Below are positions 1 to 64,000 of a DNA stretch of 64,000 bases, in pieces (within the stretch, counting starts at the first letter, position 1; every line of letters begins with the position of its first letter). The notes below the pieces were generated by a model, which saw only the letters and a list, made by a program, of their open reading frames with translations, was not told the DNA's origin and ran no database searches. A program made the translations under genes and the position numbers. The stretch is from Roseateles sp. (GTDB lineage: Bacteria; Pseudomonadota; Gammaproteobacteria; Burkholderiales; Burkholderiaceae_C), in NCBI GenBank assembly GCA_016790285.1, contig JAEUPJ010000072.1, forward strand, positions 1 through 64,000, read 5' to 3'.

Positions 1-16
1 CTGCCACGCCCTCATG

Positions 17-41
17 AAAAAACCGGGCACAGGGCCCGGTT
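17..41 (-). terminator. Rho-independent terminator of the pnt operon
   Basis: Read on the minus strand, an 8-bp GC-rich stem (AACCGGGC/GCCCGGTT) with a 5-nt loop is followed by a run of T residues, which appears as A residues at 17-22 on the plus strand. It lies about 45 bases past the pntB stop codon, so it should end the transhydrogenase transcript. Confidence 0.8.
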
Positions 42-86
42 CCGGCGTCGGCACGGGGCACCCGGCAGGCGCCCCCGTACCCAGGG

Positions 87-1565
87 TCACTCCACGGCCT
101 TGACCATGTCCTCGACCACCTTCTTGGCGTCGCCGAACACCATCATCGTCTTCGGCATGTAGAAGAGTTCGTTGTCGAGCCCGGCGTAGCCGGAGGCCAT
201 CGAGCGCTTGTTGACGATCACCTGCTTGGCCTTGTAGGCCTCGAGGATCGGCATGCCGGCAATCGGCGACTTCGGGTCTTTCGCGGCGGGGTTGACGACG
301 TCGTTCGCGCCCAGGATGAGCGCGACGTCGGCTTCGCCGAATTCGCCGTTGACGTCTTCCATTTCGAAGACCTGGTCGTACGGCACCTCGGCCTCGGCCA
401 GCAGCACGTTCATGTGGCCCGGCATGCGGCCGGCCACCGGGTGGATCGCGTACTTGACCGTCACGCCCTTGTGCGTGAGCTTCTCGGCCAGTTCCTTGAC
501 GGCGTGCTGCGCACGCGCCACCGCCAGTCCGTAGCCGGGCACGATCACGACTGTCTCGGCGTTGCCGAGCACGAAGGCCGCGTCGTCCGCGCTGCCGCTC
601 TTCACGCTGCGCTGCTGCTGCGCACCCGCGGCCGCCGTCACGCCCGCGCCGCCGAAGCCGCCCAGGATCACGTTGAAGAACGAGCGGTTCATCGCCTTGC
701 ACATGATGTAGCTCAGGATGGCACCCGAGCTGCCCACCAGGCTGCCGGCGATGATCAGCATGGGGTTGTTCAGCGAGAAGCCGATGCCCGCCGCCGCCCA
801 GCCCGAGTAGCTGTTGAGCATGGACACGACCACGGGCATGTCGGCCCCGCCGATCGGGATGATCAGCGTCACGCCGAGCACCAGGCCCAGCGCCACGACG
901 ATGCCGAAGGCCAGCGCCGACTGGCCCATGAAGAACATCACGCAGAAGGCCAGCGCCGCGATGCCCAGCACCAGGTTCAGCAGGTGCTGACCGGCGAACT
1001 GCACGGGCGCGCCCTGGAACAGGCGGAACTTGCTGCCGCCCGAGAGCTTGCCCCAGGCGATGACGGAGCCGGTGAAGGTGACCGCGCCGATGAAGGCGCC
1101 CAGCGCCAGCTCCAGCCGGTTGCCCGGCGGGATGGGCGCGAGCGTGCGAGAGGCCACACCATCCTCCGGCGGGATGCCGGCGAGCGCCGCGTCCAGCGGC
1201 GGCGTGAGGCCGAAGGCCGCCGGCTCGGCCACCGCCGCCACCGCGATCGCAACCGCCGCCAGGCCGATCATGCTGTGGAAGAAGGCCACCAGCTCGGGCA
1301 TCTTGGTCATCTCGACCGTCTTGGCCTTCCAGGCGCCGAAGCCGCCACCCAGCACCAGGCCCAGCAGCACCCACGCCAGGCCCATGCCGTGGCCGGCGAG
1401 CTTGACGATGAGCGCGGCCGTCGTGAACGCGGCGATGGCCATGCCCACCATGCCGAAGAGGTTGCCGCGGATGGAGGTCGTCGGGTGCGACAGCCCCTTG
1501 AGCGACTGGATGAAGCAGACGCTCGCGATGAGGTACAGCAGCGTGACCAGGTTCATGCTCATCAC
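87..1565 (-). CDS. pntB: NAD(P) transhydrogenase subunit beta
   Basis: Inner-membrane subunit of the proton-translocating transhydrogenase, which passes hydride from NADH to NADP+ using the proton gradient. The 492 residues match the usual PntB length. The N-terminal two thirds is a series of hydrophobic helices. The C-terminal part is the NADP-binding domain III, with a VPGYGLAVARAQ nucleotide-binding stretch and the family motif GANDVVNPAA. The first codons read MMSM, so the true start may be a residue or two inside. It overlaps pntAb by 4 bases (ATGA), which implies translational coupling, and is the last gene of the operon before a hairpin terminator. Confidence 0.96.
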   Translation of the reverse strand: MMSMNLVTLLYLIASVCFIQSLKGLSHPTTSIRGNLFGMVGMAIAAFTTAALIVKLAGHGMGLAWVLLGLVLGGGFGAWKAKTVEMTKMPELVAFFHSMIGLAAVAIAVAAVAEPAAFGLTPPLDAALAGIPPEDGVASRTLAPIPPGNRLELALGAFIGAVTFTGSVIAWGKLSGGSKFRLFQGAPVQFAGQHLLNLVLGIAALAFCVMFFMGQSALAFGIVVALGLVLGVTLIIPIGGADMPVVVSMLNSYSGWAAAGIGFSLNNPMLIIAGSLVGSSGAILSYIMCKAMNRSFFNVILGGFGGAGVTAAAGAQQQRSVKSGSADDAAFVLGNAETVVIVPGYGLAVARAQHAVKELAEKLTHKGVTVKYAIHPVAGRMPGHMNVLLAEAEVPYDQVFEMEDVNGEFGEADVALILGANDVVNPAAKDPKSPIAGMPILEAYKAKQVIVNKRSMASGYAGLDNELFYMPKTMMVFGDAKKVVEDMVKAVE

Positions 1566-1882
1566 GCACCCTCCTTCGTCGCCGGCGCCTTCTTTTCCTT
1601 CTTCTTGAACATCTCCAGCATGCGCCGCGTGACGAGGAAGCCGCCGAAGATGTTCACCGCCGCCAGCGCCACGGCCAGCACGCCCATGCTCTTGGCAAAG
1701 GGCGTTTCGGTCAGCGCCGCGGCCAGCATGGCGCCGACGATGACGATGGCCGAGATGGCGTTGGTGACGGCCATCAGCGGCGTGTGCAGCGCGGGCGTCA
1801 CCGTCCAGACAACGTGGTAGCCCACGTAGATGGCCAGCACGAAGATGATGAGATTGATGATGGTGTGATCAACCAGTTCCAT
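1562..1882 (-). CDS. pntAb: NAD(P) transhydrogenase subunit alpha, membrane part
   Basis: Small membrane polypeptide of 106 residues corresponding to the C-terminal transmembrane region of enterobacterial PntA. In many alpha- and betaproteobacteria this is a separate gene, as here. Three hydrophobic segments are visible (about residues 5-30, 38-58 and 65-85), followed by a lysine-rich cytoplasmic tail. It lies between pntAa (5-base gap) and pntB (4-base overlap), so the three subunits are almost certainly made from one message. Confidence 0.93.
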   Translation of the reverse strand: MELVDHTIINLIIFVLAIYVGYHVVWTVTPALHTPLMAVTNAISAIVIVGAMLAAALTETPFAKSMGVLAVALAAVNIFGGFLVTRRMLEMFKKKEKKAPATKEGA

Positions 1883-1887
1883 GGTGT

Positions 1888-3003
1888 TCAGCTCCGGGTG
1901 ACTTGACCGTCTTGCGTGACGCGGCAGGCCGCGACGATGTCGTCATCCAGCGGCACGGTCAGCGTGCCTTCCTTGGTGATGACGAGCTTGAGGAAGTCCA
2001 GCACGTTGCGTGCGTACAGCGCCGAGGCGTCCGCCGCGACGAGCGCGGGCAGGTTGGTCTCGCCGACGATGACGACGCCGTGCTTGACCACCGTCTGGCC
2101 GGCCTCGGTCAGCGGGCAGTTGCCGCCCGCGGGTGCTGCGATGTCGACGATGACGGAGCCCGGCTTCATGGCCTTGACCATGTCCTCCGTGACGAGCACG
2201 GGGGCCGCACGGCCGGGGATGAGTGCGGTGGTGATGACGATGTCGGCCTGCGCCACGCGCTTGGCGACTTCGAGCTTCTGCCGGTCCAGCCAGCTCTGCG
2301 GCATGGGGCGGGCATAACCGCCCACGCCCTCGGCAGCCTCCTTCTCTTCGGCGGTCTCGTAGGGCACGTCGATGAACTTGGCACCGAGCGACTCGACCTG
2401 CTCCTTCACGGAGGGCCGCACGTCGCTGGCCTCGATGACGGCACCCAGCCGCTTGGCCGTGGCAATCGCCTGCAGGCCCGCCACACCCACGCCGAGGATG
2501 ACCACGCGCGCCGCCTTCACGGTGCCGGCCGCCGTCATCAGCATGGGGAAGAAGCGCTGGTAGCGGTCGGCCGCGATCATCACGGCCTTGTAGCCGGCGA
2601 TGTTGGCCTGGCTGGAGAGCACGTCCATGCTCTGCGCGCGGGTCGTGCGCGGCGCGGCCTCCAGCGCGAAGCTCGTCAGGCCCGCGGCGGCCATCGCGGC
2701 GAGGCCCTCGCGGTCGAAGGGGTTGAGCATGCCCACGAGCGCCGTGCCGGGCTTCATCAGCGCCAGCTCGTCGCCGCCAGGCGCGCGCACCTTCAGCACC
2801 AGCTCGGCCCCGAGTGCCGCCGCCTGGTCGACGATCTCGCAGCCCGCGGCCTCGTAGGCCGCATCGGTCACGCTGGCCGACACGCCCGCGCCGCTCTCGA
2901 CGCGCAGCACATGGCCCTGGGCCTTGAGCTTCTTGGCCGTCTCGGGCGTCAGGGCCACACGGGTCTCTCCGGCCGCGCGTTCACGCGGAACACCGATCTG
3001 CAT
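1888..3003 (-). CDS. pntAa: Re/Si-specific NAD(P)+ transhydrogenase subunit alpha, NAD-binding part
   Basis: Cytoplasmic NAD(H)-binding subunit of transhydrogenase, 371 residues, related to alanine dehydrogenase. The N-terminal MQIGVPRE start is typical of the family. A Rossmann loop (GVGVAG, residues 171-176) follows a beta strand, and the RTTRAQSMDVLSSQA stretch around 119-133 is also characteristic. It is the first gene of the pntAa-pntAb-pntB operon. The 82 bases upstream separate it from the divergent Nudix gene and must hold both promoters; a TACACAAT element in that gap could be a -10. Confidence 0.95.
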   Translation of the reverse strand: MQIGVPRERAAGETRVALTPETAKKLKAQGHVLRVESGAGVSASVTDAAYEAAGCEIVDQAAALGAELVLKVRAPGGDELALMKPGTALVGMLNPFDREGLAAMAAAGLTSFALEAAPRTTRAQSMDVLSSQANIAGYKAVMIAADRYQRFFPMLMTAAGTVKAARVVILGVGVAGLQAIATAKRLGAVIEASDVRPSVKEQVESLGAKFIDVPYETAEEKEAAEGVGGYARPMPQSWLDRQKLEVAKRVAQADIVITTALIPGRAAPVLVTEDMVKAMKPGSVIVDIAAPAGGNCPLTEAGQTVVKHGVVIVGETNLPALVAADASALYARNVLDFLKLVITKEGTLTVPLDDDIVAACRVTQDGQVTRS

Positions 3004-3085
3004 GGGGTCTCCTCCTCGGACAGATGCCGGGGCAGCTTACACAATGCTTGCGTCGCCCCACTGCGGGAATGCCAGAGGAGGTTTC

Positions 3086-3583
3086 ATGACCGCCACAGAC
3101 CGATTTCGTCCCAGCGTGACTGTCGCTGCCGTGATTGCGAACGCCGGGCGCTACCTGCTCGTCGAGGAGGAAACCCCCGAAGGGCTGATGCTGAACAACC
3201 CCGCCGGCCATCTGGAGCAGGGAGAAAGCCCGATCGAGGCCGTCGTGCGCGAGGCGCTGGAGGAGACGGCGCGGCACTTCGTGCCCGACGCTTTCATGGG
3301 CGTCTACCTCGCGCGCTTCGTGCGGCCGGCCCGTTTAGAGGACGTCACCTATGTTCGGCTGGCTTTTTCCGGCGAAGTTGGTGAAGCCATCGCGGGCCGC
3401 GCGCTGGACGAGGGCATCGTGCGCACGCTGTGGATGACGCCCGAGGAGCTCGCCGCCTGCGCCGAGCGGCACCGCAGCCCGCTGGTGCTGCAATGCGTGC
3501 AGGACCACGCGGCCGGCCGCCGGCTGCCGCTGGACAGCGTGTTCAGCCACGCGTCGCTCACCGCGCCCCAGCACAAGGGCTGA
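3086..3583 (+). CDS. Nudix hydrolase, NudJ-like
   Basis: A 165-residue Nudix pyrophosphohydrolase. The Nudix box starts at Gly41 and carries the metal-binding glutamates (E47, R55-E56, E59-E60); the last glycine of the consensus is replaced by alanine (EETA). I chose ATG 3086 because an AGGAGG ribosome site ends 5 bases before it; the open frame itself extends further upstream. E. coli nudJ is also a neighbour of mnmA, and here mnmA lies two genes downstream, which supports a NudJ-type thiamin/nucleoside pyrophosphate phosphatase. The exact substrate cannot be read from sequence. Confidence 0.85.
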   Translation: MTATDRFRPSVTVAAVIANAGRYLLVEEETPEGLMLNNPAGHLEQGESPIEAVVREALEETARHFVPDAFMGVYLARFVRPARLEDVTYVRLAFSGEVGEAIAGRALDEGIVRTLWMTPEELAACAERHRSPLVLQCVQDHAAGRRLPLDSVFSHASLTAPQHKG

Positions 3584-3608
3584 GCGCGCAGCGCCGAGAA
3601 TCCGCGCC

Positions 3609-4310
3609 ATGACGACGCCTGATTTCATCGAGGTCTACGAGGACGCCCTCTCACCCGCTGCCTGCCGGGCGCTGATCGAGCGCTTCCAGGCCAGCCCCCA
3701 CGTGCAGCGCGGCGAGACGGGCAGCGGCGTGGACGTCGGCATGAAGGACAGCTGGGACATCGCCATCAGCCGCCACGCCGAGTGGGCCGATGCCTGCACT
3801 CAGCTCAACGACGCCGTCATCGCGGGCCTGAAGCACTACCTGCGCCGCTATGCCCACCTGGCGCTGGCACCACTGAAGCTGCAGATGCAGCGCCCCGACG
3901 GCACGCTGGCGCTGCTGGACGCCGACGGCGTGGCCGCACTCGGCGACGAGCACCTGATGGGCCTGATCGCCAAGGTCTTCCGCCCGGGCGCCATCAATCT
4001 GCAGCGTTACCTGGCCGACGTCGGCGGCTACCCCTACTGGCACTGCGAACAGTACCCGCGCCAGGACAACGGCGAGGCGCTGCACCGCGCGGTGCTCTGG
4101 ACGATCTACCTCAACGACGACTTCGCCGAGGGCGAGACCGAGTTCCTCTACCAGGGGCGCAAGGTCGCGCCGCGCACGGGCAGCCTCCTGATCGCCCCGG
4201 GCGGCTTCACCCACACCCACCGCGGCAACCGCGCGCGCGGCGGCGACAAGTACATCGCCACGAGCTGGGTGCTCTACCAGCGCGCGGAAAGCCTGTTCGG
4301 GCGAGGCTGA
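3609..4310 (+). CDS. 2-oxoglutarate/Fe(II)-dependent oxygenase family protein
   Basis: A 233-residue protein with the jelly-roll oxygenase signature. A WHCE stretch (H145, E147), about 55 residues before THTH (H202/H204), looks like the facial triad, and a basic stretch around 210-214 is placed to bind 2-oxoglutarate. The acidic ligand is Glu (H-x-E) rather than the usual Asp; H-x-E is known in a few members such as clavaminate synthase. The gene sits between the Nudix gene (25-base gap) and mnmA (24-base gap), so co-transcription is likely. The substrate is unknown; protein, small molecule or modified nucleoside are all possible. Confidence 0.75.
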   Translation: MTTPDFIEVYEDALSPAACRALIERFQASPHVQRGETGSGVDVGMKDSWDIAISRHAEWADACTQLNDAVIAGLKHYLRRYAHLALAPLKLQMQRPDGTLALLDADGVAALGDEHLMGLIAKVFRPGAINLQRYLADVGGYPYWHCEQYPRQDNGEALHRAVLWTIYLNDDFAEGETEFLYQGRKVAPRTGSLLIAPGGFTHTHRGNRARGGDKYIATSWVLYQRAESLFGRG

Positions 4311-4334
4311 AGCCTGTTTGGGACAATCGGGCCG

Positions 4335-5450
4335 ATGAGTTCCGACAAAAAGCACCGCGTCGTCGTCGGCCTGTCCGGCGGCGTCGACTCGGCCGTGACC
4401 GCGCACCTGCTGAAGGCCCAGGGCCACGAGGTCATCGGCATCTTCATGAAGAACTGGGAAGACGATGACGACGACGAGTACTGCTCGACGCGCCAGGACT
4501 TCCTGGACGCCGCCTCGGTGGCCGACGTGCTGGGCATCGAGATCGAGCACGTCAACTTCGCCGCCGAGTACAAGGACCGCGTCTTCGAGAGCTTCCTGCG
4601 CGAGTACCAGGCCGGCCGCACGCCCAACCCCGACGTGCTGTGCAACGCCGAGATCAAGTTCAAGGCCTTCCTCGACCACGCCATGCGCCTGGGCGCGGAA
4701 AAGATCGCCACGGGCCATTACGCCCGCGTGCGCGAACTGGATGGTCGGTTTCAGCTCCTGAAAGGCCTGGACCCGCTGAAGGACCAGAGCTACTTCCTGC
4801 ACCGCTTGACGCAGGCGCAGCTGGCCAAGTCGATGTTCCCGGTGGGCCACCTGCCCAAGACCGAGGTGCGGCGCATCGCGGCCGAGATCGGCCTGCCCAA
4901 TGCCAAGAAGAAGGACTCGACCGGCATCTGCTTCATCGGCGAGCGGCCTTTCCGCGAGTTCCTGAACAAGTACCTGTCGCACCAGCCCGGCCCCATCAAG
5001 GACGAGCGCGGCCGCACCTTGGGCCAGCACGTGGGGCTGAGCTTCTACACGCTGGGCCAGCGCCAGGGCCTGGGCATCGGCGGTGTGAAGGACAAGCGCA
5101 CTCCGCGCGGCGGCGGCGACCACGAACCCTGGTTCGTCGCGGCCAAGGACCTCCCGAACAACACCCTCATCGCGGTACAGGGCCACGACCACCCGCTGCT
5201 GCAAAGCCCGGCCCTCACGGCAGACGACCTGAGCTGGACGGCCGGCCACCCGCCCACGCTGACGCAGGCCGCCGCCAAGACGCGCTACCGCCAGGCCGAC
5301 GCGCCCTGCAGCGTGGCGTTCGACGCCGCGGGCCAGCTGCTGCTGCGCTTTGCCGAGCCGCAGTGGGCCGTGACGCCAGGCCAGAGCGCCGTGCTCTACG
5401 ACGGCGAGGTGTGCCTGGGCGGCGGCGTCATCTCAGCGGCGCTCGCCTGA
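4335..5450 (+). CDS. mnmA: tRNA-specific 2-thiouridylase
   Basis: Adds sulfur to U34 of tRNA-Lys, -Glu and -Gln in the cytoplasm, with ATP activation and a relayed persulfide. The 371 residues include the PP-loop (GLSGGVDSA, residues 12-20). The two catalytic cysteines are C103 ([10 protein letters not shown]) and C199 (STGICFIGE), positions nearly identical to E. coli C102 and C199. The acidic run [10 protein letters not shown] around 41-50 is also typical. A GACAAT element just upstream could be a -10 for a private promoter. Confidence 0.97.
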
Positions 5451-5456
5451 CACGCC

Positions 5457-6752
5457 ATGCTGCGCAGCGCCGGGCACTCCCAGGCAAGCGGCCATCCCAC
5501 CGGAGCAGCCGGCGTGTTCGCCGGGCGAGGGGCTCACACGATTGACCGGCTGCTGGCCCGCCTGGCCGAGCCGGGTGTCGTGCTGCGGCTGGCTGCGCTC
5601 GTCGTCTGCGCGATGGAGCTGGTCAGCGCCGGTGCGGCCCTGCTCGGCGCCCGCACCGAGCCCTACGACGGCCTGGTGGCCCGCGTCTGGCGCGCCGCCG
5701 GGGGCAATGCCGACGACCGCGGCCTGCTGCTGCTGTGCGTGGCGCTGCTGCTGGCCTTCGTGGCGCTGATGTGGCGCCTGGCCAGCCAGGGCGGCAGCGT
5801 GGTGGCCGTGAACCGGCGCCTGGGCTGGCTGCTGCTGGTGGACCTGCTGGCCTTCGGCGTGACGCCCGGCCTGCCCTTCCTCGTGACGGCGCTGGCCGCG
5901 GTGCTGCTGCCGGCGCGGCTGGCGCTGGGCTTCGGCTTTGCGCAGGTGCTGCTGAACACCGCCATCTACGCCGCGCCGCAGGCCACCGCCTGGCTGGACC
6001 AGCTCGGCCTGCTGTCCTCGATGCTGGCCCTGCATGGCCTGGCCTTCGGCCTCGGGCGCATGGCCGCGGCCGAGAGCGAGAAGCGCCGCTGGCTGCAGGC
6101 GGTGCTCGCCGAGCAGCTCTCGGGCGAGCAGCTGCTGGCCGAGCAGATGCGCTACAGCGAGCGCATGCAGATCGCGCGCGAGCTGCACGACCTGATGGGC
6201 CACCACCTCACCGCGCTGAACCTGCAGCTGCAGCTGGGCGGCGCCCTGCTCGCCCGCGCCGATGCCAGCGGCGCCGGCCAGGCCCTGGACCGCGCGCAGG
6301 GCGTGGCCGCACAGCTGCTGGCCGACGTGCGCGAGGCGGTGTCGCAGCAGCGCAGCTCGCAGCGCATCGACCTCTCCGCCGCGCTGCAGGCCCTGGCCGA
6401 GGGCATTGCCAGCACGCGCGTGGAGCTGGCGCTGGACGACGCTGCCCGCGACCTCGGCCCGCGCGCCGCGCACGCGCTTCTGCGCTGCGTGCAGGAGGGC
6501 GTCACCAACGGCGTGCGCCATGCCGGCGCACGTCGCGTGCGGGTCGAATTGCACGGAGAAGGCGACGAGATCGCCGTCAGCATCGACGATGATGGGCGGG
6601 GTGCGCCACACTGGCACGCGGGCCGGGCCGAGGGCTATGGCAATGGCCTGTCGGGCATGGCCGAGCGCATGACCGAGCTGGGGGGGCAGATGCGCGTGAC
6701 GCGCACGAGCCCGGGGTTCCGAATCGAGCTGAGATGTCCACGATGGGTGTGA
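5457..6752 (+). CDS. Sensor histidine kinase, DesK/NarL (HisKA_3) type
   Basis: Membrane histidine kinase of 431 residues. About five hydrophobic segments occupy residues 40-200 and no separate sensor domain is visible. The phospho-acceptor His is H244 in ARELHDLMGHHL, typical of HisKA_3. The C-terminal HATPase has its N-box (EGVTNGVRHAG) and glycine loops (DDDGRG, GNGLSGM). The ATG lies 6 bases after the mnmA stop without a clear ribosome site, so a later start is possible. It overlaps the response regulator by 19 bases, so the two form a unit. The signal sensed is unknown. Confidence 0.88.
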   Translation: MLRSAGHSQASGHPTGAAGVFAGRGAHTIDRLLARLAEPGVVLRLAALVVCAMELVSAGAALLGARTEPYDGLVARVWRAAGGNADDRGLLLLCVALLLAFVALMWRLASQGGSVVAVNRRLGWLLLVDLLAFGVTPGLPFLVTALAAVLLPARLALGFGFAQVLLNTAIYAAPQATAWLDQLGLLSSMLALHGLAFGLGRMAAAESEKRRWLQAVLAEQLSGEQLLAEQMRYSERMQIARELHDLMGHHLTALNLQLQLGGALLARADASGAGQALDRAQGVAAQLLADVREAVSQQRSSQRIDLSAALQALAEGIASTRVELALDDAARDLGPRAAHALLRCVQEGVTNGVRHAGARRVRVELHGEGDEIAVSIDDDGRGAPHWHAGRAEGYGNGLSGMAERMTELGGQMRVTRTSPGFRIELRCPRWV

Positions 6753-7396
6753 TCAAGATCCTGCTGGTCGAAGACCAGCAACTGGTGCGCGAAGGCCTGA
6801 AGGGGCTGCTCGCGCTGCATGACGAGCTCAAGGTCGTGGGCGAGGCCAGCGACGGCGCCGAGGCGCTGGAGTGGCTCTCGTCGGCGGCCGCCGACGACAT
6901 GCCCGACCTGGTCCTGTCGGACATGCGCATGCCGCGGCTGGACGGCCTGGGGCTGATCCGCGCCCTGGCCGCACGGGCCCTGCGCCTGCCCGTCGTGCTG
7001 CTCACCACCTTCGACGACACCACCGCGTTCGACGAGGCCGTGCGCGCCGGCGCCCGCGGCTTCCTGCTCAAGGCCATCAGCCCCGAAACCCTGGCGCAGG
7101 CGCTGCGCGACGTGCACGGCGGCGGCACCGCCCTGCGGCCCTCGCTCACGACGCGCATGGAGGCCAAGGGCGGCGAGCGCGCCTTCACGGCCGCCGACCA
7201 CCCGGACCCGCTGAGCCCCAAGGAGCTTCAGGTGCTGCGCCTGGTGGCCAGCGGCCGCAGCAACACCGAGATCGCCGCCCTGCTGGGCAATAGCGAGGGC
7301 GTCATCAAGAACCACTGCTCGGCCATCTTCTCCAAGATGGGCGTGCGCGACCGCACGCAGGCCGTGCTGCGCGCCATCGACCTGGGCTGGATCTGA
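6734..7396 (+). CDS. Response regulator, NarL/FixJ family with LuxR-type HTH
   Basis: Partner of the overlapping kinase; 220 residues. The receiver domain has the acidic pair E13-D14, the phospho-acceptor D63 (LVLSDMRMPRLDG) and the Thr/Lys switch residues (LLTTFDD, LLKAIS). The C-terminal GerE/LuxR HTH begins at LSPKELQVLRLVASG, about residue 160, and contains the usual IKNHCSAIFSKMGV recognition region. It should bind DNA as a phosphorylated dimer. MSTMGV offers two starts; the first is used here. No target can be assigned. Confidence 0.92.
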   Translation: MSTMGVIKILLVEDQQLVREGLKGLLALHDELKVVGEASDGAEALEWLSSAAADDMPDLVLSDMRMPRLDGLGLIRALAARALRLPVVLLTTFDDTTAFDEAVRAGARGFLLKAISPETLAQALRDVHGGGTALRPSLTTRMEAKGGERAFTAADHPDPLSPKELQVLRLVASGRSNTEIAALLGNSEGVIKNHCSAIFSKMGVRDRTQAVLRAIDLGWI

Positions 7397-7403
7397 CGCG
7401 CCG

Positions 7404-7904
7404 TCAGGGCCGGGCCGCGGCCGGCGCGGCCACGTGCAGCACCCAGTAGCGCTGGAAGCGCCCGGGGCCGCTCACGCAGGCCAGGCCGAACTCCTGGAAG
7501 TCGGCCAGCATCAGGTTTTCGCAGTGCGCGGGGCTCGCCAGCCACTGCGCCAGCGCTTCGTCCATCGTCTCGGGGCCGCCGGCCAGGTTCTCGCCCGACA
7601 CGCGCATCACGTAGCCGGCCTCGCGCAGGCGCACACGCAAGGAGTCGCCCGCGGCGCCGATGTGATCCACCCGGTCCCGCGCGGCCAGCTCCAGCGCATA
7701 GCGCCGGGCTGACGCGGCAAGCACGGCGTTCTCGCGCAGGGGCGCCACCGCCGGCCAGATGCGCTCGCCGCACTGCTGCGCCCGCGACCGCACGGCATTG
7801 AGCGCGGCCGCCACCGCCTCGGCCGTGGGCTGGCAGCCGGGGTCGGCCCAGCCGGCCGAGGTCGCGAGCAGCATGGGCAGCAGCATGGGCAGGCAGGCGC
7901 GCAT
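7404..7904 (-). CDS. Secreted CAP-domain (SCP/PR-1-like) protein
   Basis: A 166-residue exported protein. The start at 7904 gives a clean signal peptide (MRACLPMLLPMLLATSAGWA). The mature part has CAP features: paired helices rich in LAASARRYALELA, the DHIGAAGDSLRVRLREAGY region, the SGENLAGG loop, the AHCENLMLADFQEFGLAC motif, and a C-terminal strand RYWVLHVA. Bacterial CAP proteins are of unclear function and some resemble proteases. It is convergent with the response regulator (7-base gap) and divergent from the lipoprotein gene at 7955. Confidence 0.85.
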   Translation of the reverse strand: MRACLPMLLPMLLATSAGWADPGCQPTAEAVAAALNAVRSRAQQCGERIWPAVAPLRENAVLAASARRYALELAARDRVDHIGAAGDSLRVRLREAGYVMRVSGENLAGGPETMDEALAQWLASPAHCENLMLADFQEFGLACVSGPGRFQRYWVLHVAAPAAARP

Positions 7905-7954
7905 GCAGGCATCGTAGTTGCCAAGCAGGGGTTCCCGTCGCAACATCCTTCGCC

Positions 7955-8350
7955 ATGACCTCCCTGCTTCGACTGCTCAGCGCCCTGCTGGGCGCCACCG
8001 CCCTGGCCAGCTGCGCCCAGACCCCGCCGGAGCCGCCCTCGCAGCGGCTGGCCCAGGAGCTGCGCACCGCCATCGGCCCGGCACGCTGCACGTCAGACAG
8101 CCAGTGCCGCAGCCTGCCGGTGGGTGCCAAGCCTTGCGGGGGACCGGCGGGTTACTGGGCGTGGTCCACCGAGGGCACCGATGCCAAGCGCGTGCTTGAG
8201 CTCGCCCGCCAGCAGTCCGACGCACAAAAGCGCGAAATCGAGGCCAGCGGCCTGCTGTCGGACTGCCGCGTCATCGTCGACCCGGGTGCCGCCTGCATCG
8301 CGAACCGGTGCGAGCTCGCCCGGCCCGGTGCGGGCGCCGCTGCACGCTGA
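7955..8350 (+). CDS. Small cysteine-rich lipoprotein of unknown function
   Basis: A 131-residue protein that begins with a lipoprotein signal peptide; the lipobox LASC puts the lipidated cysteine at about residue 20. The mature part has several more cysteines (CTSDSQCR, PCGGPAGYW, SDCRVI, ACIANRCEL) likely to form disulfides in the periplasm. I do not recognise a named family with certainty. It is divergent from the CAP-domain gene across about 50 bases, which must carry both promoters. Confidence 0.75.
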   Translation: MTSLLRLLSALLGATALASCAQTPPEPPSQRLAQELRTAIGPARCTSDSQCRSLPVGAKPCGGPAGYWAWSTEGTDAKRVLELARQQSDAQKREIEASGLLSDCRVIVDPGAACIANRCELARPGAGAAAR

Positions 8351-8364
8351 CGCCACCCCGCATG

Positions 8365-8396
8365 AAAAAAGGCCGCATGCCTGGTGGCATGCGGCC
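8365..8396 (-). terminator. Rho-independent terminator of the S8 protease gene
   Basis: A perfect 11-bp inverted repeat (GGCCGCATGCC/GGCATGCGGCC) with a 4-nt loop. Read on the minus strand it is followed by six T residues (A run at 8365-8370 on plus). It lies about 48 bases past the protease stop codon. Confidence 0.88.
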
Positions 8397-8444
8397 TCAA
8401 CTTGGGGTCTGAAGCGGGCAGCCGAAGCTGCCCGTGGGTCGCGC

Positions 8445-11400
8445 TTACTGGGCGGCGACGTTGATGGCCTTGGGCTTGGCTGCGGGGCTCGGCTCGTTCT
8501 GAACCGGCACCGAGCCGTCGGTGGAGATGCGCAGCGTCGTGGTCGCTTGGGTCACGCCACCAGCGTCCTGGAACTGCACGCCACCGACGTAGCGCTTGCC
8601 CGACGTCAGGCCGGACCAGCTCAGGCCGACCGTGGCCGTGCCGCCGGCATAGACCGTGGTGGGCACCAGGGCGTTCAGGCCGGCACCGTCGCCGGTCTTG
8701 ACGATCCAGCTCGACAGCGAGTGGGTCATCGAGGCGGCACCGGCGTAGGCCAGCACGCAGACCTTGTAGTTGCCCGCGGCCGGAGCCACCAGCTGCACCT
8801 GCTCCTTGGACGTGGCGCCACCGGACGAGCCGAGCACCGTGTTGGCGGGGCCGACCACGGTGAGGTCGTGGTCGCTGGCCACCGGCAGCACGTCGGCATC
8901 ACGCAGCGCCCAGCGGGCGACGATGGTGCCAGCCGGCACGGCGAAGTTGTAGACCTTCACCGCGGCCGTGTCGGAACCGGCCTTGCAGGCAGCGTCCAGA
9001 TCGGCGCTGCTGTCGGATGCCAGCACCACGGGCGCGCCCATGGTCACGTCCTTCATGCCGCCCTTGGTCACGCCCATCTTGCCGGCGAAACCGGTGCGCA
9101 CGGTGAAGAGCTTGCTGCCGGAGAGCTTGGTGTCGGTGAACTCGGCGGGGGCCGTGATCGGCTTGCCGACCTTGGCCTGCACCGGGGCGCGCACGCTGTG
9201 CGTGCCGTCGGTCCAGACGAGCTGGCCGTAGTTCCAGACGCCTTCGGCGGCCGTCGTCGCAGTCAGCTTGACGGTGAAGGAAGCGCTTGCGCCCGGGGCC
9301 AGCGTCAGCGAAGCCGGCGTCACCACGGCGGTGAAGCCCGGCACCGTCAGCGAGGCGGTGTAGGTGGCGCTGGAGCTGCCCACGTTGGTCACCGTGCGCG
9401 GCACCGTGACGCTGCCCAGCACGTTGGCGACGGTGATGCTCGGCAGGTTCAGCTCGTACGGGTCGTTCAGCGTGCCGATCGTCGTGCAATCGGAAGCCGG
9501 CGACACCGCAGCGCGGTTCACCTTGCACTGGTACTTGACCCAGTCGTTCTTGCCAGCGTTGTAGACCAGGCCCGGATCCGTCGCCTTGTTGGGGGCGATG
9601 TGGCCGGCGCCCTGCGACCACGGCAGCAGGCCGTTGGACAGACCGGTCAGACCGTCGTCCAGGGTGTCGTAGGCAGTGGTCATCAGCGCCGACTTGATGG
9701 CGCCAGGGCCCCAGGTCGGGTGAGCCTGCTTCAGCAGCAGCGCCACGCCAGCCACGTGGGGGCTGGACATGGAGGTGCCCTGGTAGGAGGCCCATGCCGG
9801 TCCGGGAACCAGCGTGCCGGCGGCGACGGCGTCGCGATCAGCCTGGGTCAGGCCCGGCGTGACCTGCGCAATGATGTCCACGCCCGGCGCGGTCATGTCG
9901 GGCTTGAGGATGTTGCTGTCGCCCTGGTTCGGGCCACGCGAGGAGAAGCCGGCCATCTTCGGCGCCGGGGTGGTGCCGATGTAGAACTTGCTGATGGCGG
10001 CGGTCGCGCCGGCGGTCTGGGCGTAGGTCTTGATGGCGGCGCCGTCGGCGCTCGTCACGTGGACCGTCGGCACCGAGTGCGCTTCGGCCACGAGGCCCGA
10101 ACCGTTGTCGGCCATGATCATGCCGACGCCACCGGCGTTCAGCACGGCCAGGCTCTTGTCCACGCGGGCGTTGCTACCGCGCGTGCAGACGACGATCTTG
10201 CCGGCCACCTTGGCGGGGTCGAGTTCGAGCGGGTTGCTGAAGCACAGCGGCAGGTTGGCGCTGGCGCCGGCGATGCCGGCGTCTTCGGCGCGGATCAGCG
10301 GTGCCGAGGCCAGGGCGGTCTGGTTGACCGAGGCGCCGGTGTACTTGGCCGCGTTGCCCAGCGTCGCGTCAGCCGAGAAGGCGCGGTCGTGCGTGGAGGC
10401 AGCGATGGTCGACAGCCACGGGCTGATGTGCGCGACGGCCGTGCCCGGGCCGCTGTTGCCAGCGGAGGCGGCGACGAACACACCGGCCAGGGCGGCGCGG
10501 TAGAAGGCCTGCTCGACGGGGTCGTTGACGGTGGTCCGCGAGCCGCTGATCGAGTAGTTGATGACGTTGACGCCATCCGCCACGGCCTGGTCGATGGCCG
10601 AGACCGAGTCGGAGTTGTAGCAGCTGTTCTGGCTGCCGGTGCCGTCGGTGGCGGCGGCGTTCACGTAGGTCCAGCAGACCTTGTAGGACGACACGCGGGC
10701 GCGCGGCGCCATGCCCGAGGCCGAGCCCAGCACGAGGCCGTCGACGGTGGCCGGCACGTTGGCGTTGCCGGCTGCGGTCGAGGCGGTGTGGTCGCCGTGG
10801 CCGCCATGGCCGGTGGCGCCAGAAACGGAGTCACGACCCGAGTTCGGGAAGTCCGTCCAGTGCAGCGTGTTGCCCGAGGCGTTGAAGCCGGCGTTGTAGT
10901 GGCGGATGCCGATCAGCTTGTTGTTGCAGTGCTTGGCCGGGTCGATGCCGGGGCCAGCCACGCAGGTGCCGTTGAAGGTCGCGGGCTTGGGGCCGAAGAC
11001 TTGCGTGTCGGCCGGGTTGTTGCTCGGCACGCCGTTGCTGTCGACGCGGTCGAAGAAGGCGGGGTTCTCGGGCCAGATGCCGCCGTCGATGATGCCGACG
11101 ACCATGTCCTCGCCCTTGTTGGCGACGCCACCCACGGTCTGCGACCACAGGCCGCCCGGGGCGGACAGGCCCAGGAACTTGCTGGTGGAGATGGTGTCGT
11201 ACTGGCGCGCTTCGTCTTCCCAGATGCCGGCGACCTGGCTGTTGCCGATGAGCTGGCGGGCCTGGTCTTCGGTCAGGCGCAGGGCCATGCCGTTGAAGAC
11301 GTTGGTGTAGCGGGCCAGCACGGGCGCATTGCCCACGGTGGCGGCGACGGTGGCCTGGTTCTGCTCGAGGTAGGCCGCGTAGGCGAAGACTTCGGGCGTG

Positions 11401-11588
11401 CCGTAGCGGAAGGGCTGGCCGGCCTGGGGAGCCGTGGCGGCCAGGCCCGTGATGCCACCGCGGTAGGTGACGGCAGGCTCGTCCTTGAGTTGGACGATGT
11501 AGGTCTTGCGGTCCTGGGCTTGCGCACCAGCGGCCAGCGTGGACAGCAGCGCCAGGGTCGCCAGAGCTGCGGGCTTGAGTTTCATCAT
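8445..11588 (-). CDS. Secreted S8 (subtilisin) family serine protease with PA domain
   Basis: A 1047-residue exported protease. A signal peptide ends near residue 24 (AGAQA). An inhibitor-I9 propeptide spans about 28-130. The catalytic residues are D168 (VVGIIDGG), H264 in GGHGDHTA, oxyanion N378 (AASAGNSG) and S606 (YQGTSMSSPHVAG). A protease-associated (PA) domain is inserted around 440-520, between His and Ser. A Fn3-like domain follows the catalytic region from about 700, with a further beta-rich C-terminal part. The usual HGTH is HGDH here. A ribosome site AAGGAA precedes the ATG. It lies 40 bases downstream of the PEP-CTERM gene and is probably co-transcribed with it. Confidence 0.93.
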   Translation of the reverse strand: MMKLKPAALATLALLSTLAAGAQAQDRKTYIVQLKDEPAVTYRGGITGLAATAPQAGQPFRYGTPEVFAYAAYLEQNQATVAATVGNAPVLARYTNVFNGMALRLTEDQARQLIGNSQVAGIWEDEARQYDTISTSKFLGLSAPGGLWSQTVGGVANKGEDMVVGIIDGGIWPENPAFFDRVDSNGVPSNNPADTQVFGPKPATFNGTCVAGPGIDPAKHCNNKLIGIRHYNAGFNASGNTLHWTDFPNSGRDSVSGATGHGGHGDHTASTAAGNANVPATVDGLVLGSASGMAPRARVSSYKVCWTYVNAAATDGTGSQNSCYNSDSVSAIDQAVADGVNVINYSISGSRTTVNDPVEQAFYRAALAGVFVAASAGNSGPGTAVAHISPWLSTIAASTHDRAFSADATLGNAAKYTGASVNQTALASAPLIRAEDAGIAGASANLPLCFSNPLELDPAKVAGKIVVCTRGSNARVDKSLAVLNAGGVGMIMADNGSGLVAEAHSVPTVHVTSADGAAIKTYAQTAGATAAISKFYIGTTPAPKMAGFSSRGPNQGDSNILKPDMTAPGVDIIAQVTPGLTQADRDAVAAGTLVPGPAWASYQGTSMSSPHVAGVALLLKQAHPTWGPGAIKSALMTTAYDTLDDGLTGLSNGLLPWSQGAGHIAPNKATDPGLVYNAGKNDWVKYQCKVNRAAVSPASDCTTIGTLNDPYELNLPSITVANVLGSVTVPRTVTNVGSSSATYTASLTVPGFTAVVTPASLTLAPGASASFTVKLTATTAAEGVWNYGQLVWTDGTHSVRAPVQAKVGKPITAPAEFTDTKLSGSKLFTVRTGFAGKMGVTKGGMKDVTMGAPVVLASDSSADLDAACKAGSDTAAVKVYNFAVPAGTIVARWALRDADVLPVASDHDLTVVGPANTVLGSSGGATSKEQVQLVAPAAGNYKVCVLAYAGAASMTHSLSSWIVKTGDGAGLNALVPTTVYAGGTATVGLSWSGLTSGKRYVGGVQFQDAGGVTQATTTLRISTDGSVPVQNEPSPAAKPKAINVAAQ

Positions 11589-11628
11589 GTTCGGTTCCTT
11601 GTGCGTTGAGACGTGCGACGTGCCTGGA

Positions 11629-12366
11629 TCAGGCAGCGCGACGACGGCGCGAGTAGGCGAGCAGGCCAGCCACGCCCAGACCCATCAGGGCCAGCGAGGA
11701 CGGCTCGGGAACCGCGGTGATGGTCAGGTCGTCCAGTGCGAACTGGGCCTTGTCGTTGCCGTTGGCCAGGCAGGAGCCGGAGGCGTCGCAAGCGAAGGCG
11801 CGGATGCGGATGAACGAGGCCTGGGCAGCTTGCAGCGCGGCGTTGCCGGTCAGCGTGGCGAAGCTCAGGTTGCCGCCGGACAGGCCGCCGAGGTTGAAGT
11901 TCTGGCTGGCCAGCGCGACGCCGGAGCCGTTGTAGGCCGTCACCTGCAGGATGCCGGGCACGGAGGGCAGCACGTCGCCGGAGGCGCCGATGAAGGAGGC
12001 CTTGACGCTCGTGAACTTGATGTTCGCGCCGGTGGTGGAGCCGACGTAGAAGTAGCCGTCGTTGAGCATCGCCATGAAGTGCGAGCTGTTGTTGGTCGGG
12101 CAGGTGATGCCGACGCACGTGGCCGCCAGGTCGCTGCCGTCGATCAGCGCGCCGACGATGTCGGTGCTCGCGGCACCCGTCTTGGCCGACAGCGTGTCGA
12201 TCCAGAAGTCGCCCTGATAGAACTCGTTGTTGTGGGTGAAGAGCGGCGCGAAAGGCGCCAGCGGCGAGTCGATCGGCTGTTCAAAGTCGATCACTGCGGC
12301 CTGGGCCAGGCCCATGCTCAACAGCGTGACCGCGGCAAGCGCGGTTTTTTTCCAGAAATGCTTCAT
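11629..12366 (-). CDS. PEP-CTERM sorting-signal protein, QFxxD type
   Basis: A 245-residue exported protein. A signal peptide (MKHFWKKTALAAVTLLSMGLAQA) is followed by a beta-rich domain. The C-terminus is a textbook PEP-CTERM tripartite signal: VPEPSSLALMGLG, a hydrophobic helix and a YSRRRRAA basic tail. The sequence QFALDDLTI just before it fits the family I know as NF038120 (PEP_CTERM_QFxxD). Such proteins are processed by exosortase and sent to the surface or exopolysaccharide layer; the exosortase itself is not in this window. The start at 12366 was chosen for the signal peptide; the frame is open further upstream. Confidence 0.88.
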   Translation of the reverse strand: MKHFWKKTALAAVTLLSMGLAQAAVIDFEQPIDSPLAPFAPLFTHNNEFYQGDFWIDTLSAKTGAASTDIVGALIDGSDLAATCVGITCPTNNSSHFMAMLNDGYFYVGSTTGANIKFTSVKASFIGASGDVLPSVPGILQVTAYNGSGVALASQNFNLGGLSGGNLSFATLTGNAALQAAQASFIRIRAFACDASGSCLANGNDKAQFALDDLTITAVPEPSSLALMGLGVAGLLAYSRRRRAA

Positions 12367-12539
12367 GTGTGAGACCCCAATCGAAAACCAATGATGTTGG
12401 TGTTGCGCACCTCGATACGGTGGAGGCCAGGGGCCGGGCGGTACCCGAACACCAGCCAGCAAGCCGCTTGCCGGCCAACTCCGTGAAGGAATGGACAGGG
12501 GACCGATTCTTGTGAGGGGGCCATGGGCGGGGCATCCCC

Positions 12540-12626
12540 AATTGCCCTTCCCGCGCTTGAGGGGGTAAAGGGTTTTCACCAACCCCCAAGCGGCTTGAGG
12601 GGTTTTTCTTTCTAGTAAGAAAACCC
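12540..12626. repeat. Intergenic block of overlapping inverted and direct repeats
   Basis: Between the last pseudopilin gene and the PEP-CTERM gene. CCCCCAAG-CGG-CTTGAGGGG followed by TTTTTCTTT resembles a plus-strand terminator. It overlaps GGGGTTTTTCTT...AAGAAAACCCC, which as a minus-strand hairpin would directly follow the pseudopilin stop codon at 12627. A CTTGAGGGG(G) element also occurs twice (about 12556 and 12595). The block may end the secretion-like operon, but the T-tract polarity fits the plus strand better. The rest of the gap (to 12366) shows nothing recognisable. Confidence 0.4.
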
Positions 12627-13145
12627 CTATGGCACGGCTGAAGCCGCTTCGCTGGCCCCGGGAGCGGGCAGTGCGGGTTGTTGCCGCCCCTCAAGCGGTG
12701 GGGCAACGAACAGCCAGTCGCTGGCTTTGCGCAACAGGGTGCCGTCGGGGGCGCGCTCGCGCAGCAGCGGCTTGGCGGAGCGGCTGCGCACCGCGCCGAA
12801 GCGCGTGGTGTCGGCATCGCGGGGCACGAGTTCCCAGTCGGCCGCGCCGGTGAAGGGGTCGACGTAGCGCTGGCGCAGGTGATGGCGCACGGCCGGGCCG
12901 CGGCGGTCCTCCAGCAGGTCGTCCAGGCTGCGCGGCAGCTCGGGCTGCGCCGTGACGCCGGCCTTCTGGTAGCGCGTGATGGCGTCGGCGATGGCCTCCC
13001 CACGGAACTGCAGCTCCCGCTCGCGCTCGCGCTGCGCGGCCGTGCTCCAGGCCTGCCCGAGGGCGGCCAGGCCCGCGGCCGTGAGCGCGACCAGGAAAAG
13101 GACGGCCAGGTAGCTGAAGCCGCGCTGCGCGGGCATGGCGCTCAC
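12627..13145 (-). CDS. Pseudopilin-like protein without Glu5, last gene of the T2SS-like operon
   Basis: A 172-residue protein with a short basic leader and a type III signal-like stretch: RG, then FSYLAVLFLVALTAAGLAALG. Unlike the neighbouring pseudopilins, mature position 5 is Ala instead of Glu. It has a helical region rich in RERERELQFRGEAI and a VDPFTGAADWELVPRD motif seen in GspG-like pseudopilins. The gene overlaps the upstream pseudopilin by 4 bases. Lack of Glu5 is a hallmark of tip or initiating minor pseudopilins (GspK type), so a minor or tip role is my inference. Confidence 0.75.
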   Translation of the reverse strand: MSAMPAQRGFSYLAVLFLVALTAAGLAALGQAWSTAAQRERERELQFRGEAIADAITRYQKAGVTAQPELPRSLDDLLEDRRGPAVRHHLRQRYVDPFTGAADWELVPRDADTTRFGAVRSRSAKPLLRERAPDGTLLRKASDWLFVAPPLEGRQQPALPAPGASEAASAVP

Positions 13146-13534
13146 CAGTCGGCGTAGAGCCTGCCGTCGGCCGAGCGGCCCGCGGCGCCGCTGCGCACGT
13201 CCCAGACCCGGCCGCTGGCCTGCATCTCGGTGGGCGGCGGCAGCTCGACCCAGCTCTCGCGGCTGCCCGTGAGGGGGTCCTCGGGCACCTCGCGGATGTA
13301 GCGCGCCGCGGCCAGCTCCTGCAGCGAGTCGGGGTAGCGGCCCTTGTCGGCGGCGTACTGGTCGATGGCGTCGCGCATGGTCGTGAGGGACTGCAGCAGC
13401 GCCGTCTCGCGGCTCTTGCCCAGCGAGGCGAAGTAGCGCGGCGCGACGATGGACGCGAGCAGCGCCACGATGGCCATCACGACGATGAGCTCGATCAGCG
13501 TGAAACCGCGGGCAACGCGCGCACGAGCCATCAC
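13142..13534 (-). CDS. GspG-like pseudopilin
   Basis: A 130-residue prepilin-type protein. The leader MMARARVARG ends at the prepilin peptidase site, followed by FTLIELIVVMAIVALLASIVAP with Glu5 present. The globular part contains the GRYPDSLQELAAARYIREVPEDPLTG segment typical of GspG-like and related minor pseudopilins. It overlaps both neighbours by 4 bases. It should be cleaved and N-methylated by a PilD-type peptidase encoded elsewhere, and assembled in the inner-membrane pseudopilus. Confidence 0.85.
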   Translation of the reverse strand: MMARARVARGFTLIELIVVMAIVALLASIVAPRYFASLGKSRETALLQSLTTMRDAIDQYAADKGRYPDSLQELAAARYIREVPEDPLTGSRESWVELPPPTEMQASGRVWDVRSGAAGRSADGRLYADW

Positions 13535-13998
13535 CAGTCCTTCAGCCGAGAGCCGTCCAGCGCACGGCGCTCGGAGCGGGAGTACACGTCGAACACGTCC
13601 TTGCCGGCGCGCGGGTCGTCGGGCGGGCTGTCGTAGGCGCGCAGCCCCCAGGTGTCGGCCGCGGGCAGCTCGGCCGGCGCGAAGGGGTCGCGCGGCAGGC
13701 GGCGCAGGAAGTACATCTTGCGGCCGTTGGGTGAGCGCGCGTCGGGCACGCCGTCGACCAGCAATTGCAGCGTCTTGGGGTAGCCGCTGTCCTCGGGGCT
13801 CAGGGCGACGCTGCCGGCCTCCACCGCCCGCTTGTAGGCGTCCAGCGCCTCGCGCAGCGCGCGAAGGCCCTGGCGCAGCTCGTGCTCGCGGCTGCGCTGC
13901 ACCGACAGCTCCAGCAGCGGGCGCGCTGCCGAGACGAGCACGCCCATCATGGCCAGCACGACCAGCATCTCGATGAGCGTGAAGCCCCGGGCGCGCAT
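13531..13998 (-). CDS. Pseudopilin of the T2SS-like operon
   Basis: A 155-residue prepilin-type protein with a very short leader (MRARG) and mature N-terminus FTLIEMLVVLAMMGVLVSAARP (Glu5 present). A helical part rich in RSREHELRQGLRALREALDAYK and a RLPRDPFAP motif resemble GspG/GspH-like subunits. The start at 13998 is set by the leader; the open frame runs far upstream only because of antisense GC bias. It begins 11 bases after the secretin stop and overlaps the next pseudopilin by 4 bases. Confidence 0.85.
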   Translation of the reverse strand: MRARGFTLIEMLVVLAMMGVLVSAARPLLELSVQRSREHELRQGLRALREALDAYKRAVEAGSVALSPEDSGYPKTLQLLVDGVPDARSPNGRKMYFLRRLPRDPFAPAELPAADTWGLRAYDSPPDDPRAGKDVFDVYSRSERRALDGSRLKDW

Positions 13999-14009
13999 GG
14001 CGGGCACGG

Positions 14010-16184
14010 CTACTTGGCCGCCCCGACGGCGAGCAGGCCCGAGCCCTCGACGCGCACGGGTGCGGACTCGCCGTTGACGCCCACGGCGGACAGGCTGCTC
14101 AAGCTGATGTTGAGCACCTGGCCGGCCGCCGGCGGCAGGGCGCGGAAGGCCACCACGCGCTCGCCCCGCGGCGTCAGCTCGACCGGGTAGCGCCCGGGCG
14201 TTGCACCCTGCAGGGGCTGCGCCGGCGACAGCTTGGCCGGGTCGAACTCCAGCTCGCCCTTGACCTGCAGGCCGCTGTCGTTCTTGAGCGCGACCGACAC
14301 CGTGCCGCCCGCCGGGACCTGGGGCGTGACGTCGAGCTTGACGGTGGCCTCGGTCGGCGCGGCGGCCGGCTGGGGCGTGGGGCTGGCCGGTGCGGGCGCG
14401 GCACCGCTGCTGGGCGCCACGCCCACCTTGGCGTCGCGGCGCAGCAGGCTGCTGAAGGCGCCGGGGCTGCCGTCCACGCCGCTGGCCAGCCGCGTGAGCG
14501 AGGCGTCGGGCACGGCCAGGTTGCGCACCACGCGCGGCGTGATGAGCAGGACCACCTCGGTCTTGTTGCGCGTGTCGCTGTGCGTGCCGAAGAGGCGGCC
14601 CAGCAGCGGGATGCGCGACAGGCCCGGGATGCCGCTCGCGCTCTTGCGGTCCTCGTCGTTGATGAGGCCGGCGAGCACCTGCGTCTCGCCGTCGGCCAGG
14701 CGCAGCGTGGTGGCAGTCTTGCGCGTGCCGATCTCGTAGGCCGTCGTGCCGCCCGGGCCGGTGACCTGGCGGATCAGGTTGCTGACCTCCAGGCCCACCT
14801 TGATGACGACGTCGTTGTCGAGCTGGATGGTGGGCTCGACGTCGAGCTTCAGCCCGATGTCGAGGTAGGTGACCGAGGCCGCCACCGAGGTCTGGCCGGT
14901 GAAATTGGTGGTGGTGGTGAACACCGGCAGCTTCTGGCCGATGTGCACGTTGGCCTTGTCGCGGTTGCGCACGCGGATCTTGGGATTGGCCAGCGTGTTG
15001 GTGTTGCCGCTCGTGCCGCGCAGCGTGGCCACGATGGCCGGGTTGGCGATGCTCGCGCGGAAGTTGATCGGGTTCTTGCCACCCACGAAGACCTGCGCGG
15101 GGATGTTGCCCGCCGCGTCGCTGATGCCCAGGCTCGCCGTCTCCGGCCACTGCAGGCCCAGCGTCTCGACCTGGTCGGTGGCCAGCTCCATCACCTCCAC
15201 CTCCAGCATCACCTCGGGCTCGGGCAGGTCCACGGAGGCGATGAGCTTCTCCACCAGCCGCAGCACCTCCGGCGTGTCGCGCACGACGAGCAGGTTCAGC
15301 CGCTCGTCGATGTGGATGTCGCGCACCTTGGCGATGGTGCGCACCATGGCCTGCACCTGCTTGACGTCCGCGTTGGTGAGGTAGAGCGTGCGCGTGATCA
15401 GCTCCTGGTGCTCGCGCTGCTTGGCCGAGGTGTTCGGGAAGATCAGCACCGACGTGTCGTTGAGCAGCTTGCGGTCGAGCTGCTGCGTGTTGAGGATGAC
15501 GCGCATGGCCTCGTCCATCGTCACGTTGCGCAGGAAGATGGTGATGCGCGCGTCGGAGCGCACGTCCTTGTCGAAGACGAAGTTCACGCCGCTGGAGCGG
15601 GCGAGCGACTCGAACACCTGGCGCAGCGGCGCGTCGCGGAACTCCAGCGTGATGGGCTTCTGGAAGGCCGGGCCCAGCTCGCCCACCGCCGACTCCAGCG
15701 GCCGCGACTGCGCGACCTGCGTGGCCAGCAGCCGCGCGCCGGGGTGCTGGGGCGACTCGGCCAGCACCTCGCGGGCGATGGCGTCGGCACGCTCGATGCG
15801 GCCTTCCTTGAGCGCGGCGCGGCCGGCCGCGAGCTGGGCGTCCTGGCGGCGGCTGCGCTCGACCTCGCTCGTCAGTGCGGCCAGCCGCGGGTGGCGGGCG
15901 TCGGCGAGGGCCAGCTGGCTCAGCAGCGCCGAGGCCTCGTCCCAGCGTCCGGCGCCGCGCAGCGCCTCGATCTGCAGGATGAGCCGCGCCGTGGCCTGCT
16001 CGCGGGCACGCACCTGGGCAGCGCGCAGCTGCGGGTCGTTCGGGTCCTTGGCACGGGCGTCGTCCAGCACGCGCAGCGCCGCCGGCCACTGGTTGCTGCG
16101 GCCGAGGTCTTCGGCCTCGCGCAGCGCCGGGTTGGCACAGGCCGTCAACAGGACGGCGCTGCAGAGAAGAAGGAAGTGCTTCAT
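14010..16184 (-). CDS. Secretin (GspD/MshL-like) lipoprotein with C-terminal cohesin-like domain
   Basis: Outer-membrane channel of the secretion-like system, 724 residues. The lipoprotein signal has lipobox LTAC (Cys16). Residues about 20-175 are helical TPR-like repeats. N-domains follow (PITLEFRDAPLRQVFESLARSSGVNFVFD and later segments), then the secretin beta-barrel domain with VEPTIQLDNDVVIKVGLEV and the conserved EVVLLITPRVVR end. After a Pro/Ala-rich linker the last about 110 residues (VKLDVTPQVPAGGTVSVALKN...) look like a cohesin-type beta sandwich, unusual for classical GspD. It overlaps the GspC-like gene by 4 bases. Confidence 0.88.
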   Translation of the reverse strand: MKHFLLLCSAVLLTACANPALREAEDLGRSNQWPAALRVLDDARAKDPNDPQLRAAQVRAREQATARLILQIEALRGAGRWDEASALLSQLALADARHPRLAALTSEVERSRRQDAQLAAGRAALKEGRIERADAIAREVLAESPQHPGARLLATQVAQSRPLESAVGELGPAFQKPITLEFRDAPLRQVFESLARSSGVNFVFDKDVRSDARITIFLRNVTMDEAMRVILNTQQLDRKLLNDTSVLIFPNTSAKQREHQELITRTLYLTNADVKQVQAMVRTIAKVRDIHIDERLNLLVVRDTPEVLRLVEKLIASVDLPEPEVMLEVEVMELATDQVETLGLQWPETASLGISDAAGNIPAQVFVGGKNPINFRASIANPAIVATLRGTSGNTNTLANPKIRVRNRDKANVHIGQKLPVFTTTTNFTGQTSVAASVTYLDIGLKLDVEPTIQLDNDVVIKVGLEVSNLIRQVTGPGGTTAYEIGTRKTATTLRLADGETQVLAGLINDEDRKSASGIPGLSRIPLLGRLFGTHSDTRNKTEVVLLITPRVVRNLAVPDASLTRLASGVDGSPGAFSSLLRRDAKVGVAPSSGAAPAPASPTPQPAAAPTEATVKLDVTPQVPAGGTVSVALKNDSGLQVKGELEFDPAKLSPAQPLQGATPGRYPVELTPRGERVVAFRALPPAAGQVLNISLSSLSAVGVNGESAPVRVEGSGLLAVGAAK

Positions 16185-16729
16185 GGGGCAGGCCTGAAGA
16201 CGATGTTCTGGGGAAGCTGGCCGGGCAGCCAGGTCAGGCGCACGCCGCTGGTCGTGACCTGCTCGACGCGCCACTGGCCGTCGATGACGTCACCGGCCTT
16301 GGCACTGACCGCCTTGTTCGGGCCGGTGAGCAACGCCACCTCGACCGCCTTGGCGCCCTCGCCTTCGACCACGCGGCCGATCATCTGGTAGGGCGCGGGC
16401 GGTGCGACCGGCGGCGGCGGGGGAGGTGGCGCCACGGGCGGCGGCGCCGGGGGCGGCGGGGGTGGAGGCGGCGGCTGCCAGGCCGCGAGCTGCGCCGGGG
16501 TCACCTCGGCCCAGGGCGCACGCACGCCGGCCGAGGACGCCGCCGACGCGGAAGGAACGGCCGCCATGGCGCTCGATGCGGCCGGCGCAGCCCGCCGCAC
16601 GGGCGCGGCCGCGACCGCGGGGGCGTCGTCGTCCGGGCGCGTCGCGACCCAGGCGGTGGCGGCCAGCGTCGCGGCGAGCGCGGCGCCGAGCGCGATCTGG
16701 CGCGGGGTGAGTCTCGTGGTGCCGCTCAT
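16181..16729 (-). CDS. GspC/PilP-like periplasmic linker protein
   Basis: A 182-residue inner-membrane protein with a single N-terminal transmembrane helix (about residues 10-30), an Ala-rich segment, and a long proline-rich linker made mostly of P with A and V (about 85-115). The compact C-terminal domain (YQMIGRVVEGEGAKAVEVALL...AGDVIDGQWRVEQVTTSGVRL) resembles the HR/PilP fold that contacts secretin N-domains. ATG 16729 gives a 4-base overlap with the upstream GspM-like gene; it also overlaps the secretin gene by 4 bases. Its place between inner-membrane and secretin genes fits the role. Confidence 0.75.
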   Translation of the reverse strand: MSGTTRLTPRQIALGAALAATLAATAWVATRPDDDAPAVAAAPVRRAAPAASSAMAAVPSASAASSAGVRAPWAEVTPAQLAAWQPPPPPPPPPAPPPVAPPPPPPPVAPPAPYQMIGRVVEGEGAKAVEVALLTGPNKAVSAKAGDVIDGQWRVEQVTTSGVRLTWLPGQLPQNIVFRPAP

Positions 16730-17235
16730 GGCGCCGCCCTCCCGTGCAGCGACCACTGCAGCTCGGCCTCGACCTCGGTGGCCATCGGGCTCACGCGGCG
16801 CAGCTTGACGGCGTCCAGGCTCAGCGCGGGGTCATGCGCCAGCGCGGCGGCAATGTAGCGGCGCACCTGGGCATAGGGGCCCGTGACCGGCATGGTCACG
16901 CGCAGCCGCTCCAGGCCCTCGGTGCTGGCCAGGCGGTGCTCGGTGCGGGCGGCGTTCAGGTCCAGCCGGATGGCCAGCTCGAGCAGGTCGGCCAGGCGCT
17001 GCTGGCGCTGGCTGGCCGGCGGCAGCGCGGCCTGCCACTGCTGCACGCTGACCGGCGCCGCCGCCGCCGCCGGGCGCGCCTTGGCGCGCAGCTCGCGGGC
17101 TTCGGCCTGCAGCCGCGTGGCCTGCGCGTCCCAGCGCTGGCCCAGCAGCAGGGCCCCGGCCGCCAGCAGCAGCGCGGCGACACCGGCCAGGCCGGGCGCG
17201 CCGAGCTGCCTGAGCACGCGTGCGAGCCGGTTCAC
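16726..17235 (-). CDS. GspM/PilO-like inner-membrane protein
   Basis: A 169-residue protein starting at GTG 17235, which follows a GGGAGG ribosome site and forms a GTGA overlap with the preceding gene's stop. One transmembrane helix (about residues 12-32) is followed by a coiled-coil-like segment (RWDAQATRLQAEARELRAKARP) and an alpha/beta periplasmic domain (RLRVTMPVTGPYAQVRRYIAAALA) as in PilO/GspM. The frame is open well upstream, but that part is antisense noise. It should pair with the GspL-like protein to link ATPase and secretin. Confidence 0.72.
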   Translation of the reverse strand: MNRLARVLRQLGAPGLAGVAALLLAAGALLLGQRWDAQATRLQAEARELRAKARPAAAAAPVSVQQWQAALPPASQRQQRLADLLELAIRLDLNAARTEHRLASTEGLERLRVTMPVTGPYAQVRRYIAAALAHDPALSLDAVKLRRVSPMATEVEAELQWSLHGRAAP

Positions 17236-18371
17236 GAACCACCTCCCGTCGTCACGCGGGCATTGATCTCGAAGCGCTGGCCCACCAGCCCGGTCTCGGC
17301 CGCCGAGAAGCGCGACAGCACGACCTGCCGCCAGCCCGGCGTCGTGCCCAGCTGCTCGGCCAGTTGCAGGGCCAGCAGCTTGTCGGGCGTGAGGCCCTCC
17401 AGGCGCAGCTCGCCGCGGCCGGCGCTCGCGTCCAGGCCCAGCCAGGCGATGGTCTTGGCGTCGGCGCCGGCCGTCTCCACGCGGGTGAGGAGGGGCTCCC
17501 ACGGCATGGCGAGCAGCGCACGCGCCTCGGTGGCGGCGCGGTTGTCGGCCGGCTCCGCACGGCCCCGGGCCGCAGGCTTGGCCGCCGCGGCAGCCGGGCG
17601 CAGCGACGCCACGCGGTCGCGCGCGGCCTGCGCCACGTCCAGCGCGCGGTGGCTGTCCAGTGCGCTCCAGGCAGCCGTGGCCAGCACGAGCGCGCCGGTG
17701 GCCGCCAGCGGCCAGGCCAGCGGCGAGCGGCCCGAGCGAGGCAGGAAGTCGGGCGCCGGCATGGCCGGCCCGGGCTGGGGCGTGAGGGTGTCGTCGGGCG
17801 TGCCCACGGCCAGCGGCGCGTCGCCCCCGAGGTCGGCCAGGCGCTGCACGCGGCGCGACTGCAGCGCCGCGATGCGACCACGGTCGAGCTGGATGACGAC
17901 AGCCGTCATTTCGCCCTCCGCGCCCTCATGCCACACGACACGGCCGGTGCCGGCGCGGGTGTCTGCCGGCAGGGCGGCAAGCCAGGCACTCCAGGCCGGG
18001 CGCACGCTGGCCAGGCGCACCTGCGCCGCAGCCGCGCGGGCCTGCAGCGCGGCCAGGTCCAGCCCGTGCAGGGCCGACGCGCCCGCGGCCTCGCCCACGC
18101 GCCACGGGGCGATGGCAAACCGCTGCGCGGCCGCGCCGAAGTAGTGGGCGAACTGCTGCTGGGCGTAGGCCTGCACGGCGTCCAGGTCGGCCAGGGGCAG
18201 GCCGGGCTCCACGACCAGCTCGTGCAGCGCCCGGGCGCTGACGATCACGTCCACCGCCGTGCCGGGGTGCTCGCTGCACCAGGCCTCGAACTCGTCGCCG
18301 CCGGGCGTGACGAACACGCGCCGCGGCGTGCCCAGCCGGGCGGCGAGCTGGCGACGCAGGCGTTCACTCAT
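17232..18371 (-). CDS. GspL/PilM-PilN-like inner-membrane assembly protein
   Basis: A 379-residue bitopic protein. Residues 1-215 form a cytoplasmic domain in the place of PilM/GspL-cyto. One transmembrane helix covers about 217-236 (LAWPLAATGALVLATAAWSA). The rest is a periplasmic domain with a ferredoxin-like pattern (GELRLEGLTPDKLLALQLAEQLG) as in PilN/GspL. Similarity is structural and positional rather than a strong motif match. ATG 18371 overlaps the ATPase stop by 8 bases and is preferred to the GTG at 18383. It likely anchors the ATPase to the membrane. Confidence 0.7.
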   Translation of the reverse strand: MSERLRRQLAARLGTPRRVFVTPGGDEFEAWCSEHPGTAVDVIVSARALHELVVEPGLPLADLDAVQAYAQQQFAHYFGAAAQRFAIAPWRVGEAAGASALHGLDLAALQARAAAAQVRLASVRPAWSAWLAALPADTRAGTGRVVWHEGAEGEMTAVVIQLDRGRIAALQSRRVQRLADLGGDAPLAVGTPDDTLTPQPGPAMPAPDFLPRSGRSPLAWPLAATGALVLATAAWSALDSHRALDVAQAARDRVASLRPAAAAAKPAARGRAEPADNRAATEARALLAMPWEPLLTRVETAGADAKTIAWLGLDASAGRGELRLEGLTPDKLLALQLAEQLGTTPGWRQVVLSRFSAAETGLVGQRFEINARVTTGGGS

Positions 18372-19875
18372 CGAGGGTGACACGTTCCAGCTCCTCGAAA
18401 GTGGTCTCGCCCCGGCAGACGGCCGCCAGCGCCATCTCGCGCAGCGACTTCATGCCCCGGGCCTTGGCCGCGGCCTTGATCTCGGACATGGGCGCGCGCG
18501 CCGCGATCAGGTCCCGCAGGCCGTCGTCGAGCTTGAGCAGCTCGGCCACCGCGCGGCGGCCCTTGTAGCCGGTGCCGCGGCAGTGGCCGCAGCCCTCGCC
18601 CTTCAGGAAGTTGCCGTTCAGGACACCGTGCCGCGCGAGCGTGGCGGCGTCGGGCGTGAAAGGTCGCGCGCAGTGCGTGCAGGTCAGCCGCACGAGGCGC
18701 TGCGCGAGCACGGCGTTGAGCGCCGACACGACGTTGTACAGGTCCAGCCCCATGTGCATGAAGCGGCCGATGACGTCGAACGCGTTGTTCGCGTGCACCG
18801 TGCTGAACACGAGGTGGCCCGTGAGCGCGGCCTGCACGGCGATCTGGGCCGTCTCGGCGTCGCGGATCTCGCCCACCATGACGCGGTCGGGGTCGTGGCG
18901 CAGGATGGAGCGCAGGCCGCGAGAGAAGGTCAGGCCCTTCTTCTCGTTGACGGGGATCTGCACCACGCCCGCGAGCTGGTACTCGACCGGGTCTTCGATC
19001 GTGATGATCTTGTCCGCGCCGGTGTGGATCTCGGCGAGCGTGGCGTAGAGCGTGGTCGTCTTGCCCGAGCCCGTCGGGCCGGTGACGAGCAGCATGCCGT
19101 GCGGCTGGCGCGCCTGGTGGCGGATGGCGGCGCGCTCGTCCTCGCCGAAGCCCAGGGCGTCCAGCGTGAGCGTGCCGGCCCGGGCGATGGCCGCGCGGTC
19201 CAGGATGCGGATGACGGCATCCTCGCCAAACACGCTGGGCATGATGGACAGCCGGAAGTCGATCTCGCGACCCTGCACGCGCAGCTTGAAGCGGCCGTCC
19301 TGCGGCAGGCGGCGCTCGCCGATGTCGAGCTCGGCCATGACCTTCAGGCGCGACACGAGTTGCTCAGCCACCTGCGGTCCCTCCACCTGGCGCACGAGGG
19401 CCATCACGCCGTCCACGCGGAAGCGGATGACGGCACCGCGGGCGGTGCATTCGATGTGGATGTCGGACGCGGTGTCCTGCAGCGCGTCGTAGAGCGTGGC
19501 GTTGAGCAGGCGCACGACGGGGCTGGCCTGCTCGGCCAGGGCCAGGGCGGAGAGTTCCTCGGTGTGGTCCTCCACGGCCGTCAAGGCCTCCTCGACGTCC
19601 GACAGCGCGCGGAAGTCCGCCTCGCCGGCGCCGAGGAAATGCGTCACCGCCTCCACCGAGCAGCGCTGCCACCCCACCGGGGCACTCAGGCGGGACTCCA
19701 CGCTTTGCAGCAGCATCGCGTCCTCGTCGCGCTCGGCCAGCAGCATGCGCCGGCCCTGCGCACCCACGGCCAGCACGGCGCGCCAGCGCTGCGCCTGGGC
19801 CTGGGGCCATTGCTCGAAGTCCAGGTGCCAGGGGCCCTGCTCGGCGGGAAGCCAGTCGTGCAGCGAGGTCGTCAT
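18364..19875 (-). CDS. GspE/PulE-type secretion ATPase
   Basis: Cytoplasmic hexameric ATPase that drives pseudopilus assembly, 503 residues. Walker A is GPTGSGKT at 266-273. The Asp box (TIEDPVEYQL), the Walker B region (RHDPDRVMVGEIRDAETA) and the His box (FSTVHANNAF) follow. A CxxC...CxxC zinc site (CTHC, then CGHC) lies near the C-terminus, as in GspE and PilB. The N-terminal domain (about 1-120) is shorter than in typical PilB. The start at 19875 was chosen because the upstream frame translates the palindromic repeat at 19892-19979, which is not coding. Confidence 0.92.
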   Translation of the reverse strand: MTTSLHDWLPAEQGPWHLDFEQWPQAQAQRWRAVLAVGAQGRRMLLAERDEDAMLLQSVESRLSAPVGWQRCSVEAVTHFLGAGEADFRALSDVEEALTAVEDHTEELSALALAEQASPVVRLLNATLYDALQDTASDIHIECTARGAVIRFRVDGVMALVRQVEGPQVAEQLVSRLKVMAELDIGERRLPQDGRFKLRVQGREIDFRLSIMPSVFGEDAVIRILDRAAIARAGTLTLDALGFGEDERAAIRHQARQPHGMLLVTGPTGSGKTTTLYATLAEIHTGADKIITIEDPVEYQLAGVVQIPVNEKKGLTFSRGLRSILRHDPDRVMVGEIRDAETAQIAVQAALTGHLVFSTVHANNAFDVIGRFMHMGLDLYNVVSALNAVLAQRLVRLTCTHCARPFTPDAATLARHGVLNGNFLKGEGCGHCRGTGYKGRRAVAELLKLDDGLRDLIAARAPMSEIKAAAKARGMKSLREMALAAVCRGETTFEELERVTLDE

Positions 19876-19891
19876 GCGCGGCAACTCCCGG

Positions 19892-19979
19892 GAACACAGC
19901 CACAGAGGCACAGAGGCACAGAGGCACTCGGTTGCTGCAACGAGCCTCTCTGTGTCTCTGTGCCTCTGTGGCTGTGTTT
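19892..19979. repeat. Palindromic CACAGAGG repeat, copy 1
   Basis: An imperfect palindrome of about 88 bases. The left arm begins GAACACAGCCACAGAGGCAC and continues in steps of CAGAGGCA. The right arm is its near reverse complement, ending GCCTCTGTGGCTGTGTTT. The centre (CTCGGTTGC-T-GCAACGAG) is itself self-complementary, so the RNA could fold end to end. It sits between gspF (stop 19991) and gspE (start 19875), 16 bases before the gspE start codon. Three more copies occur at 32439, 38240 and 39253. Confidence 0.9.
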
Positions 19980-19990
19980 GCTGAAGCCCT

Positions 19991-21193
19991 TCACTGCACC
20001 TGCTCCACCAGCTGGAAGATCGGCAGGTACATCAGCACGATGATGCCGCCGATCAGCACGCCCATGATGAGCATCAGCGCCGGGTTCACGAGGCGCGAGA
20101 GCAGGTCGGTCAGCCGCGCGGCTTCCTCGTCGTGGAAGGCGGCGGCGCGCTCCAGCATGCTGGCCACCTCGCCGCTGCGCTCGCCCACGCGCAGCATGCG
20201 CCGGGCCACGGGGGTGGCGAGGTCCTGGGCGTCGAAGGCGGCGGACAGGCGCTCGCCGCGCTCGATCTGCGCTGCTGCGGCCTGCACGGCCGGGCGCCAC
20301 GGGGCGGCCACGACGTCGACGACGATCTTCAGCGCCGCCAGCGCCGGCACGCCCGAGGCCAGCAGCATGGCCAGCGACCGGTACAGCCGCGCCAGGGCCA
20401 GCACGCGCAGGCGCGGGCCCAGGCCCGGCAGCGTCCAGAGCGCCGCCTGCGCACGCTGGCGCACGCCGGGCTGACGCAGCAACGCGTAGACCGCCACCGC
20501 CGCGGCCGCCAGGCCCCCGATAACCAGGCCCGGGTGGGCACCGGCCGTCTGGCCGAACTCGATGAGCACGCGCGACGCCCAGGGCAGGTCGGCGCTGGTG
20601 GCCTCCAGGATGCCCGCAAAGCGCGGCAGCACGTACAGCAGCAGGAAGAGGATGACCGCGCCACCCACGCCCAGCAGCATCAGCGGGTAGACCAGGGCGG
20701 CGACCAGCCGCGAACGCAGCGCGTCCACCCAGGCCAGGTAGCGCGCATGCTGGGCCAGGGCCACGGAGAGCTGGCCGGTCTTCTCGTTGGCCGCGACGAT
20801 GGCGCAGATGAGTTCGTCAAACGCCTGCGGCTGCTGGCGCAGCGCCACCGACAGCGGCTGGCCCTGCTCGATCTGGCCGATGACGGCGTCCAGCGCGGCG
20901 CGCACGCCGGGCTGGCCTTCCTTCTCGCGCAGGGTGTTCAGGGCTTCGAGCAGCGCGATGCCGGCGTCCAGCAGCACGGCGAGCTCCTGGCTGAAGAGCT
21001 GCAGCGGGAACTTGGCGCTGCGCCGCCGCGCCAGGGCCGGCGCGCTGACCTCGCGCACCTCCAGCACGTGCTGGGGCGGCACGCCGAGCACGGCCGCGAC
21101 CGAGGCACGGTCGGGCGCCTCCACGCGCTGGGAGCTCACGCTGCCGGCGCGCAGCACGCGGGTCTGGAACTGGGGCACGGCGCGTGGCGTCAC
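19991..21193 (-). CDS. GspF/PilC-type inner-membrane platform protein
   Basis: A 400-residue platform protein for pseudopilus assembly. It has two T2SSF domains (about 65-190 and 270-390), each with the conserved pattern seen in FSQELAVLLDAGIALLEAL...GQPLSVAL and LARLYRSLAMLLASGVPALAAL...GERLSAAF. Hydrophobic helices lie at about 165-190, 212-235 and 370-392. It overlaps gspG by 4 bases upstream. It is separated from gspE downstream by the palindromic repeat, the one large gap inside this otherwise tightly packed operon. Confidence 0.92.
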   Translation of the reverse strand: MTPRAVPQFQTRVLRAGSVSSQRVEAPDRASVAAVLGVPPQHVLEVREVSAPALARRRSAKFPLQLFSQELAVLLDAGIALLEALNTLREKEGQPGVRAALDAVIGQIEQGQPLSVALRQQPQAFDELICAIVAANEKTGQLSVALAQHARYLAWVDALRSRLVAALVYPLMLLGVGGAVILFLLLYVLPRFAGILEATSADLPWASRVLIEFGQTAGAHPGLVIGGLAAAAVAVYALLRQPGVRQRAQAALWTLPGLGPRLRVLALARLYRSLAMLLASGVPALAALKIVVDVVAAPWRPAVQAAAAQIERGERLSAAFDAQDLATPVARRMLRVGERSGEVASMLERAAAFHDEEAARLTDLLSRLVNPALMLIMGVLIGGIIVLMYLPIFQLVEQVQ

Positions 21194-21606
21194 CAGGAGG
21201 TGAGGTCGGCGTCCTCACCCTCGCCGCCGGGCCGGCCGTCCTTGCCCAGGCTCAGCAGGTCGTACTCGCCGTGCTCGCCGGGGCTGCGGTATTGGTAGTC
21301 GTTGCCCCAGGGGTCCTTGGGCACGGCCTTGGAGAGGTAGGGCCCGGCCCACTTGGGCTCGTCGGCCGGCTTGGTCACGAGCACGGCCAGGCCCTGCTCG
21401 GTGCTGGGGTAGCGGCCGACGTCAAGCCGGTACTGGTCGAGCGACTTCTGCAGCGCGTCGATCTGGGCGCGGGCGGCCTTGACCTCGCTCTTGCCGATCT
21501 GGCCGAAGAACTTCGGACCGACATAACCGGCCAGCAGGCCGATGATGACCATGACGACGAGGAGTTCGAGCAGCGTGAAGCCGCGAGCGCGCAAGGACGA
21601 GGACAT
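21190..21606 (-). CDS. gspG: Major pseudopilin GspG
   Basis: A 138-residue pseudopilin. The leader MSSSLRARG is followed by FTLLELLVVMVIIGLLAGYVGP with Glu5. The family hallmarks are clear: LDQYRLDVGRYPSTEQGLAVL, GPYLSKAVPKDPWGNDYQY, and the calcium-binding C-terminus GEYDLLSLGKDGRPGGEGED. An ATG at 21642 would give a longer leader, but a 9-residue leader is more usual, and the 21642 start would lie at the foot of a strong stem-loop. It is the first gene of the T2SS-like operon after the TIGR03790 gene. Confidence 0.9.
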   Translation of the reverse strand: MSSSLRARGFTLLELLVVMVIIGLLAGYVGPKFFGQIGKSEVKAARAQIDALQKSLDQYRLDVGRYPSTEQGLAVLVTKPADEPKWAGPYLSKAVPKDPWGNDYQYRSPGEHGEYDLLSLGKDGRPGGEGEDADLTSW

Positions 21607-21645
21607 GAGGAAGCTGGGTACTGCGGGAGGGGGACTGTTCATCAG

Positions 21646-21724
21646 CGGGCGGCCCCCGGCAATCGGGATTTGACCGACGCGCATTCTCAGGGTGGAACGT
21701 AAAGCCCCGCGCGGGGGCCGCCCG
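21646..21724. promoter_or_regulatory. 13-bp inverted repeat bracketing the TIGR03790-gspG gap
   Basis: A perfect inverted repeat, CGGGCGGCCCCCG at 21646-21658 and CGGGGGCCGCCCG at 21712-21724, encloses 53 bases and starts 5 bases after the TIGR03790 stop on the minus strand. The inner part also holds a smaller GCCCC/GGGGC hairpin followed by only three T residues. In RNA the 13-bp stem would be very stable and end about 40 bases before the preferred gspG start. It could stabilise an upstream 3' end, attenuate, or control gspG translation. Confidence 0.6.
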
Positions 21725-21728
21725 AGCC

Positions 21729-23117
21729 TCAGGACGACTGGGCCAGCGTGCAGCGCGTGGCGGAGTCGGCCGGGCAGGGCCCGACCCAGCGGATCTGGGT
21801 GGCTGCGGCCGGCGGCAGGGGTGAGCGGCCGTCCAGCGCCTGCCCGCGCACACCCGTGAAGGTGGCCAGCGTCGTCCAGCTGCTGCCCTGCAGGTACTCC
21901 AGCGTGTAGCGGCCGCCGGGGCGCAGCTGGCGGGTCTTGATCTGGTACTCGCCGTTGACGATGGCAAAGCTTGGCGCCTCGCGGAAGGGCTGGGCCAGGG
22001 GTTCCCCGACGAACAGGCCCTGCCCGGGCCATTGCACGGACTTCCAATAGGCCTCGATGGCGGTGGCGCCGCGCCAGTAGTGGTCGATGAGGACGGAGGC
22101 GCGCGAGAACTTCTGCACCAGGTTGCACGGCTCCTCGACCGTGCCGTAGCTGGCGGTGGCCCCGGCGTCCAGCCAGGCCGTGATGGGCATCTGGCCGTTG
22201 GCACCGGGCAGCAGCCCGCCGGTGGACGTGAGCGTGTCGGCCAGCGCGCCGGGGCGGAACTGCAGCGTGGACAGGTTGGGCACGCTGGCCAGGCCCGTCA
22301 GGTAGAACAGCACGCCGTTCTTGCCCGAAATGGCGTTGCCGCTGGCTGGGCCGGCACTGTTGTCCAGGTAGTTCAGCGTCAGCGCGCCGCTCCAGGCAGT
22401 GGGCAGGGCGGCGAAATCGCCGGCGCGCACGCTGCGGTCGGTGTCGGTCGTGCGCACGAGCCAGCCCTCGCCCGCCGGCCGCGTGGCGTCGGCGGCCACG
22501 CCGCGGTTGATGAGCGCCTCGGCGCCCGCCAGCGTGGTGGCGCCCAGCAGCATCGACGGGCGCAGCTGCACCTCGCCCTGGGGCCGGCGGGCTTCACTGT
22601 CGTACAGCGGCGACGCCGCCGTGCTGGCGCACTGGTTGGCCGACGGGTTGGGGTTGCAGTAGCGCGCGTCGAAGCCGAAGGCCATCGCGCTCGTGATGCC
22701 CATGCTGCAGCTGCCCACAACACGGCTGGGCGCCGCCCAGGTCAGCAGCGTCGCCTGGATGCCGGCGGGCAACTTGGCGTCGATGTCGGCTTTTAGCAAC
22801 GCGAAATCACTGGCCTGGATCACGTTGAGGGCGGTGTTGACCCGCACGCGGATGAGGTTGGCGGCCGGCACGCCCCGGGCGGCGACGTAGGCCGCGCCAA
22901 CGGCCTCGCTGAGCGCGTCGCCCTCCGCCACGACGACGGCCAGGTCGGCCGGCGCCAGGCCGTTGGCGGGCAGCGTCAACGTGAGCGTCTGCCCTATGCC
23001 ACCGCCACCACCGCCACCCCCATCGCCGCCTCCGCCCGACGCCCCGCCACCACCGCCGCCACAGGCGCTCAGCAGGCCGAAGAACACGGGCAGCAACAGA
23101 CGGGTCAGGCTCCTCAT
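21729..23117 (-). CDS. TIGR03790 family lipoprotein
   Basis: A 462-residue exported lipoprotein (lipobox LLSAC) with a glycine-rich linker of about 25 residues right after the lipidated cysteine. The rest matches what I know of TIGR03790, a family of unknown activity said to occur only in genomes that also carry exosortase. Visible features are VVVAEGDALSEAVGAAYVAARGVPAANL near the N-terminus, SMGITSAMAFGFD, and VLIDHYWRGATAIEAYWKSVQ near the C-terminus. It lies directly upstream of, and in line with, the T2SS-like operon, while a PEP-CTERM gene lies at the other end. Confidence 0.8.
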   Translation of the reverse strand: MRSLTRLLLPVFFGLLSACGGGGGGASGGGGDGGGGGGGGIGQTLTLTLPANGLAPADLAVVVAEGDALSEAVGAAYVAARGVPAANLIRVRVNTALNVIQASDFALLKADIDAKLPAGIQATLLTWAAPSRVVGSCSMGITSAMAFGFDARYCNPNPSANQCASTAASPLYDSEARRPQGEVQLRPSMLLGATTLAGAEALINRGVAADATRPAGEGWLVRTTDTDRSVRAGDFAALPTAWSGALTLNYLDNSAGPASGNAISGKNGVLFYLTGLASVPNLSTLQFRPGALADTLTSTGGLLPGANGQMPITAWLDAGATASYGTVEEPCNLVQKFSRASVLIDHYWRGATAIEAYWKSVQWPGQGLFVGEPLAQPFREAPSFAIVNGEYQIKTRQLRPGGRYTLEYLQGSSWTTLATFTGVRGQALDGRSPLPPAAATQIRWVGPCPADSATRCTLAQSS

Positions 23118-23136
23118 AGCCCCATTCTCTCCGGTC

Positions 23137-23149
23137 TGCCAAACTGGCA
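23137..23149. promoter_or_regulatory. Palindrome upstream of the TIGR03790 gene
   Basis: TGCCA-AAC-TGGCA is a perfect 5-3-5 palindrome 20 bases before the TIGR03790 start codon. A second, looser inverted repeat (TGCACACTT...AAGTGCA, about 23154-23178) lies just upstream of it. Either could be a protein-binding site, but no regulator can be assigned. Confidence 0.3.
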
Positions 23150-23246
23150 AAATGCACACTTTTGGGGCGCAAGTGCACCTTTCGTAGCCAGCGAACCCGG
23201 ACTTACCCCAGTTTCGTGCACCGTCCCGGGGCAATACATTTCTGTC

Positions 23247-23389
23247 ACTCGACGCGGTTCCGGGCTCCGGTCCAGGACCGCCGGGCGGGTTGTGAGGAGA
23301 CAAGACAAGCGCAAACGCACAAGGTTGCTTCGTAACCCCGAAGACAATCCCAGCGGCCACCAAGGCACCCCTTGGTGGCCGTTTTCTTT
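23247..23389 (+). ncRNA. Candidate small RNA or long leader ending at a strong terminator
   Basis: This 312-base gap (23118-23429) has no gene on the plus strand, yet it contains a near-ideal plus-strand terminator. A weak TACATT at 23235-23240 could be a -10, giving a transcript of roughly 140 nt; the 5' end is a guess. Inside, GGTTGC-TTC-GTAACC could form a small hairpin. The RNA would either be independent or be the attenuated leader of the TSUP gene that starts 40 bases later. It matches no RNA family I can name. Confidence 0.3.
23354..23389 (+). terminator. Strong orphan Rho-independent terminator
   Basis: A perfect 12-bp stem (CGGCCACCAAGG/CCTTGGTGGCCG) with a 4-nt loop is followed by TTTTCTTT on the plus strand. 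No plus-strand gene ends nearby: the closest upstream plus-strand gene ends at 8350. It therefore implies an unannotated transcript or an attenuator. Confidence 0.85.
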
Positions 23390-23429
23390 GTGCCCTCACA
23401 AACCTGCAGATTCCCGGGCCCGCCTCTCC

Positions 23430-24191
23430 ATGACCGACCTGTTCATCGTCGCCGCGGCCTCGCTGCTGGCCGGCTTCATCGACGCCGTCGCCGGCGGGGG
23501 TGGGCTCATCCTCACGCCCGCCCTGTTCAGCACCTTCCCGAACGCCGCACCGGCCACGCTGATGGGCTCCAACAAGGGCGCGGCCATCTGGGGCACGGGC
23601 TGGGCCACCTACCAGTACGTGCGGCGCGTCTCGCTGCCCTGGGGCCGGCTGCTGCCGGCGGCCGTGCTGGCCGGGGCCGGCAGCTTCACGGGCGCCTGGG
23701 TGCTGACCCTCGTCAGCCCCGATGGCCTGCGCAAGGCGCTGCCCCTCGTGCTGCTGGCCGTGTTCCTCTACACGTTGGCCAAGAAGGATCTGGGCCGCGA
23801 CCACACCCCGCGCTTCACCGGCCGCGCCGAGGCCCTCGTGGCCGGCGCCATCGCGCTGGTGGTGGGCTTCTACGACGGCTTCTTCGGCCCGGGCACGGGC
23901 AGCTTCTTCGTGTTCCTGTTCGTGCGCGTGCTGGGCTACGACTTCCTGCACGCCTCGGCCACCGCCAAGCTGATGAACCTGCTGACGAACGCCTTCGCGA
24001 TCGCGCTGTTCGTGAGCAAGGGCCACATCTGGTGGCATGTGGCCGCGGTGATGGCCGTCACCAACGTCATCGGCAGCCTGGCCGGCACACGCATGGCGCT
24101 CAAGCACGGCGCGGGCTTCGTCCGAGGGGTGTTCATCACGGTCGTGGGGGCCCTCATCCTCAAAACAGCCTGGGACGCCTTCCTGCGCTGA
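23430..24191 (+). CDS. TSUP (TauE/SafE) family membrane permease
   Basis: A 253-residue inner-membrane protein with about eight hydrophobic segments and the two TSUP repeats, the first with GFIDAVAGGGGLILTPAL and the second with GFYDGFFGPGTGSFFVF. The family moves sulfite, sulfoacetate or other organosulfur anions, but the substrate here is unknown. Close homologues are annotated as YfcA-like. The start at 23430 begins directly with a hydrophobic helix; no good ribosome site is visible. The preceding 12-bp terminator hairpin suggests expression may be controlled by attenuation. Confidence 0.88.
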   Translation: MTDLFIVAAASLLAGFIDAVAGGGGLILTPALFSTFPNAAPATLMGSNKGAAIWGTGWATYQYVRRVSLPWGRLLPAAVLAGAGSFTGAWVLTLVSPDGLRKALPLVLLAVFLYTLAKKDLGRDHTPRFTGRAEALVAGAIALVVGFYDGFFGPGTGSFFVFLFVRVLGYDFLHASATAKLMNLLTNAFAIALFVSKGHIWWHVAAVMAVTNVIGSLAGTRMALKHGAGFVRGVFITVVGALILKTAWDAFLR

Positions 24192-24230
24192 TCTACCATC
24201 GGGCATCCCCCCGAAGATTCCCTCATCACC

Positions 24231-25049
24231 ATGCCCGTCGATCCTCAACTGCGCAATCTGGACATCGAGATCCCGACCCAGCCAGAGGTCCTGGTCAAGC
24301 TCTCGCTGCTGATGGCGGCCGAGGACATCGACCTGCAGGCCATGTCCTCGCTGGTCGAGACCGACATGGCCCTGGCGGCGGCCGTCATGAAGGCGGTCAA
24401 TTCCTCGCTGTACGGCCTTCGCGGCCGCGTGCAGACCGTGCACCAGGCCCTCACCTACCTGGGCATGCGCGAGGTCGCCGCCATCACCTTCGAGATGGGC
24501 CTGCGCGCCGCCTTCCCGGCCGCGGCCGAACTGGAGTCGGTCTGGGCGCGCGCCTCGCAGCGCGGCCTGCTGATGGGCCGCATGGGCCAGATGCTCGGCG
24601 TGGACCCGTGGGCCGCCCACTCGGCCGGCCTGTTCGAGGAATGCGGCAAGGCGGTGCTGTACCGCCATGCCCCGTCGCACTACCCGGCGATGCTGCGCGC
24701 GGCCACACGCGACGCCGAGCTGGTGGAGCTGGAGCGGACGGCCTTCGGCGTGAGCCATGACGCCCTGGGCGCCGCGCTGTGCGAGAGCTGGGGCCTGGCG
24801 CCCGCAGCCGTGGCCAGCGTGCGCTACCACGTCGACATCCAGGCCACGCTCACGATGCCCGAGGCCCTGGCCCGGCGCAGCGTCGCCGCCATCTCGACGG
24901 TCGCCTGGGCGCTGCTGAACGAACCCGAGCAGCTCGACGACGTCGCCAGCCAGATCGCGCCGCAGGCCCAGCTGGACGAGACGCTGGTGCTGCGCGCGGC
25001 CCGCCGCGTGAACGAGCAGCTGCTGGCCGCGCAGGAACACGGCCGCTGA
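24231..25049 (+). CDS. HDOD domain protein
   Basis: A 272-residue cytoplasmic protein made almost entirely of one HDOD domain, a catalytically inactive relative of HD phosphohydrolases common in signalling proteins. The domain runs from IPTQPEVLVKLSLLMA through LVETDMALAAAVMKAVNSSLYG and ALTYLGMREVAAI to the C-terminal helices. No receiver, GGDEF or EAL domain is attached. It follows the TSUP gene by 39 bases and converges on the diguanylate cyclase gene at 25152; the 100-base gap between them holds no clear terminator. Confidence 0.88.
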   Translation: MPVDPQLRNLDIEIPTQPEVLVKLSLLMAAEDIDLQAMSSLVETDMALAAAVMKAVNSSLYGLRGRVQTVHQALTYLGMREVAAITFEMGLRAAFPAAAELESVWARASQRGLLMGRMGQMLGVDPWAAHSAGLFEECGKAVLYRHAPSHYPAMLRAATRDAELVELERTAFGVSHDALGAALCESWGLAPAAVASVRYHVDIQATLTMPEALARRSVAAISTVAWALLNEPEQLDDVASQIAPQAQLDETLVLRAARRVNEQLLAAQEHGR

Positions 25050-25151
25050 ACCTGGCCCTCCCCGCCCCCGCTTCGGCGGCCGGTGCAGGGGTCGCGCACC
25101 GGCGGTGCGACCGATGCCGCCGTTCCAACCTGCTGACGAAGCTGGTTTGGG

Positions 25152-26138
25152 TCAGGCGGCGAGGCTGAGGCGGTCGCGGCCGGCGTGCTTGGCGATGTAG
25201 AGCGCTTCGTCTGCCGCCTGCAGCAGCGCCTGCGCGCTCAGGTAGGGGTGCGCGGGGCTGACTGCGGCCAACCCGATGCTCAGCGTGAGGTTGCCCTGGC
25301 CATCGGGCAGGCGCAGCGCGCGCAGGTCGTCACGCAGCGTCTCGAGCACGCCCTGGGCCTCCGCCATGCCGAAGCCCGGCAGCAGGGCGACGAACTCCTC
25401 GCCACCGAGCCGCGCGACGAGGTCGGTGTCGCGCTTGAAGCGATCGTTGAGCAGGCCCGCCACGCGCTGCAGGGCCGCATCACCCGCGGCGGGGCCGTAG
25501 GTCTGGTTGAACTGCTTGAACTGGTCCAGGTCGAGCACGGCCACGGACAGCAGGCCGCGCAGGCGCTGGGCGCGCTTGAACTCGCGACGCAACGCCTCGT
25601 CAAAGGCACGCTGGTTGGCGATGCCGGTCAGCGCATCGACGCGCGCGAGGCTGGCGAGCTCACGCTGGTTGGCCTCCAGCGCCGCGTGCGCTTCCTGCAG
25701 CAGGTGGCGCTGCTGCGCCAGCTCGCGGCGCAGCTCGCGCACGTCCTGGTCCTGCTGCCAGAGGGACCCGCGGGCGCGCAGCATGGCGTGGCCGATGCGG
25801 TCGAGCTCGGCCGTCAGGCCCACGGCCGGCACGACGGCGTCCGGCGTGAGCGGCACGGGGGCCGACTCCATGGCCTCGCACCCCGCGGCCAGCCGGCGCA
25901 GCGGGCGCAGCATCAGCGCCTCGATCAGCAGCAGCTGGGCGCCGCTGACCAGCAGCACCAGCCACGCGGTGCGGGCCAGGCCTTCGGGGACCGACTCGAA
26001 GCCGCCCAGGCTCCATTCGAAGATCGCGACGATCACCGCCGTCAAGAGCGGCACCGCCACCGTCAGCCGCAGCCGCAGTGAACCCAGGCGGCGAGGGCCG
26101 ACGTGGTCCTGGGGTTCGGCGAGGGAATCGGTGCTCAT
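25152..26138 (-). CDS. Membrane diguanylate cyclase (GGDEF)
   Basis: A 328-residue c-di-GMP synthase. Two hydrophobic helices (about 25-48 and 60-82) precede a coiled-coil-like segment (about 120-160) and a GGDEF domain whose active site reads GGEEF. The allosteric I-site RDTD lies five residues before it, so product inhibition is expected. The short loop between helices is too small for a typical periplasmic sensor. The start MSTDSLAEP was preferred to an upstream GTG. Confidence 0.9.
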   Translation of the reverse strand: MSTDSLAEPQDHVGPRRLGSLRLRLTVAVPLLTAVIVAIFEWSLGGFESVPEGLARTAWLVLLVSGAQLLLIEALMLRPLRRLAAGCEAMESAPVPLTPDAVVPAVGLTAELDRIGHAMLRARGSLWQQDQDVRELRRELAQQRHLLQEAHAALEANQRELASLARVDALTGIANQRAFDEALRREFKRAQRLRGLLSVAVLDLDQFKQFNQTYGPAAGDAALQRVAGLLNDRFKRDTDLVARLGGEEFVALLPGFGMAEAQGVLETLRDDLRALRLPDGQGNLTLSIGLAAVSPAHPYLSAQALLQAADEALYIAKHAGRDRLSLAA

Positions 26139-26226
26139 GGTTGACGGTGACGTGCCCACAAATTGTCACGTCCGCCCTCCCCTGCGCCGCTCGGGGTTTG
26201 TCTGGCGTATCGGCGCCGCGCGCCGC

Positions 26227-27105
26227 CTAGTAGGGAACCTGGTCCGACGGGTACTTCCAGAAATCCTTGAGCAGGTAGTTCATCGGCAGGTTCAGCGCCG
26301 TGTTCTTGGGCGGGATGGGCTTCATGAACCAGCGCTCGTACAGCGCGTGCGCCTCGTGGCTGGCGATGAGGCGCTTCATCTCCTCGTCGACGATGGCCTT
26401 GAGCTCGGCGTCACCCTTGGGCAACACGATGGACAGCGGCTCGATGGTCAGGAACTTGCCTACGACGGCGAACTTGGCCGCATCCGGCCGGGCCGAGACC
26501 AGGCCGTAGAGCAGCACGTCGTCCATGACGAAGCCGTCGGCCTGGCCGGCGCTCAGCAGCTCCATGGCCTTGGCGTGGTCGGGCGCCTCGATGACCTTGA
26601 TGTGCAGCGCGCGCTCGTTGTTGGCCTGGGTGATGGACTTCAGCGGCGTGGTGCCCTTGGTGGACACGAGCGTCTTGCCGTCGAACTGCGCGAGGTCGGT
26701 GATGCCGCTGTCGGCCCGCACGAGGTAGCGCGCGCCGGTGATGTAGTGCGGCACCGTGAAGGCGACCTTCTCGCGGCGCTCGGCGTTGTTGGTGGTGGAG
26801 CCGCATTCCATGTCGGCCTTGCCGTCGGCCACCATCTGCAGCCGGTTGGCCGGCGTCACCAGCAGGAACTGCGGGCTCAGCGTGTTCATCCTGAGCTTCT
26901 TGCGCACGGCCTCGGCCAGCTTCAGGCACAGGTCGACCGCATAGCCGACGGGGCGGCCGTCGGGCAGCACGTAGCTGAACGGCACGGAAGACTCGCGGTG
27001 GGCGAGCACGATGCGGCCGCTGGACTGGATCCGGTCCAGCGCCGGCCCGGCGTGGGCCGTGGCGGCCAGGCCCAGGGCGAGCAGGAGGGGGGGCAGGGTT
27101 TTCAT
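26227..27105 (-). CDS. Amino-acid-type periplasmic solute-binding protein (family 3)
   Basis: A 292-residue exported protein; the signal peptide is MKTLPPLLLALGLAATAHA. The SBP_bac_3 fold shows in IVLAHRESSVPFSYVLPDGRPVGYAVDL, the anchor MECGSTTNNAERREKVAFTVPHY, and VSTKGTTPLKSI. The form is close to glutamate/aspartate-binding proteins (GltI-like). No permease or ATPase gene is adjacent, so its transporter must be encoded elsewhere or it serves as a sensor. It lies 125 bases downstream of the DUF484-GGDEF gene on the same strand. Confidence 0.88.
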   Translation of the reverse strand: MKTLPPLLLALGLAATAHAGPALDRIQSSGRIVLAHRESSVPFSYVLPDGRPVGYAVDLCLKLAEAVRKKLRMNTLSPQFLLVTPANRLQMVADGKADMECGSTTNNAERREKVAFTVPHYITGARYLVRADSGITDLAQFDGKTLVSTKGTTPLKSITQANNERALHIKVIEAPDHAKAMELLSAGQADGFVMDDVLLYGLVSARPDAAKFAVVGKFLTIEPLSIVLPKGDAELKAIVDEEMKRLIASHEAHALYERWFMKPIPPKNTALNLPMNYLLKDFWKYPSDQVPY

Positions 27106-27230
27106 GGCCAGGCCATTGTGGGCTGGGCGATGGGGCCGGGTCATGCGTCGTCGGCCTGGCGCCATGCCGGGCTCGTGACAGGTGACCGCCCCGGGACGGT
27201 CTTTCGGGCGGCTTGGCGCTGTTGCGGGAC

Positions 27231-28337
27231 CTAAGTCGCCGCGGCCGTGGCGGCGCTGAGGGTGTCGTCGCCGTCGGCCACGGTGCGGTTGCGGCCACTG
27301 CGCTTGGCCTCGTACACGGCCCGGTCGGCGGCCGAGAGCAGGTCGGCGAAGCTGGTCGCGCCGGGCGGCAACATCGCCAGCCCGACCGACAGCGTCGCGC
27401 TCACGGTGCCGCCCTCGGGCGTCACGAAGGGCGCCTCCTGCACCATGAGGCGGATGCGCTCGGCCACTTCGCGCGCGCCGGCCTGGTCGGTGCGCGGCAG
27501 CAGCACGATGAACTCCTCGCCGCCGTAGCGCGCGGCCAGGTCGCCCGTGCGCAGGGAGCGCTGGATGAGGCCGCCCACCTGGCGCAGCACCTCGTCGCCG
27601 GTGGGGTGGCCGTGGCGGTCGTTGATGGCCTTGAAGTGGTCGATGTCCAGGAACAGGCAGGCCAGCGGGTAGCGGTGGCGCACGGCCTGGCTGAACTCGA
27701 TGAGGCTGCGGTGGTCGAAGTAGCGCCGGTTGTGCACGCCGGTGAGGCCGTCGGTCATGCCGGCGCGGCGCAGCCGCTCGCGGTTGAGCATGCTCTCGAT
27801 GGCGATGGCGGCGATGGCCGAGAGGCGGTCCAGGAACTTGGTGCCGGAGGTGCTGTCGTAGCGCTCGGGGTCGCGCGAGCCCAGGTGCAGGCTGCCGATG
27901 AGCAGGCCCTGGCGGATCAGCGGCAGCAGCGCCGCCGAGCGCACGCCGGATTCGGCCGGGAAGGCCTGGGTCAACAGGCCCTCCTCAGGCCCGGGGCCGA
28001 TCAGCCGCGTCGTGCGCGAGGCCCCGAACAGGTCCTTGAGCGGCCCGTGGCCGTCCAGCAGGCGCGGTGCCTTGATCATGGGCAGGGCCGGCAGCGCGCG
28101 GCGCAGCTCTTCGTCGGGGTCCAGCAGCCACAGCTCGGCGGCGTCCAGGCCGAAGTCGTCCCGGCAGTCCACCAGCAGCAGGTTGACCAGCTCCTCCATC
28201 GAGCTCACGGCGATCAGCCGGCGCTCCAGCGCGTCGAAGCGGTCCAGCTTGCGCTCGTTGGCGGTGGCGGCGTCCAGCAGCGACTGCAGCTGGCGGCGCA
28301 GCTCCTGGACCTGGGCTTGGGGGTTGGACGCGTTCAT
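27231..28337 (-). CDS. DUF484/GAF-GGDEF diguanylate cyclase
   Basis: A 368-residue cytoplasmic protein. An N-terminal coiled coil (about 5-45) leads into a GAF-like DUF484 domain (about 45-190) and a C-terminal GGDEF domain. Its active site is GGEEF, with an intact RTGD I-site five residues before. There is no transmembrane segment, so the input is probably a cytosolic ligand. Its ATG overlaps the stop of the pseudouridine synthase gene by one base (TGATG), making it the last member of a four-gene run beginning at the MurA-like gene. Confidence 0.9.
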   Translation of the reverse strand: MNASNPQAQVQELRRQLQSLLDAATANERKLDRFDALERRLIAVSSMEELVNLLLVDCRDDFGLDAAELWLLDPDEELRRALPALPMIKAPRLLDGHGPLKDLFGASRTTRLIGPGPEEGLLTQAFPAESGVRSAALLPLIRQGLLIGSLHLGSRDPERYDSTSGTKFLDRLSAIAAIAIESMLNRERLRRAGMTDGLTGVHNRRYFDHRSLIEFSQAVRHRYPLACLFLDIDHFKAINDRHGHPTGDEVLRQVGGLIQRSLRTGDLAARYGGEEFIVLLPRTDQAGAREVAERIRLMVQEAPFVTPEGGTVSATLSVGLAMLPPGATSFADLLSAADRAVYEAKRSGRNRTVADGDDTLSAATAAAT

Positions 28338-29230
28338 CAGCGCGCGATTGTCAGGGCAGCGCGCTCGAAGTGCCGTGGCAGGCCCGTGACAGGGTCGGTG
28401 AACGACAGCGCGCGGGCGACGAGCTGCAGCGGCGCGTCAAAGCGCGGCGGGTTCTCGTGCGGCTGCAGCACCGGGTAGATGCGATCGCCCACCAGGGGCA
28501 GGCCCAGCGCGTTCATCTGCGCGCGCAGCTGGTGGCGCAGGCCCGTCACCGGGCGCAGCTCGTAGCGCGCCAGGCCGGCGTGCTCGCCTTGCAGCGGCTC
28601 GATGAGGTCGACCCAGGTCTCGGCATTGGGCTCGCCGGGAACGACCTGCATCTGCATGAAGTTCTCGCCCGGCGGCTCCACGAGGCGGTGGCGCACGGTG
28701 CGCGGCCAGGGGCCCGCGCCCAGCGGCGCGATGGCCTCGTAGACCTTGTGCACCGCGCGGTCGCGAAAGAGGCGGTGGTAGGCGTCGCGGGCCTCGCGGC
28801 GGATGTTGAAGACCACGAGCCCCGCCGTCTCGCGGTCCAGCCGGTGCACGGGGTTGAGGTCGGCCAGGCCCGTGGCGTCGCGCAGCCGGGCCATCAGCGT
28901 CTGGCGGGCGTACAGGCCACTGGGCGTGACAGGCAGGAAGTGCGGCTTGTCGGCCACGAGCAGGTGCTCGTCCTGGAAGACGATGCGGGCCTCGAAGGGC
29001 ACCTCGGGCTCGGTGTCGAGGTGGCGCCAGTAGTACAGGCGCCGGTTGCCGCGGTAGGGCACGTCGGGCACGGGGTGGCCGTCGTCGTCGACGATGTCGC
29101 CGCGGGCCACGCGTTCGGGCCAGTCATCCACGCGGGGCAGGCGCTCGCGCAGGAAGTCGGTCGTCGTCGCCCAGGGGCCGGGCGGGCAGAACACGGCGCT
29201 GGCGGCCACGCCCTGGCGCAGCGGCAGCAT
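28337..29230 (-). CDS. RluA-family pseudouridine synthase
   Basis: A 297-residue RNA pseudouridine synthase with the family signature HRLDRETAG and catalytic Asp132. The C-terminal RPVTGLRHQLRAQMNALGLPLVGD motif is also intact. There is no S4 domain; the N-terminal region before VADKPHFLPVTP is about 90 residues long. The target could be rRNA or tRNA and cannot be decided from sequence. A GTG at 29251 is an alternative start. The gene follows the TIGR02285 gene by 23 bases. Confidence 0.88.
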   Translation of the reverse strand: MLPLRQGVAASAVFCPPGPWATTTDFLRERLPRVDDWPERVARGDIVDDDGHPVPDVPYRGNRRLYYWRHLDTEPEVPFEARIVFQDEHLLVADKPHFLPVTPSGLYARQTLMARLRDATGLADLNPVHRLDRETAGLVVFNIRREARDAYHRLFRDRAVHKVYEAIAPLGAGPWPRTVRHRLVEPPGENFMQMQVVPGEPNAETWVDLIEPLQGEHAGLARYELRPVTGLRHQLRAQMNALGLPLVGDRIYPVLQPHENPPRFDAPLQLVARALSFTDPVTGLPRHFERAALTIAR

Positions 29231-29253
29231 CGGCTTGGGCGGGCGCGCCACGC

Positions 29254-30168
29254 CTACTCGATGCGCGCGCCGCCGCGGGCGCGTTCGTCCATGTAGGCGT
29301 TCAGCCGCTTCATGTCCTGGGGGCTGGAGCGCTCGCCGCGCCACTCGCGCACCCAGGCCTCGCGCTGCGGGTCGCGGGCAAGCTCGCGCACGGCGGCATC
29401 GATGGCCTCGATCTGGCGCCGGCCCTCGGGCGTGCGGCTGCAGGAGACGGTGGCCAGCAGCGTGCTCAGGCCCTCGGCCACGGGCAGGGCCACGAGTGCG
29501 CCGGCGTCACCCACGCGGGCCAGGTAGTCGTCCACGACGGCCGGGTACTCCAGCGTGTAGTCCATGCGGCCCGCGCGCAGCATGTCCAGCATCTGCGAGC
29601 TGAGCTTCACACCCACGGCCATGCGCGGCACGGTGTGGCGCGCCAGCAGGCTGTCGATCTGCGCGCCGAAGGCCCGGTCGCGGGGCACCAGGAGTTGCAG
29701 GTCCGGGCGCTTGAGCAGTTCGGACAGCTGCAGCCGCCCGTCCTGGGCGCGGCCCTGCGCGGTCAGCCGCTCCAGGAAATCGCGCCGCACGATGACGTGG
29801 ATCTCGCGCGAGACCAGCGGCGGGTACAGGTGCGAGAACCACGCCCACTGCAGACGCTCGGGCGTGCGCACGTGCAGGGCCGAGCACAGGGTCTGGCCCC
29901 GCCGGCTCTCCGTCTCGTAGCGGGCCGTGCCGGCCTCCACGAACTCGTGGCGCCAGCCTGGCATGCGGGCCAGCAGCACACGCAGGAAGCCGTCCACCTC
30001 ACCGCGGCCCAGCTCAGCCACGCTGCGCGGCGCGCCCCCCTGCGGGAAGCTGAAATGCGGCGGCACGTCCTGGGCCACCCAGCGGATGGTGCCCAGCGAC
30101 GCTGGCTGCGCGAGGGCTGGCGCCGAACCCAGCGCCAGCGCGCCGGCCAGCATGCACAGGCCTCGCAT
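29254..30168 (-). CDS. TIGR02285-type periplasmic binding-protein-like protein
   Basis: A 304-residue exported protein; signal peptide MRGLCMLAGALALGSAPALA. It has a divergent family-3 solute-binding fold: TIRWVAQDVPPHFSF near the start, a hinge-crossing QLLVPRDRAFGAQIDSLLA, and RMDYTLEYPAVVDDYLA. It fits TIGR02285, whose members are not tied to transporters. It lies 2 bases after the MurA-like gene and before an RNA-modification gene, an odd setting for a transport protein. Confidence 0.75.
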   Translation of the reverse strand: MRGLCMLAGALALGSAPALAQPASLGTIRWVAQDVPPHFSFPQGGAPRSVAELGRGEVDGFLRVLLARMPGWRHEFVEAGTARYETESRRGQTLCSALHVRTPERLQWAWFSHLYPPLVSREIHVIVRRDFLERLTAQGRAQDGRLQLSELLKRPDLQLLVPRDRAFGAQIDSLLARHTVPRMAVGVKLSSQMLDMLRAGRMDYTLEYPAVVDDYLARVGDAGALVALPVAEGLSTLLATVSCSRTPEGRRQIEAIDAAVRELARDPQREAWVREWRGERSSPQDMKRLNAYMDERARGGARIE

Positions 30169-30170
30169 GG

Positions 30171-31472
30171 TCAGTCGCCTTCGACCCACTCCATGCGCGC
30201 ACCCAGCTCGCCGATGTGCTCCACGAAGTTGGGGTGGGCGCGACGGATGGGCGTGGCGTTCTTGATCACGCTCTTGCCCGGGATGCTGGCGGCCACCATC
30301 AGCAGCGCGATGGCCACGCGGATGATGTAGGGGCTCTCGACCTCGGCCGGCGAGAGCGGCTTGCCGCCGAAGGTGATCATGCGGTGCGGGTCGCTCAGGA
30401 AGGCGTGCGCGCCGAACTTGGCCAGCTCGCTCGTCCAGCCCATGGCGCCGTCGTAGACCTTGTTCCAGAACATCACGCTGCCCTCGGCCTTCACGCCGAG
30501 CGCCACGAAGATGGGCAGCAGGTCCACCGGCACGTAAGGCCAGGGCGCGGCTTCCACCTTCTGCAGGATGTTGCGCGTGAAGGGTTCCTTCACCTTGAGC
30601 GGGCCGTTCGTGACGCAGCGGCTCCAGCCGTCCTCGTGCACGATCTGCACGCCGAACTTGGCGAAGGTGCGGTCCAGCAGCGGGAACATCTCCGGCGCGC
30701 CGTTCTTGACCTGCACATTGCCGCCCGTGATGGCGCCCAGGGCCAGGAAGGTGACGATCTCGTGGAAGTCTTCGGTGAAGGTGTAGTCCGCGCCGCCGAG
30801 GTCCTGCACGCCGGTGATCTTGAGCTTGGACGTGCCATGGCCCTCGATCTTGGCGCCCAGCAGCGACATGAAGTTGCAGAACTCCTGCACGTGCGGCTCG
30901 CTGGCGGCGTTGGTCAGCGTGGAGACGCCGTCAGCCAGCGCGGCGCACAGGACGAAGTTCTCGGTCGTCGTGACCGAGGCGTAGTCCGTCCAGTGGGCGT
31001 TGGCCGTCAGCGGTCGGTGCACGCGCAGGATGAGGCCGTCAGGCAGGCGCTCGACGTGGGCGCCGAAGCGCTCGAAGACTTCCACGTGCGGGTCGATCTC
31101 GCGCGCACCCAGGGTGCAGCCCTTAACGTCGTCCTCGATGCGGGCGGCGCCGAAGCGCGCCATCAGGCCCGGCACCAGCATGATGGACGAGCGCATTTCC
31201 TCGGGCAGGCGGTCGACGTTGGGGTCGAAATGCGTGTCCGCATGGTGCACGTCGAGGATGCCGGTCTTGAAATCGAGCTCGACCTTGGAGCCGAGCTTGC
31301 GGAAGACCTCGACGATCTTCTTCACGTCGGTGATCTCGGGCACGCCGCGCAGGCGCACCGGCTGCTTGGTCAGCAGCGTCGCGCACAGGATGGGGAGGAC
31401 GGCGTTCTTGTTGGCCGAGGGGGTGATGCGGCCCGAGAGGGGCGTGCCGCCATGGACGATCAGGTGAGACAT
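30171..31472 (-). CDS. MurA-like UDP-N-acetylglucosamine 1-carboxyvinyltransferase, divergent
   Basis: A 433-residue enolpyruvyl transferase. Key MurA residues are present: K22-N23 (ANKNAVLP), the fosfomycin-target cysteine C119 in KGCTLGAREID, an Asp in the position of the catalytic D305 (YVPVDLLPIF) and the C-terminal Arg (IIRVAIALLM). Outside these sites it differs clearly from enterobacterial MurA. It is not near cell-division or hisG-type genes where betaproteobacterial murA is usual, so it may be a second copy with an altered role. It heads a likely operon with TIGR02285, pseudouridine synthase and GGDEF genes. Confidence 0.8.
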   Translation of the reverse strand: MSHLIVHGGTPLSGRITPSANKNAVLPILCATLLTKQPVRLRGVPEITDVKKIVEVFRKLGSKVELDFKTGILDVHHADTHFDPNVDRLPEEMRSSIMLVPGLMARFGAARIEDDVKGCTLGAREIDPHVEVFERFGAHVERLPDGLILRVHRPLTANAHWTDYASVTTTENFVLCAALADGVSTLTNAASEPHVQEFCNFMSLLGAKIEGHGTSKLKITGVQDLGGADYTFTEDFHEIVTFLALGAITGGNVQVKNGAPEMFPLLDRTFAKFGVQIVHEDGWSRCVTNGPLKVKEPFTRNILQKVEAAPWPYVPVDLLPIFVALGVKAEGSVMFWNKVYDGAMGWTSELAKFGAHAFLSDPHRMITFGGKPLSPAEVESPYIIRVAIALLMVAASIPGKSVIKNATPIRRAHPNFVEHIGELGARMEWVEGD

Positions 31473-31580
31473 CGAAGGGCTGGTGTGCAGTGCGCGCAAG
31501 CGGCGCGCGGTGGCGATTGTCGGGGTTTGCGGCGGGCCGCACGCGGCCGGCGCGCGGAAGCTTTGTTCCGCGCCGGGGCA

Positions 31581-32387
31581 TCAATCGTCGGCGGACGGGT
31601 CCAGCCGCCGCGCGCGCGCCAGCCGCCAGGCGTCCGCGGGGTCGGTGAAGACCTGCTCGGCCGTGGTGCCGGTCTCGCGCGAGGCGGCGTCGATGGCGAT
31701 GCGCTTGTCGAAGACATAGCACTCGCCCTGCCAGTCGGCCGCGGCGTCGTCGAAGCTGGCGAGGTAGTTCAGGATGCCGCCGTCGAGCTGCGCCACCTCC
31801 AGGCCCTGGGCCTGCATCCAGGCTGCCGTCTTCTCGCAGCGGATGCCGCCGGTGCAGTACATCGCGACCGTCTTGCCCTGCCAGTCGGCGCGGTGCGCCT
31901 CGACATAGGCGGGGAAGTCGCGGAAGTGCGCCACACCCGGGTCGATGGCGCCGCGAAAGCGGCCGAGCTTGAACTCGAAGCTGTTGCGGTTGTCCAGCAC
32001 GACGGTGTCGGGGTCGTCCAGCAGCTCGCGCCAGCGCTGCGGGCTGACGTGGGTGTCGGTGGCGTCGCCCTGCATGCCGGAGACGCCCGGCACGCCGAAC
32101 GCGACGATCTCGCGCTTGACCGAGACCTTGAAGCGGCTGAAGGGCCGGCGCTCGCAGGTGTTGTGCTTGAGGGGCAGGTCCGCCAGGCCGGGCAGGGCCT
32201 GCAGCTCGGCCTCCAGCGCGTGCACGTCGGCGGCCTGGCCGGCGATGGCAGCACTCAGGCCCTCTTCGGCCACGAGCACGACGCCGCCGAGCGACAGCGC
32301 CGCGCCCCGCGCGCGCAGCCACTGGGCAAAGGCGGTCGGGTCCGCCATCGGGGTAAAACGGTAGAAGGAGCTGTGCAGCAGGGGCAT
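31581..32387 (-). CDS. trhO: tRNA uridine(34) hydroxylase, rhodanese-type
   Basis: A 268-residue TrhO (YceA) protein, which catalyses oxygen-dependent formation of 5-hydroxyuridine at tRNA position 34. An N-terminal acylphosphatase-like domain (about 1-100) is followed by a rhodanese domain with the active site CTGGIRCEK (Cys178). The start MPLLHSSFYRF lies just inside the palindromic repeat; the open frame upstream translates that repeat and is not coding. It is divergent from psd across 182 bases that contain repeat copy 2. Confidence 0.92.
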   Translation of the reverse strand: MPLLHSSFYRFTPMADPTAFAQWLRARGAALSLGGVVLVAEEGLSAAIAGQAADVHALEAELQALPGLADLPLKHNTCERRPFSRFKVSVKREIVAFGVPGVSGMQGDATDTHVSPQRWRELLDDPDTVVLDNRNSFEFKLGRFRGAIDPGVAHFRDFPAYVEAHRADWQGKTVAMYCTGGIRCEKTAAWMQAQGLEVAQLDGGILNYLASFDDAAADWQGECYVFDKRIAIDAASRETGTTAEQVFTDPADAWRLARARRLDPSADD

Positions 32388-32438
32388 GGACGCGAATTGT
32401 CGGCCCGTACACTGGCCGCTGTTGCGCTCGCCGGCGTC

Positions 32439-32518
32439 TGAACACAGCCACAGAGGCACAGAGACACAGAGAAGTCGCGCGTCCTCTCTGTGCCGCTGTG
32501 CCTCTGTGGCTTTGTTCA
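32439..32518. repeat. Palindromic CACAGAGG repeat, copy 2
   Basis: An imperfect palindrome of about 80 bases: TGAACACAGCCACAGAGGCA at the left, continuing CAGAGACACAGAGA, and a near reverse complement ending CTGTGGCTTTGTTCA at the right. It lies in the divergent gap between trhO and psd and is the only copy not inside an operon. Its right flank (CACTGCAGCC) resembles that of copy 1 (TGCTGAAGCC). Confidence 0.9.
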
Positions 32519-32569
32519 CTGCAGCCGCGGCCAGGCGCCCTTTCAGCCGCCATGCTGGAGCCGAAGAAC

Positions 32570-33406
32570 ATGTCCGACCGCCTCAAAGTCCTCCCCCAAT
32601 ACCTGATGCCCAAGCTGGCCATGACGCGCCTGGCCGGGCATTACGCGTCCAAACCGCTCGGCGGCATCACCACGTCCACGATCCGGCGCTTCGTCGCGCG
32701 CTACGGCGTCAACATGGCCGAGGCGGCCCAGCCCGACATCGCCGCCTACGCCACCTTCAACGACTTCTTCACCCGCGCACTCAAGCCCGGCTCCCGGCCG
32801 CTGGCCGACGCGCCGCTGATCTGCCCGGTGGACGGCGCGATCAGCCAGGTCGGCCGCATCCAGGGCGACCAGGTCTACCAGGCCAAGGGCCAGACGTTCA
32901 CGACGACGGCCCTCGTCGGCGGTGATGCACAGCTCGCCGCGCGGTTTAAGGACGGCCTGTTCGCCAACCTGTACCTCAGCCCCAAGGACTACCACCGCAT
33001 CCACATGCCCGCCGCCGGCCGGCTGGTGCGCATGGTGCACGTGCCGGGCGAGCTGTTCTCGGTGAACCCGACGACGGCGCGCGGCGTGCCGGGGCTGTTC
33101 GCGCGCAACGAGCGCGTGGTGTGCGTGTTCGACGACGACACCCTCGGCCGCTGGGTGCTGGTGCTCGTGGGCGCCACCATCGTGGGCAGCATGGCCACCA
33201 CCTGGCACGGCGTCATCAAGCGCAGCGGCCCGGTGCGGGAATGGGACTACGCGCCGGGCCAGGTCACGCTCGCGCAAGGCGACGAGATGGGCCGCTTCCT
33301 GCTCGGCTCCACCGTCGTCATGCTGTTCGAGAAGAGCGGCCTGCAGTTCAACCCGGCCTGGCAGCCCGGCGGCAGCATCCGCATGGGCGAGTGGATGGCG
33401 CGCTGA
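32570..33406 (+). CDS. psd: Phosphatidylserine decarboxylase proenzyme
   Basis: A 278-residue inner-membrane enzyme that makes phosphatidylethanolamine from phosphatidylserine. The self-cleavage motif LGST is at 245-248, where Ser247 becomes the pyruvoyl group. Other family marks are CPVDGAISQVG and LYLSPKDYHRIHMP. ATG 32570 was chosen over 32552 for the GGAG ribosome site 9 bases upstream. Its stop codon touches that of the convergent GH30 gene (TGATCA) with no intervening base. Confidence 0.96.
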   Translation: MSDRLKVLPQYLMPKLAMTRLAGHYASKPLGGITTSTIRRFVARYGVNMAEAAQPDIAAYATFNDFFTRALKPGSRPLADAPLICPVDGAISQVGRIQGDQVYQAKGQTFTTTALVGGDAQLAARFKDGLFANLYLSPKDYHRIHMPAAGRLVRMVHVPGELFSVNPTTARGVPGLFARNERVVCVFDDDTLGRWVLVLVGATIVGSMATTWHGVIKRSGPVREWDYAPGQVTLAQGDEMGRFLLGSTVVMLFEKSGLQFNPAWQPGGSIRMGEWMAR

Positions 33407-34792
33407 TCACCACACCAGCGTGACCACGCTGCCGGCCGGCAGCGTGTAGCCCACGCGCTGACCCGGCGCCTGCACGGTGAAGCGGCGCGGCTGCGCGGCC
33501 GAGTTACTGACGACGACGACCGTGCTGCCGTCGGGGTTGGTGAAGGCGACATGGTCCAGGCCCGGCACCTCGCCGGCGGAGTCCACACGCCGCGCGCCCT
33601 GGTGCACGAAGCGGCTGGCGTGGCCGAAGGCGTAGTACTCCATGTTGCGCGTGACCTGGCCCGTGGCTGGGTCGATGGTGACGACACCACGGCAGTCCTT
33701 GCAGCCGCCCAGGTGGGGGCCGAACTTCGGGTCCAGCGCCAGGTTCCACATCAGCACGCCCCGCGCGCCATGCCGGGTGCTGCCGATGACGAGGTGTCGC
33801 ATCAGCCACGGCAGGGTCTCGGCCCATTGGGTCTTCCACTCGCCGCCGGAGCATTCGGTGAACCAGACGTCCAGCTCGGGGTAGTGCTGCGCCACCTGCG
33901 ACTGGGCCGACACGTCGCCCGCATAGCAGTGCCAGGCCACGCCCGACACGTACTTCCGCGCGGTGGCGTCGGACAGCATGGACAGCGGGCTCCAGGGCTC
34001 GTCCCAGTTGTGGTCCCACTCCAGGATCTGGGTGTTCAGGCCCTTGGCCTTGAGCAGTGGCCCGAGGTGCTGGCCGACGACGGCCGCGCGCGTGCGCGGC
34101 GGCATGCGCATGCCGGGGTAGTCGGGCGGCTCGAAGTGGGGCTCGTTCTGCAGCGTGAGCGCAAAGATGGGCACGCCCTCGGCGCCCATGGCCTCGACGT
34201 AGCGCACCATGTAGCGGGCAAACGCGCCGTAGAACTCGGGGCGCAGCTGGCCCTGCACGAGGCTGTCGGTGGTCTTCATCCAGCCCGGGGCGCTCCAGGG
34301 CGAGGCCATGACCTGCAGGCGCGGGTTCAACGCCAGGGCCTGCTTCACGGCCGGGATCACATCCGCGCGCTCGGCGTCCAGCGAGAAGTGGCGCAGCTCG
34401 GGGTCGGTCTGCCCGGGCGGCATGTCGTCGAGGCTGTAGTGGCGGCGGGAGAAGTCGGACGCACCGATGGTCAGCCGCGTCAGCTCGAAGCCCAGGCCGT
34501 TGCCCTCGCGCGTGAAGAGCTCCTTCATCAGCGCGTCGCGCTCGGCGGGCTTCATGCCGTGGCGGATGAGCCATGCCGAGGCCTCGGTGATGGCCGCGCC
34601 GAAGCCGGCAATGCGCTGGTACTGGCGCTTCGGGTCCACGCGGATGACGCCGTCGGCGCGCGGCGCCGGGGCGCTGACGGAGCTCGGGGCGAGCAGGTGC
34701 TGCTGGTCAGGCGTGGTGAGCCAGGCCCGCACAGGTGCTGCGTTGGCGAGGCCGGCGGCGGCGGCCACCAGGGTGAGAAGCAAGGTTTTCAT
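33407..34792 (-). CDS. Secreted GH30 family glycoside hydrolase
   Basis: A 461-residue exported hydrolase; signal peptide MKTLLLTLVAAAAGLANA. The (beta/alpha)8 barrel begins at IAGFGAAITEASAWLI. The acid/base is E217 (LTLQNEPHFE) and the nucleophile E313 (FTECSGGEW), as in GH30 (glucosylceramidase, beta-1,6-glucanase). A small beta-sandwich domain follows, ending in GSVVTLVW. The setting with GH1, GH3 and a TonB receptor favours beta-glucan over glucosylceramide. It is the last gene of the minus-strand sugar operon, 2 bases after the halogenase-like gene. Confidence 0.92.
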   Translation of the reverse strand: MKTLLLTLVAAAAGLANAAPVRAWLTTPDQQHLLAPSSVSAPAPRADGVIRVDPKRQYQRIAGFGAAITEASAWLIRHGMKPAERDALMKELFTREGNGLGFELTRLTIGASDFSRRHYSLDDMPPGQTDPELRHFSLDAERADVIPAVKQALALNPRLQVMASPWSAPGWMKTTDSLVQGQLRPEFYGAFARYMVRYVEAMGAEGVPIFALTLQNEPHFEPPDYPGMRMPPRTRAAVVGQHLGPLLKAKGLNTQILEWDHNWDEPWSPLSMLSDATARKYVSGVAWHCYAGDVSAQSQVAQHYPELDVWFTECSGGEWKTQWAETLPWLMRHLVIGSTRHGARGVLMWNLALDPKFGPHLGGCKDCRGVVTIDPATGQVTRNMEYYAFGHASRFVHQGARRVDSAGEVPGLDHVAFTNPDGSTVVVVSNSAAQPRRFTVQAPGQRVGYTLPAGSVVTLVW

Positions 34793-34794
34793 GG

Positions 34795-36287
34795 TCAGGC
34801 GGCGGGGGCCGCGCAGTGAGCGGAAATGAAGTCGGCGTGGCCGGGCATGACCGCGACGCAGCGGCGCACGACCTCGCGGGTGTCGTCGACGAAGGCCTGG
34901 GTCTGCGCCAGCGGCCGCAGGCCGGCCAGCGGGTGGTGGCTGCGCGGGCGCGGGCCCTGGCCCACCAGCACCTGCAGCCAGCTGGGCTCGGAGAACAGCT
35001 CCTGGCCGTGGCGGAACAGCCGGCCGTGGCTGGCAAACAGCTCGATGCGCGCGCGCAGCGACTCGGGCACAGCCATCGTGCGGCAGTGCTGCCAGAACGG
35101 CGTGTCGTCGCGCCGCGTGAGGGTGTAGTGCAGCACGATGAAGTCGCGCACCGCGTCCATCTCCTCGGCCGTCTGGCGGTTGTACTCGGCGATGTCGACG
35201 TCGGCGAAGCCTTCGGCGGGGAAACAGTCGATGAGCCGCAGCACGGCGCTCTGGATGAGGTGCAGGCTGGTGGACTCCAGCGGCTCCAGGAAGCCGCTCG
35301 ACAGGCCGATGGCCACGCAGTTGCCCACCCACGCGCGCTGGCGGCGGCCGGTGCGAAAGCGGATCAGGCGCGGCTCGGCCAACGCGGGCGCGTCGAGGTG
35401 GCGCAGCAGGGTCTCGCGGGCCTGGGCCTCGTCGGTGAAGGCGCTGGCGAACACATGGCCATTGCCCGTGCGGTGCTGCAGCGGGATGCGCCACTGCCAG
35501 CCGGCGTCGCGCGCCGTGGCACGCGTGAACGGCAGCAGCGGCCCGGCCGAGGCCGTGGGCACCGCCCAGGCGCGGTCGCAAGGCAGCCAGTGGCGCCAGT
35601 CCTCGAAAGGCACGCCCAGGGCCTGGCCGATGAGCAGCGCATGCAGGCCGGAGCAGTCGATGAAGAAATCGCCCTCGACCACCGCGCCGCCCTCCAGGTG
35701 CAGGCGCCGGATGCCGGCCCCGCCGGTCTCGACGCGGGCGATGCGGCCTTGCAGCCGCTGCACGCCGGCGGCTTCTGCCTTGCGGCGCAGCAGCGCGGCA
35801 TACCGGGCGGCATCGAAGTGGAAGGCGTAGGCGATGTCGGCCAGCGGCGAGCCGGCCATGTCGGGCCGCGGGCGCATGAAGCGGCCGGCCAGTGCGGCCT
35901 GGTTGGTGATGGAGAACTCGGCCAGCGTGCCCGGCGCACCGGCGCGCAGCCAGTGCTGGTGAAAGGGCAGCTCATCCAGCGCCCGGCCGACGTCGCCAAA
36001 GGCATGCATGTAGCGCTCGCCCGGTGCACCCCAGTCGACGAACTCGATGCCGAGCTTGAAGGTGCCGCCTGTCTCTCGCAGGAACTCGTCTTCGTCCAGG
36101 CCCAGCCGCGCATTGAAGCCGCGGATGGGCGGGATGGTGGCCTCGCCCACGCCGACGATGCCGATCTCGTCGGACTCCACCAGCGTGAGCTGCCACGGCC
36201 CGCGGCCCAGCCGCGCGGCGAGGGCCGCCGCGCACATCCAGCCGGCGCTGCCGCCGCCCACGATGACGATGCGGCGCAGCGCGTCCA

Positions 36288-36288
<1 letters not shown>
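34795..36288 (-). CDS. Tryptophan-halogenase-like FAD-dependent protein
   Basis: A 497-residue flavoprotein of the PrnA/RebH class. It carries the N-terminal GGGSAGW dinucleotide motif, the catalytic-lysine position K77 (GTFKLGIEFVDW; K79 in PrnA and RebH), the halogenase motif GWQWRIPL and the LEPLESTSLHL segment that holds the active-site Glu. By family these enzymes halogenate an indole, but relatives are widespread in TonB-receptor sugar loci with no known halogenated product, so the real substrate is open. It overlaps the ABC ATPase stop by one base and is followed at once by GH30. Confidence 0.88.
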
Positions 36289-37339
<1,051 letters not shown>

Positions 37340-37343
<4 letters not shown>

Positions 37344-38206
37344 TTCACCGCACCCGCTGCAATGCCGCGGACGAACCAGCGGCCGGAAATCAGATAGACC
37401 AACAAGGGCACCGCCGACGTCAGGATGGTGGCGGCCATGTTGAGGTTGTAGAGGCGCTCGCCCGTCGTCGTGTTGATGACGTTGTTGAGCTGCACCGTCA
37501 TGGGCTGGTTCTCGCGGCCGGCGAAGGTCAGGCCCAGGATGTAGTCGTTCCACACCCCGGTGATCTGCATGATGGCCGCGACGATCAGCATGGGCGTGGA
37601 CATCGGCAGCACCAGCTGCACGAAGATGCGCCAGAAGCCGCCGCCGTCCACCCGCGCCGCCTTGAAGAGCTCGGCCGGCAGGCCCGCGTAGTAGTTGCGG
37701 AACAGCAGCGTCATGATGGGCATGGCGAACACCAGGTGCACGACGACGATGCCGGGCAGACTGCTGTAGATGCCGAGCGCCGCCTCCAGCTTGACGAGCG
37801 GGTAGATCATCACCTGGATGGGGATGAAGGCGCCCAGCATCAGGATGCCGAACAGCCACTCGCCGCCGCGGGGCTTCCACCACGACAGGGCATAGCCGTT
37901 GATGGCGCCCAGCAGGATGGGCAGCACCACCGAGGGCACGGCAATCGCCACCGAGTTCCAGAACCCGCCGCGCACGCCCTCGCAGCTCACGCCCGTGCAG
38001 GCTTCGCTCCAGGCGGCGCGCCAGGCGTCCAAGCTCGGCGCCGAGGGCAGCGCGAAGATCTGCCCGAGGCGGATCTCCTCCATGCTCTTGAACGAGGTCG
38101 TGAGCATCACGTACAGGGGCAGCAGGAAGAAGGCCGCGGCGAACAGCAGGAAGGCGTAGATGCCGATGCGGGCCCAGACGGCCGTGACTTTGCGTTGCTT
38201 GGCCAT
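37340..38206 (-). CDS. Sugar ABC transporter permease, MalG type
   Basis: A 288-residue inner-membrane permease with six hydrophobic segments. The EAA loop is LFKAARVDGGGFWRIFVQLVLP. A ribosome site GAGGG lies 11-15 bases upstream of ATG 38206. It overlaps the ATPase gene by 4 bases. The long upstream open frame on this strand is noise and includes the translated repeat copy 3, which fills the gap to the preceding permease. Confidence 0.93.
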
Positions 38207-38239
38207 CTCAGTCGCCCTCGGCTGCTGCGCATGAGAAGG

Positions 38240-38320
38240 GAACACAGCCACAGAGGCACAGAGACGCAGAGGGACTGTCATCCCGCTGCCTCTGTGGCTC
38301 TGTGCCTCTGCGGCTTTGCT
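38240..38320. repeat. Palindromic CACAGAGG repeat, copy 3
   Basis: About 80 bases between the two permease genes. The left arm GAACACAGCCACAGAGGCAC matches copies 1 and 2 exactly over its first 20 bases. The right arm (CTCTGTGGCTCTGTGCCTCT then GCGGCTTTGCTT) is more diverged. It occupies most of the 125-base intercistronic gap. Confidence 0.9.
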
Positions 38321-38331
38321 TGAATTGCATG

Positions 38332-39222
38332 TCAATGCCCTCCCTGGGTCTTCTGGCGGCTGCGCGCGTAGGCGAGCGGCGCGACCAGGGCCAGCACCGT
38401 CACCAGCAGCATCACCGCACCGGCCGAGGCGAGCGCCAGGTTGGCGCGGCCGAAGAGGTGGTCCATGATGAACTTGGCCGGCACGTCGCTGGCCGTGCCC
38501 GGGCCGCCCTGGGTCATGGCCACGACGGTGTCGAACACCTTGACCACGCCCGTGGCCAGCAGCGTGAAGACGGTGGCCAGCGTCGGCGCCATCATCGGCA
38601 GAACGACCGACAGGTACACGCGCCAGGCGGGGATGCCGTCCAGGCGTGCGGCCTTCCAGATCTCCTCGTCGATGCCGCGCAGGCCCGCGAGCATCAGCGC
38701 CATCACGAGCCCCGCCCCCTGCCAGGTGCCGGCGATCACAACCGTGTAGATCACCATGTCCTGGTCGACGATCCAGTCGAACTGGAAGTTCGTCCAGCCC
38801 AGCTGCTGCATGGCGTTCTGCAGGCCGCTGTCGGGGTTGAGCACCCATTGCCACACCAGGCCCGTGGCGACGAAGGACATCGCGTAGGGGTAGAGGAAGG
38901 CCGTGCGCAGCACGCCCTCGCCGCGCACCTTCTGGTCGATGAAGACCGCCAGCAGGAAGCCGATCAACATGGCCGCGGCGATGTAGAGCACGCCGTAGAC
39001 CGCGAGGTTGTGGATGGCGTGCTGCCAGCGGTCGTTGTCCAGCAGCCGCTCGAACTGCTGCAGGCCGACGAAGTCGTCCTTGGGGAAGGTGCGCGAGCTG
39101 GACACCGACGTGCGCAGCGTCCAGAGCACCGTGCCCACGTAGCCGACGAGCACGATGAGGGCCAGGGGCAGCAGGGCGAACCAGGCTGCACCGCGCTTGA
39201 GGAATTTTCGAGGACTGGTCAT
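38332..39222 (-). CDS. Sugar ABC transporter permease, MalF type
   Basis: A 296-residue inner-membrane permease with six hydrophobic segments. The EAA loop is IWKAARLDGIPAWRVYLSVVLP. It has no long periplasmic insertion like E. coli MalF and is of ordinary CUT1 length. Start MTSPRKF at 39222 is preferred to upstream in-frame codons that run into repeat copy 4. Repeat copies flank it on both sides. Confidence 0.93.
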   Translation of the reverse strand: MTSPRKFLKRGAAWFALLPLALIVLVGYVGTVLWTLRTSVSSSRTFPKDDFVGLQQFERLLDNDRWQHAIHNLAVYGVLYIAAAMLIGFLLAVFIDQKVRGEGVLRTAFLYPYAMSFVATGLVWQWVLNPDSGLQNAMQQLGWTNFQFDWIVDQDMVIYTVVIAGTWQGAGLVMALMLAGLRGIDEEIWKAARLDGIPAWRVYLSVVLPMMAPTLATVFTLLATGVVKVFDTVVAMTQGGPGTASDVPAKFIMDHLFGRANLALASAGAVMLLVTVLALVAPLAYARSRQKTQGGH

Positions 39223-39252
39223 GGCGACACCGCGACGAATGCAAAGGCTGGC

Positions 39253-39336
39253 GAACAAAGCCACGGAGGCACAGAGACACAGAGAGATCTCTGCATGTTC
39301 ACTGCGCCTGTGTGCCTATGTGCCTCTGTGGCTGTG
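39253..39336. repeat. Palindromic CACAGAGG repeat, copy 4
   Basis: About 84 bases between the sugar-binding-protein gene (stop 39353) and the first permease (start 39222). The left arm is GAACAAAGCCACGGAGGCAC; the right arm ends GTGCCTCTGTGGCTGTG. This is the most degenerate of the four copies. Its place directly after a binding-protein gene is like that of the REP element between E. coli malE and malF. Confidence 0.88.
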
Positions 39337-39352
39337 GGCGCGACGAGTCGCA

Positions 39353-40594
39353 TCACTTCAGGGCAGACAAGACGTCCTTCTGGACCTTCTCGACCGGGAT
39401 GTTGCGGTTCCAGTAGCTGGTCAGCACATCCTGCAGCGCGCCGTTCTGGTCAGGCGTGATGTAGATCTCGCCGTTGCCCAGCTGCCGCGCCTTGTCCTTC
39501 ATGGCGGCCACGCCCATCTGCGCGCAGACGTCGAGCTTGCTCACGTCGACGTCGGTGCGGATCGGGATGGAGCCCTTCTTCTGGCTGAAGGCCACCTGTG
39601 TGGCGGGCTGGGTGATGACGCTGGCGAGCAGCTGCTGGGCCTTGACCTGGTCGGGCTTGGTGGTCTTGGGGAAGACCATCACGTCGCCCTGGATGATGTA
39701 GGGCGCGTTCGGCCCGAAGCCGTAGCTGCAGCCGTAGTCTTTCCCGGCCTCCTGCTTGGCCTGGGCGAACTCGCCCTTGGCCCAGTCGCCCATGATCTGC
39801 ACGCCGGCACGGCCGCTGATGAGCATGGCGGTGGCGTCGTTCCAGTTGCGGCCGGGCGAGCCCTTGTCGGTGTAGCTCTGCAGGCGCTTGAAGGCGAGCA
39901 GCACCTTCTTGAAGTCCTCGCCCATGATGGCCTTGGGGTCGCGGTCGCGGAAGACCTTCAGGTACAGGTCGCGGCCGCCGTAGTGGGCGAGCGTGGCGGT
40001 GAAGACGATGCCGTCCTGCCAGGGCTGGCCGCCGTGGGCCAGCGGCACGAGGCCCGCGGCCTTGAGCTTGTCCAGCGCCGCGAAGAGCTCGTCGAAGCTC
40101 TTGGGCTCTTCCGCGATGCCGGCCTTCTTGAAGGCGGCCTTGGAGAACCAGAACCAGCTCATGTTGTGGATGTTGACCGGCGCGGCGTAGTAGTGGCCAT
40201 TCACGCGGATGGCCTGCAGCACGGTCTCGGGCAGGAACTTGTCCCAGCCGTCGCGCTTGGCGACGTCGTCGACGTTGTTCAGCAGGCCCTGGTCGACGAT
40301 GTCGCGGAACTGCTGCGTGGTGTTGAACTGGGCGGCCGTCGGCGGGTTGCCGCCGGCGATGCGATTGATGGCGACCGAGCGCGCCTGCTCGCCCAGCGCG
40401 ATGGCGGTGTCCACCCACTGGCCGCCCTGGGCCTTGTAGGCCTCGGCCAGCGTCTTGGCCGCAGCGGACTCGCCGCCGGACGTCCACCAGTGGATGACCT
40501 CGGCCTTCAGCGGCGCGGCGGGCTGCGCGGCAGCCGGGAATGCAGTGGCGGCCAGGGCGGCAGCCACCACCAGGGCGTGGCGATGGAATTTCAT
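39353..40594 (-). CDS. Sugar ABC transporter periplasmic binding protein (family 1)
   Basis: A 413-residue exported binding protein; signal peptide ends near AFPAAAQ. The mature start AEVIHWWTSGGESAAAKTLAEAYKAQGG is characteristic of glucose/oligosaccharide binders of the CUT1 class. VQIMGDWAKGEF and KKGSIPIRTDV also fit. A clear GGAGACAAG ribosome site precedes ATG 40594. The gap of 136 bases after GH1 may hold an extra promoter. Substrate is inferred from context as a beta-gluco-oligosaccharide or glucose. Confidence 0.93.
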   Translation of the reverse strand: MKFHRHALVVAAALAATAFPAAAQPAAPLKAEVIHWWTSGGESAAAKTLAEAYKAQGGQWVDTAIALGEQARSVAINRIAGGNPPTAAQFNTTQQFRDIVDQGLLNNVDDVAKRDGWDKFLPETVLQAIRVNGHYYAAPVNIHNMSWFWFSKAAFKKAGIAEEPKSFDELFAALDKLKAAGLVPLAHGGQPWQDGIVFTATLAHYGGRDLYLKVFRDRDPKAIMGEDFKKVLLAFKRLQSYTDKGSPGRNWNDATAMLISGRAGVQIMGDWAKGEFAQAKQEAGKDYGCSYGFGPNAPYIIQGDVMVFPKTTKPDQVKAQQLLASVITQPATQVAFSQKKGSIPIRTDVDVSKLDVCAQMGVAAMKDKARQLGNGEIYITPDQNGALQDVLTSYWNRNIPVEKVQKDVLSALK

Positions 40595-40730
40595 CTTGTC
40601 TCCGGATCTTCTTGGGGTCGGCGGTGCCGCAGTGTCGCCCTTCGGCGCCTGGCGCGCCTGAGGGTGGACCCTGTAATTTTTCATTTAGAAACCAGCCGTA
40701 CCCCGCCGCATTGAGGGGTTGCGGCGTTAA

Positions 40731-42083
40731 TCATTCGTTCAGGAAGCGGCCGTACCAAAGGCCGCTGTCCTTCAGGATGCGGCGCTGGGTGGGATAGTCC
40801 ACGTAAGCCAGCCCGAAGCGGCGCAGGTAGCCCTCGGCCCACTCGAAGTTGTCCAGCAGGCTCCAGGCGAAGTAGCCCTTGACCGGCACGCCGGCGTCCA
40901 CGGCCTGCTTGAGCGCAGCCAGGTGGCGCTGCAGGTAGGACAGGCGCTGGGCGTCGTGCACGCGGCCCTCGGGCGTGAGCACGTCCTCGAAGGTGGAGCC
41001 GTTCTCGGTCAGCTGGATCACCGCGGGGGCGTAGTCGCGCTGCACGCGGGTGAGCAGGTCCACCAGGCCCTGGGGCGAGACCTCCCAGCCGAAGCCGGTG
41101 CGCTCCACGCCTTCGCGCTCCACGAGCCGGCTGCGCATGGGGCTGTGGCCGCCCGACGGGTCATCCGCCACCATCTCGGGGAAGTAGTAGTTCACGCCGA
41201 GGAAATCGGTCGGCGTCGCGATAGCGTCCAGGTCGCCGTCCAGGACCCGGGGGGCGGCGGCGCCGAGCAGCTCCAGCGTGTCCTGCGGGTAGCCCCGGCC
41301 GAAGAGCGGGTCCAGGAACCAGCGGTTGCGCAGGCCGTCGTGGCGCTGCACGGCGGCGAGGTCCGCGGGGCTGCCTGAGGCCGGCGTGATGGGGTGCAGG
41401 CTCAGCGTGATGCCGACCTGCGCGCCGGGGACGTTGCGGCGGATGACGGGAACCGCCTGGCCGTGCGAGACCAGGATGTGGTGGCAGGCGAGCATGGCAT
41501 CGGGCAGGCTCTTGCCGCCGGGGGCGTGCACGCCTTCCCAGTAGCTCATCATGGCCGAGCACCAGGGTTCGTTGTGCGTGATCCAGTGCTTGACGCGGTC
41601 GCCCAGGCGGCGGGTAACGACGTCGGTGTATTCGAGGAAGGCCGCGACCGTGGATCGCGCCGTCCAGCCGCCTTCGTCCTGCAGGGCCTGCGGCAGGTCC
41701 CAGTGGTAGAGGGTGCACCAGGGGTCCAGGCCGCGTTCGAGCATGGCGTCCACGAGCCGGTCGTAGAAGGCCAGGCCGGCGTCGTTCACCGCGCCGCGCC
41801 CGGCGGGCAAGATGCGCGGCCAGGCAATGGAGAAGCGGTAGGCGTTGACGCCCAGCGACTTCGCCATGTCCAGGTCCTGCGGGTAACGGTGGTAGTGATC
41901 GCAGGCCACCAGGCCGTTGGCGCCGTCACGGATGCGGCCGGGCTCGCTGCAGAAGCGGTCCCAGATGGATTCACCCTTGCCATCTTCCCGGCCGGCGCCT
42001 TCGATCTGGAAGGAGGAGGTCGAGACGCCCCAGCGGAAGTCGGCGGGGAAATCGGAGCGGGCGGGGACGGAATGGGCGGTCAT
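40731..42083 (-). CDS. GH1 beta-glucosidase
   Basis: A 450-residue cytoplasmic beta-glucosidase. The acid/base E172 is in THNEPWC, the nucleophile E360 in LTENGSTF. FRWGVSTSSFQIEGA near the N-terminus binds the glycone. No signal peptide is seen, so it acts on oligosaccharides brought in by the adjacent ABC importer. It is the second gene of the minus-strand sugar operon, 64 bases after the TonB-dependent receptor, with a strong hairpin in the gap. Confidence 0.95.
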   Translation of the reverse strand: MTAHSVPARSDFPADFRWGVSTSSFQIEGAGREDGKGESIWDRFCSEPGRIRDGANGLVACDHYHRYPQDLDMAKSLGVNAYRFSIAWPRILPAGRGAVNDAGLAFYDRLVDAMLERGLDPWCTLYHWDLPQALQDEGGWTARSTVAAFLEYTDVVTRRLGDRVKHWITHNEPWCSAMMSYWEGVHAPGGKSLPDAMLACHHILVSHGQAVPVIRRNVPGAQVGITLSLHPITPASGSPADLAAVQRHDGLRNRWFLDPLFGRGYPQDTLELLGAAAPRVLDGDLDAIATPTDFLGVNYYFPEMVADDPSGGHSPMRSRLVEREGVERTGFGWEVSPQGLVDLLTRVQRDYAPAVIQLTENGSTFEDVLTPEGRVHDAQRLSYLQRHLAALKQAVDAGVPVKGYFAWSLLDNFEWAEGYLRRFGLAYVDYPTQRRILKDSGLWYGRFLNE

Positions 42084-42098
42084 GGGTCGGATGTGAGG

Positions 42099-42128
42099 GC
42101 GCCGGCCGGGTGCGACCCGGACCGGCGC
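42099..42128 (-). promoter_or_regulatory. Intercistronic stem-loop between receptor and GH1 genes
   Basis: GCGCCGGCCGGGT-GCG-ACCCGG-A-CCGGCGC forms a 13-bp stem with one bulged base and a 3-nt loop. It is not followed by a T-run in the direction of transcription, so it is not a standard terminator. It lies 20 bases past the receptor stop and could protect the receptor message end or reduce read-through into GH1. Confidence 0.6.
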
Positions 42129-42147
42129 ATGGGCGCAAGGGAAAAGA

Positions 42148-44889
42148 TCAGAACTTGTAGCTGCCGCCGATCAGGAACTGCCGCCCGTAGGTCGTGTAAC
42201 GCTCCGGCAGCGTGGCGTTCGGATCCTGGGAGCCGGTGGAGATGCCCACGCGGGTGCGGTAGGCCCGATCGGTCAGGTTGTTGACCTGCAGCGTCAGCGA
42301 CAAGCCTTTGTAGGGGCCGGATTCGAAGGCATAACCGATCTGCGCGTCCACGATGGTTTCACCCGAGATCTGGCTGGGCACGTTCTCGCCGAAGGTGCCA
42401 CGCACCGTCGTGACGAACGGCGAGCGGTGGCGGCTGCCGACCCGCGCCGAAATGCCGTCACGCTCGTAGTAGACCGTGAAGTTGGTGGCCACGCCCGACA
42501 GGCCGTCCAGAGGCTTGCTGACGTTGTTCTCCTCGTGCAGCGAGCTGCGCGTGTCGGAGTAGCTCAGGCTGAAGCCGATGCCATCCAGCGCGGGGCTGAC
42601 CAGCGAGCCGTCGAGCGACGCGCTCAGCTCGGTGCCGGCGATCATGCCGCCCTTGCCGTTGGCCTGCGTGGACAGCGTGCCGATGTTGCTGAGCGGCGTG
42701 TAGGCCGTCGGGTTGGGGAAGCCGGTGAAGTCGTAGTCGATGGACTGCGAGTAGACGAAATTCTTGACGTTCTTGTGGAACGCCGCCGCCGAGACATAAC
42801 TGCGCTTGTTGAAGTAGTGCTCCAGCGACAGGTCGGCCGCATCGGCGCGCCACGGCTCCAGACCCGGGTTGCCGCCGTTGGCCGACCACTTCCGGTCGGT
42901 CTGGCCCACGTTGATGCCGCTGAAGCCCGCGCGCATGTCTTCCATGTTGGGCCGCGCCATCACCTTGGCCAGGCCGAAGCGCAGGATGGTCTTTGCAGTC
43001 AGGTCGGCTGCGATGTTCAGGCTGGGCAGCGTGTCGGTGTAGCTCTTGCCGCCGGTGCTGGCCTCGCTCGACTTGGTCTTGGTGTTCCAGAGCAGGCCGT
43101 TGCTCCACTGCTTGGCATGCACCACGCGCACACCCAGGCTGCCGTGGATGGGCACGCCCCAGTCGAAGTCGAAGCCCACCTTGGCGTGCGCGGCCGTCAC
43201 CTTCTCGTGCACCGACCACACGCGGCCCGGCGCCTGGTCTGCAGCGGCCGTGGCAACGTCATACAGGCTCAGCGCACTCGGCAGGTCGAAATTGACCATG
43301 CGGATGTTGCTGCCCGCAAAGCTCAGGTCGGTGGGGTCGCGCAGCAGGTTGGACGGGATGAGTACCGGCGTGCGGTTGTTCTTGAGGTTGTAGTAGACCT
43401 CGGTGCGGTTCATGTCCTTGTCGCGCTCGGAGTAGTCCAGGCCCGCCTCGATGCTGTTGAGCCAGCCTTCGAAGCTGCGGCCCGCGCTGAGCTTGAGAGC
43501 CTTGAGCTGGTCACGCACCTTGGGGAACTGGCTGCGGCCATCGCGCCCCCAGCCGGAGGGGTCGGTCAAATAGACGGACTTGGCGTTGGAAAAGTCGAAC
43601 GCAGGCGCAAAGGTCGACAGGCCGTCGCCCGTGGCGATGTTGACGGAGCCCAGGCTCACGGGCGCGAGGGCGCCCGCTTCCAGCTCGGCGTTCTGCTCGT
43701 CGCGCTTGGCCTTGGACCAGCTCACGTCACCCACCAGCTTCCAGTCGGCCAGCTTCAGCTCGTTGTTCCAGCCGATGGCGCGGACGTCGTCCTGGCGCTT
43801 GTTGTAGGTGGTGAGTGCAACCGGCTTGGCGCCGTTGACGGTGCCGCTGGTGACGATCTTGTCGCCATTGACGATGGAGGTGGACGCGTTGCTCCAGCTC
43901 ACGCCCGCCCAGGTGGACATGTCGGACATGACCGTGCGGCGCGCCTCGGTCTGGTCGAACTTGGAGTAGTAGAGGTCGAGGGTGCTGTGGAACTCGGCGC
44001 TGGGCTTGTACTCGATGACGCCCATGACGCCATTGCGCTTCTGGCTGGAAGATGCCGCACCCAGCTCGAAGCCTTGCAGTGCCACGGCATCGGTGGGCGT
44101 GCCAGCGAGCGGCGAGCCCCAGTTGGCGGTATTGGCCCACCACCAGCTCTTGTAATGCTTCTCCTGGTTGGGGGAGTCCAGGTGCGCGAAGCCAACAGCA
44201 GCACCCCAGGTGCGGTCGGCCGACTGCGTCACGTAGGAGGCGCTCAGCCGCTTGCCCGTACCGGAGATCTCGGGGTTGAGCGAACCATTGGAGTTGCGCT
44301 CCATGCGCGCACCGAGCACGACCAGCGGGCTGGCAAAGTCCAGCGGGCGCAGCGTCTTCATGTTGACGGTGCCGGACAGGCCTTGCGCCGACAGGCTCGC
44401 GTCGGGCGTCTTGTAGACGGTAGCGGCGTTGATCAGCTCCGAGGGGAACTGGTCGTACTCCACCGATCGGTTGTCGCCCGTGGAGACGATCTCGCGGCCG
44501 TTGAGCAGCGTCACGCCGTAGCGTGGCGCCATGCCGCGGATGCTGATGACGGACGCGCGCCCGGCAACACGCTGGGCCGTCAAGCCGGGCAGGCGGGAGA
44601 TGGCGTCGGCAATCGACACGTCGGGCAGCTTGCCAATGTCCTCGGCGGAAATGGCCTCGACGATGGCGTCAGCGTTGCGCTTGGTGCTGATCGAAGACTC
44701 CAGGCTGGCGCGAAAGCCCGTGACGGTGACGGTATCGAGCTTCTGGTCAGTGGCCGGCTTCGCCTGTGCAGCCGCCAGCAGCGGCACGCTCAAGAGCCCC
44801 GCGCACACGGCGGCGACGGGCGTGAGGCGGGCAGGCCGCCGCTGGGGCATGGGGGCGCGCCCGGCGGCGCGCAGGGTATGGACGGTCAT
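42148..44889 (-). CDS. TonB-dependent receptor (TIGR01782, Xanthomonas/Caulobacter type)
   Basis: A 913-residue outer-membrane receptor. A signal peptide ends near residue 42. A TonB-box-like DTVTV is at 52-56, followed by the plug domain (ISAEDIGKLPDVSIADAISRLPGL, ISIRGMAPRYGVTLLNGREI). The beta-barrel ends in the aromatic FLIGGSYKF typical of BamA clients. The plug wording matches TIGR01782, a subfamily common in sugar loci of Xanthomonas and Caulobacter. It heads the minus-strand operon and is divergent from GH3, with a LacI-type operator between. Confidence 0.95.
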   Translation of the reverse strand: MTVHTLRAAGRAPMPQRRPARLTPVAAVCAGLLSVPLLAAAQAKPATDQKLDTVTVTGFRASLESSISTKRNADAIVEAISAEDIGKLPDVSIADAISRLPGLTAQRVAGRASVISIRGMAPRYGVTLLNGREIVSTGDNRSVEYDQFPSELINAATVYKTPDASLSAQGLSGTVNMKTLRPLDFASPLVVLGARMERNSNGSLNPEISGTGKRLSASYVTQSADRTWGAAVGFAHLDSPNQEKHYKSWWWANTANWGSPLAGTPTDAVALQGFELGAASSSQKRNGVMGVIEYKPSAEFHSTLDLYYSKFDQTEARRTVMSDMSTWAGVSWSNASTSIVNGDKIVTSGTVNGAKPVALTTYNKRQDDVRAIGWNNELKLADWKLVGDVSWSKAKRDEQNAELEAGALAPVSLGSVNIATGDGLSTFAPAFDFSNAKSVYLTDPSGWGRDGRSQFPKVRDQLKALKLSAGRSFEGWLNSIEAGLDYSERDKDMNRTEVYYNLKNNRTPVLIPSNLLRDPTDLSFAGSNIRMVNFDLPSALSLYDVATAAADQAPGRVWSVHEKVTAAHAKVGFDFDWGVPIHGSLGVRVVHAKQWSNGLLWNTKTKSSEASTGGKSYTDTLPSLNIAADLTAKTILRFGLAKVMARPNMEDMRAGFSGINVGQTDRKWSANGGNPGLEPWRADAADLSLEHYFNKRSYVSAAAFHKNVKNFVYSQSIDYDFTGFPNPTAYTPLSNIGTLSTQANGKGGMIAGTELSASLDGSLVSPALDGIGFSLSYSDTRSSLHEENNVSKPLDGLSGVATNFTVYYERDGISARVGSRHRSPFVTTVRGTFGENVPSQISGETIVDAQIGYAFESGPYKGLSLTLQVNNLTDRAYRTRVGISTGSQDPNATLPERYTTYGRQFLIGGSYKF

Positions 44890-44979
44890 CTTTTGTCTCC
44901 TGGTTCGTCTTGTTCGCTGCTTGGGAAGGCACCTCGTGGCTGCGGACCGCTTGCCAGGCAGGCGGGTTGCAACTCAAAA

Positions 44980-44993
44980 TGGAACCGGTTCCA
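44980..44993. promoter_or_regulatory. LacI-family operator palindrome
   Basis: TGGAACCGGTTCCA is a perfect 14-bp palindrome with a central CG, the form expected for LacI/GalR regulators. It lies 91 bases before the receptor start (minus) and 112 bases before the GH3 start (plus), so one site could control both. A LacI-family gene follows GH3. TTGACG at 45052-45057 may be the -35 of the GH3 promoter, but its -10 is poor. Confidence 0.75.
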
Positions 44994-45105
44994 AACGCGA
45001 CGCAAATCTAATGCGGCACAGTTGGCACTGTCAATCGCATCGGCCCGAGGGTTGACGTTTTTTTGCTTCACCTTCTACCGTCGCGACCCCGACCGAGCGA
45101 GAACG

Positions 45106-47049
<1,944 letters not shown>

Positions 47050-47107
47050 GCCCTCCCAGCACCGCGCCCCTTGTGATTCAATCCGGCGCGTCGAGGACGG
47101 GAGACGC

Positions 47108-48130
47108 ATGGCAACGATCAAGGATGTGGCACGGCTGGCCGGCGTGGGCGTGGGCACCGCCTCGCGCGTCATCAGCGGAAACGGTTCCGTGGCACCCGCC
47201 ACGGCCGAGCGCGTGCGCAAGGTCGTCGCGCAGCTGAAGTTCCGGCCCTCCCACGCCGCGCGCACGCTCGGCGCCGGCACCTCCAAGCTCATCGGCGTCT
47301 ACATCCCCTTCCTGCGCGGCACCTACTACACGCCCATCCTGCGCGCCATCGACCTGACGCTGCGCGCCCAGGGGCTGCACATGGTGGTGGCGTTCGGCGA
47401 GGGCATCGAGGACGAGCGCGTCGAGACCAACGACGGCATGCGCTTCCTGCTGGACCGCGACTGCGACGGCCTCATCGTGCTGTCCAACGCGCTGCAGGAC
47501 GAAGACCTCAAGGCCCTCGGGCCCGCCGCCCGTCAGGTCGTGGTGCTGAACCGCCACTTCGACCGCATCAAGGACCAGTGCTTCACCGCCGACCACGTGC
47601 AGGGCGGCGTGCAGGCGGCGCGCGCGCTGCTGCAGCACAAGCACAAGGACATCGCCGTCGTCTCCGGCCCCAGCACGTCGCCCGACAACGTCGCCCGCCT
47701 GGGCGGCTTCATGGGCGAGCTGGCCCAGCGCGGGCTGGACACCACCAAGGTGCTGACCGTGCCCGGCGACTTCTCCAACCAGGCCGGCTGGGACGCCGCC
47801 GACGAGCTGCTCAAGCTCAAGCGGCTGCCCACCGCCGTGTTCTGTGCCAACGACGAGATGGCCATCGGCCTGCTCGCCCACTTCCAGGAGCGCGGCGTGT
47901 CGGTGCCGCGCGACGTGTCGGTGCTCGGCTACGACGACTCGCCCAGCGCCGAGTTCGCCGCGCCGCGCCTCACATCGGTGCACGTCCCGAGCCATGAGGT
48001 CACCCTCGCCGGCCTGCACTGGCTGCTCAACCGCTGCTACGACCTGGCCCTGCCGGTGTCGCGCGAGTTCGAGATTTCCGTCACCTGGCGCGCGTCGGTC
48101 GCCGCCCCCCCATCCCGCAAGCGGAACTAA
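47108..48130 (+). CDS. LacI-family transcriptional regulator
   Basis: A 340-residue DNA-binding protein. The N-terminal LacI HTH (TIKDVARLAGVGVGTASRVI) is followed by the hinge helix (HAARTLGAG) and a type I periplasmic-binding-protein-like effector domain. It lies 58 bases after GH3 on the same strand and probably reads the 14-bp palindrome at 44980. Its own coding sequence at 47177-47188 has the imperfect near-palindrome GGAAACGGTTCC; this may be chance. The effector is probably a glucoside or glucose. Confidence 0.93.
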   Translation: MATIKDVARLAGVGVGTASRVISGNGSVAPATAERVRKVVAQLKFRPSHAARTLGAGTSKLIGVYIPFLRGTYYTPILRAIDLTLRAQGLHMVVAFGEGIEDERVETNDGMRFLLDRDCDGLIVLSNALQDEDLKALGPAARQVVVLNRHFDRIKDQCFTADHVQGGVQAARALLQHKHKDIAVVSGPSTSPDNVARLGGFMGELAQRGLDTTKVLTVPGDFSNQAGWDAADELLKLKRLPTAVFCANDEMAIGLLAHFQERGVSVPRDVSVLGYDDSPSAEFAAPRLTSVHVPSHEVTLAGLHWLLNRCYDLALPVSREFEISVTWRASVAAPPSRKRN

Positions 48131-48177
48131 AGCCCGCCAGCGGCCACAATCGAGGGCTGAACTCTCGTTTGAGCCCC

Positions 48178-49461
48178 ATGTCCCACCGCGTCCTGACCGG
48201 CATCACCACCACCGGCACCCTGCATCTCGGCAATTACGTCGGCGCCATCCGCCCGGCCATCGAGGCCAGCCGCGCCCCTGGCGTGGAGAGCTTCTTCTTC
48301 ATGGCCGACTTCCACGCCCTCATCAAGTGCGACGAGCCGGACCGCATCGCCCACTCCAGCCGCTCCATCGCCGCCACCTGGGTGGCCGCCGGCCTGGACA
48401 CGAACCGCGTGACGCTCTACCGCCAGAGCGACATCCCCGAGATCCCCGAGCTGACGTGGCTGCTGACCTGCGTCACGGCCAAGGGTCAGATGAACCGCGC
48501 CCATGCCTACAAGGCCGCGGTGGACGCGGCGGTGGCGGCTGGCGAGGAGCCCGACGCCCACGTCAGCATGGGCCTGTTCAGCTACCCGGTGCTGATGGCC
48601 GCCGACATCCTGATGTTCAACGCCCACCGCGTGCCGGTCGGCAAGGACCAGGTCCAGCACATCGAGATGGCGCGCGACGTCGCCCAGCGCTTCAACCACC
48701 TCTTCGGCCGCGGCCAGGACCTCTTCGTGCTGCCCGAGGCGCAGGTGGACGCCGAGATGGAGCTGCTGCCCGGCCTGGACGGCCGCAAGATGAGCAAGAG
48801 CTACGACAACGTCGTGCCGCTCTTCGAAGGCGGCGCCCAGGCGCTGAAGGACGCCATCGCGCGCATCGTCACCGACAGCAAGCTGCCCGGCGAGCCCAAG
48901 GACCCGCAGGGCCAGGCCTTGGTCACCATCTACGACGCCTTCGCCACGCCCGAGCAGCGCACGGCCTTCCGCGCCGCGCTGCGCGCCGGCCTGGCCTGGG
49001 GCGAGGCCAAGCAGCAGCTCTTTGCCCTCATCGACGGCCAGATCGGCCCGATGCGCGCCCGCTACGAGTCGCTGATGGCCAACCCGGCCGAGCTCGAAGC
49101 CATCCTGCAGGACGGCGCCGCCAAGGCGCGCGCCATCGCGGGCCCGGTGCTGCGCCAGCTGCGCGAGGCCGTGGGCCTGCGCCCCTACACGGCCACCGCC
49201 ACCACGGCCACCGCCAAGGCCGAGAAGGCCGCCCTGCCCGTGTTCAAGCAGTACCGCGAGACCGACGGCAAGTTCTACTTCAAGCTGCTGTCGGCCGGCG
49301 GCGAGCTGCTGCTGCAGAGCGACGCCTTCGAGCAGGGCCGCGACGCCGGCCAGTGGGTGGCGCGGCTCAAGCGCGAGGGCTGGGTGGCTGACGCCCCGGT
49401 CCAGCGCAGCGCCAGCGACGCCGACATCGCGGCGGCACTGGCCGCCTTCCAGGACGCCTGA
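48178..49461 (+). CDS. trpS: Tryptophanyl-tRNA synthetase
   Basis: Class I aminoacyl-tRNA synthetase that charges tRNA-Trp, 427 residues. The HIGH motif appears as HLGN (16-19) and the KMSKS loop as GRKMSKSYDN. A C-terminal extension of about 75 residues (VFKQYRETDGKFYFKLLSAGGELLLQS...) goes beyond the 334-residue E. coli enzyme; long TrpS forms are common in betaproteobacteria. ATG 48178 is preferred to a TTG three codons earlier. A CACAAT in the 47-base gap after lacI may be a -10. Confidence 0.96.
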   Translation: MSHRVLTGITTTGTLHLGNYVGAIRPAIEASRAPGVESFFFMADFHALIKCDEPDRIAHSSRSIAATWVAAGLDTNRVTLYRQSDIPEIPELTWLLTCVTAKGQMNRAHAYKAAVDAAVAAGEEPDAHVSMGLFSYPVLMAADILMFNAHRVPVGKDQVQHIEMARDVAQRFNHLFGRGQDLFVLPEAQVDAEMELLPGLDGRKMSKSYDNVVPLFEGGAQALKDAIARIVTDSKLPGEPKDPQGQALVTIYDAFATPEQRTAFRAALRAGLAWGEAKQQLFALIDGQIGPMRARYESLMANPAELEAILQDGAAKARAIAGPVLRQLREAVGLRPYTATATTATAKAEKAALPVFKQYRETDGKFYFKLLSAGGELLLQSDAFEQGRDAGQWVARLKREGWVADAPVQRSASDADIAAALAAFQDA

Positions 49462-49469
49462 GCGCGCTC

Positions 49470-50045
49470 ATGTCCGATGTCACGCAACTGCTCATCGGCA
49501 CCTCACGGGGCGACCCCGAGGCACTGCAGCAGCTCTACGCGCTGCTCTACCCCGAGATCAAGCGCGTCGCCCGCATCCGCCTGGCGCAAAGCGGCCACGC
49601 CGCGGGGCTGAACACGACGGCCCTCGTGCACGAGGGTTTCCTGCGCATGGCCGACCAGCAGGGCCTGCAGGGCGAAACGCGCGGGCAGTTCTTCGCCTAC
49701 GTCGGCCGCGTGCTGCGCTCGGTCGTCATCGACCACCTGCGCGGTGAAGGCCGCGACAAGCGCGGCGGCGACGCCGTCATGGTGACGCTGTCGGCCGCGG
49801 GCGACGTGGCCGCCAGCGGCAGCCCCGCCGTCGACATGCTCGGCCTGGACCGCGCCCTGACCCGCATGCAGGGCCTGGACCGCGGGCTCTATGAGCTCAT
49901 CGAGATGGTGGGCTTCGCGGGGCTGACGATCGCCGAGGTGGCCGCGCTGCGCGGCCAGTCCTCGCGCACCGTCAACCGCGAACTGCTCAAGGCGCGCGCG
50001 CTGCTGCAGGAACTGCTCGGCGACCCGCCGGACACGGTCTACTGA
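49470..50045 (+). CDS. ECF-type RNA polymerase sigma factor (TIGR02999-like)
   Basis: A 191-residue sigma factor with region 2 (RVARIRL...VHEGFLRMADQQ, GQFFAYVGRVLRSVVIDHLR) and region 4 (LTIAEVAALRGQSSRTVNRELLKARALLQ). The form matches the ECF subgroup paired with Ser/Thr kinases instead of an anti-sigma factor. Its stop overlaps the kinase start (TGATG), so the pair is translationally coupled. It starts 8 bases after trpS. The target regulon is unknown. Confidence 0.88.
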   Translation: MSDVTQLLIGTSRGDPEALQQLYALLYPEIKRVARIRLAQSGHAAGLNTTALVHEGFLRMADQQGLQGETRGQFFAYVGRVLRSVVIDHLRGEGRDKRGGDAVMVTLSAAGDVAASGSPAVDMLGLDRALTRMQGLDRGLYELIEMVGFAGLTIAEVAALRGQSSRTVNRELLKARALLQELLGDPPDTVY

Positions 50046-52837
50046 TGGACGCCAGCCTGCAGCCCGCCGAATGGCAGCGGCTGTCCGCGCTGTTCGACGA
50101 GTTCGCCGAACTGCCGCGCGAGCAGCGCCAGGCGCGGCTGGCGCAGGTGCAGCCGCCCGAGCTGGCCGAACGCCTGGCGCGCATGCTGGCCTCGCTGCCG
50201 GACGACGACGCCACGCTGCTGGCCGCCCTGCCCGGCTTCGAGACCCACCTGGCCGCCGCGCTCGCCGAGCCGCCGAGCCTGCCGCCGCCCGAGGCCGGCG
50301 ACCGTTTCGGCGACTGGTGCCTGGCCCAGCTGCTGGGCGAAGGCGGCATGGGCCAGGTCTGGCGCGCCGAGCGGGCCGACGGCCTCTACCAGGGTGAGGC
50401 GGCCATCAAGCTGCTGCGCGACGACCTCACCACGCCCGGCCTCATGGCCCGCTTCGCCCGCGAACGCGCGGTGCTCGGCCGGCTCACCCACCCGGGCATC
50501 GCGCGGCTGCTGGACGCTGGCGAGCAGAACGGCCGCGCCTACCTGGTGCTTGAATACGTGGCGGGGCAGACGCTGTCGGACCACGTCCATGACCGCGACC
50601 TGCCGCTGGCCGAGCGGGTGAAGCTGCTCATCGAGGTGGCCCGCGCCGTCGAGCATGCCCATGCGCAGCTCGTCGTGCACCGCGACCTCAAGCCCAGCAA
50701 CGTCATGCTGGACGAGACCGGCAAGGCCAAGCTGCTGGACTTCGGTATCGCCGGGCTGCTCAACGACGCCGGCCTGCAGGCCGACAGCCAGCTCACGCTG
50801 ATCTCGGGGCGGCGCCTCACGCCGGCGTATGCCGCGCCGGAGCAGATCCGCGGCGCGGGTGTCGGCGTCGCGGCCGACATCTATTCCCTGGGCGTGATGC
50901 TCTACGAGCTCGCCAGCGGGCAGCTGCCCTTCGGCGCCCGCGGGCGCAGCCGCACCGCGCTGGAACACGCCGTGCTGCACAGCGAGCCGGCCCGCTTCCC
51001 GCGCACCAGCACCAGCGGCACCACGGGCGAGGACGACCGCGAGCACGGACCCGGCCGCCCGCCCGACGCCGAGCGCGCCCGCGGCGATATCGAGGCCGTC
51101 GCCGCCAAGGCCCTGCGCAAGAACCCGGCCGAGCGCTACGCCAGCGTGGGCGCCTTCATCGACGACCTGCAGCGCTGGCTCGACCAGCGCCCGGTCAGCG
51201 TGCGCTCCGAGGAATGGCGCCACCGCCTGGTCCTGTGGATGCGCCGCAATGCAGCCATCGCCATCGGCGGCGCCCTCGTCTTCCTCGTGCTGAGCCTGGC
51301 CCTGGCGGTGAGCCTGTGGCAGCGCCGCGAGGCCCAGGCCGCCGCGCGCGAGGCCGAGCAGGTGACGAACTACCTGGCCGAGCTGCTGGGCGCCGCCAGC
51401 CCCGACCAGAACGGCGGCCGCCAGCCCACCATCGTCGAGCTGCTGGACCGCAAGCGCCAGGAGCTGGCCACGCGCTTCAACGACCAGCCCGGCATCAAGG
51501 ACGGCATCTTCGCGGCGCTCGTGAAGACCTATTTCGCGCTGCAGCGCTTCGACATCGCCGCGCCGCTGGCCGAGCAACGCCTGGCCCAGGCGCGCCAGGC
51601 CTTCGGCGACGAAGACCCACGCACCGAAGCCGCCATCGTGGGCCTCGCGGGCATCCACACCGCGCTGGCCGGCGGCCAGCCCATCATCGACTTGCTGGAG
51701 CCGCTGCTGCTGCGCTGGGACGCGCAGTACGGCCCGATGAGCGAGAAGTCGCACAGCCTGCGGCTGCAGCTGATGCCGGCCTACGCACGGCTGGGCCGCT
51801 TCGCCGATGCCGAGCGCGAGCTGGCCGTGGCACGCCGCTCCAACGAGGTCGTCAACGCCGACAACCCCTTCGAGCACGCCCGCTTCGCGACCTTCGAGAG
51901 CGTGCTCTACACCCTGGAAGGCCGGCTGCTCGACGCCGAGCGCGCGCTGGAACGCGCCCGGCCGTTCTGGAACCCGACCACGCCCGAGCACATCCGCCCC
52001 GCCCTCGTGCTGGAGCGCAACCTGAACTTCGTGCGCTGGCGCCTGGCCCGCGAGAGCGTGGCCGAGGCCACCGCGCACAGCGACGACCTCATCCGCCGCT
52101 GGGACGCCATCGCCCGCCCCGGCAACCACGCCAGCACGCTGATGCGCCAGATGCTGGGCGCCTACCTGCAGCAGCTCGGCCAGTTCGACACCGCCCTGGC
52201 GCAGCTCGAACGCGCCCAGGCCGACACCGAGGCCATCGGCGCCGACGACGCGGTGACCGGCGTGCTGCGCCGCGCCCTTGTGCTGGAAGCCCGCACGCTG
52301 GCCGCCGGCCGCGCCGAGGCCGCCACCGTGCAGGCCGCCACGCGCACCCTGCCCGCGCTGGACGCGGCCCCGCTCATCGGCGACGTGCGCCGCGCCGAAG
52401 GCCTGCTCACGCTCGGCCGCGTGGCCCTGGCACCCGGCGCGGGCGAGGCCGGCCTGGCCCTGGCGCGCGACATCGAGCACCGTCTCAACACGCTGCGCCC
52501 GCTGCTGGCAACCTCCCGCAACCTGGCCAGCCGCATCGACCTCTTCAAGGGCCGCCTGGCCGGCGCGGCCGCGCCGTGGCTGGCTGCCACGCAGTCGCGC
52601 GTCGCCTACTTCGACGGCCTGGGCGAGCCGCAGGGCCTGCCGGAGTGGACCGCCCGGCTGCAGCTGGCCTGCGCGCTGCGCGCGGCCGGCCAGCCCTGGC
52701 AGGACGCCCTGGCCCGCGCCGAGGCCGCGCGGCCGGCCAACCTGGCCTCGCTGACGCCCACGCCCCACCCGCTGACCGAGGTGGCCGCCCGGCTCGCCGC
52801 CGGTACCGCCGCCGCGGACTGCGACTGGCGGTTCTGA
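50045..52837 (+). CDS. Membrane Ser/Thr protein kinase with C-terminal TPR region
   Basis: A 930-residue Hanks-type kinase. A helical N-terminal domain (1-85) precedes the kinase: glycine loop GEGGMGQV (98-105), Lys122, catalytic HRDLKPSN (212-219), DFG at 232-234 and AAPEQ. One transmembrane helix lies at about 403-425. The remaining about 500 residues are Ala/Leu-rich helical repeats of TPR character, predicted to be outside the cytoplasm. All catalytic residues are intact. It probably phosphorylates or controls the sigma factor encoded just upstream. Confidence 0.92.
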   Translation: MDASLQPAEWQRLSALFDEFAELPREQRQARLAQVQPPELAERLARMLASLPDDDATLLAALPGFETHLAAALAEPPSLPPPEAGDRFGDWCLAQLLGEGGMGQVWRAERADGLYQGEAAIKLLRDDLTTPGLMARFARERAVLGRLTHPGIARLLDAGEQNGRAYLVLEYVAGQTLSDHVHDRDLPLAERVKLLIEVARAVEHAHAQLVVHRDLKPSNVMLDETGKAKLLDFGIAGLLNDAGLQADSQLTLISGRRLTPAYAAPEQIRGAGVGVAADIYSLGVMLYELASGQLPFGARGRSRTALEHAVLHSEPARFPRTSTSGTTGEDDREHGPGRPPDAERARGDIEAVAAKALRKNPAERYASVGAFIDDLQRWLDQRPVSVRSEEWRHRLVLWMRRNAAIAIGGALVFLVLSLALAVSLWQRREAQAAAREAEQVTNYLAELLGAASPDQNGGRQPTIVELLDRKRQELATRFNDQPGIKDGIFAALVKTYFALQRFDIAAPLAEQRLAQARQAFGDEDPRTEAAIVGLAGIHTALAGGQPIIDLLEPLLLRWDAQYGPMSEKSHSLRLQLMPAYARLGRFADAERELAVARRSNEVVNADNPFEHARFATFESVLYTLEGRLLDAERALERARPFWNPTTPEHIRPALVLERNLNFVRWRLARESVAEATAHSDDLIRRWDAIARPGNHASTLMRQMLGAYLQQLGQFDTALAQLERAQADTEAIGADDAVTGVLRRALVLEARTLAAGRAEAATVQAATRTLPALDAAPLIGDVRRAEGLLTLGRVALAPGAGEAGLALARDIEHRLNTLRPLLATSRNLASRIDLFKGRLAGAAAPWLAATQSRVAYFDGLGEPQGLPEWTARLQLACALRAAGQPWQDALARAEAARPANLASLTPTPHPLTEVAARLAAGTAAADCDWRF

Positions 52838-52843
52838 CGCCGC

Positions 52844-53623
52844 TCAGCGGCGCAGCGCCGTGGCGTCGCCCTTGCGCTGGCCCAGGCCGGGCCGCTCCAG
52901 GTCGCGGAAGGCCTCGAACACCCAGGACCGCAGGCCGATGACGACGCTGTAGGGCCGCTTCTCCGACGACGGCAGCTTCTGGTCGAGCAGGTGCTGGCGC
53001 GCGAAATCGTCGGCGGCGCGCTGCAGCCGCTCGGCCAGCTCGCGCGCATGGCCCGCCCCGAACTCGCCGTGCACCAGCGTCAGCAGCTCGCCGTCGCCGT
53101 CGAAGCCACCGGCGAAGAAGTCCGCCATGACCCGCTCGCGGAAGAACTGCATGACCGGCCCTTGCGGCCGCCAGCGCAGCGTCTTGGCCACCTTGAGCTT
53201 GTAGCGGTTGTGCGGGCGCAACTCGATGACGCCCAGGCGGTCGAGCTGCGCGAGGGCGGCGACGGCATCCGGCTCGCTGATGCGGTAGCGCGCGAGCACG
53301 TCCTCGATGGCCCAGTGGCTCAGGCAGCAGATGGCCACCAGCAGCAGCTTCGGGTCGGCCACGACGGCGCGCTCCTGCTCCAGGCTCAGCTCGCGCAGCG
53401 CGGGCGCCTGGGCCACCAGCCGGCCGGCCAGTTCGGCGAACTCCAGCTTCAGCACCCGGCAGATCTCGTCCACGCGCGACAGCGGCATCTCCCCGCCGGG
53501 CGCGAGCATGCGCTTGACGCTGCTCTCCGACAGGTCCAGCGCCTCGGCCAGCTCGGCGTAGCTCAGGCCCTGGCTCTTCAACTCGGCCTTGATGAGGGCC
53601 ACGAGGGATTGCGTGCTCGACAT
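52844..53623 (-). CDS. XRE-family HTH regulator with uncharacterised C-terminal domain
   Basis: A 259-residue protein. Residues about 5-65 are a lambda-repressor-like HTH (LSYAELAEALDLSESSVKRML). The rest is largely helical with a possible second winged helix (VLARYRISEPDAVAALAQLDRLGVIEL) and a conserved-looking segment FFRERVMADFFAGGF. I do not recognise the C-terminal family. It is convergent with the kinase gene (6-base gap) and divergent from the amidohydrolase gene across 136 bases, which it may regulate. Confidence 0.8.
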   Translation of the reverse strand: MSSTQSLVALIKAELKSQGLSYAELAEALDLSESSVKRMLAPGGEMPLSRVDEICRVLKLEFAELAGRLVAQAPALRELSLEQERAVVADPKLLLVAICCLSHWAIEDVLARYRISEPDAVAALAQLDRLGVIELRPHNRYKLKVAKTLRWRPQGPVMQFFRERVMADFFAGGFDGDGELLTLVHGEFGAGHARELAERLQRAADDFARQHLLDQKLPSSEKRPYSVVIGLRSWVFEAFRDLERPGLGQRKGDATALRR

Positions 53624-53759
53624 GGCCCGCGACGGTAGCGCATGACGGCACCGTGCGGTGCAGCCGCCGCACCGCGGCGAGAAAAACGCCCGGTCGGCGC
53701 ACTGGCGTCGCGACAGTCGCGGCCCTCACCACACACGGCCACCCCTGGCCGCTGCTCGC

Positions 53760-54983
53760 ATGCTCAATCGACGCCATCTCCTGTGCTGCGGCGCCGCCGC
53801 CGGCCTCTTCACCGCGCTGGCCGAGCCGGCGCGCGCCTTCCCCGCCACCGCCTGCCCAAGCGGCCTGCCGGCTTCGCTTCAGCCGCTCGTGCAGCAGGCC
53901 TTCGAAGGCCTGGACCCCCACCAGCTCTGGGACGTGCACACCCACCTGCTGGGCACGGGCGACGCCGGCTCGGGCTGCACGGTCAACGCACAACTCGACC
54001 AGTGGTGGCACCCCGTGGAGATGCTGCGCAAGCGCTTCATCCTGAAGGCCGCCTGCGTGCCGCCCGATGCGCCCAGTGTCGACCGGGCCTACGTGCAGCG
54101 CCTGCGCGCGCTGGCCGACGAGTTCCCGGTCGGCGCGCGCTGGATGCTGTTCGCCTTCGACCATGCTTGCGACGCCCGCGGGCAGCCGGTGCCCGCGCAC
54201 ACCACCTTCCACGTGCCCGACGCCTATGCCGCGGCGGTGGCCGGCCGGCACGCCGACCGCTTCGCCTGGGTGGCCTCCATCCACCCCTACCGGCCCGATG
54301 CGCTGGCACGCCTGGACGCGGCGCTCGCGCAGGGGGCCGTCGCGCTGAAGTGGCTGCCGTCGAGCATGGCCATCGACCTGCGCGAGCCGCGGCTGCACGC
54401 CTTCTACGACCGCCTGGCCGCGGCGCGGCTGCCCGTCATCGTGCATTGCGGCGAGGAGCGCGCCGTGCCGGGCGCCGGGCGCGAGGACCTGGGCAACCCG
54501 CTCATGGTGCGCGCGGCCCTCGAGCGGGGCGTGCGCGTCGTCGTGGCGCACTGCGCCTCGCTGGGAACCGCGCTGGACCTGGACGCACGCCGCCCGCGCG
54601 AGGTGCAGGCCTTCTCGCTCTTCGCCCGGCTGATGGACGAAGGCTGGGGCGAGCAGCTCATGGGCGACATCTCCGTGGTGCTGCAGACCAACCGCCGCCC
54701 CGAGGTGGCTCGCACGCTGCTGATGCGCGACGACTGGCACCCGCGCCTGCTGCATGGCTCCGACTACCCGCTGCCGGGCCTGGCCGCCACGCTGCGCCTG
54801 CCGGCCCTCGTGCGCGCGGGCCTGCTGCATGCGGCCGACGCCGCCCCGCTGGCGACGCTGCGCGAGCACAACCCGCTGCTCTTCGACCTCGTGCTCAAGC
54901 GCCGCGTGGCCTGGCGCGGGGCCGTGCTGTCGGCGTCGGCGTTCGCCACGCGACGCCATTTCGAACGCCCGGCGGTGTCATGA
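53760..54983 (+). CDS. Exported amidohydrolase (metal-dependent hydrolase, TIM-barrel)
   Basis: A 407-residue protein. The N-terminus MLNRRHLLCCGAAAGLFTALAEPARA has a twin-arginine-like RRHLL followed by a hydrophobic stretch, so Tat export is plausible. Metal ligands are seen in WDVHTHLLG (H60, H62), VIVHCGEE, VVVAHCASLG and LHGSDYPLPG, the pattern of the amidohydrolase-2 superfamily. The start at 53760 was chosen for the signal; upstream codons are unlikely. The substrate is unknown. Confidence 0.82.
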   Translation: MLNRRHLLCCGAAAGLFTALAEPARAFPATACPSGLPASLQPLVQQAFEGLDPHQLWDVHTHLLGTGDAGSGCTVNAQLDQWWHPVEMLRKRFILKAACVPPDAPSVDRAYVQRLRALADEFPVGARWMLFAFDHACDARGQPVPAHTTFHVPDAYAAAVAGRHADRFAWVASIHPYRPDALARLDAALAQGAVALKWLPSSMAIDLREPRLHAFYDRLAAARLPVIVHCGEERAVPGAGREDLGNPLMVRAALERGVRVVVAHCASLGTALDLDARRPREVQAFSLFARLMDEGWGEQLMGDISVVLQTNRRPEVARTLLMRDDWHPRLLHGSDYPLPGLAATLRLPALVRAGLLHAADAAPLATLREHNPLLFDLVLKRRVAWRGAVLSASAFATRRHFERPAVS

Positions 54984-55088
54984 AGCGCCCCCGTGAGACG
55001 CTTTGCACGCCACTCGGCACTATTCCCGAGGCCGCGCCCCACCACATCGCCGAACATCGCGGCCCCAAGTCACCAAAGGACCTTCTCC

Positions 55089-55541
55089 ATGGCCACCCGC
55101 TTCGTCATGCAACGCGACACCAACGCCTGGCGCATCCAGGTCTGGGCCTCGTTCGTTCTCTCCCTGCTCGCCTGCGCCTGGGGCGTGTTCGGCGCGCCTG
55201 GGCAGGACCTGGACCGGGCCTTCCTCGCCATCGGCGTGCTGTTCTCGGTCTTCTCGTGCTTTGCCGTGGCCAAGACGCAGCGCGACAACCGCGACGGCCA
55301 GGTCGACACGCACGGCTGGGTGATGATGGTCTGGATCGCCCTGGCTGCGGCGCTGGCGCTGACCGCCTGGGGCCTGTGGCGCATGGAGATGGACGCCTGG
55401 ATCAAGCGCTACCTGGGCGTGTCGTGGCTGTTCCTCGTCTCCTCGACCTTCACGCTGGCCAAGACGCTGCGCGACCGCCACGAGGCCGAGCTGCTGGAGC
55501 AGTCCAACGCCAGCCGCGGCCGCGGCGAGCCGGACGCCTGA
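55089..55541 (+). CDS. YiaA/YiaB-family inner-membrane protein
   Basis: A 150-residue protein with four hydrophobic helices in two similar halves: WRIQVWASFVLSLLACAWGV / FLAIGVLFSVFSCFAVAKTQRD, then WVMMVWIALAAALALTAWGL / YLGVSWLFLVSSTFTLAKTLRD. The repeated FxVAKTxRD/FTLAKTLRD motif is the YiaAB signature. The role is unknown, with a stress response suggested for E. coli homologues. An AAAGGA ribosome site precedes the ATG. It is convergent with the next gene (11-base gap). Confidence 0.88.
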   Translation: MATRFVMQRDTNAWRIQVWASFVLSLLACAWGVFGAPGQDLDRAFLAIGVLFSVFSCFAVAKTQRDNRDGQVDTHGWVMMVWIALAAALALTAWGLWRMEMDAWIKRYLGVSWLFLVSSTFTLAKTLRDRHEAELLEQSNASRGRGEPDA

Positions 55542-55552
55542 CGACGCCCCCG

Positions 55553-56368
55553 CTATTCCCGGGCTTTGGCTTCCAGGAAACGCTGCTGCCGCAGCAGCGC
55601 CTGGGCGGCCTCGTCGGGCACCGGCCGCAGCCGTCGCTGCAGGCCTTCGTGCAGCGACACCAGCTGCGCCGCCAGCGCCTCGTCGGCGCTCGGCTGCCCG
55701 TCGGCCAGCGGTGCGGCCCGGCGGGCCGGTGGCAAGCGCAGGTAGGCCTCCAGGCTGTCGGGCAGGTAGCGCGCCACGCACTGCTGCACGAAAAGCCGGT
55801 CCTGCGGGCCGAGCAACTCCCCCACGCCCGGCTGCTGGGCCTGCGCCAGGTCTTCCTTCACGGCCTTGAGCGCGGCCGTGGCCGCCGCAGGCAGGGCCGG
55901 CGCGGCGCGCGCCAGCAGGGCATCCAGCGCCTGCAGCGCATCGGCCGGCAGCAGCACCGTCGACACGGGCGCGCCCGGCACGCGCCGCTGGCGCCACACA
56001 CCGCGCGCCGCCCAGGCCAGGCCGGCAGCGCCCACCACCACCAGCACCGCGCACACCAGCGGTTCGCCCACGAAGAGCGCACCCGACAGGGACCCGACGC
56101 CCACGCCGGCCTGCACCCGCGCAGCCACGGGCAAGGGCGACTTCGGTGGCGCGGGCTCCGGCCCGGCGGCCAGCGGCCGGCCGAGCTCCAGCCGGGCGCG
56201 CAGCTGCTGCTGGCGCTGCTGCAGCGCCTCCGGGCGCTCCACCTCGTCGGGCGCGGGCACGCGGCGCGTGCGCCGGTTCACCGGCTGCGAGCCGACGGCC
56301 AGGCGGGAGGTGGGGTCAGGAGAGCGATCAGGCATGCCAGGCGGGCGGCGACGTGGTACTGCGGGCAT
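55553..56368 (-). CDS. Hypothetical membrane protein
   Basis: Up to 271 residues; MPDRSPDP at 56335 is an equally good start. The N-terminal about 75 residues are Arg/Pro/Gln-rich and likely disordered, two short hydrophobic segments follow (about 88-122), and the rest is Ala/Leu-rich and helical (LLPADALQALDALLARAAPALPAAATAALKAV). I recognise no family. Coding support comes from strong third-position GC and its placement between two other genes. Confidence 0.55.
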   Translation of the reverse strand: MPAVPRRRPPGMPDRSPDPTSRLAVGSQPVNRRTRRVPAPDEVERPEALQQRQQQLRARLELGRPLAAGPEPAPPKSPLPVAARVQAGVGVGSLSGALFVGEPLVCAVLVVVGAAGLAWAARGVWRQRRVPGAPVSTVLLPADALQALDALLARAAPALPAAATAALKAVKEDLAQAQQPGVGELLGPQDRLFVQQCVARYLPDSLEAYLRLPPARRAAPLADGQPSADEALAAQLVSLHEGLQRRLRPVPDEAAQALLRQQRFLEAKARE

Positions 56369-56513
56369 GGTAGCGAGACACTGCTTGCCCTGCAGTGGCG
56401 CCAGGCGCTACCGGGCGGCGCTTGCGGTGAGACTCGGCAGTATTCGTTCGGCGCCACCGCAGGCTTCGCGCAACATCGCGCCCATCGTCACTCCCGGACA
56501 TCTGTCCACCACC

Positions 56514-56999
56514 ATGCCGCAGTCACTCACCTCCCCCGCCCTGCAGCGCAGCGTGCGCCATCTCGTGCAGCACGTCGCGCTGGCCGCGGCGCTTTGCGCC
56601 GGCCTGCCGGCCCAGGCCCGGCCCGGCCTGTCGGAAGCCAGCATCGCGGTGTCGCTGGCGCCGGTGGCGCTGTCGGTGGGCGTGATCGGTGCGGGCGGCA
56701 TGGTGCTGAGCGCCGCGCCGCTGGCGGTGCTCTCGGCCGGCACGGCGCTGGTCATCGTCAGCGTCGAGGTGATCGGCGGCGCCACGGTCTGGGTGCTCGA
56801 GCGCGTGTCGGACGGCGTGCGCATCAGCCTCAAGACGGCCGGTGGGCTGTCCGAGGGGGCGCGGGCGTCCGCGGGTGCGGCCGTCACGGTGTCGGTCATC
56901 GGCGCCGGCACGCTGCTGTCGACGGCGGGCGAGGTCATCGCCTTCATTCCCAACGAGATCGGCAAGGCCCTGCTCCACAACGAGCGGGTCTCGCGTTGA
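56514..56999 (+). CDS. Exported small hydrophobic protein paired with DUF2145
   Basis: A 161-residue protein with a signal peptide (cleavage near LPAQA, about 34). The mature part has Ala/Gly/Val-rich segments (VALSVGVIGAGGMVLSAAPLAVL, TALVIVSVEVIGGATVWVLE) and ends in a polar FIPNEIGKALLHNERVSR. I do not know its family. Its stop overlaps the start of the DUF2145 gene (TTGA), so the two are made together and probably act together. Confidence 0.65.
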   Translation: MPQSLTSPALQRSVRHLVQHVALAAALCAGLPAQARPGLSEASIAVSLAPVALSVGVIGAGGMVLSAAPLAVLSAGTALVIVSVEVIGGATVWVLERVSDGVRISLKTAGGLSEGARASAGAAVTVSVIGAGTLLSTAGEVIAFIPNEIGKALLHNERVSR

Positions 57000-57772
57000 A
57001 GGCCGCACTCGCGGCGGCGGCACTCGGCCTGGCGCTGGCCGCACCCGCGCACGCCGGCCGCCCCTGTGAAGACAAGCCGGCGACGACGCGCCAGGTCGAG
57101 CAGGGGCTGGGCCTGGCCCAGGCCACGTTGCAGGCGCTGGACGCCAGCGGCGCCGAGGTGGTGCTGCTGGCCCGCGCCGGGCAGGACCTGTCCAAGTACG
57201 GGCTGCGCTGGTCGCACCTGGGCTTCGCCTACCGGCAGGACGGCGTCTGGCGCGTCCTGCACAAGCTCAACCACTGCGGCACCGACGAGTCCGCGCTGTA
57301 CCGCCAGGGCCTGGGCGAGTTCTTCCTGGACAACCCCTTCCGCTACGAGGCGGCGTTCGTGGCGCTCAAGCCCGAACTGCAGCAGGCCTTGCTGCCGGTG
57401 CTGGCCGACAACACCCGCGTGGCGCGCTTCGACGAACGCCGCTACAGCATGGTGGCCTACGCCTTCGGCACCAAGTACCAGCAGAGCAACCAATGGGCGC
57501 TGGAGACGCTGGCCGGCGCGGCCGCCCCCGGCGTGGTGAGCCGCCGCGCCGCCCAGGACTGGCTGCAGAGCCAGGGCTACGTGCCGACAGATTTGCACCT
57601 GTCCACGCTCACGCGCCTGGGCGGGCGCATCACCCGTGCCAACATCGCGTTCGACGATCATCCGAGCGCGCGTCGTTTCAGCAGTCACATCGACACGGTC
57701 ACCGTGGACTCCATGTTCGCGTGGCTGCAGCGCAGCGGCCTGTCCACACCTCCTCAAACCGTCCAGCCCTGA
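56996..57772 (+). CDS. DUF2145 family exported protein
   Basis: A 258-residue protein starting at TTG 56996, which lies inside the stop of the preceding gene; no ATG would leave a signal peptide. The signal is MKAALAAAALGLALAAPAHA with the initiator read as Met. The mature protein has RWSHLGFAYRQDGVWRVLHKLNHCGTDESALYRQGLGEFF and later RYSMVAYAFGTKYQQSNQWALE...LHLSTLTRLGGRI. The conserved His and Cys positions look like a papain/NlpC-like hydrolase arrangement, but this is only an impression. Followed 8 bases later by the MFS fusion gene. Confidence 0.82.
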   Translation: MKAALAAAALGLALAAPAHAGRPCEDKPATTRQVEQGLGLAQATLQALDASGAEVVLLARAGQDLSKYGLRWSHLGFAYRQDGVWRVLHKLNHCGTDESALYRQGLGEFFLDNPFRYEAAFVALKPELQQALLPVLADNTRVARFDERRYSMVAYAFGTKYQQSNQWALETLAGAAAPGVVSRRAAQDWLQSQGYVPTDLHLSTLTRLGGRITRANIAFDDHPSARRFSSHIDTVTVDSMFAWLQRSGLSTPPQTVQP

Positions 57773-57780
57773 GCCACCCG

Positions 57781-59679
57781 ATGAGCACCGAACACCCCAA
57801 TCAGTTCGCCCTGCTGGGCCAGCGCCGCTTTGCGCCCTTCTTCTGGACGCAGTTCCTCGGCGCGGCGAACGACAACGTCTTCAAGTTCGCGTTCACGCTG
57901 ATGGTGACCTACCAGCTGCAGCTGAGCTGGCTGGAGCCCAAGATGGCGGGCCTGGTGATCGGGGCGCTGTTCATCCTGCCCTATGTGCTGTTCTCGGCCA
58001 CCAGCGGCCAGCTCGCCGACAAGCACGACAAGGCGCGGCTCATGCAGCTCGTGAAGAGCCTGGAGATCGCCATCATGGTGATCGCCGCCTGGGGCTTCTG
58101 GACGACGAACGTGCCGGCGCTGCTGCTGTGCGTGTTCCTGATGGGCCTGCACTCCACACTCTTCGGCCCGGTCAAGTACGCCTACCTGCCGCAGCAGCTC
58201 AACGAGCGGGAGCTGACCGGCGGCAACGGCATGGTGGAGATGGGTACCTTCGTTGCCATCCTGCTGGGCCAGCTGCTCGGCGGCGTGCTGGTGGACACGC
58301 CGGTCGTGGGGCCGCATCACGTGGCCATCGCCTGCCTGGTGCTGGCCATCGCGGGCCGCGCCGCGGCCCAGGCCATCCCGGCCAGCCCGTCGACCGACCC
58401 TGACCTTGTCATCAACTGGAACCCCTTCACCGAGACCTGGCGCAACCTCAAGCTGGCGCACGAAGGCCTGGCCGTGTTCCGCTCGCTGCTGGGCATCTCG
58501 TGGATGTGGTTCTTCGGCGCGGTGTTCCTGTCCAACTTCCCGGCCTTCGCCAAGGAGGTGCTGCACGGCAGCCCGCAGGTGGCGTCGCTGCTGCTGGCGG
58601 TGTTCTCCATCGGCATCGGCATCGGCTCGCTGCTGTGCGAGATGCTGTCCAAGCGCCACGTGGAGATCGGCCTCGTGCCGCTGGGCGCCATCGGCATGAG
58701 CGTGTTCGCCATCGACCTGTACTTCGCCGCCACGGGCCTGCCTGCGGCCGAGCCCTACACGGTGAGCGCCTTCCTCGCCGTGCCGGCGCACTGGCGCGTG
58801 CTGGCCGACCTGACCCTGCTGGCCCTCTTCGCGGGCCTGTACAGCGTGCCCATGTACGCCCTCATCCAGCTGCGCGCCCAGCCCAGCCACCGCGCGCGCA
58901 TCATCGCGGCCAACAACATCCTGAACGCGGTCTTCATGATCGCCAGCTCCGTGATCGCCGGCGCCATGCTCGGCGCGGGCCTCAGCATCCCGCAGGTGTT
59001 CCTGGCGGTCGGCATCGCCAACGCGATCGTGGCGTTCTACATCTTCCTGATCGTGCCGGAGTACCTGCTGCGCTTCGTGGCCTTCGTGCTGACGCGCCTC
59101 GTCTACCGGTTTCGCATCGTCAACGACGAGCGCCTGCCCACCACGGGCGCCGCCGTGCTGGTGTGCAACCACGTGAGCTTCGTCGACGCCGTGCTGCTGA
59201 TGGCCGCAAGCCCGCGGCCCATCCGCTTCCTGATGGACGCGCAGATCTTCCGCATCCCGGTGCTGGGCTGGATGTTCAAGCTCGCCAAGGCCATCCCGAT
59301 CGCGCCGCAGAAGACCGACCCGGCCACCTACGAGGCCGCCTTCACCGCCGCGCGCGCGGTGCTGGCCGACGGCGAGATGGTCTGCATCTTCCCCGAGGGC
59401 GGCATCACCCGCGACGGCACGCTGCAACCGTTCAAGGGTGGCGTCATGAAACTCATCGACGGCCTGCCGGACGTACCCGTCATCCCGATGGCGCTGGGCA
59501 ACCTGTGGGGCAGCTTCTTCTCGCGCGTGGAGGGCGGCAAGGCCATGGTCAAGCCGCTGCGCCGCGGCCTGTGGAGCCCGGTGAGCCTGACGGTGGATGC
59601 GCCGATGGCGGCGAGTCAAGTGACGCCGGACGGCTTGAAGGCGCGTGTGCAAGGCTTGCTGACCCCAGGCCAGGCGTGA
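57781..59679 (+). CDS. MFS lysophospholipid transporter-acyltransferase fusion
   Basis: A 632-residue inner-membrane protein. Residues 1-430 are an MFS domain of the LplT type (FLGAANDNVFKFAF, TLFGPVKYAYLPQQL). Residues 440-632 are a PlsC-type acyltransferase with the catalytic NHVSFVD (H464, D469) and the FPEGGITRDG motif (E539). Together they could flip lysophospholipid inward and re-acylate it. Many relatives carry a third acyl-ACP synthetase domain, absent here, so the acyl donor must come from elsewhere. Confidence 0.92.
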   Translation: MSTEHPNQFALLGQRRFAPFFWTQFLGAANDNVFKFAFTLMVTYQLQLSWLEPKMAGLVIGALFILPYVLFSATSGQLADKHDKARLMQLVKSLEIAIMVIAAWGFWTTNVPALLLCVFLMGLHSTLFGPVKYAYLPQQLNERELTGGNGMVEMGTFVAILLGQLLGGVLVDTPVVGPHHVAIACLVLAIAGRAAAQAIPASPSTDPDLVINWNPFTETWRNLKLAHEGLAVFRSLLGISWMWFFGAVFLSNFPAFAKEVLHGSPQVASLLLAVFSIGIGIGSLLCEMLSKRHVEIGLVPLGAIGMSVFAIDLYFAATGLPAAEPYTVSAFLAVPAHWRVLADLTLLALFAGLYSVPMYALIQLRAQPSHRARIIAANNILNAVFMIASSVIAGAMLGAGLSIPQVFLAVGIANAIVAFYIFLIVPEYLLRFVAFVLTRLVYRFRIVNDERLPTTGAAVLVCNHVSFVDAVLLMAASPRPIRFLMDAQIFRIPVLGWMFKLAKAIPIAPQKTDPATYEAAFTAARAVLADGEMVCIFPEGGITRDGTLQPFKGGVMKLIDGLPDVPVIPMALGNLWGSFFSRVEGGKAMVKPLRRGLWSPVSLTVDAPMAASQVTPDGLKARVQGLLTPGQA

Positions 59680-59737
59680 GGCATCACCACGGCGGCGCCG
59701 CAACCCGGCGCGGCCGACATGCAGGAGGGCAAACCCC

Positions 59738-60010
59738 ATGAGCGACAACACCGGATCGTCCGTCGGCCGCTATCTGATCATGGCCGTGCTCGCCGTCGCC
59801 ACGCTCGGCTTCGGCGCCGCCGGCCTGTGCGGCGCGGCGTTCACCGTGGTCTCGCTGCCCCAGCTGTTCGCGGGCGGCGTCGAGAACTATTCGGGCGCCG
59901 CCCTCGTCATCGCCGTGCCGAGCCTGCTCATCGGCGGCGCTGTGGCCTGGTGGTGTGGCCGCATGCTGTGGCGGCTGTCGGGCAAGCCGTCAGAGCCGCC
60001 GCGCGAATGA
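59738..60010 (+). CDS. Small two-helix membrane protein
   Basis: A 90-residue protein with two hydrophobic helices (about 12-45 and 55-78) and a polar C-terminus. A good GGAGGG ribosome site lies about 10 bases before the ATG. No family recognised. It follows the MFS fusion gene by 58 bases. Confidence 0.65.
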   Translation: MSDNTGSSVGRYLIMAVLAVATLGFGAAGLCGAAFTVVSLPQLFAGGVENYSGAALVIAVPSLLIGGAVAWWCGRMLWRLSGKPSEPPRE

Positions 60011-60092
60011 ACCGGCTGGCCGCCGGGTGATGCCGGCTCCGCGCGCCAGGCGGCCAAAGCCATCCCGGCGTCGGTATCAGGGTTTCCGCCGC

Positions 60093-60108
60093 ATACCGGA
60101 AGCGGTAT
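60093..60108. promoter_or_regulatory. Inverted repeat upstream of the GH43 gene
   Basis: ATACCG-GAAG-CGGTAT, a perfect 6-4-6 inverted repeat about 124 bases before the GH43 start codon, in a 221-base gap without genes. It could bind a dimeric regulator. TTGGCG (60129) and TAGGAT (60154) downstream resemble promoter boxes but are spaced at 19 bases, longer than ideal. Confidence 0.35.
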
Positions 60109-60231
60109 CGCGCGGCCCTGAAAAGTGATTGGCGACGCCAGCGTCCTGCTTCCTAGGATGGCCCGCGCCGACCCCGCCCGCAGAGGCCGGGGCAGCGCCT
60201 GAAACCACCACATTCCATCAGGAGACAAGAC

Positions 60232-61221
60232 ATGCTGGCTCAATGGCGGCGCCTGTGCGCGCCCTTCTTTCGTCACGCCCTGTGCGGGCTGCTGGCCTTG
60301 GCCGGCGCCCAGCTCCAGGCCGCGCCCTGGACGCTTTCGGGCTCGCTGGGCACCCACGACCCGAACCTCTACAAGACCAGCTCGACCTGGTGGATCTTCG
60401 AGACCACCGACAACGGCGGCATTGCCGTGAAGTACTCCAGCGACGGCCGCGCGTGGACGCAGGGGCTGCCCATCTTCGGTAGCGGCCTGTCCTGGTGGAA
60501 GACCTACCTGCCGTCCAACAAGACGGCCATGGTCTGGGCGCCGGGCTGCGGCGAGTACGGCACGCTGGGCTACTGCTACTACGCCATCTCCAGCTTCGGC
60601 TCGCAGAAGTCGGCCATCGGCCTGACCACCTCGGCCGGCGGCATCGCGGCCGGCCAGTGGGTGGACCAGGGCGCCATCCTGACCTCGCAGTCGGGCAGCA
60701 CCTACAACGCCATCGACCCGAGCTTCGTGCTCGCCAACAACGGCGACCCCTACCTGGTGTTCGGTTCGTTCTGGAACGGCATCCACATCACGCGCGTCAG
60801 CAAGGTGAACCTGAAGCCGCCCACCGGCGGCATCGTCAACATCGCAAAGGACTCGGTCAACGGCATCGAGAACGGCTTCGTGGTCAAGAAGACGATCAAC
60901 GGCACGGTCTACTACTACCTCTTCGCGTCCAAGGGCGCCTGCTGCAAGGGCGCCAGCAGCACCTACTACATCGTGGTCGGCCGCTCCACGTCCATCACCG
61001 GGCCCTACGTCGACAAGGCGGGCGTGGCCATGCTCTCCGGTGGGGGCACCGTGCTGGCCAGCAGCGGCTCGCGCTTCAAGGGGCCGGGCGGGCAGTCGCT
61101 GCTGAGTGACGGCACGGTGATGGCCTGGCATGCCTACGACGCGCAGAACAACGGCGCGCCAGTGCTCTTCATCGGCAACGTGACCTGGGGATCGGACGGA
61201 TGGCCGCAGGCCGTCTGGTGA
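60232..61221 (+). CDS. Secreted GH43 family glycosidase (endo-arabinanase-like)
   Basis: A 329-residue exported enzyme; signal peptide ends near LQAAP (about 31). The five-bladed propeller triad is D43 (GTHDPNLYK), D162 (NAIDPSFVL) and E213 (NGIENGFVV), the GH43 pattern. The closest type is arabinan endo-1,5-alpha-L-arabinanase (subfamily with SKGACCKG, GRSTSITGPYVDKAG and GPGGQSL). A strong AGGAGACAAG ribosome site precedes the ATG. No arabinose pathway genes adjoin, so it may act alone on plant cell walls. Confidence 0.9.
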   Translation: MLAQWRRLCAPFFRHALCGLLALAGAQLQAAPWTLSGSLGTHDPNLYKTSSTWWIFETTDNGGIAVKYSSDGRAWTQGLPIFGSGLSWWKTYLPSNKTAMVWAPGCGEYGTLGYCYYAISSFGSQKSAIGLTTSAGGIAAGQWVDQGAILTSQSGSTYNAIDPSFVLANNGDPYLVFGSFWNGIHITRVSKVNLKPPTGGIVNIAKDSVNGIENGFVVKKTINGTVYYYLFASKGACCKGASSTYYIVVGRSTSITGPYVDKAGVAMLSGGGTVLASSGSRFKGPGGQSLLSDGTVMAWHAYDAQNNGAPVLFIGNVTWGSDGWPQAVW

Positions 61222-62105
61222 CCGCCACCCGCGCTGCCGGCGCGGGCCTGGCGCTGCTGGCTCTGGCCGCGTGGTGGCAGCCGGGGCTGCCGACGCCCGA
61301 GCCGGCGTCGGCCACACCGCCGCTCCTGGCCGCAGGGGTGGCTGCGGGGCCGCCGGCCTGGGCGCCCGCCGAGGTCGTCCGCGACGGAGCGCGCGGGGGC
61401 GAACCGGCCGTGGCGTGGCCCGACCTGCCGGCGCTGCTGGCCGCACCGGCGCAGTCACTGCGCGCCACGCTGCAGGCCGCCCTGCGCGAGCGGGCGTCGG
61501 GCGGGCGGCTCTACGCGCGGGCGCTGGCCCGCCAGTGCGCGGCGCTGCGCACCTGGCCCGAGCCGGCAACGTCCCTTGACCTCAATGACCCTCGCGCCCA
61601 GCGCGCCCTGGCGCAGCGCACGGCGCTGGCGACGGGCTGCGACCAGATGCTGGCCGGTGAATGGCTCGCCCTGGCCAGCGTGCCGGCCGACGAGCCCGGC
61701 GTGACCGACCCCTTGCTGCAGACCCTGGAGAGCGAGGCCTCGCCCGCCCGCCTGGCCGCGCTGCTGGCTCGCCCCGATCCATTGCTGATGGAGGAACTGG
61801 GGTCACGACTGCTTGGCGATTCGCCGGTCTTCGATGGCCAGCGCTTCGACGGCGCGGGCGAGCGCAGCCTGCTGGAGGCGGCCTTGCGGCTGCTGCCCTG
61901 CGACTTCGGCCTGGTCTGCGATGAACGCGACCCCGGTGTCTGGCAGGCCTGCCTGCGCGGTGAGGGCTGCCACGGCTCACGCACCGAGCAGGTGATGGCC
62001 GAGGAAGCCGCCGGTGACCCGGCCCGGGTGGCGGCGATCGCCGCCTTGCGCTCACGCCTGCGCGACGCGGTGCGGGCGCGTGCGGTCGAGCGCTTCCTGC
62101 CTTGA
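61218..62105 (+). CDS. Hypothetical exported or membrane-anchored protein
   Basis: A 295-residue protein if translated from GTG 61218, which forms a GTGA overlap with the GH43 stop; ATG 61200 is the alternative. One N-terminal hydrophobic segment (GAGLALLALAAWW) is followed by an Ala/Leu-rich helical body. Several cysteines (ARQCAALRT, TGCDQMLAG, LLPCDFGLVCDERDPGVWQACLRGEGC) suggest disulfides in the periplasm. No family recognised. Overlap with GH43 suggests co-expression. Confidence 0.65.
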   Translation: MTATRAAGAGLALLALAAWWQPGLPTPEPASATPPLLAAGVAAGPPAWAPAEVVRDGARGGEPAVAWPDLPALLAAPAQSLRATLQAALRERASGGRLYARALARQCAALRTWPEPATSLDLNDPRAQRALAQRTALATGCDQMLAGEWLALASVPADEPGVTDPLLQTLESEASPARLAALLARPDPLLMEELGSRLLGDSPVFDGQRFDGAGERSLLEAALRLLPCDFGLVCDERDPGVWQACLRGEGCHGSRTEQVMAEEAAGDPARVAAIAALRSRLRDAVRARAVERFLP

Positions 62106-62172
62106 GGGCACCCCCGGGCACCTTCCACTACGATGGGCCGTCAGCCCCTGCGGGTCAGCGATTCATTTCCCC

Positions 62173-62898
62173 ATGGCCCTCGACTCCTTCACCGCCGCCT
62201 GGGCCCACAGCGGCTTTGCCTGGGCCGGCATGGCGATCGGTGCGGCGATGTGGCGCGCCACGATCCGCCGTCAACCCACGGGCGGGGCGCTCGCGCCCGG
62301 CAACTTCGCCGTGCTCGTCGGCCTGCTGATGGGCGCGGCGCTGGGCAACAAGGCCGTCTTCCTGCTGGAGCGGCCCGACGTGGCGCTCGCCCTGTGGCAG
62401 GGCCAGCCGGTGTGGCCAGGGCAGAGCATCGTCGGCGGCCTGCTGGGCGGGCTCATCGGCGTGGAAGTCGCCAAGAAGCTCACCCGCCAGACGCGCAGCA
62501 CGGGCGATGCCATGGTCTGGCCCATCGCCGTGGGCCTGGCCATCGGCCGCGTGGGTTGCTACCTCGCCGGACTGCATGACGACACCTACGGCCTGCCCAC
62601 GACGTTGCCCTGGGGCGTGGACTTCGGCGACGGCGTGCCGCGCCACCCGACGCAGCTCTACGAGATCGCCTTCGTGCTGCCGCTGGGCTGGGCGCTGCAC
62701 CGCGCCCGCCTGGCCACGCCGGGGGCGGCGTTCAAGCTGTTCCTGAGCAGCTACCTCGCCTGGCGCTTCGTCGTCGAGTTCATCAAGCCCGTGCCGGTGG
62801 CCTGGCCGCTGGGCCTGTCGGGCATCCAGTGGACCTGCCTCGTCGCGCTGGCCGTCTATCTGCCTCTCACGCTGCGGGCCACCCGCGCCACCCCATGA
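62173..62898 (+). CDS. Prolipoprotein diacylglyceryl transferase (Lgt)-like membrane protein
   Basis: A 241-residue protein with about six hydrophobic helices and an Lgt-type core: GQSIVGGLLGGLIGVEVAKK, AVGLAIGRVGCYLAG, PRHPTQLYEIAFVLPL and WRFVVEFIKP. The GRVGCYLAG version resembles the deltaproteobacterial/Gram-positive form more than the E. coli GRIGNFINGE. It is shorter than usual Lgt (about 260-290). Its stop overlaps the radical SAM gene by 4 bases. True Lgt activity is not certain; a related lipid-transfer role is possible. Confidence 0.8.
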   Translation: MALDSFTAAWAHSGFAWAGMAIGAAMWRATIRRQPTGGALAPGNFAVLVGLLMGAALGNKAVFLLERPDVALALWQGQPVWPGQSIVGGLLGGLIGVEVAKKLTRQTRSTGDAMVWPIAVGLAIGRVGCYLAGLHDDTYGLPTTLPWGVDFGDGVPRHPTQLYEIAFVLPLGWALHRARLATPGAAFKLFLSSYLAWRFVVEFIKPVPVAWPLGLSGIQWTCLVALAVYLPLTLRATRATP

Positions 62899-64000
62899 GC
62901 CGCAAAGTCCGCCCCTACCTCTTCTACGACACGACGAGCTCGGTCTGCACGACCTGCCTGCACCCGGTGGAGGCCAAGATCCTCGTGAAGGATGGCCAGG
63001 TGTTCATGGACAAATGGTGCCCCGCCCACGGCAGCGAGCGCGTGCTGGTGAGCGACGACGCCGACTACTACCGCCTGTGCCGCGAGGTCTACGTGAAGCC
63101 GCCCGAGATGCCCGCGCGCTTTGCCACGCCCATGAAGTACGGCTGCCCCTACGACTGCGGCCTGTGCCCCGACCACATGCAGCACAGCTGCCTGTCCATC
63201 GTCGAGATCACCGACCACTGCAACCTGCGCTGCCCCACCTGCTACGCCGCCTCGGGCCCCGAGCGGCTCACGCACCGCCCGCTGGCCGAGGTCATCGCCA
63301 TGCTGGACGCCGTCGTGGCGAGCGAGGGCGAGGCCGACGTGGTGCAGATCTCCGGCGGCGAGCCCACGCTGCACCCGCAGTTCTTCGAGATCCTGGACGC
63401 CGCCCGCGCGCGCCCCATCAAGCACCTGATGGTCAACACCAACGGGCTGCGCATCGCCCAGGATGCCGCCTTCGCCGAGCGGCTGGCGGGTTATGCACCG
63501 GGCCTGGAGGTCTACCTGCAGTTCGACTCGCTCAGGCGCGAGGCGCTGATGGACCTGCGCGGCGCCGACCTGCGCGGGCCGCACGAGGCCGCACTCGCGC
63601 GGCTGGACGCGCTGGACCTCTCCACCACGCTCGTCATGACCGTCAAGCGCGGCGTCAACGACGACGAGATCGGCGACGTGATCCGCCACGGCGTGGCCCA
63701 CAGCAGCGTGCGCGGCGTGACGCTGCAGCCCATCCAGGACGCCGGCCGGGTGGAGGGTTACGACCCCGCCCGGCACCGCCTGACGGTCAGCGAGCTGCGC
63801 CGGCGCATCGCCGCGCAGAGCGGCAGCTTCACGCTCGCCGACGTGCTGCCCGTGCCCTGCAACCCGGACACCCTGGCCATGGCCTACGCGCTGCGCACGG
63901 ACGAGGGCCTGGCGCCCCTCACGCGCTTCGTGGACGCACCCACGCTGCTGGCCGGCGAGCGCAGCACCATCGCCTTCGAGGGCGACGTGAACTTCAAGCA
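62895..64000 (+). CDS. Radical SAM protein of the COG1964/tetraether-synthase type (partial)
   Basis: Only the first 368 residues are in the window; no stop codon is reached. The radical SAM cluster motif is C109-x3-C113-x2-C116 (ITDHCNLRCPTCYA). Before it lie extra cysteine sets: C18-x2-C21 with C42 (WCPAHG), and C84-x3-C88-x2-C91 with C99 (GCPYDCGLCPDHMQHSC). This N-terminal arrangement matches what I know of COG1964 proteins, including archaeal tetraether lipid synthase Tes. SGGEPTLHP is the SAM-binding GGE motif. ATG 62895 overlaps the Lgt-like gene by 4 bases. Confidence 0.88.
   Translation, partial: MSRKVRPYLFYDTTSSVCTTCLHPVEAKILVKDGQVFMDKWCPAHGSERVLVSDDADYYRLCREVYVKPPEMPARFATPMKYGCPYDCGLCPDHMQHSCLSIVEITDHCNLRCPTCYAASGPERLTHRPLAEVIAMLDAVVASEGEADVVQISGGEPTLHPQFFEILDAARARPIKHLMVNTNGLRIAQDAAFAERLAGYAPGLEVYLQFDSLRREALMDLRGADLRGPHEAALARLDALDLSTTLVMTVKRGVNDDEIGDVIRHGVAHSSVRGVTLQPIQDAGRVEGYDPARHRLTVSELRRRIAAQSGSFTLADVLPVPCNPDTLAMAYALRTDEGLAPLTRFVDAPTLLAGERSTIAFEGDVNFK

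Follow-up and report, generated by a model that had tools for sequence, protein, structure and literature searches.

A putative compact, atypical type II secretion operon in Roseateles sp. and its linkage to PEP-CTERM genes

Ten co-directional genes on the minus strand of a 64,000-nucleotide stretch of Roseateles sp. DNA (contig JAEUPJ010000072.1, positions 1 to 64,000; the window) were identified by translation and profile searches as gspG, F, E, L, M, C and D-like genes and three pseudopilin genes. The reading slightly favored by the sequence evidence is that they encode a compact, atypical type II secretion system (T2SS), the second of this genome, which would export locus-specific cargo and is often PEP-CTERM-linked. 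Gene content, order, conservation, linkage and co-occurrence of the operon were established from the genomes. The operon adjoins PEP-CTERM genes far more often than chance, and is therefore a testable candidate for the exit of some PEP-CTERM proteins.

Locus layout

All genes named in the preliminary description were present, and the ten-gene set was preceded by a TIGR03790 lipoprotein gene and followed by genes for a PEP-CTERM protein and an S8 protease. Positions are those of the window.

21729 to 23117, minus strand: TIGR03790 family lipoprotein, 462 aa, lineage-specific neighbor (lipobox LSAC, read from the translation; NCBIfam TIGR03790 161.4 bits, cut-off 67)
21190 to 21642, minus strand: GspG-like major pseudopilin (TIGR01710 188.5 bits, cut-off 88.85; Glu at +5)
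19991 to 21193, minus strand: GspF-like inner-membrane platform protein (PF00482 171.2 bits; TIGR02120 255.9 bits, cut-off 424; GTG start inferred from the 4-base overlap, profile scans run on 19991-21145)
18364 to 19875, minus strand: GspE-like ATPase (TIGR02533 500.1 bits, cut-off 630.25)
17232 to 18383, minus strand: GspL-like protein (by position and syntenic homologues only, with an HMM built for this analysis)
16726 to 17235, minus strand: GspM-like protein, T2SSM_b (PF10741 20.8 bits, just under the cut-off of 21.7)
16181 to 16729, minus strand: GspC/PilP-like protein with a proline-rich linker (GspC_delta 19.4 bits, cut-off 150; PilP 20.3 bits, cut-off 34.65)
14010 to 16184, minus strand: lipoprotein secretin with TPR repeats, secretin N domains, secretin domain and C-terminal extension (PF00263 145 bits; Secretin_N, STN, TPR)
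13531 to 14013, minus strand: minor pseudopilin p1, Glu+5 (N_methyl PF07963; GspG/GspH matches under cut-off)
13142 to 13534, minus strand: minor pseudopilin p2, Glu+5 (N_methyl; TIGR01710 58.7 bits, under cut-off)
12627 to 13145, minus strand: minor pseudopilin p3, GspK-like, no Glu+5 (GspK model residues 1-55, 17 bits of 130, E 0.0033)
11629 to 12366, minus strand: PEP-CTERM protein of the NF038120 (QFxxD) family, candidate cargo (NF038120 213.3 bits, cut-off 80; PF07589 32.9 bits, cut-off 20.7)
8445 to 11588, minus strand: subtilase (I9-S8-PA-fn3_6), candidate cargo (PF00082 127.5 bits; PA, fn3_6, Inhibitor_I9)

Overlaps of 4 bases, earlier described as predominant, were found at 7 of the 9 internal boundaries (G/F, L/M, M/C, C/D, D/p1, p1/p2 and p2/p3); E and L overlap by 20 bases, and the 115-base gap between F and E contains an inverted repeat. 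The end of the TIGR03790 gene lies 86 bases from gspG. The last pseudopilin gene is separated from the PEP-CTERM gene start by 260 bases that include a hairpin, so the PEP-CTERM gene may have its own promoter or may not be co-transcribed. No consensus sigma-70 promoter was found; sigma-54-type sites number 7 in the window, where chance predicts 10.3, and none of them precedes the PEP-CTERM gene. The S8 gene begins 40 bases beyond the PEP-CTERM gene and extends to 8445, outside the 11589-23117 interval.

Class of the system

GspD, GspE and GspF were clear superfamily members, yet scored under the T2SS equivalog cut-offs (164.2 against 351.35 for GspD; GspE and GspF as listed), and for this reason the operon was filed as an atypical variant, not a canonical T2SS. 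The secretin scored somewhat higher as PilQ (182 bits, cut-off 284.35) than as GspD or MshL (117.4 bits, cut-off 250.2), and the PilB model gave 457.3 bits (cut-off 675.65). An ordinary Gsp or MSHA cluster, the outcome named in the preliminary description as counting against its proposal, was thus rejected by curated cut-offs, with GspD, E, F, PilQ, MshL and PilB all under. The GspC-, L- and M-like proteins were each under curated cut-offs as well, the L-like protein having no NCBIfam or Pfam match at E<=0.01.

Glu+5 was present in G, p1 and p2 and absent in p3; among 150 p3 homologues, Glu was not one of the six commonest residues at +5. GspK is a tip minor pseudopilin without Glu+5. The preliminary description had noted neither GspH/I/J/K-named subunits nor a prepilin peptidase. 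The peptidase is indeed missing from the operon but was found elsewhere in the genome (contig C69:23845-24168, 92.6 bits, genome search), and p3 is GspK-like. The secretin had been given as TPR, secretin and cohesin; the first two parts were recovered, whereas no Pfam cohesin match was obtained at E<=0.01, although homologues in Janthinobacterium and Eleftheria bear the NCBI name 'cohesin domain-containing protein'.

A separate, canonical T2SS is encoded on contig C69, where GspD, E, F and G exceed their cut-offs, so the window operon would be a second, atypical one. A PEP-CTERM gene lies ~5 kb from the canonical T2SS. The genome also encodes two exosortases, XrtA (326.2 bits, cut-off 208) and XrtB (357.4 bits, cut-off 275), and 65 PEP-CTERM matches (E<=0.001), one of which adjoins the operon.

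Conservation and co-occurrence with exosortase

Of 200 Burkholderiales genomes, 78 carried the secretin type, and the cassette G-F-E-L-M-C-D-p1-p2-p3 was complete in 53 of these 78 order loci. Among the 48 named loci of sufficient length, 31 had it complete as well; the named loci are the best 80 matches of the scan, so that proportions among them are not frequencies. By the detection used, 25 of the 42 incomplete loci were short of one gene and 17 of two or more (four without p1-p3); gene order differs in some. Because the same set recurs in other families, it is not a chance assembly.

Secretin and exosortase occurred together in 48 of the 200 genomes, the operon only in 30, exosortase only in 26 and neither in 96 (odds ratio 5.9; plain tallies, genome size not a covariate). 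Grouped by genus, the table was 32/13/14/50 (p 4.6e-7). The exosortase total of 74 leaves out five genomes with weak or partial matches (G083, G135, G137, G144, G156), and at least two of the 30 exosortase-less operon genomes (G193 and G135) are probably false negatives. Confinement of the operon to exosortase genomes was rejected, as 30 of 78 lacked a convincing exosortase. An XrtB-specific association was likewise rejected (the secretin occurs in 25 of the 36 genomes with XrtB and in 23 of the 38 that have exosortase but no XrtB).

TIGR03790 was absent from 62 of the 78 operon-type genomes and, among the loci read, was next to the operon in no others than the window and three loci of the Pelomonas clade (L212, L213, L214); it was therefore ruled out as a general operon component and is a Pelomonas-clade extra. 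Its earlier noted confinement to exosortase genomes held, with exosortase in 19 of 20 TIGR03790 genomes and a partial match (E 7e-9) in the twentieth (G137). Fold prediction from four close sequences gave a mean pLDDT of 37.6 and no usable fold.

On these counts, the operon reaches beyond the PEP-CTERM system. In a strict form, the tie to that system suggested in the preliminary description was not borne out; a milder coupling is well supported by the exosortase association and the neighborhoods below.

Neighboring genes

By text pattern, 22 PEP-CTERM genes were found next to 61 operons, where 2.1 would be expected; the excess is seven- to tenfold. The expectation derives from PF07589 counts (E<=1e-4; the window's genome E<=1e-3), a detector that differs from the text pattern, which recovers only 14 of 30 PF07589 loci in the window's genome. 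Control regions were scanned with the same pattern and were non-randomly placed, at round coordinates or the starts of contigs. Of the 22 matches at least one (a 74-aa frame, L083) is likely spurious, as is one control match (L197) out of 4.

Genes for EpsA, the XrtB/PEP-CTERM-associated regulator, numbered 13 within 10 kb of the operon, with 0.2 expected (threshold 140 bits; L103, L104 and L123, at 37-44 bits, were not counted). Exosortase was present in 11 of 12 EpsA-linked genomes, and the twelfth (G193) has 43 PEP-CTERM matches. A module of EpsA, PEP-CTERM protein, PstS-fold protein, TpsB and TpsA recurs downstream of the operon; its X550 has a PstS/DING-like fold, and TpsB was always accompanied by EpsA (24/24 and 11/11). 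Next to the operon, the PEP-CTERM and S8 pair is present both in the window clade and in two other families (L106, L115, L122), where the S8 homologues are 54-57% identical; these loci fall in separate parts of the secretin (GspD) tree (one FastTree run, midpoint-rooted). XrtB lies ~5 kb from the operon in G037 and G082. Where exosortase was not detected, an RHS protein and a GH18 chitinase are among the operon neighbors; of ten such neighbors at least one, a P-type ATPase, is plainly not cargo.

Proposed working and alternative readings

Judged from the gene assignments, a GspG pseudopilus with p1, p2 and the GspK-like p3 as its cap would be polymerized by the GspE ATPase together with the GspF/L/M platform, and may push proteins that have folded in the periplasm out through the lipoprotein secretin. 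The GspC/PilP-like protein is the putative link between the membranes, and the pseudopilins would be processed by the one prepilin peptidase found elsewhere in the genome. Each locus is predicted to encode its own cargo alongside the operon. In the window this would be the NF038120 PEP-CTERM protein, the S8 protease or both; in many relatives, a PEP-CTERM protein together with a PstS-fold protein next to EpsA; and in others, unrelated proteins. In favor of the compact T2SS are the conserved cassette, GspG above the T2SS cut-off, the Glu+5 pattern, the separate canonical T2SS and the prepilin peptidase of the genome, the excess of PEP-CTERM and EpsA genes, the recurring PEP-CTERM and S8 pair, the X550 fold and the RHS and GH18 neighbors. 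Points counted against it were the D, E and F scores under the T2SS cut-offs, the PilQ-leaning secretin, the L and M proteins passing no curated cut-off, the 17 of 42 incomplete loci short of at least two genes, the hairpin gap before the PEP-CTERM gene, the P-type ATPase neighbor and the PEP-CTERM gene near the canonical T2SS.

Where linked to PEP-CTERM genes, the operon might be a dedicated outer-membrane translocon for exosortase-processed proteins. The PEP-CTERM and EpsA linkage, the exosortase content of EpsA-linked genomes, the overall co-occurrence and the nearby XrtB genes argue for this, as do a T2SS ATPase ranked 34 in the PEP-CTERM profile of Haft 2006 (Table 2, PMC1569441) and the MYXO-CTERM and GlyGly-CTERM precedents via T2SS in the text covered of PMC11980579. 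It is nevertheless unlikely, given the 30 operon genomes without convincing exosortase, the 26 of 74 exosortase genomes without the operon, and the single PEP-CTERM match of 65 beside it. Shared control for biofilm or surface life, with the operon, EpsA, the TPS adhesin and PEP-CTERM genes traveling together and none of them cargo, would suit a regulator such as EpsA, the absence of TpsB without it, and a TpsA that has its own exporter in TpsB; the same PEP-CTERM and S8 pair in separate tree parts, at loci without EpsA above 140 bits, makes this quite unlikely. A type IV pilus-like fiber machine for adhesion, DNA uptake or motility, and no secretion system, is very improbable: the secretin's best model is PilQ and the GspC-like protein weakly matches PilP, but PilQ, MshL and PilB scores are under cut-off, GspG is above the T2SS cut-off, p3 is GspK-like and a second ATPase gene (PilT) is absent from the cluster.

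Comparison with known systems

The compact T2SS shares with the canonical T2SS (Gsp/Xcp; contig C69 here) the GspG, F, E and D core, pseudopilins and a prepilin peptidase. It differs in gene order, a lipoprotein TPR secretin, only four pseudopilins, L, M and C proteins under curated cut-offs, and D, E and F under their cut-offs. Atypical T2SS are known from Geobacter (OxpG) and Pseudomonas putida (Xcm), names that we take to denote the loci of GSU1783 and PP3483; the window operon was likened to these by description. Table 2 of Haft 2006 (PMC1569441) gives GSU1783 and PP3483 as homologues of the ATPase NE1609.

In the portion of PMC10765051 covered, the S-layer gene npdA encodes a surface protein (NpdA) beside a T2SS that may export it, but that cluster has 12 gsp genes including gspH and gspI, and its cargo differs from the window candidates. 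Pseudomonas psp (DING phosphate-binding protein), an fhaB-like exoprotein and gsp genes share one neighborhood-figure legend (PMC5082522), and by that description the set resembles the X550-TPS-T2SS module; it is phosphate-responsive, with no PEP-CTERM or EpsA in the text covered. Among the matches listed from open-licence literature (titles and abstract openings), no account of a compact T2SS/PEP-CTERM pairing was found, the closest published statement among them being the rank-34 ATPase entry of Haft 2006.

The original description of the system, in the part covered (PMC1569441), left open the step by which exosortase-processed PEP-CTERM proteins pass the outer membrane, and the operon is now a named candidate for the exit of some of them. 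The text covered of PMC11980579 describes GlyGly-CTERM with rhombosortase and MYXO-CTERM with myxosortase as pairing a C-terminal sorting tag, a membrane processing enzyme and T2SS for the outer membrane, both tags leaving the cell by T2SS. Rhombosortase marks no T2SS subclass according to the part of Haft 2011 covered (PMC3237569), whereas the window operon represents a distinct subclass coupled to PEP-CTERM genes, with PEP-CTERM transport putative. Tentatively, and with considerable doubt, some PEP-CTERM proteins processed by exosortase could leave across the outer membrane through this operon type, with machine and cargo both turned on by EpsA; this would be a third pairing of a sorting tag and its intramembrane processing enzyme with T2SS, and the first with a distinct T2SS subclass coupled to the tag. 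If true, this third case would suggest a general rule for Gram-negative surface anchoring, since two tags already use T2SS.

The operon and its gene complement

The gene set of the preliminary description, a compact T2SS-like operon with a TIGR03790 gene in front, was borne out by gene coordinates, overlaps and family scans.

Operon and neighbours, in transcription order
23117-21729, minus, TIGR03790 lipoprotein, over curated cut-off
21642-21190, minus, gspG-like, over curated cut-off
21193-19991, minus, gspF-like, under T2SS equivalog cut-off
19875-18364, minus, gspE-like, under T2SS equivalog cut-off
18383-17232, minus, gspL-like, no family model matched at E<=0.01
17235-16726, minus, gspM-like, model match below cut-off
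16729-16181, minus, gspC/pilP-like, model match below cut-off
16184-14010, minus, secretin (GspD-like), under T2SS equivalog cut-off
14013-13531, minus, pseudopilin p1
13534-13142, minus, pseudopilin p2
13145-12627, minus, pseudopilin p3
12366-11629, minus, PEP-CTERM protein, NF038120, over curated cut-off
11588-8445, minus, S8 protease, last in order

Genes overlap by 4 bases at 7 of the 9 boundaries within the ten-gene set. The secretin, a lipoprotein, combines TPR repeats with secretin N domains and a secretin domain. The set's only sizeable gap, between gspF and gspE (window 19876-19990), contains an inverted repeat, CACAGCCACAGAGGCACAGAGACACAGAG...CTCTGTGCCTCTGTGCCTCTGTGGCTGTG, which looks like a small repeat element. 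A hairpin, AACCCCTCAAGC...GCTTGGGGGTT, read by eye between p3 and the PEP-CTERM gene (window 12565-12610), is a possible terminator or attenuator dividing operon from cargo. Beyond S8, on the opposite strand, a histidine kinase (HisKA_3) and a NarL-type response regulator lie at window 5457-7396; in L211-L213, a LuxR-type match (96 bits) likewise sits past S8 on the opposite strand (L numbers denote loci read around a secretin).

The window is C66:1-64000 of a draft genome (5.88 Mb, 107 contigs, G+C ~71%) that holds six secretin matches. The genome-wide scan showed a canonical T2SS on contig C69 (secretin near 83.7 kb; score/cut-off in bits: GspD 569.1/351.35, GspE 682.9/630.25, GspF 457/424, GspG 181.8/88.85), which makes the window operon this genome's second T2SS, an atypical one. 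Another C69 secretin is PilQ (512.4 bits, cut-off 284.35). XrtA and XrtB exosortases are both encoded, together with 65 PEP-CTERM matches and one prepilin peptidase gene. A second TIGR03790 gene was seen at G000:C106:19188-20081, with no operon genes detected in the 20 kb read there, and a PEP-CTERM gene lies ~5 kb past gspF of the canonical T2SS, on the other strand (L170).

Conservation of the cassette

Secretin neighbourhoods were read from an order survey (94 from 78 genomes) and from a named set, which is skewed to the window's relatives because it comprises the best 80 secretin matches. Nearest among the named matches listed were secretins of a Comamonadaceae MAG and three Pelomonas (L211-L214, 76-88% identity) and of Roseateles caseinilyticus (L222, 79%). 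Many families share the order G-F-E-L-M-C-D-p1-p2-p3; under strict criteria, all ten genes were present in 53/78 order loci and 31/48 named loci of sufficient length. Among the 42 incomplete loci, one gene was undetected in 25 and two or more in 17, four of which lacked detectable p1-p3 (L233, L235, L242, L244). A deviating order, M-C-D-p1-p2-p3-G-F-E-L, occurs in, for example, L129, L139, L141, L161 and L162.

Glu occupies position +5 in G (132/136), p1 (158/161) and p2 (148/164). At +5 of p3 the commonest residues were G, A and W, with Glu outside the top six (150 homologues; motif absent in 15). GspK is likewise a pseudopilin not known to carry Glu at +5. The operon is a real, conserved, compact T2SS variant, with four predicted pseudopilins, one of them a putative GspK-like tip.

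Distribution and co-occurrence with exosortases

The secretin type was found in 78 of 200 genomes drawn from the order (E<=1e-40), the best match being E<1e-80 in 76 of these and most matches spanning about residues 10-610 of 724, or more. A phylum sample yielded 8/398 matching genomes, all in the window's order, at a threshold (E<=1e-40) that would miss remoter relatives. TIGR03790 was present in 20 order genomes and exosortase PF09721 in 79, with 74 retained at E<=1e-20.

Co-occurrence in the order sample (both/first only/second only/neither)
Secretin, exosortase: 48/30/26/96; odds ratio 5.9, p 1.5e-8
Secretin, exosortase, collapsed to genera: 32/13/14/50; p 4.6e-7
TIGR03790, exosortase: 19/1/55/125
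TIGR03790, secretin: 16/4/62/118

Operon and exosortase are correlated, yet each occurs without the other; neither needs the other, since 30/78 operon genomes had no convincing exosortase. Two of these 30, G193 and G135, carried 43 and 8 PEP-CTERM matches and no or just a partial exosortase match; both are probably exosortase false negatives, and their assemblies are probably incomplete. G070, likewise checked, had no PEP-CTERM match. The confinement of TIGR03790 to exosortase genomes held (19/20, the 20th with a partial match). A TIGR03790 gene next to the operon was seen in four of the loci read and no others: the window, L212, L213 and L214. The sequence of L211 and of some further loci ends before the corresponding position.

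Linkage to PEP-CTERM and EpsA genes

Linkage was measured at 61 secretin loci from 51 genomes, namely the 48 exosortase-positive ones and G193, G135 and G070. A text pattern detected 22 PEP-CTERM genes in 19/61 loci (547,592 flanking bases) vs. 2.11 expected from the PF07589 count of each genome; 40 control regions of the same genome set (738,088 bases, four regions under 13 kb) gave 4 genes in 3 regions, a seven- to tenfold excess beside the operon. The 19 loci represent 18 genomes, 8 families and 10 genera, with G054 excluded, its match lying inside the operon on the opposite strand. The text pattern yielded no PEP-CTERM gene in the remaining 33/94 loci. In G049, a PEP-CTERM gene 3.2 kb past the secretin fell just beyond the read stretch and was uncounted.

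The regulator EpsA (TIGR03020, named by NCBI 'XrtB/PEP-CTERM-associated transcriptional regulator') exceeded its cut-off at 38 places in 33/200 genomes, 13 of them <=10 kb from a secretin (12 genomes, 6 families) vs. 0.2 expected. XrtB lies ~5 kb from the secretin in L111 (G037) and L112 (G082), genomes of one genus.

The window's arrangement of operon, PEP-CTERM gene and S8 gene recurs in L211, L212 and L213, and a divergent PEP-CTERM and S8 pair stands upstream of gspG in L106 (G056), L115 (G112) and L122 (G021), with 54-57% S8 identity (part within locus) and 32-36% PEP-CTERM identity to the window. The G056 protein, the one scanned of these three, matched NF038120 (239.5 bits). In a secretin FastTree (n=173), the window clade was apart from L106, L115 and L122. 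The pair is thus associated with the operon repeatedly and in two layouts, which speaks against simple hitch-hiking.

In many relatives, a same-strand module 3' of the operon encodes EpsA, then a PEP-CTERM protein, X550 (~540 aa), a TpsB transporter and a TpsA-type haemagglutinin. When EpsA was required to reach >=140 bits and loci to extend >=6 kb downstream of the secretin, named loci (n=60) gave EpsA 33, PEP-CTERM 30, both 25, TpsB 24 and X550 19; order loci (n=78) gave 12, 13, 9, 11 and 11. No TpsB without EpsA occurred in either set. The module is also present in the annotated Aquabacterium olei plasmid pTB101, where the products are named as a LuxR-type regulator, an ankyrin protein, a PEP-CTERM protein, a hypothetical protein, a POTRA protein and a filamentous haemagglutinin. 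X550 was seen between PEP-CTERM and two-partner secretion genes in L072, L076, L077, L078, L083, L239, L241 and others; two members (L072, L095) had no Pfam/NCBIfam match at E<=0.001. Its predicted fold is PstS/DING-like: all 41 Foldseek PDB matches of the model (pLDDT 74.5) at E<=0.001 had titles naming PstS, DING or another phosphate-binding protein. TM-scores were 0.29-0.40 when normalised by query length and 0.41-0.76 when normalised by target length, and the X550 profile weakly matched PstS chains (best E 0.0066). For Pseudomonas fluorescens SBW25, secretion of DING-family Psp (PFLU2427) together with a large exoprotein (PFLU2428) is reported, and fhaB-like and gsp genes appear as well in the caption to the gene-neighbourhood figure (PMC5082522).

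Ten proteins beside nine operons were chosen from genomes without convincing exosortase (Pfam scan). They comprised an RHS-repeat protein, a GH18 chitinase with CBM5/12, a TPR protein, a P-type ATPase, an SLT/LysM protein, one heparinase-like match below cut-off and four without match. Plasmid-borne copies of the operon in Janthinobacterium and Eleftheria have FG-GAP-like, RHS and SdrD-B-like proteins encoded nearby, and close to one of the Eleftheria copies there is a PEP-CTERM gene too. These neighbours would fit a machine with interchangeable local cargo.

The proposed tie to the PEP-CTERM system thus stands as gene coupling above chance (22 vs. 2.11) and fails as a restriction (30/78 without convincing exosortase); the functional link is putative.

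Comparison with known systems

The T2SS-type core is evident from sequence, and by analogy the machine would export folded periplasmic proteins, with PEP-CTERM tag, exosortase and T2SS possibly forming one export chain. Such a chain would resemble the MYXO-CTERM/myxosortase/T2SS and GlyGly-CTERM/rhombosortase/T2SS systems as outlined in PMC11980579; for rhombosortase, the relevant passages of PMC3237569 report no particular T2SS subclass. In a Nitrosovibrio-titled MAG (L289), the operon is followed by two PEP-CTERM genes. In the pertinent section of Haft 2006, T2SS ATPase NE1609 ranks 34th in the PEP-CTERM profile of Nitrosomonas europaea, with homologues in PEP-CTERM-positive and -negative genomes (PMC1569441). 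NE1609 is a likely candidate member of the window operon type, and the pattern described there is like that of the window operon: correlation with PEP-CTERM without strict dependence.
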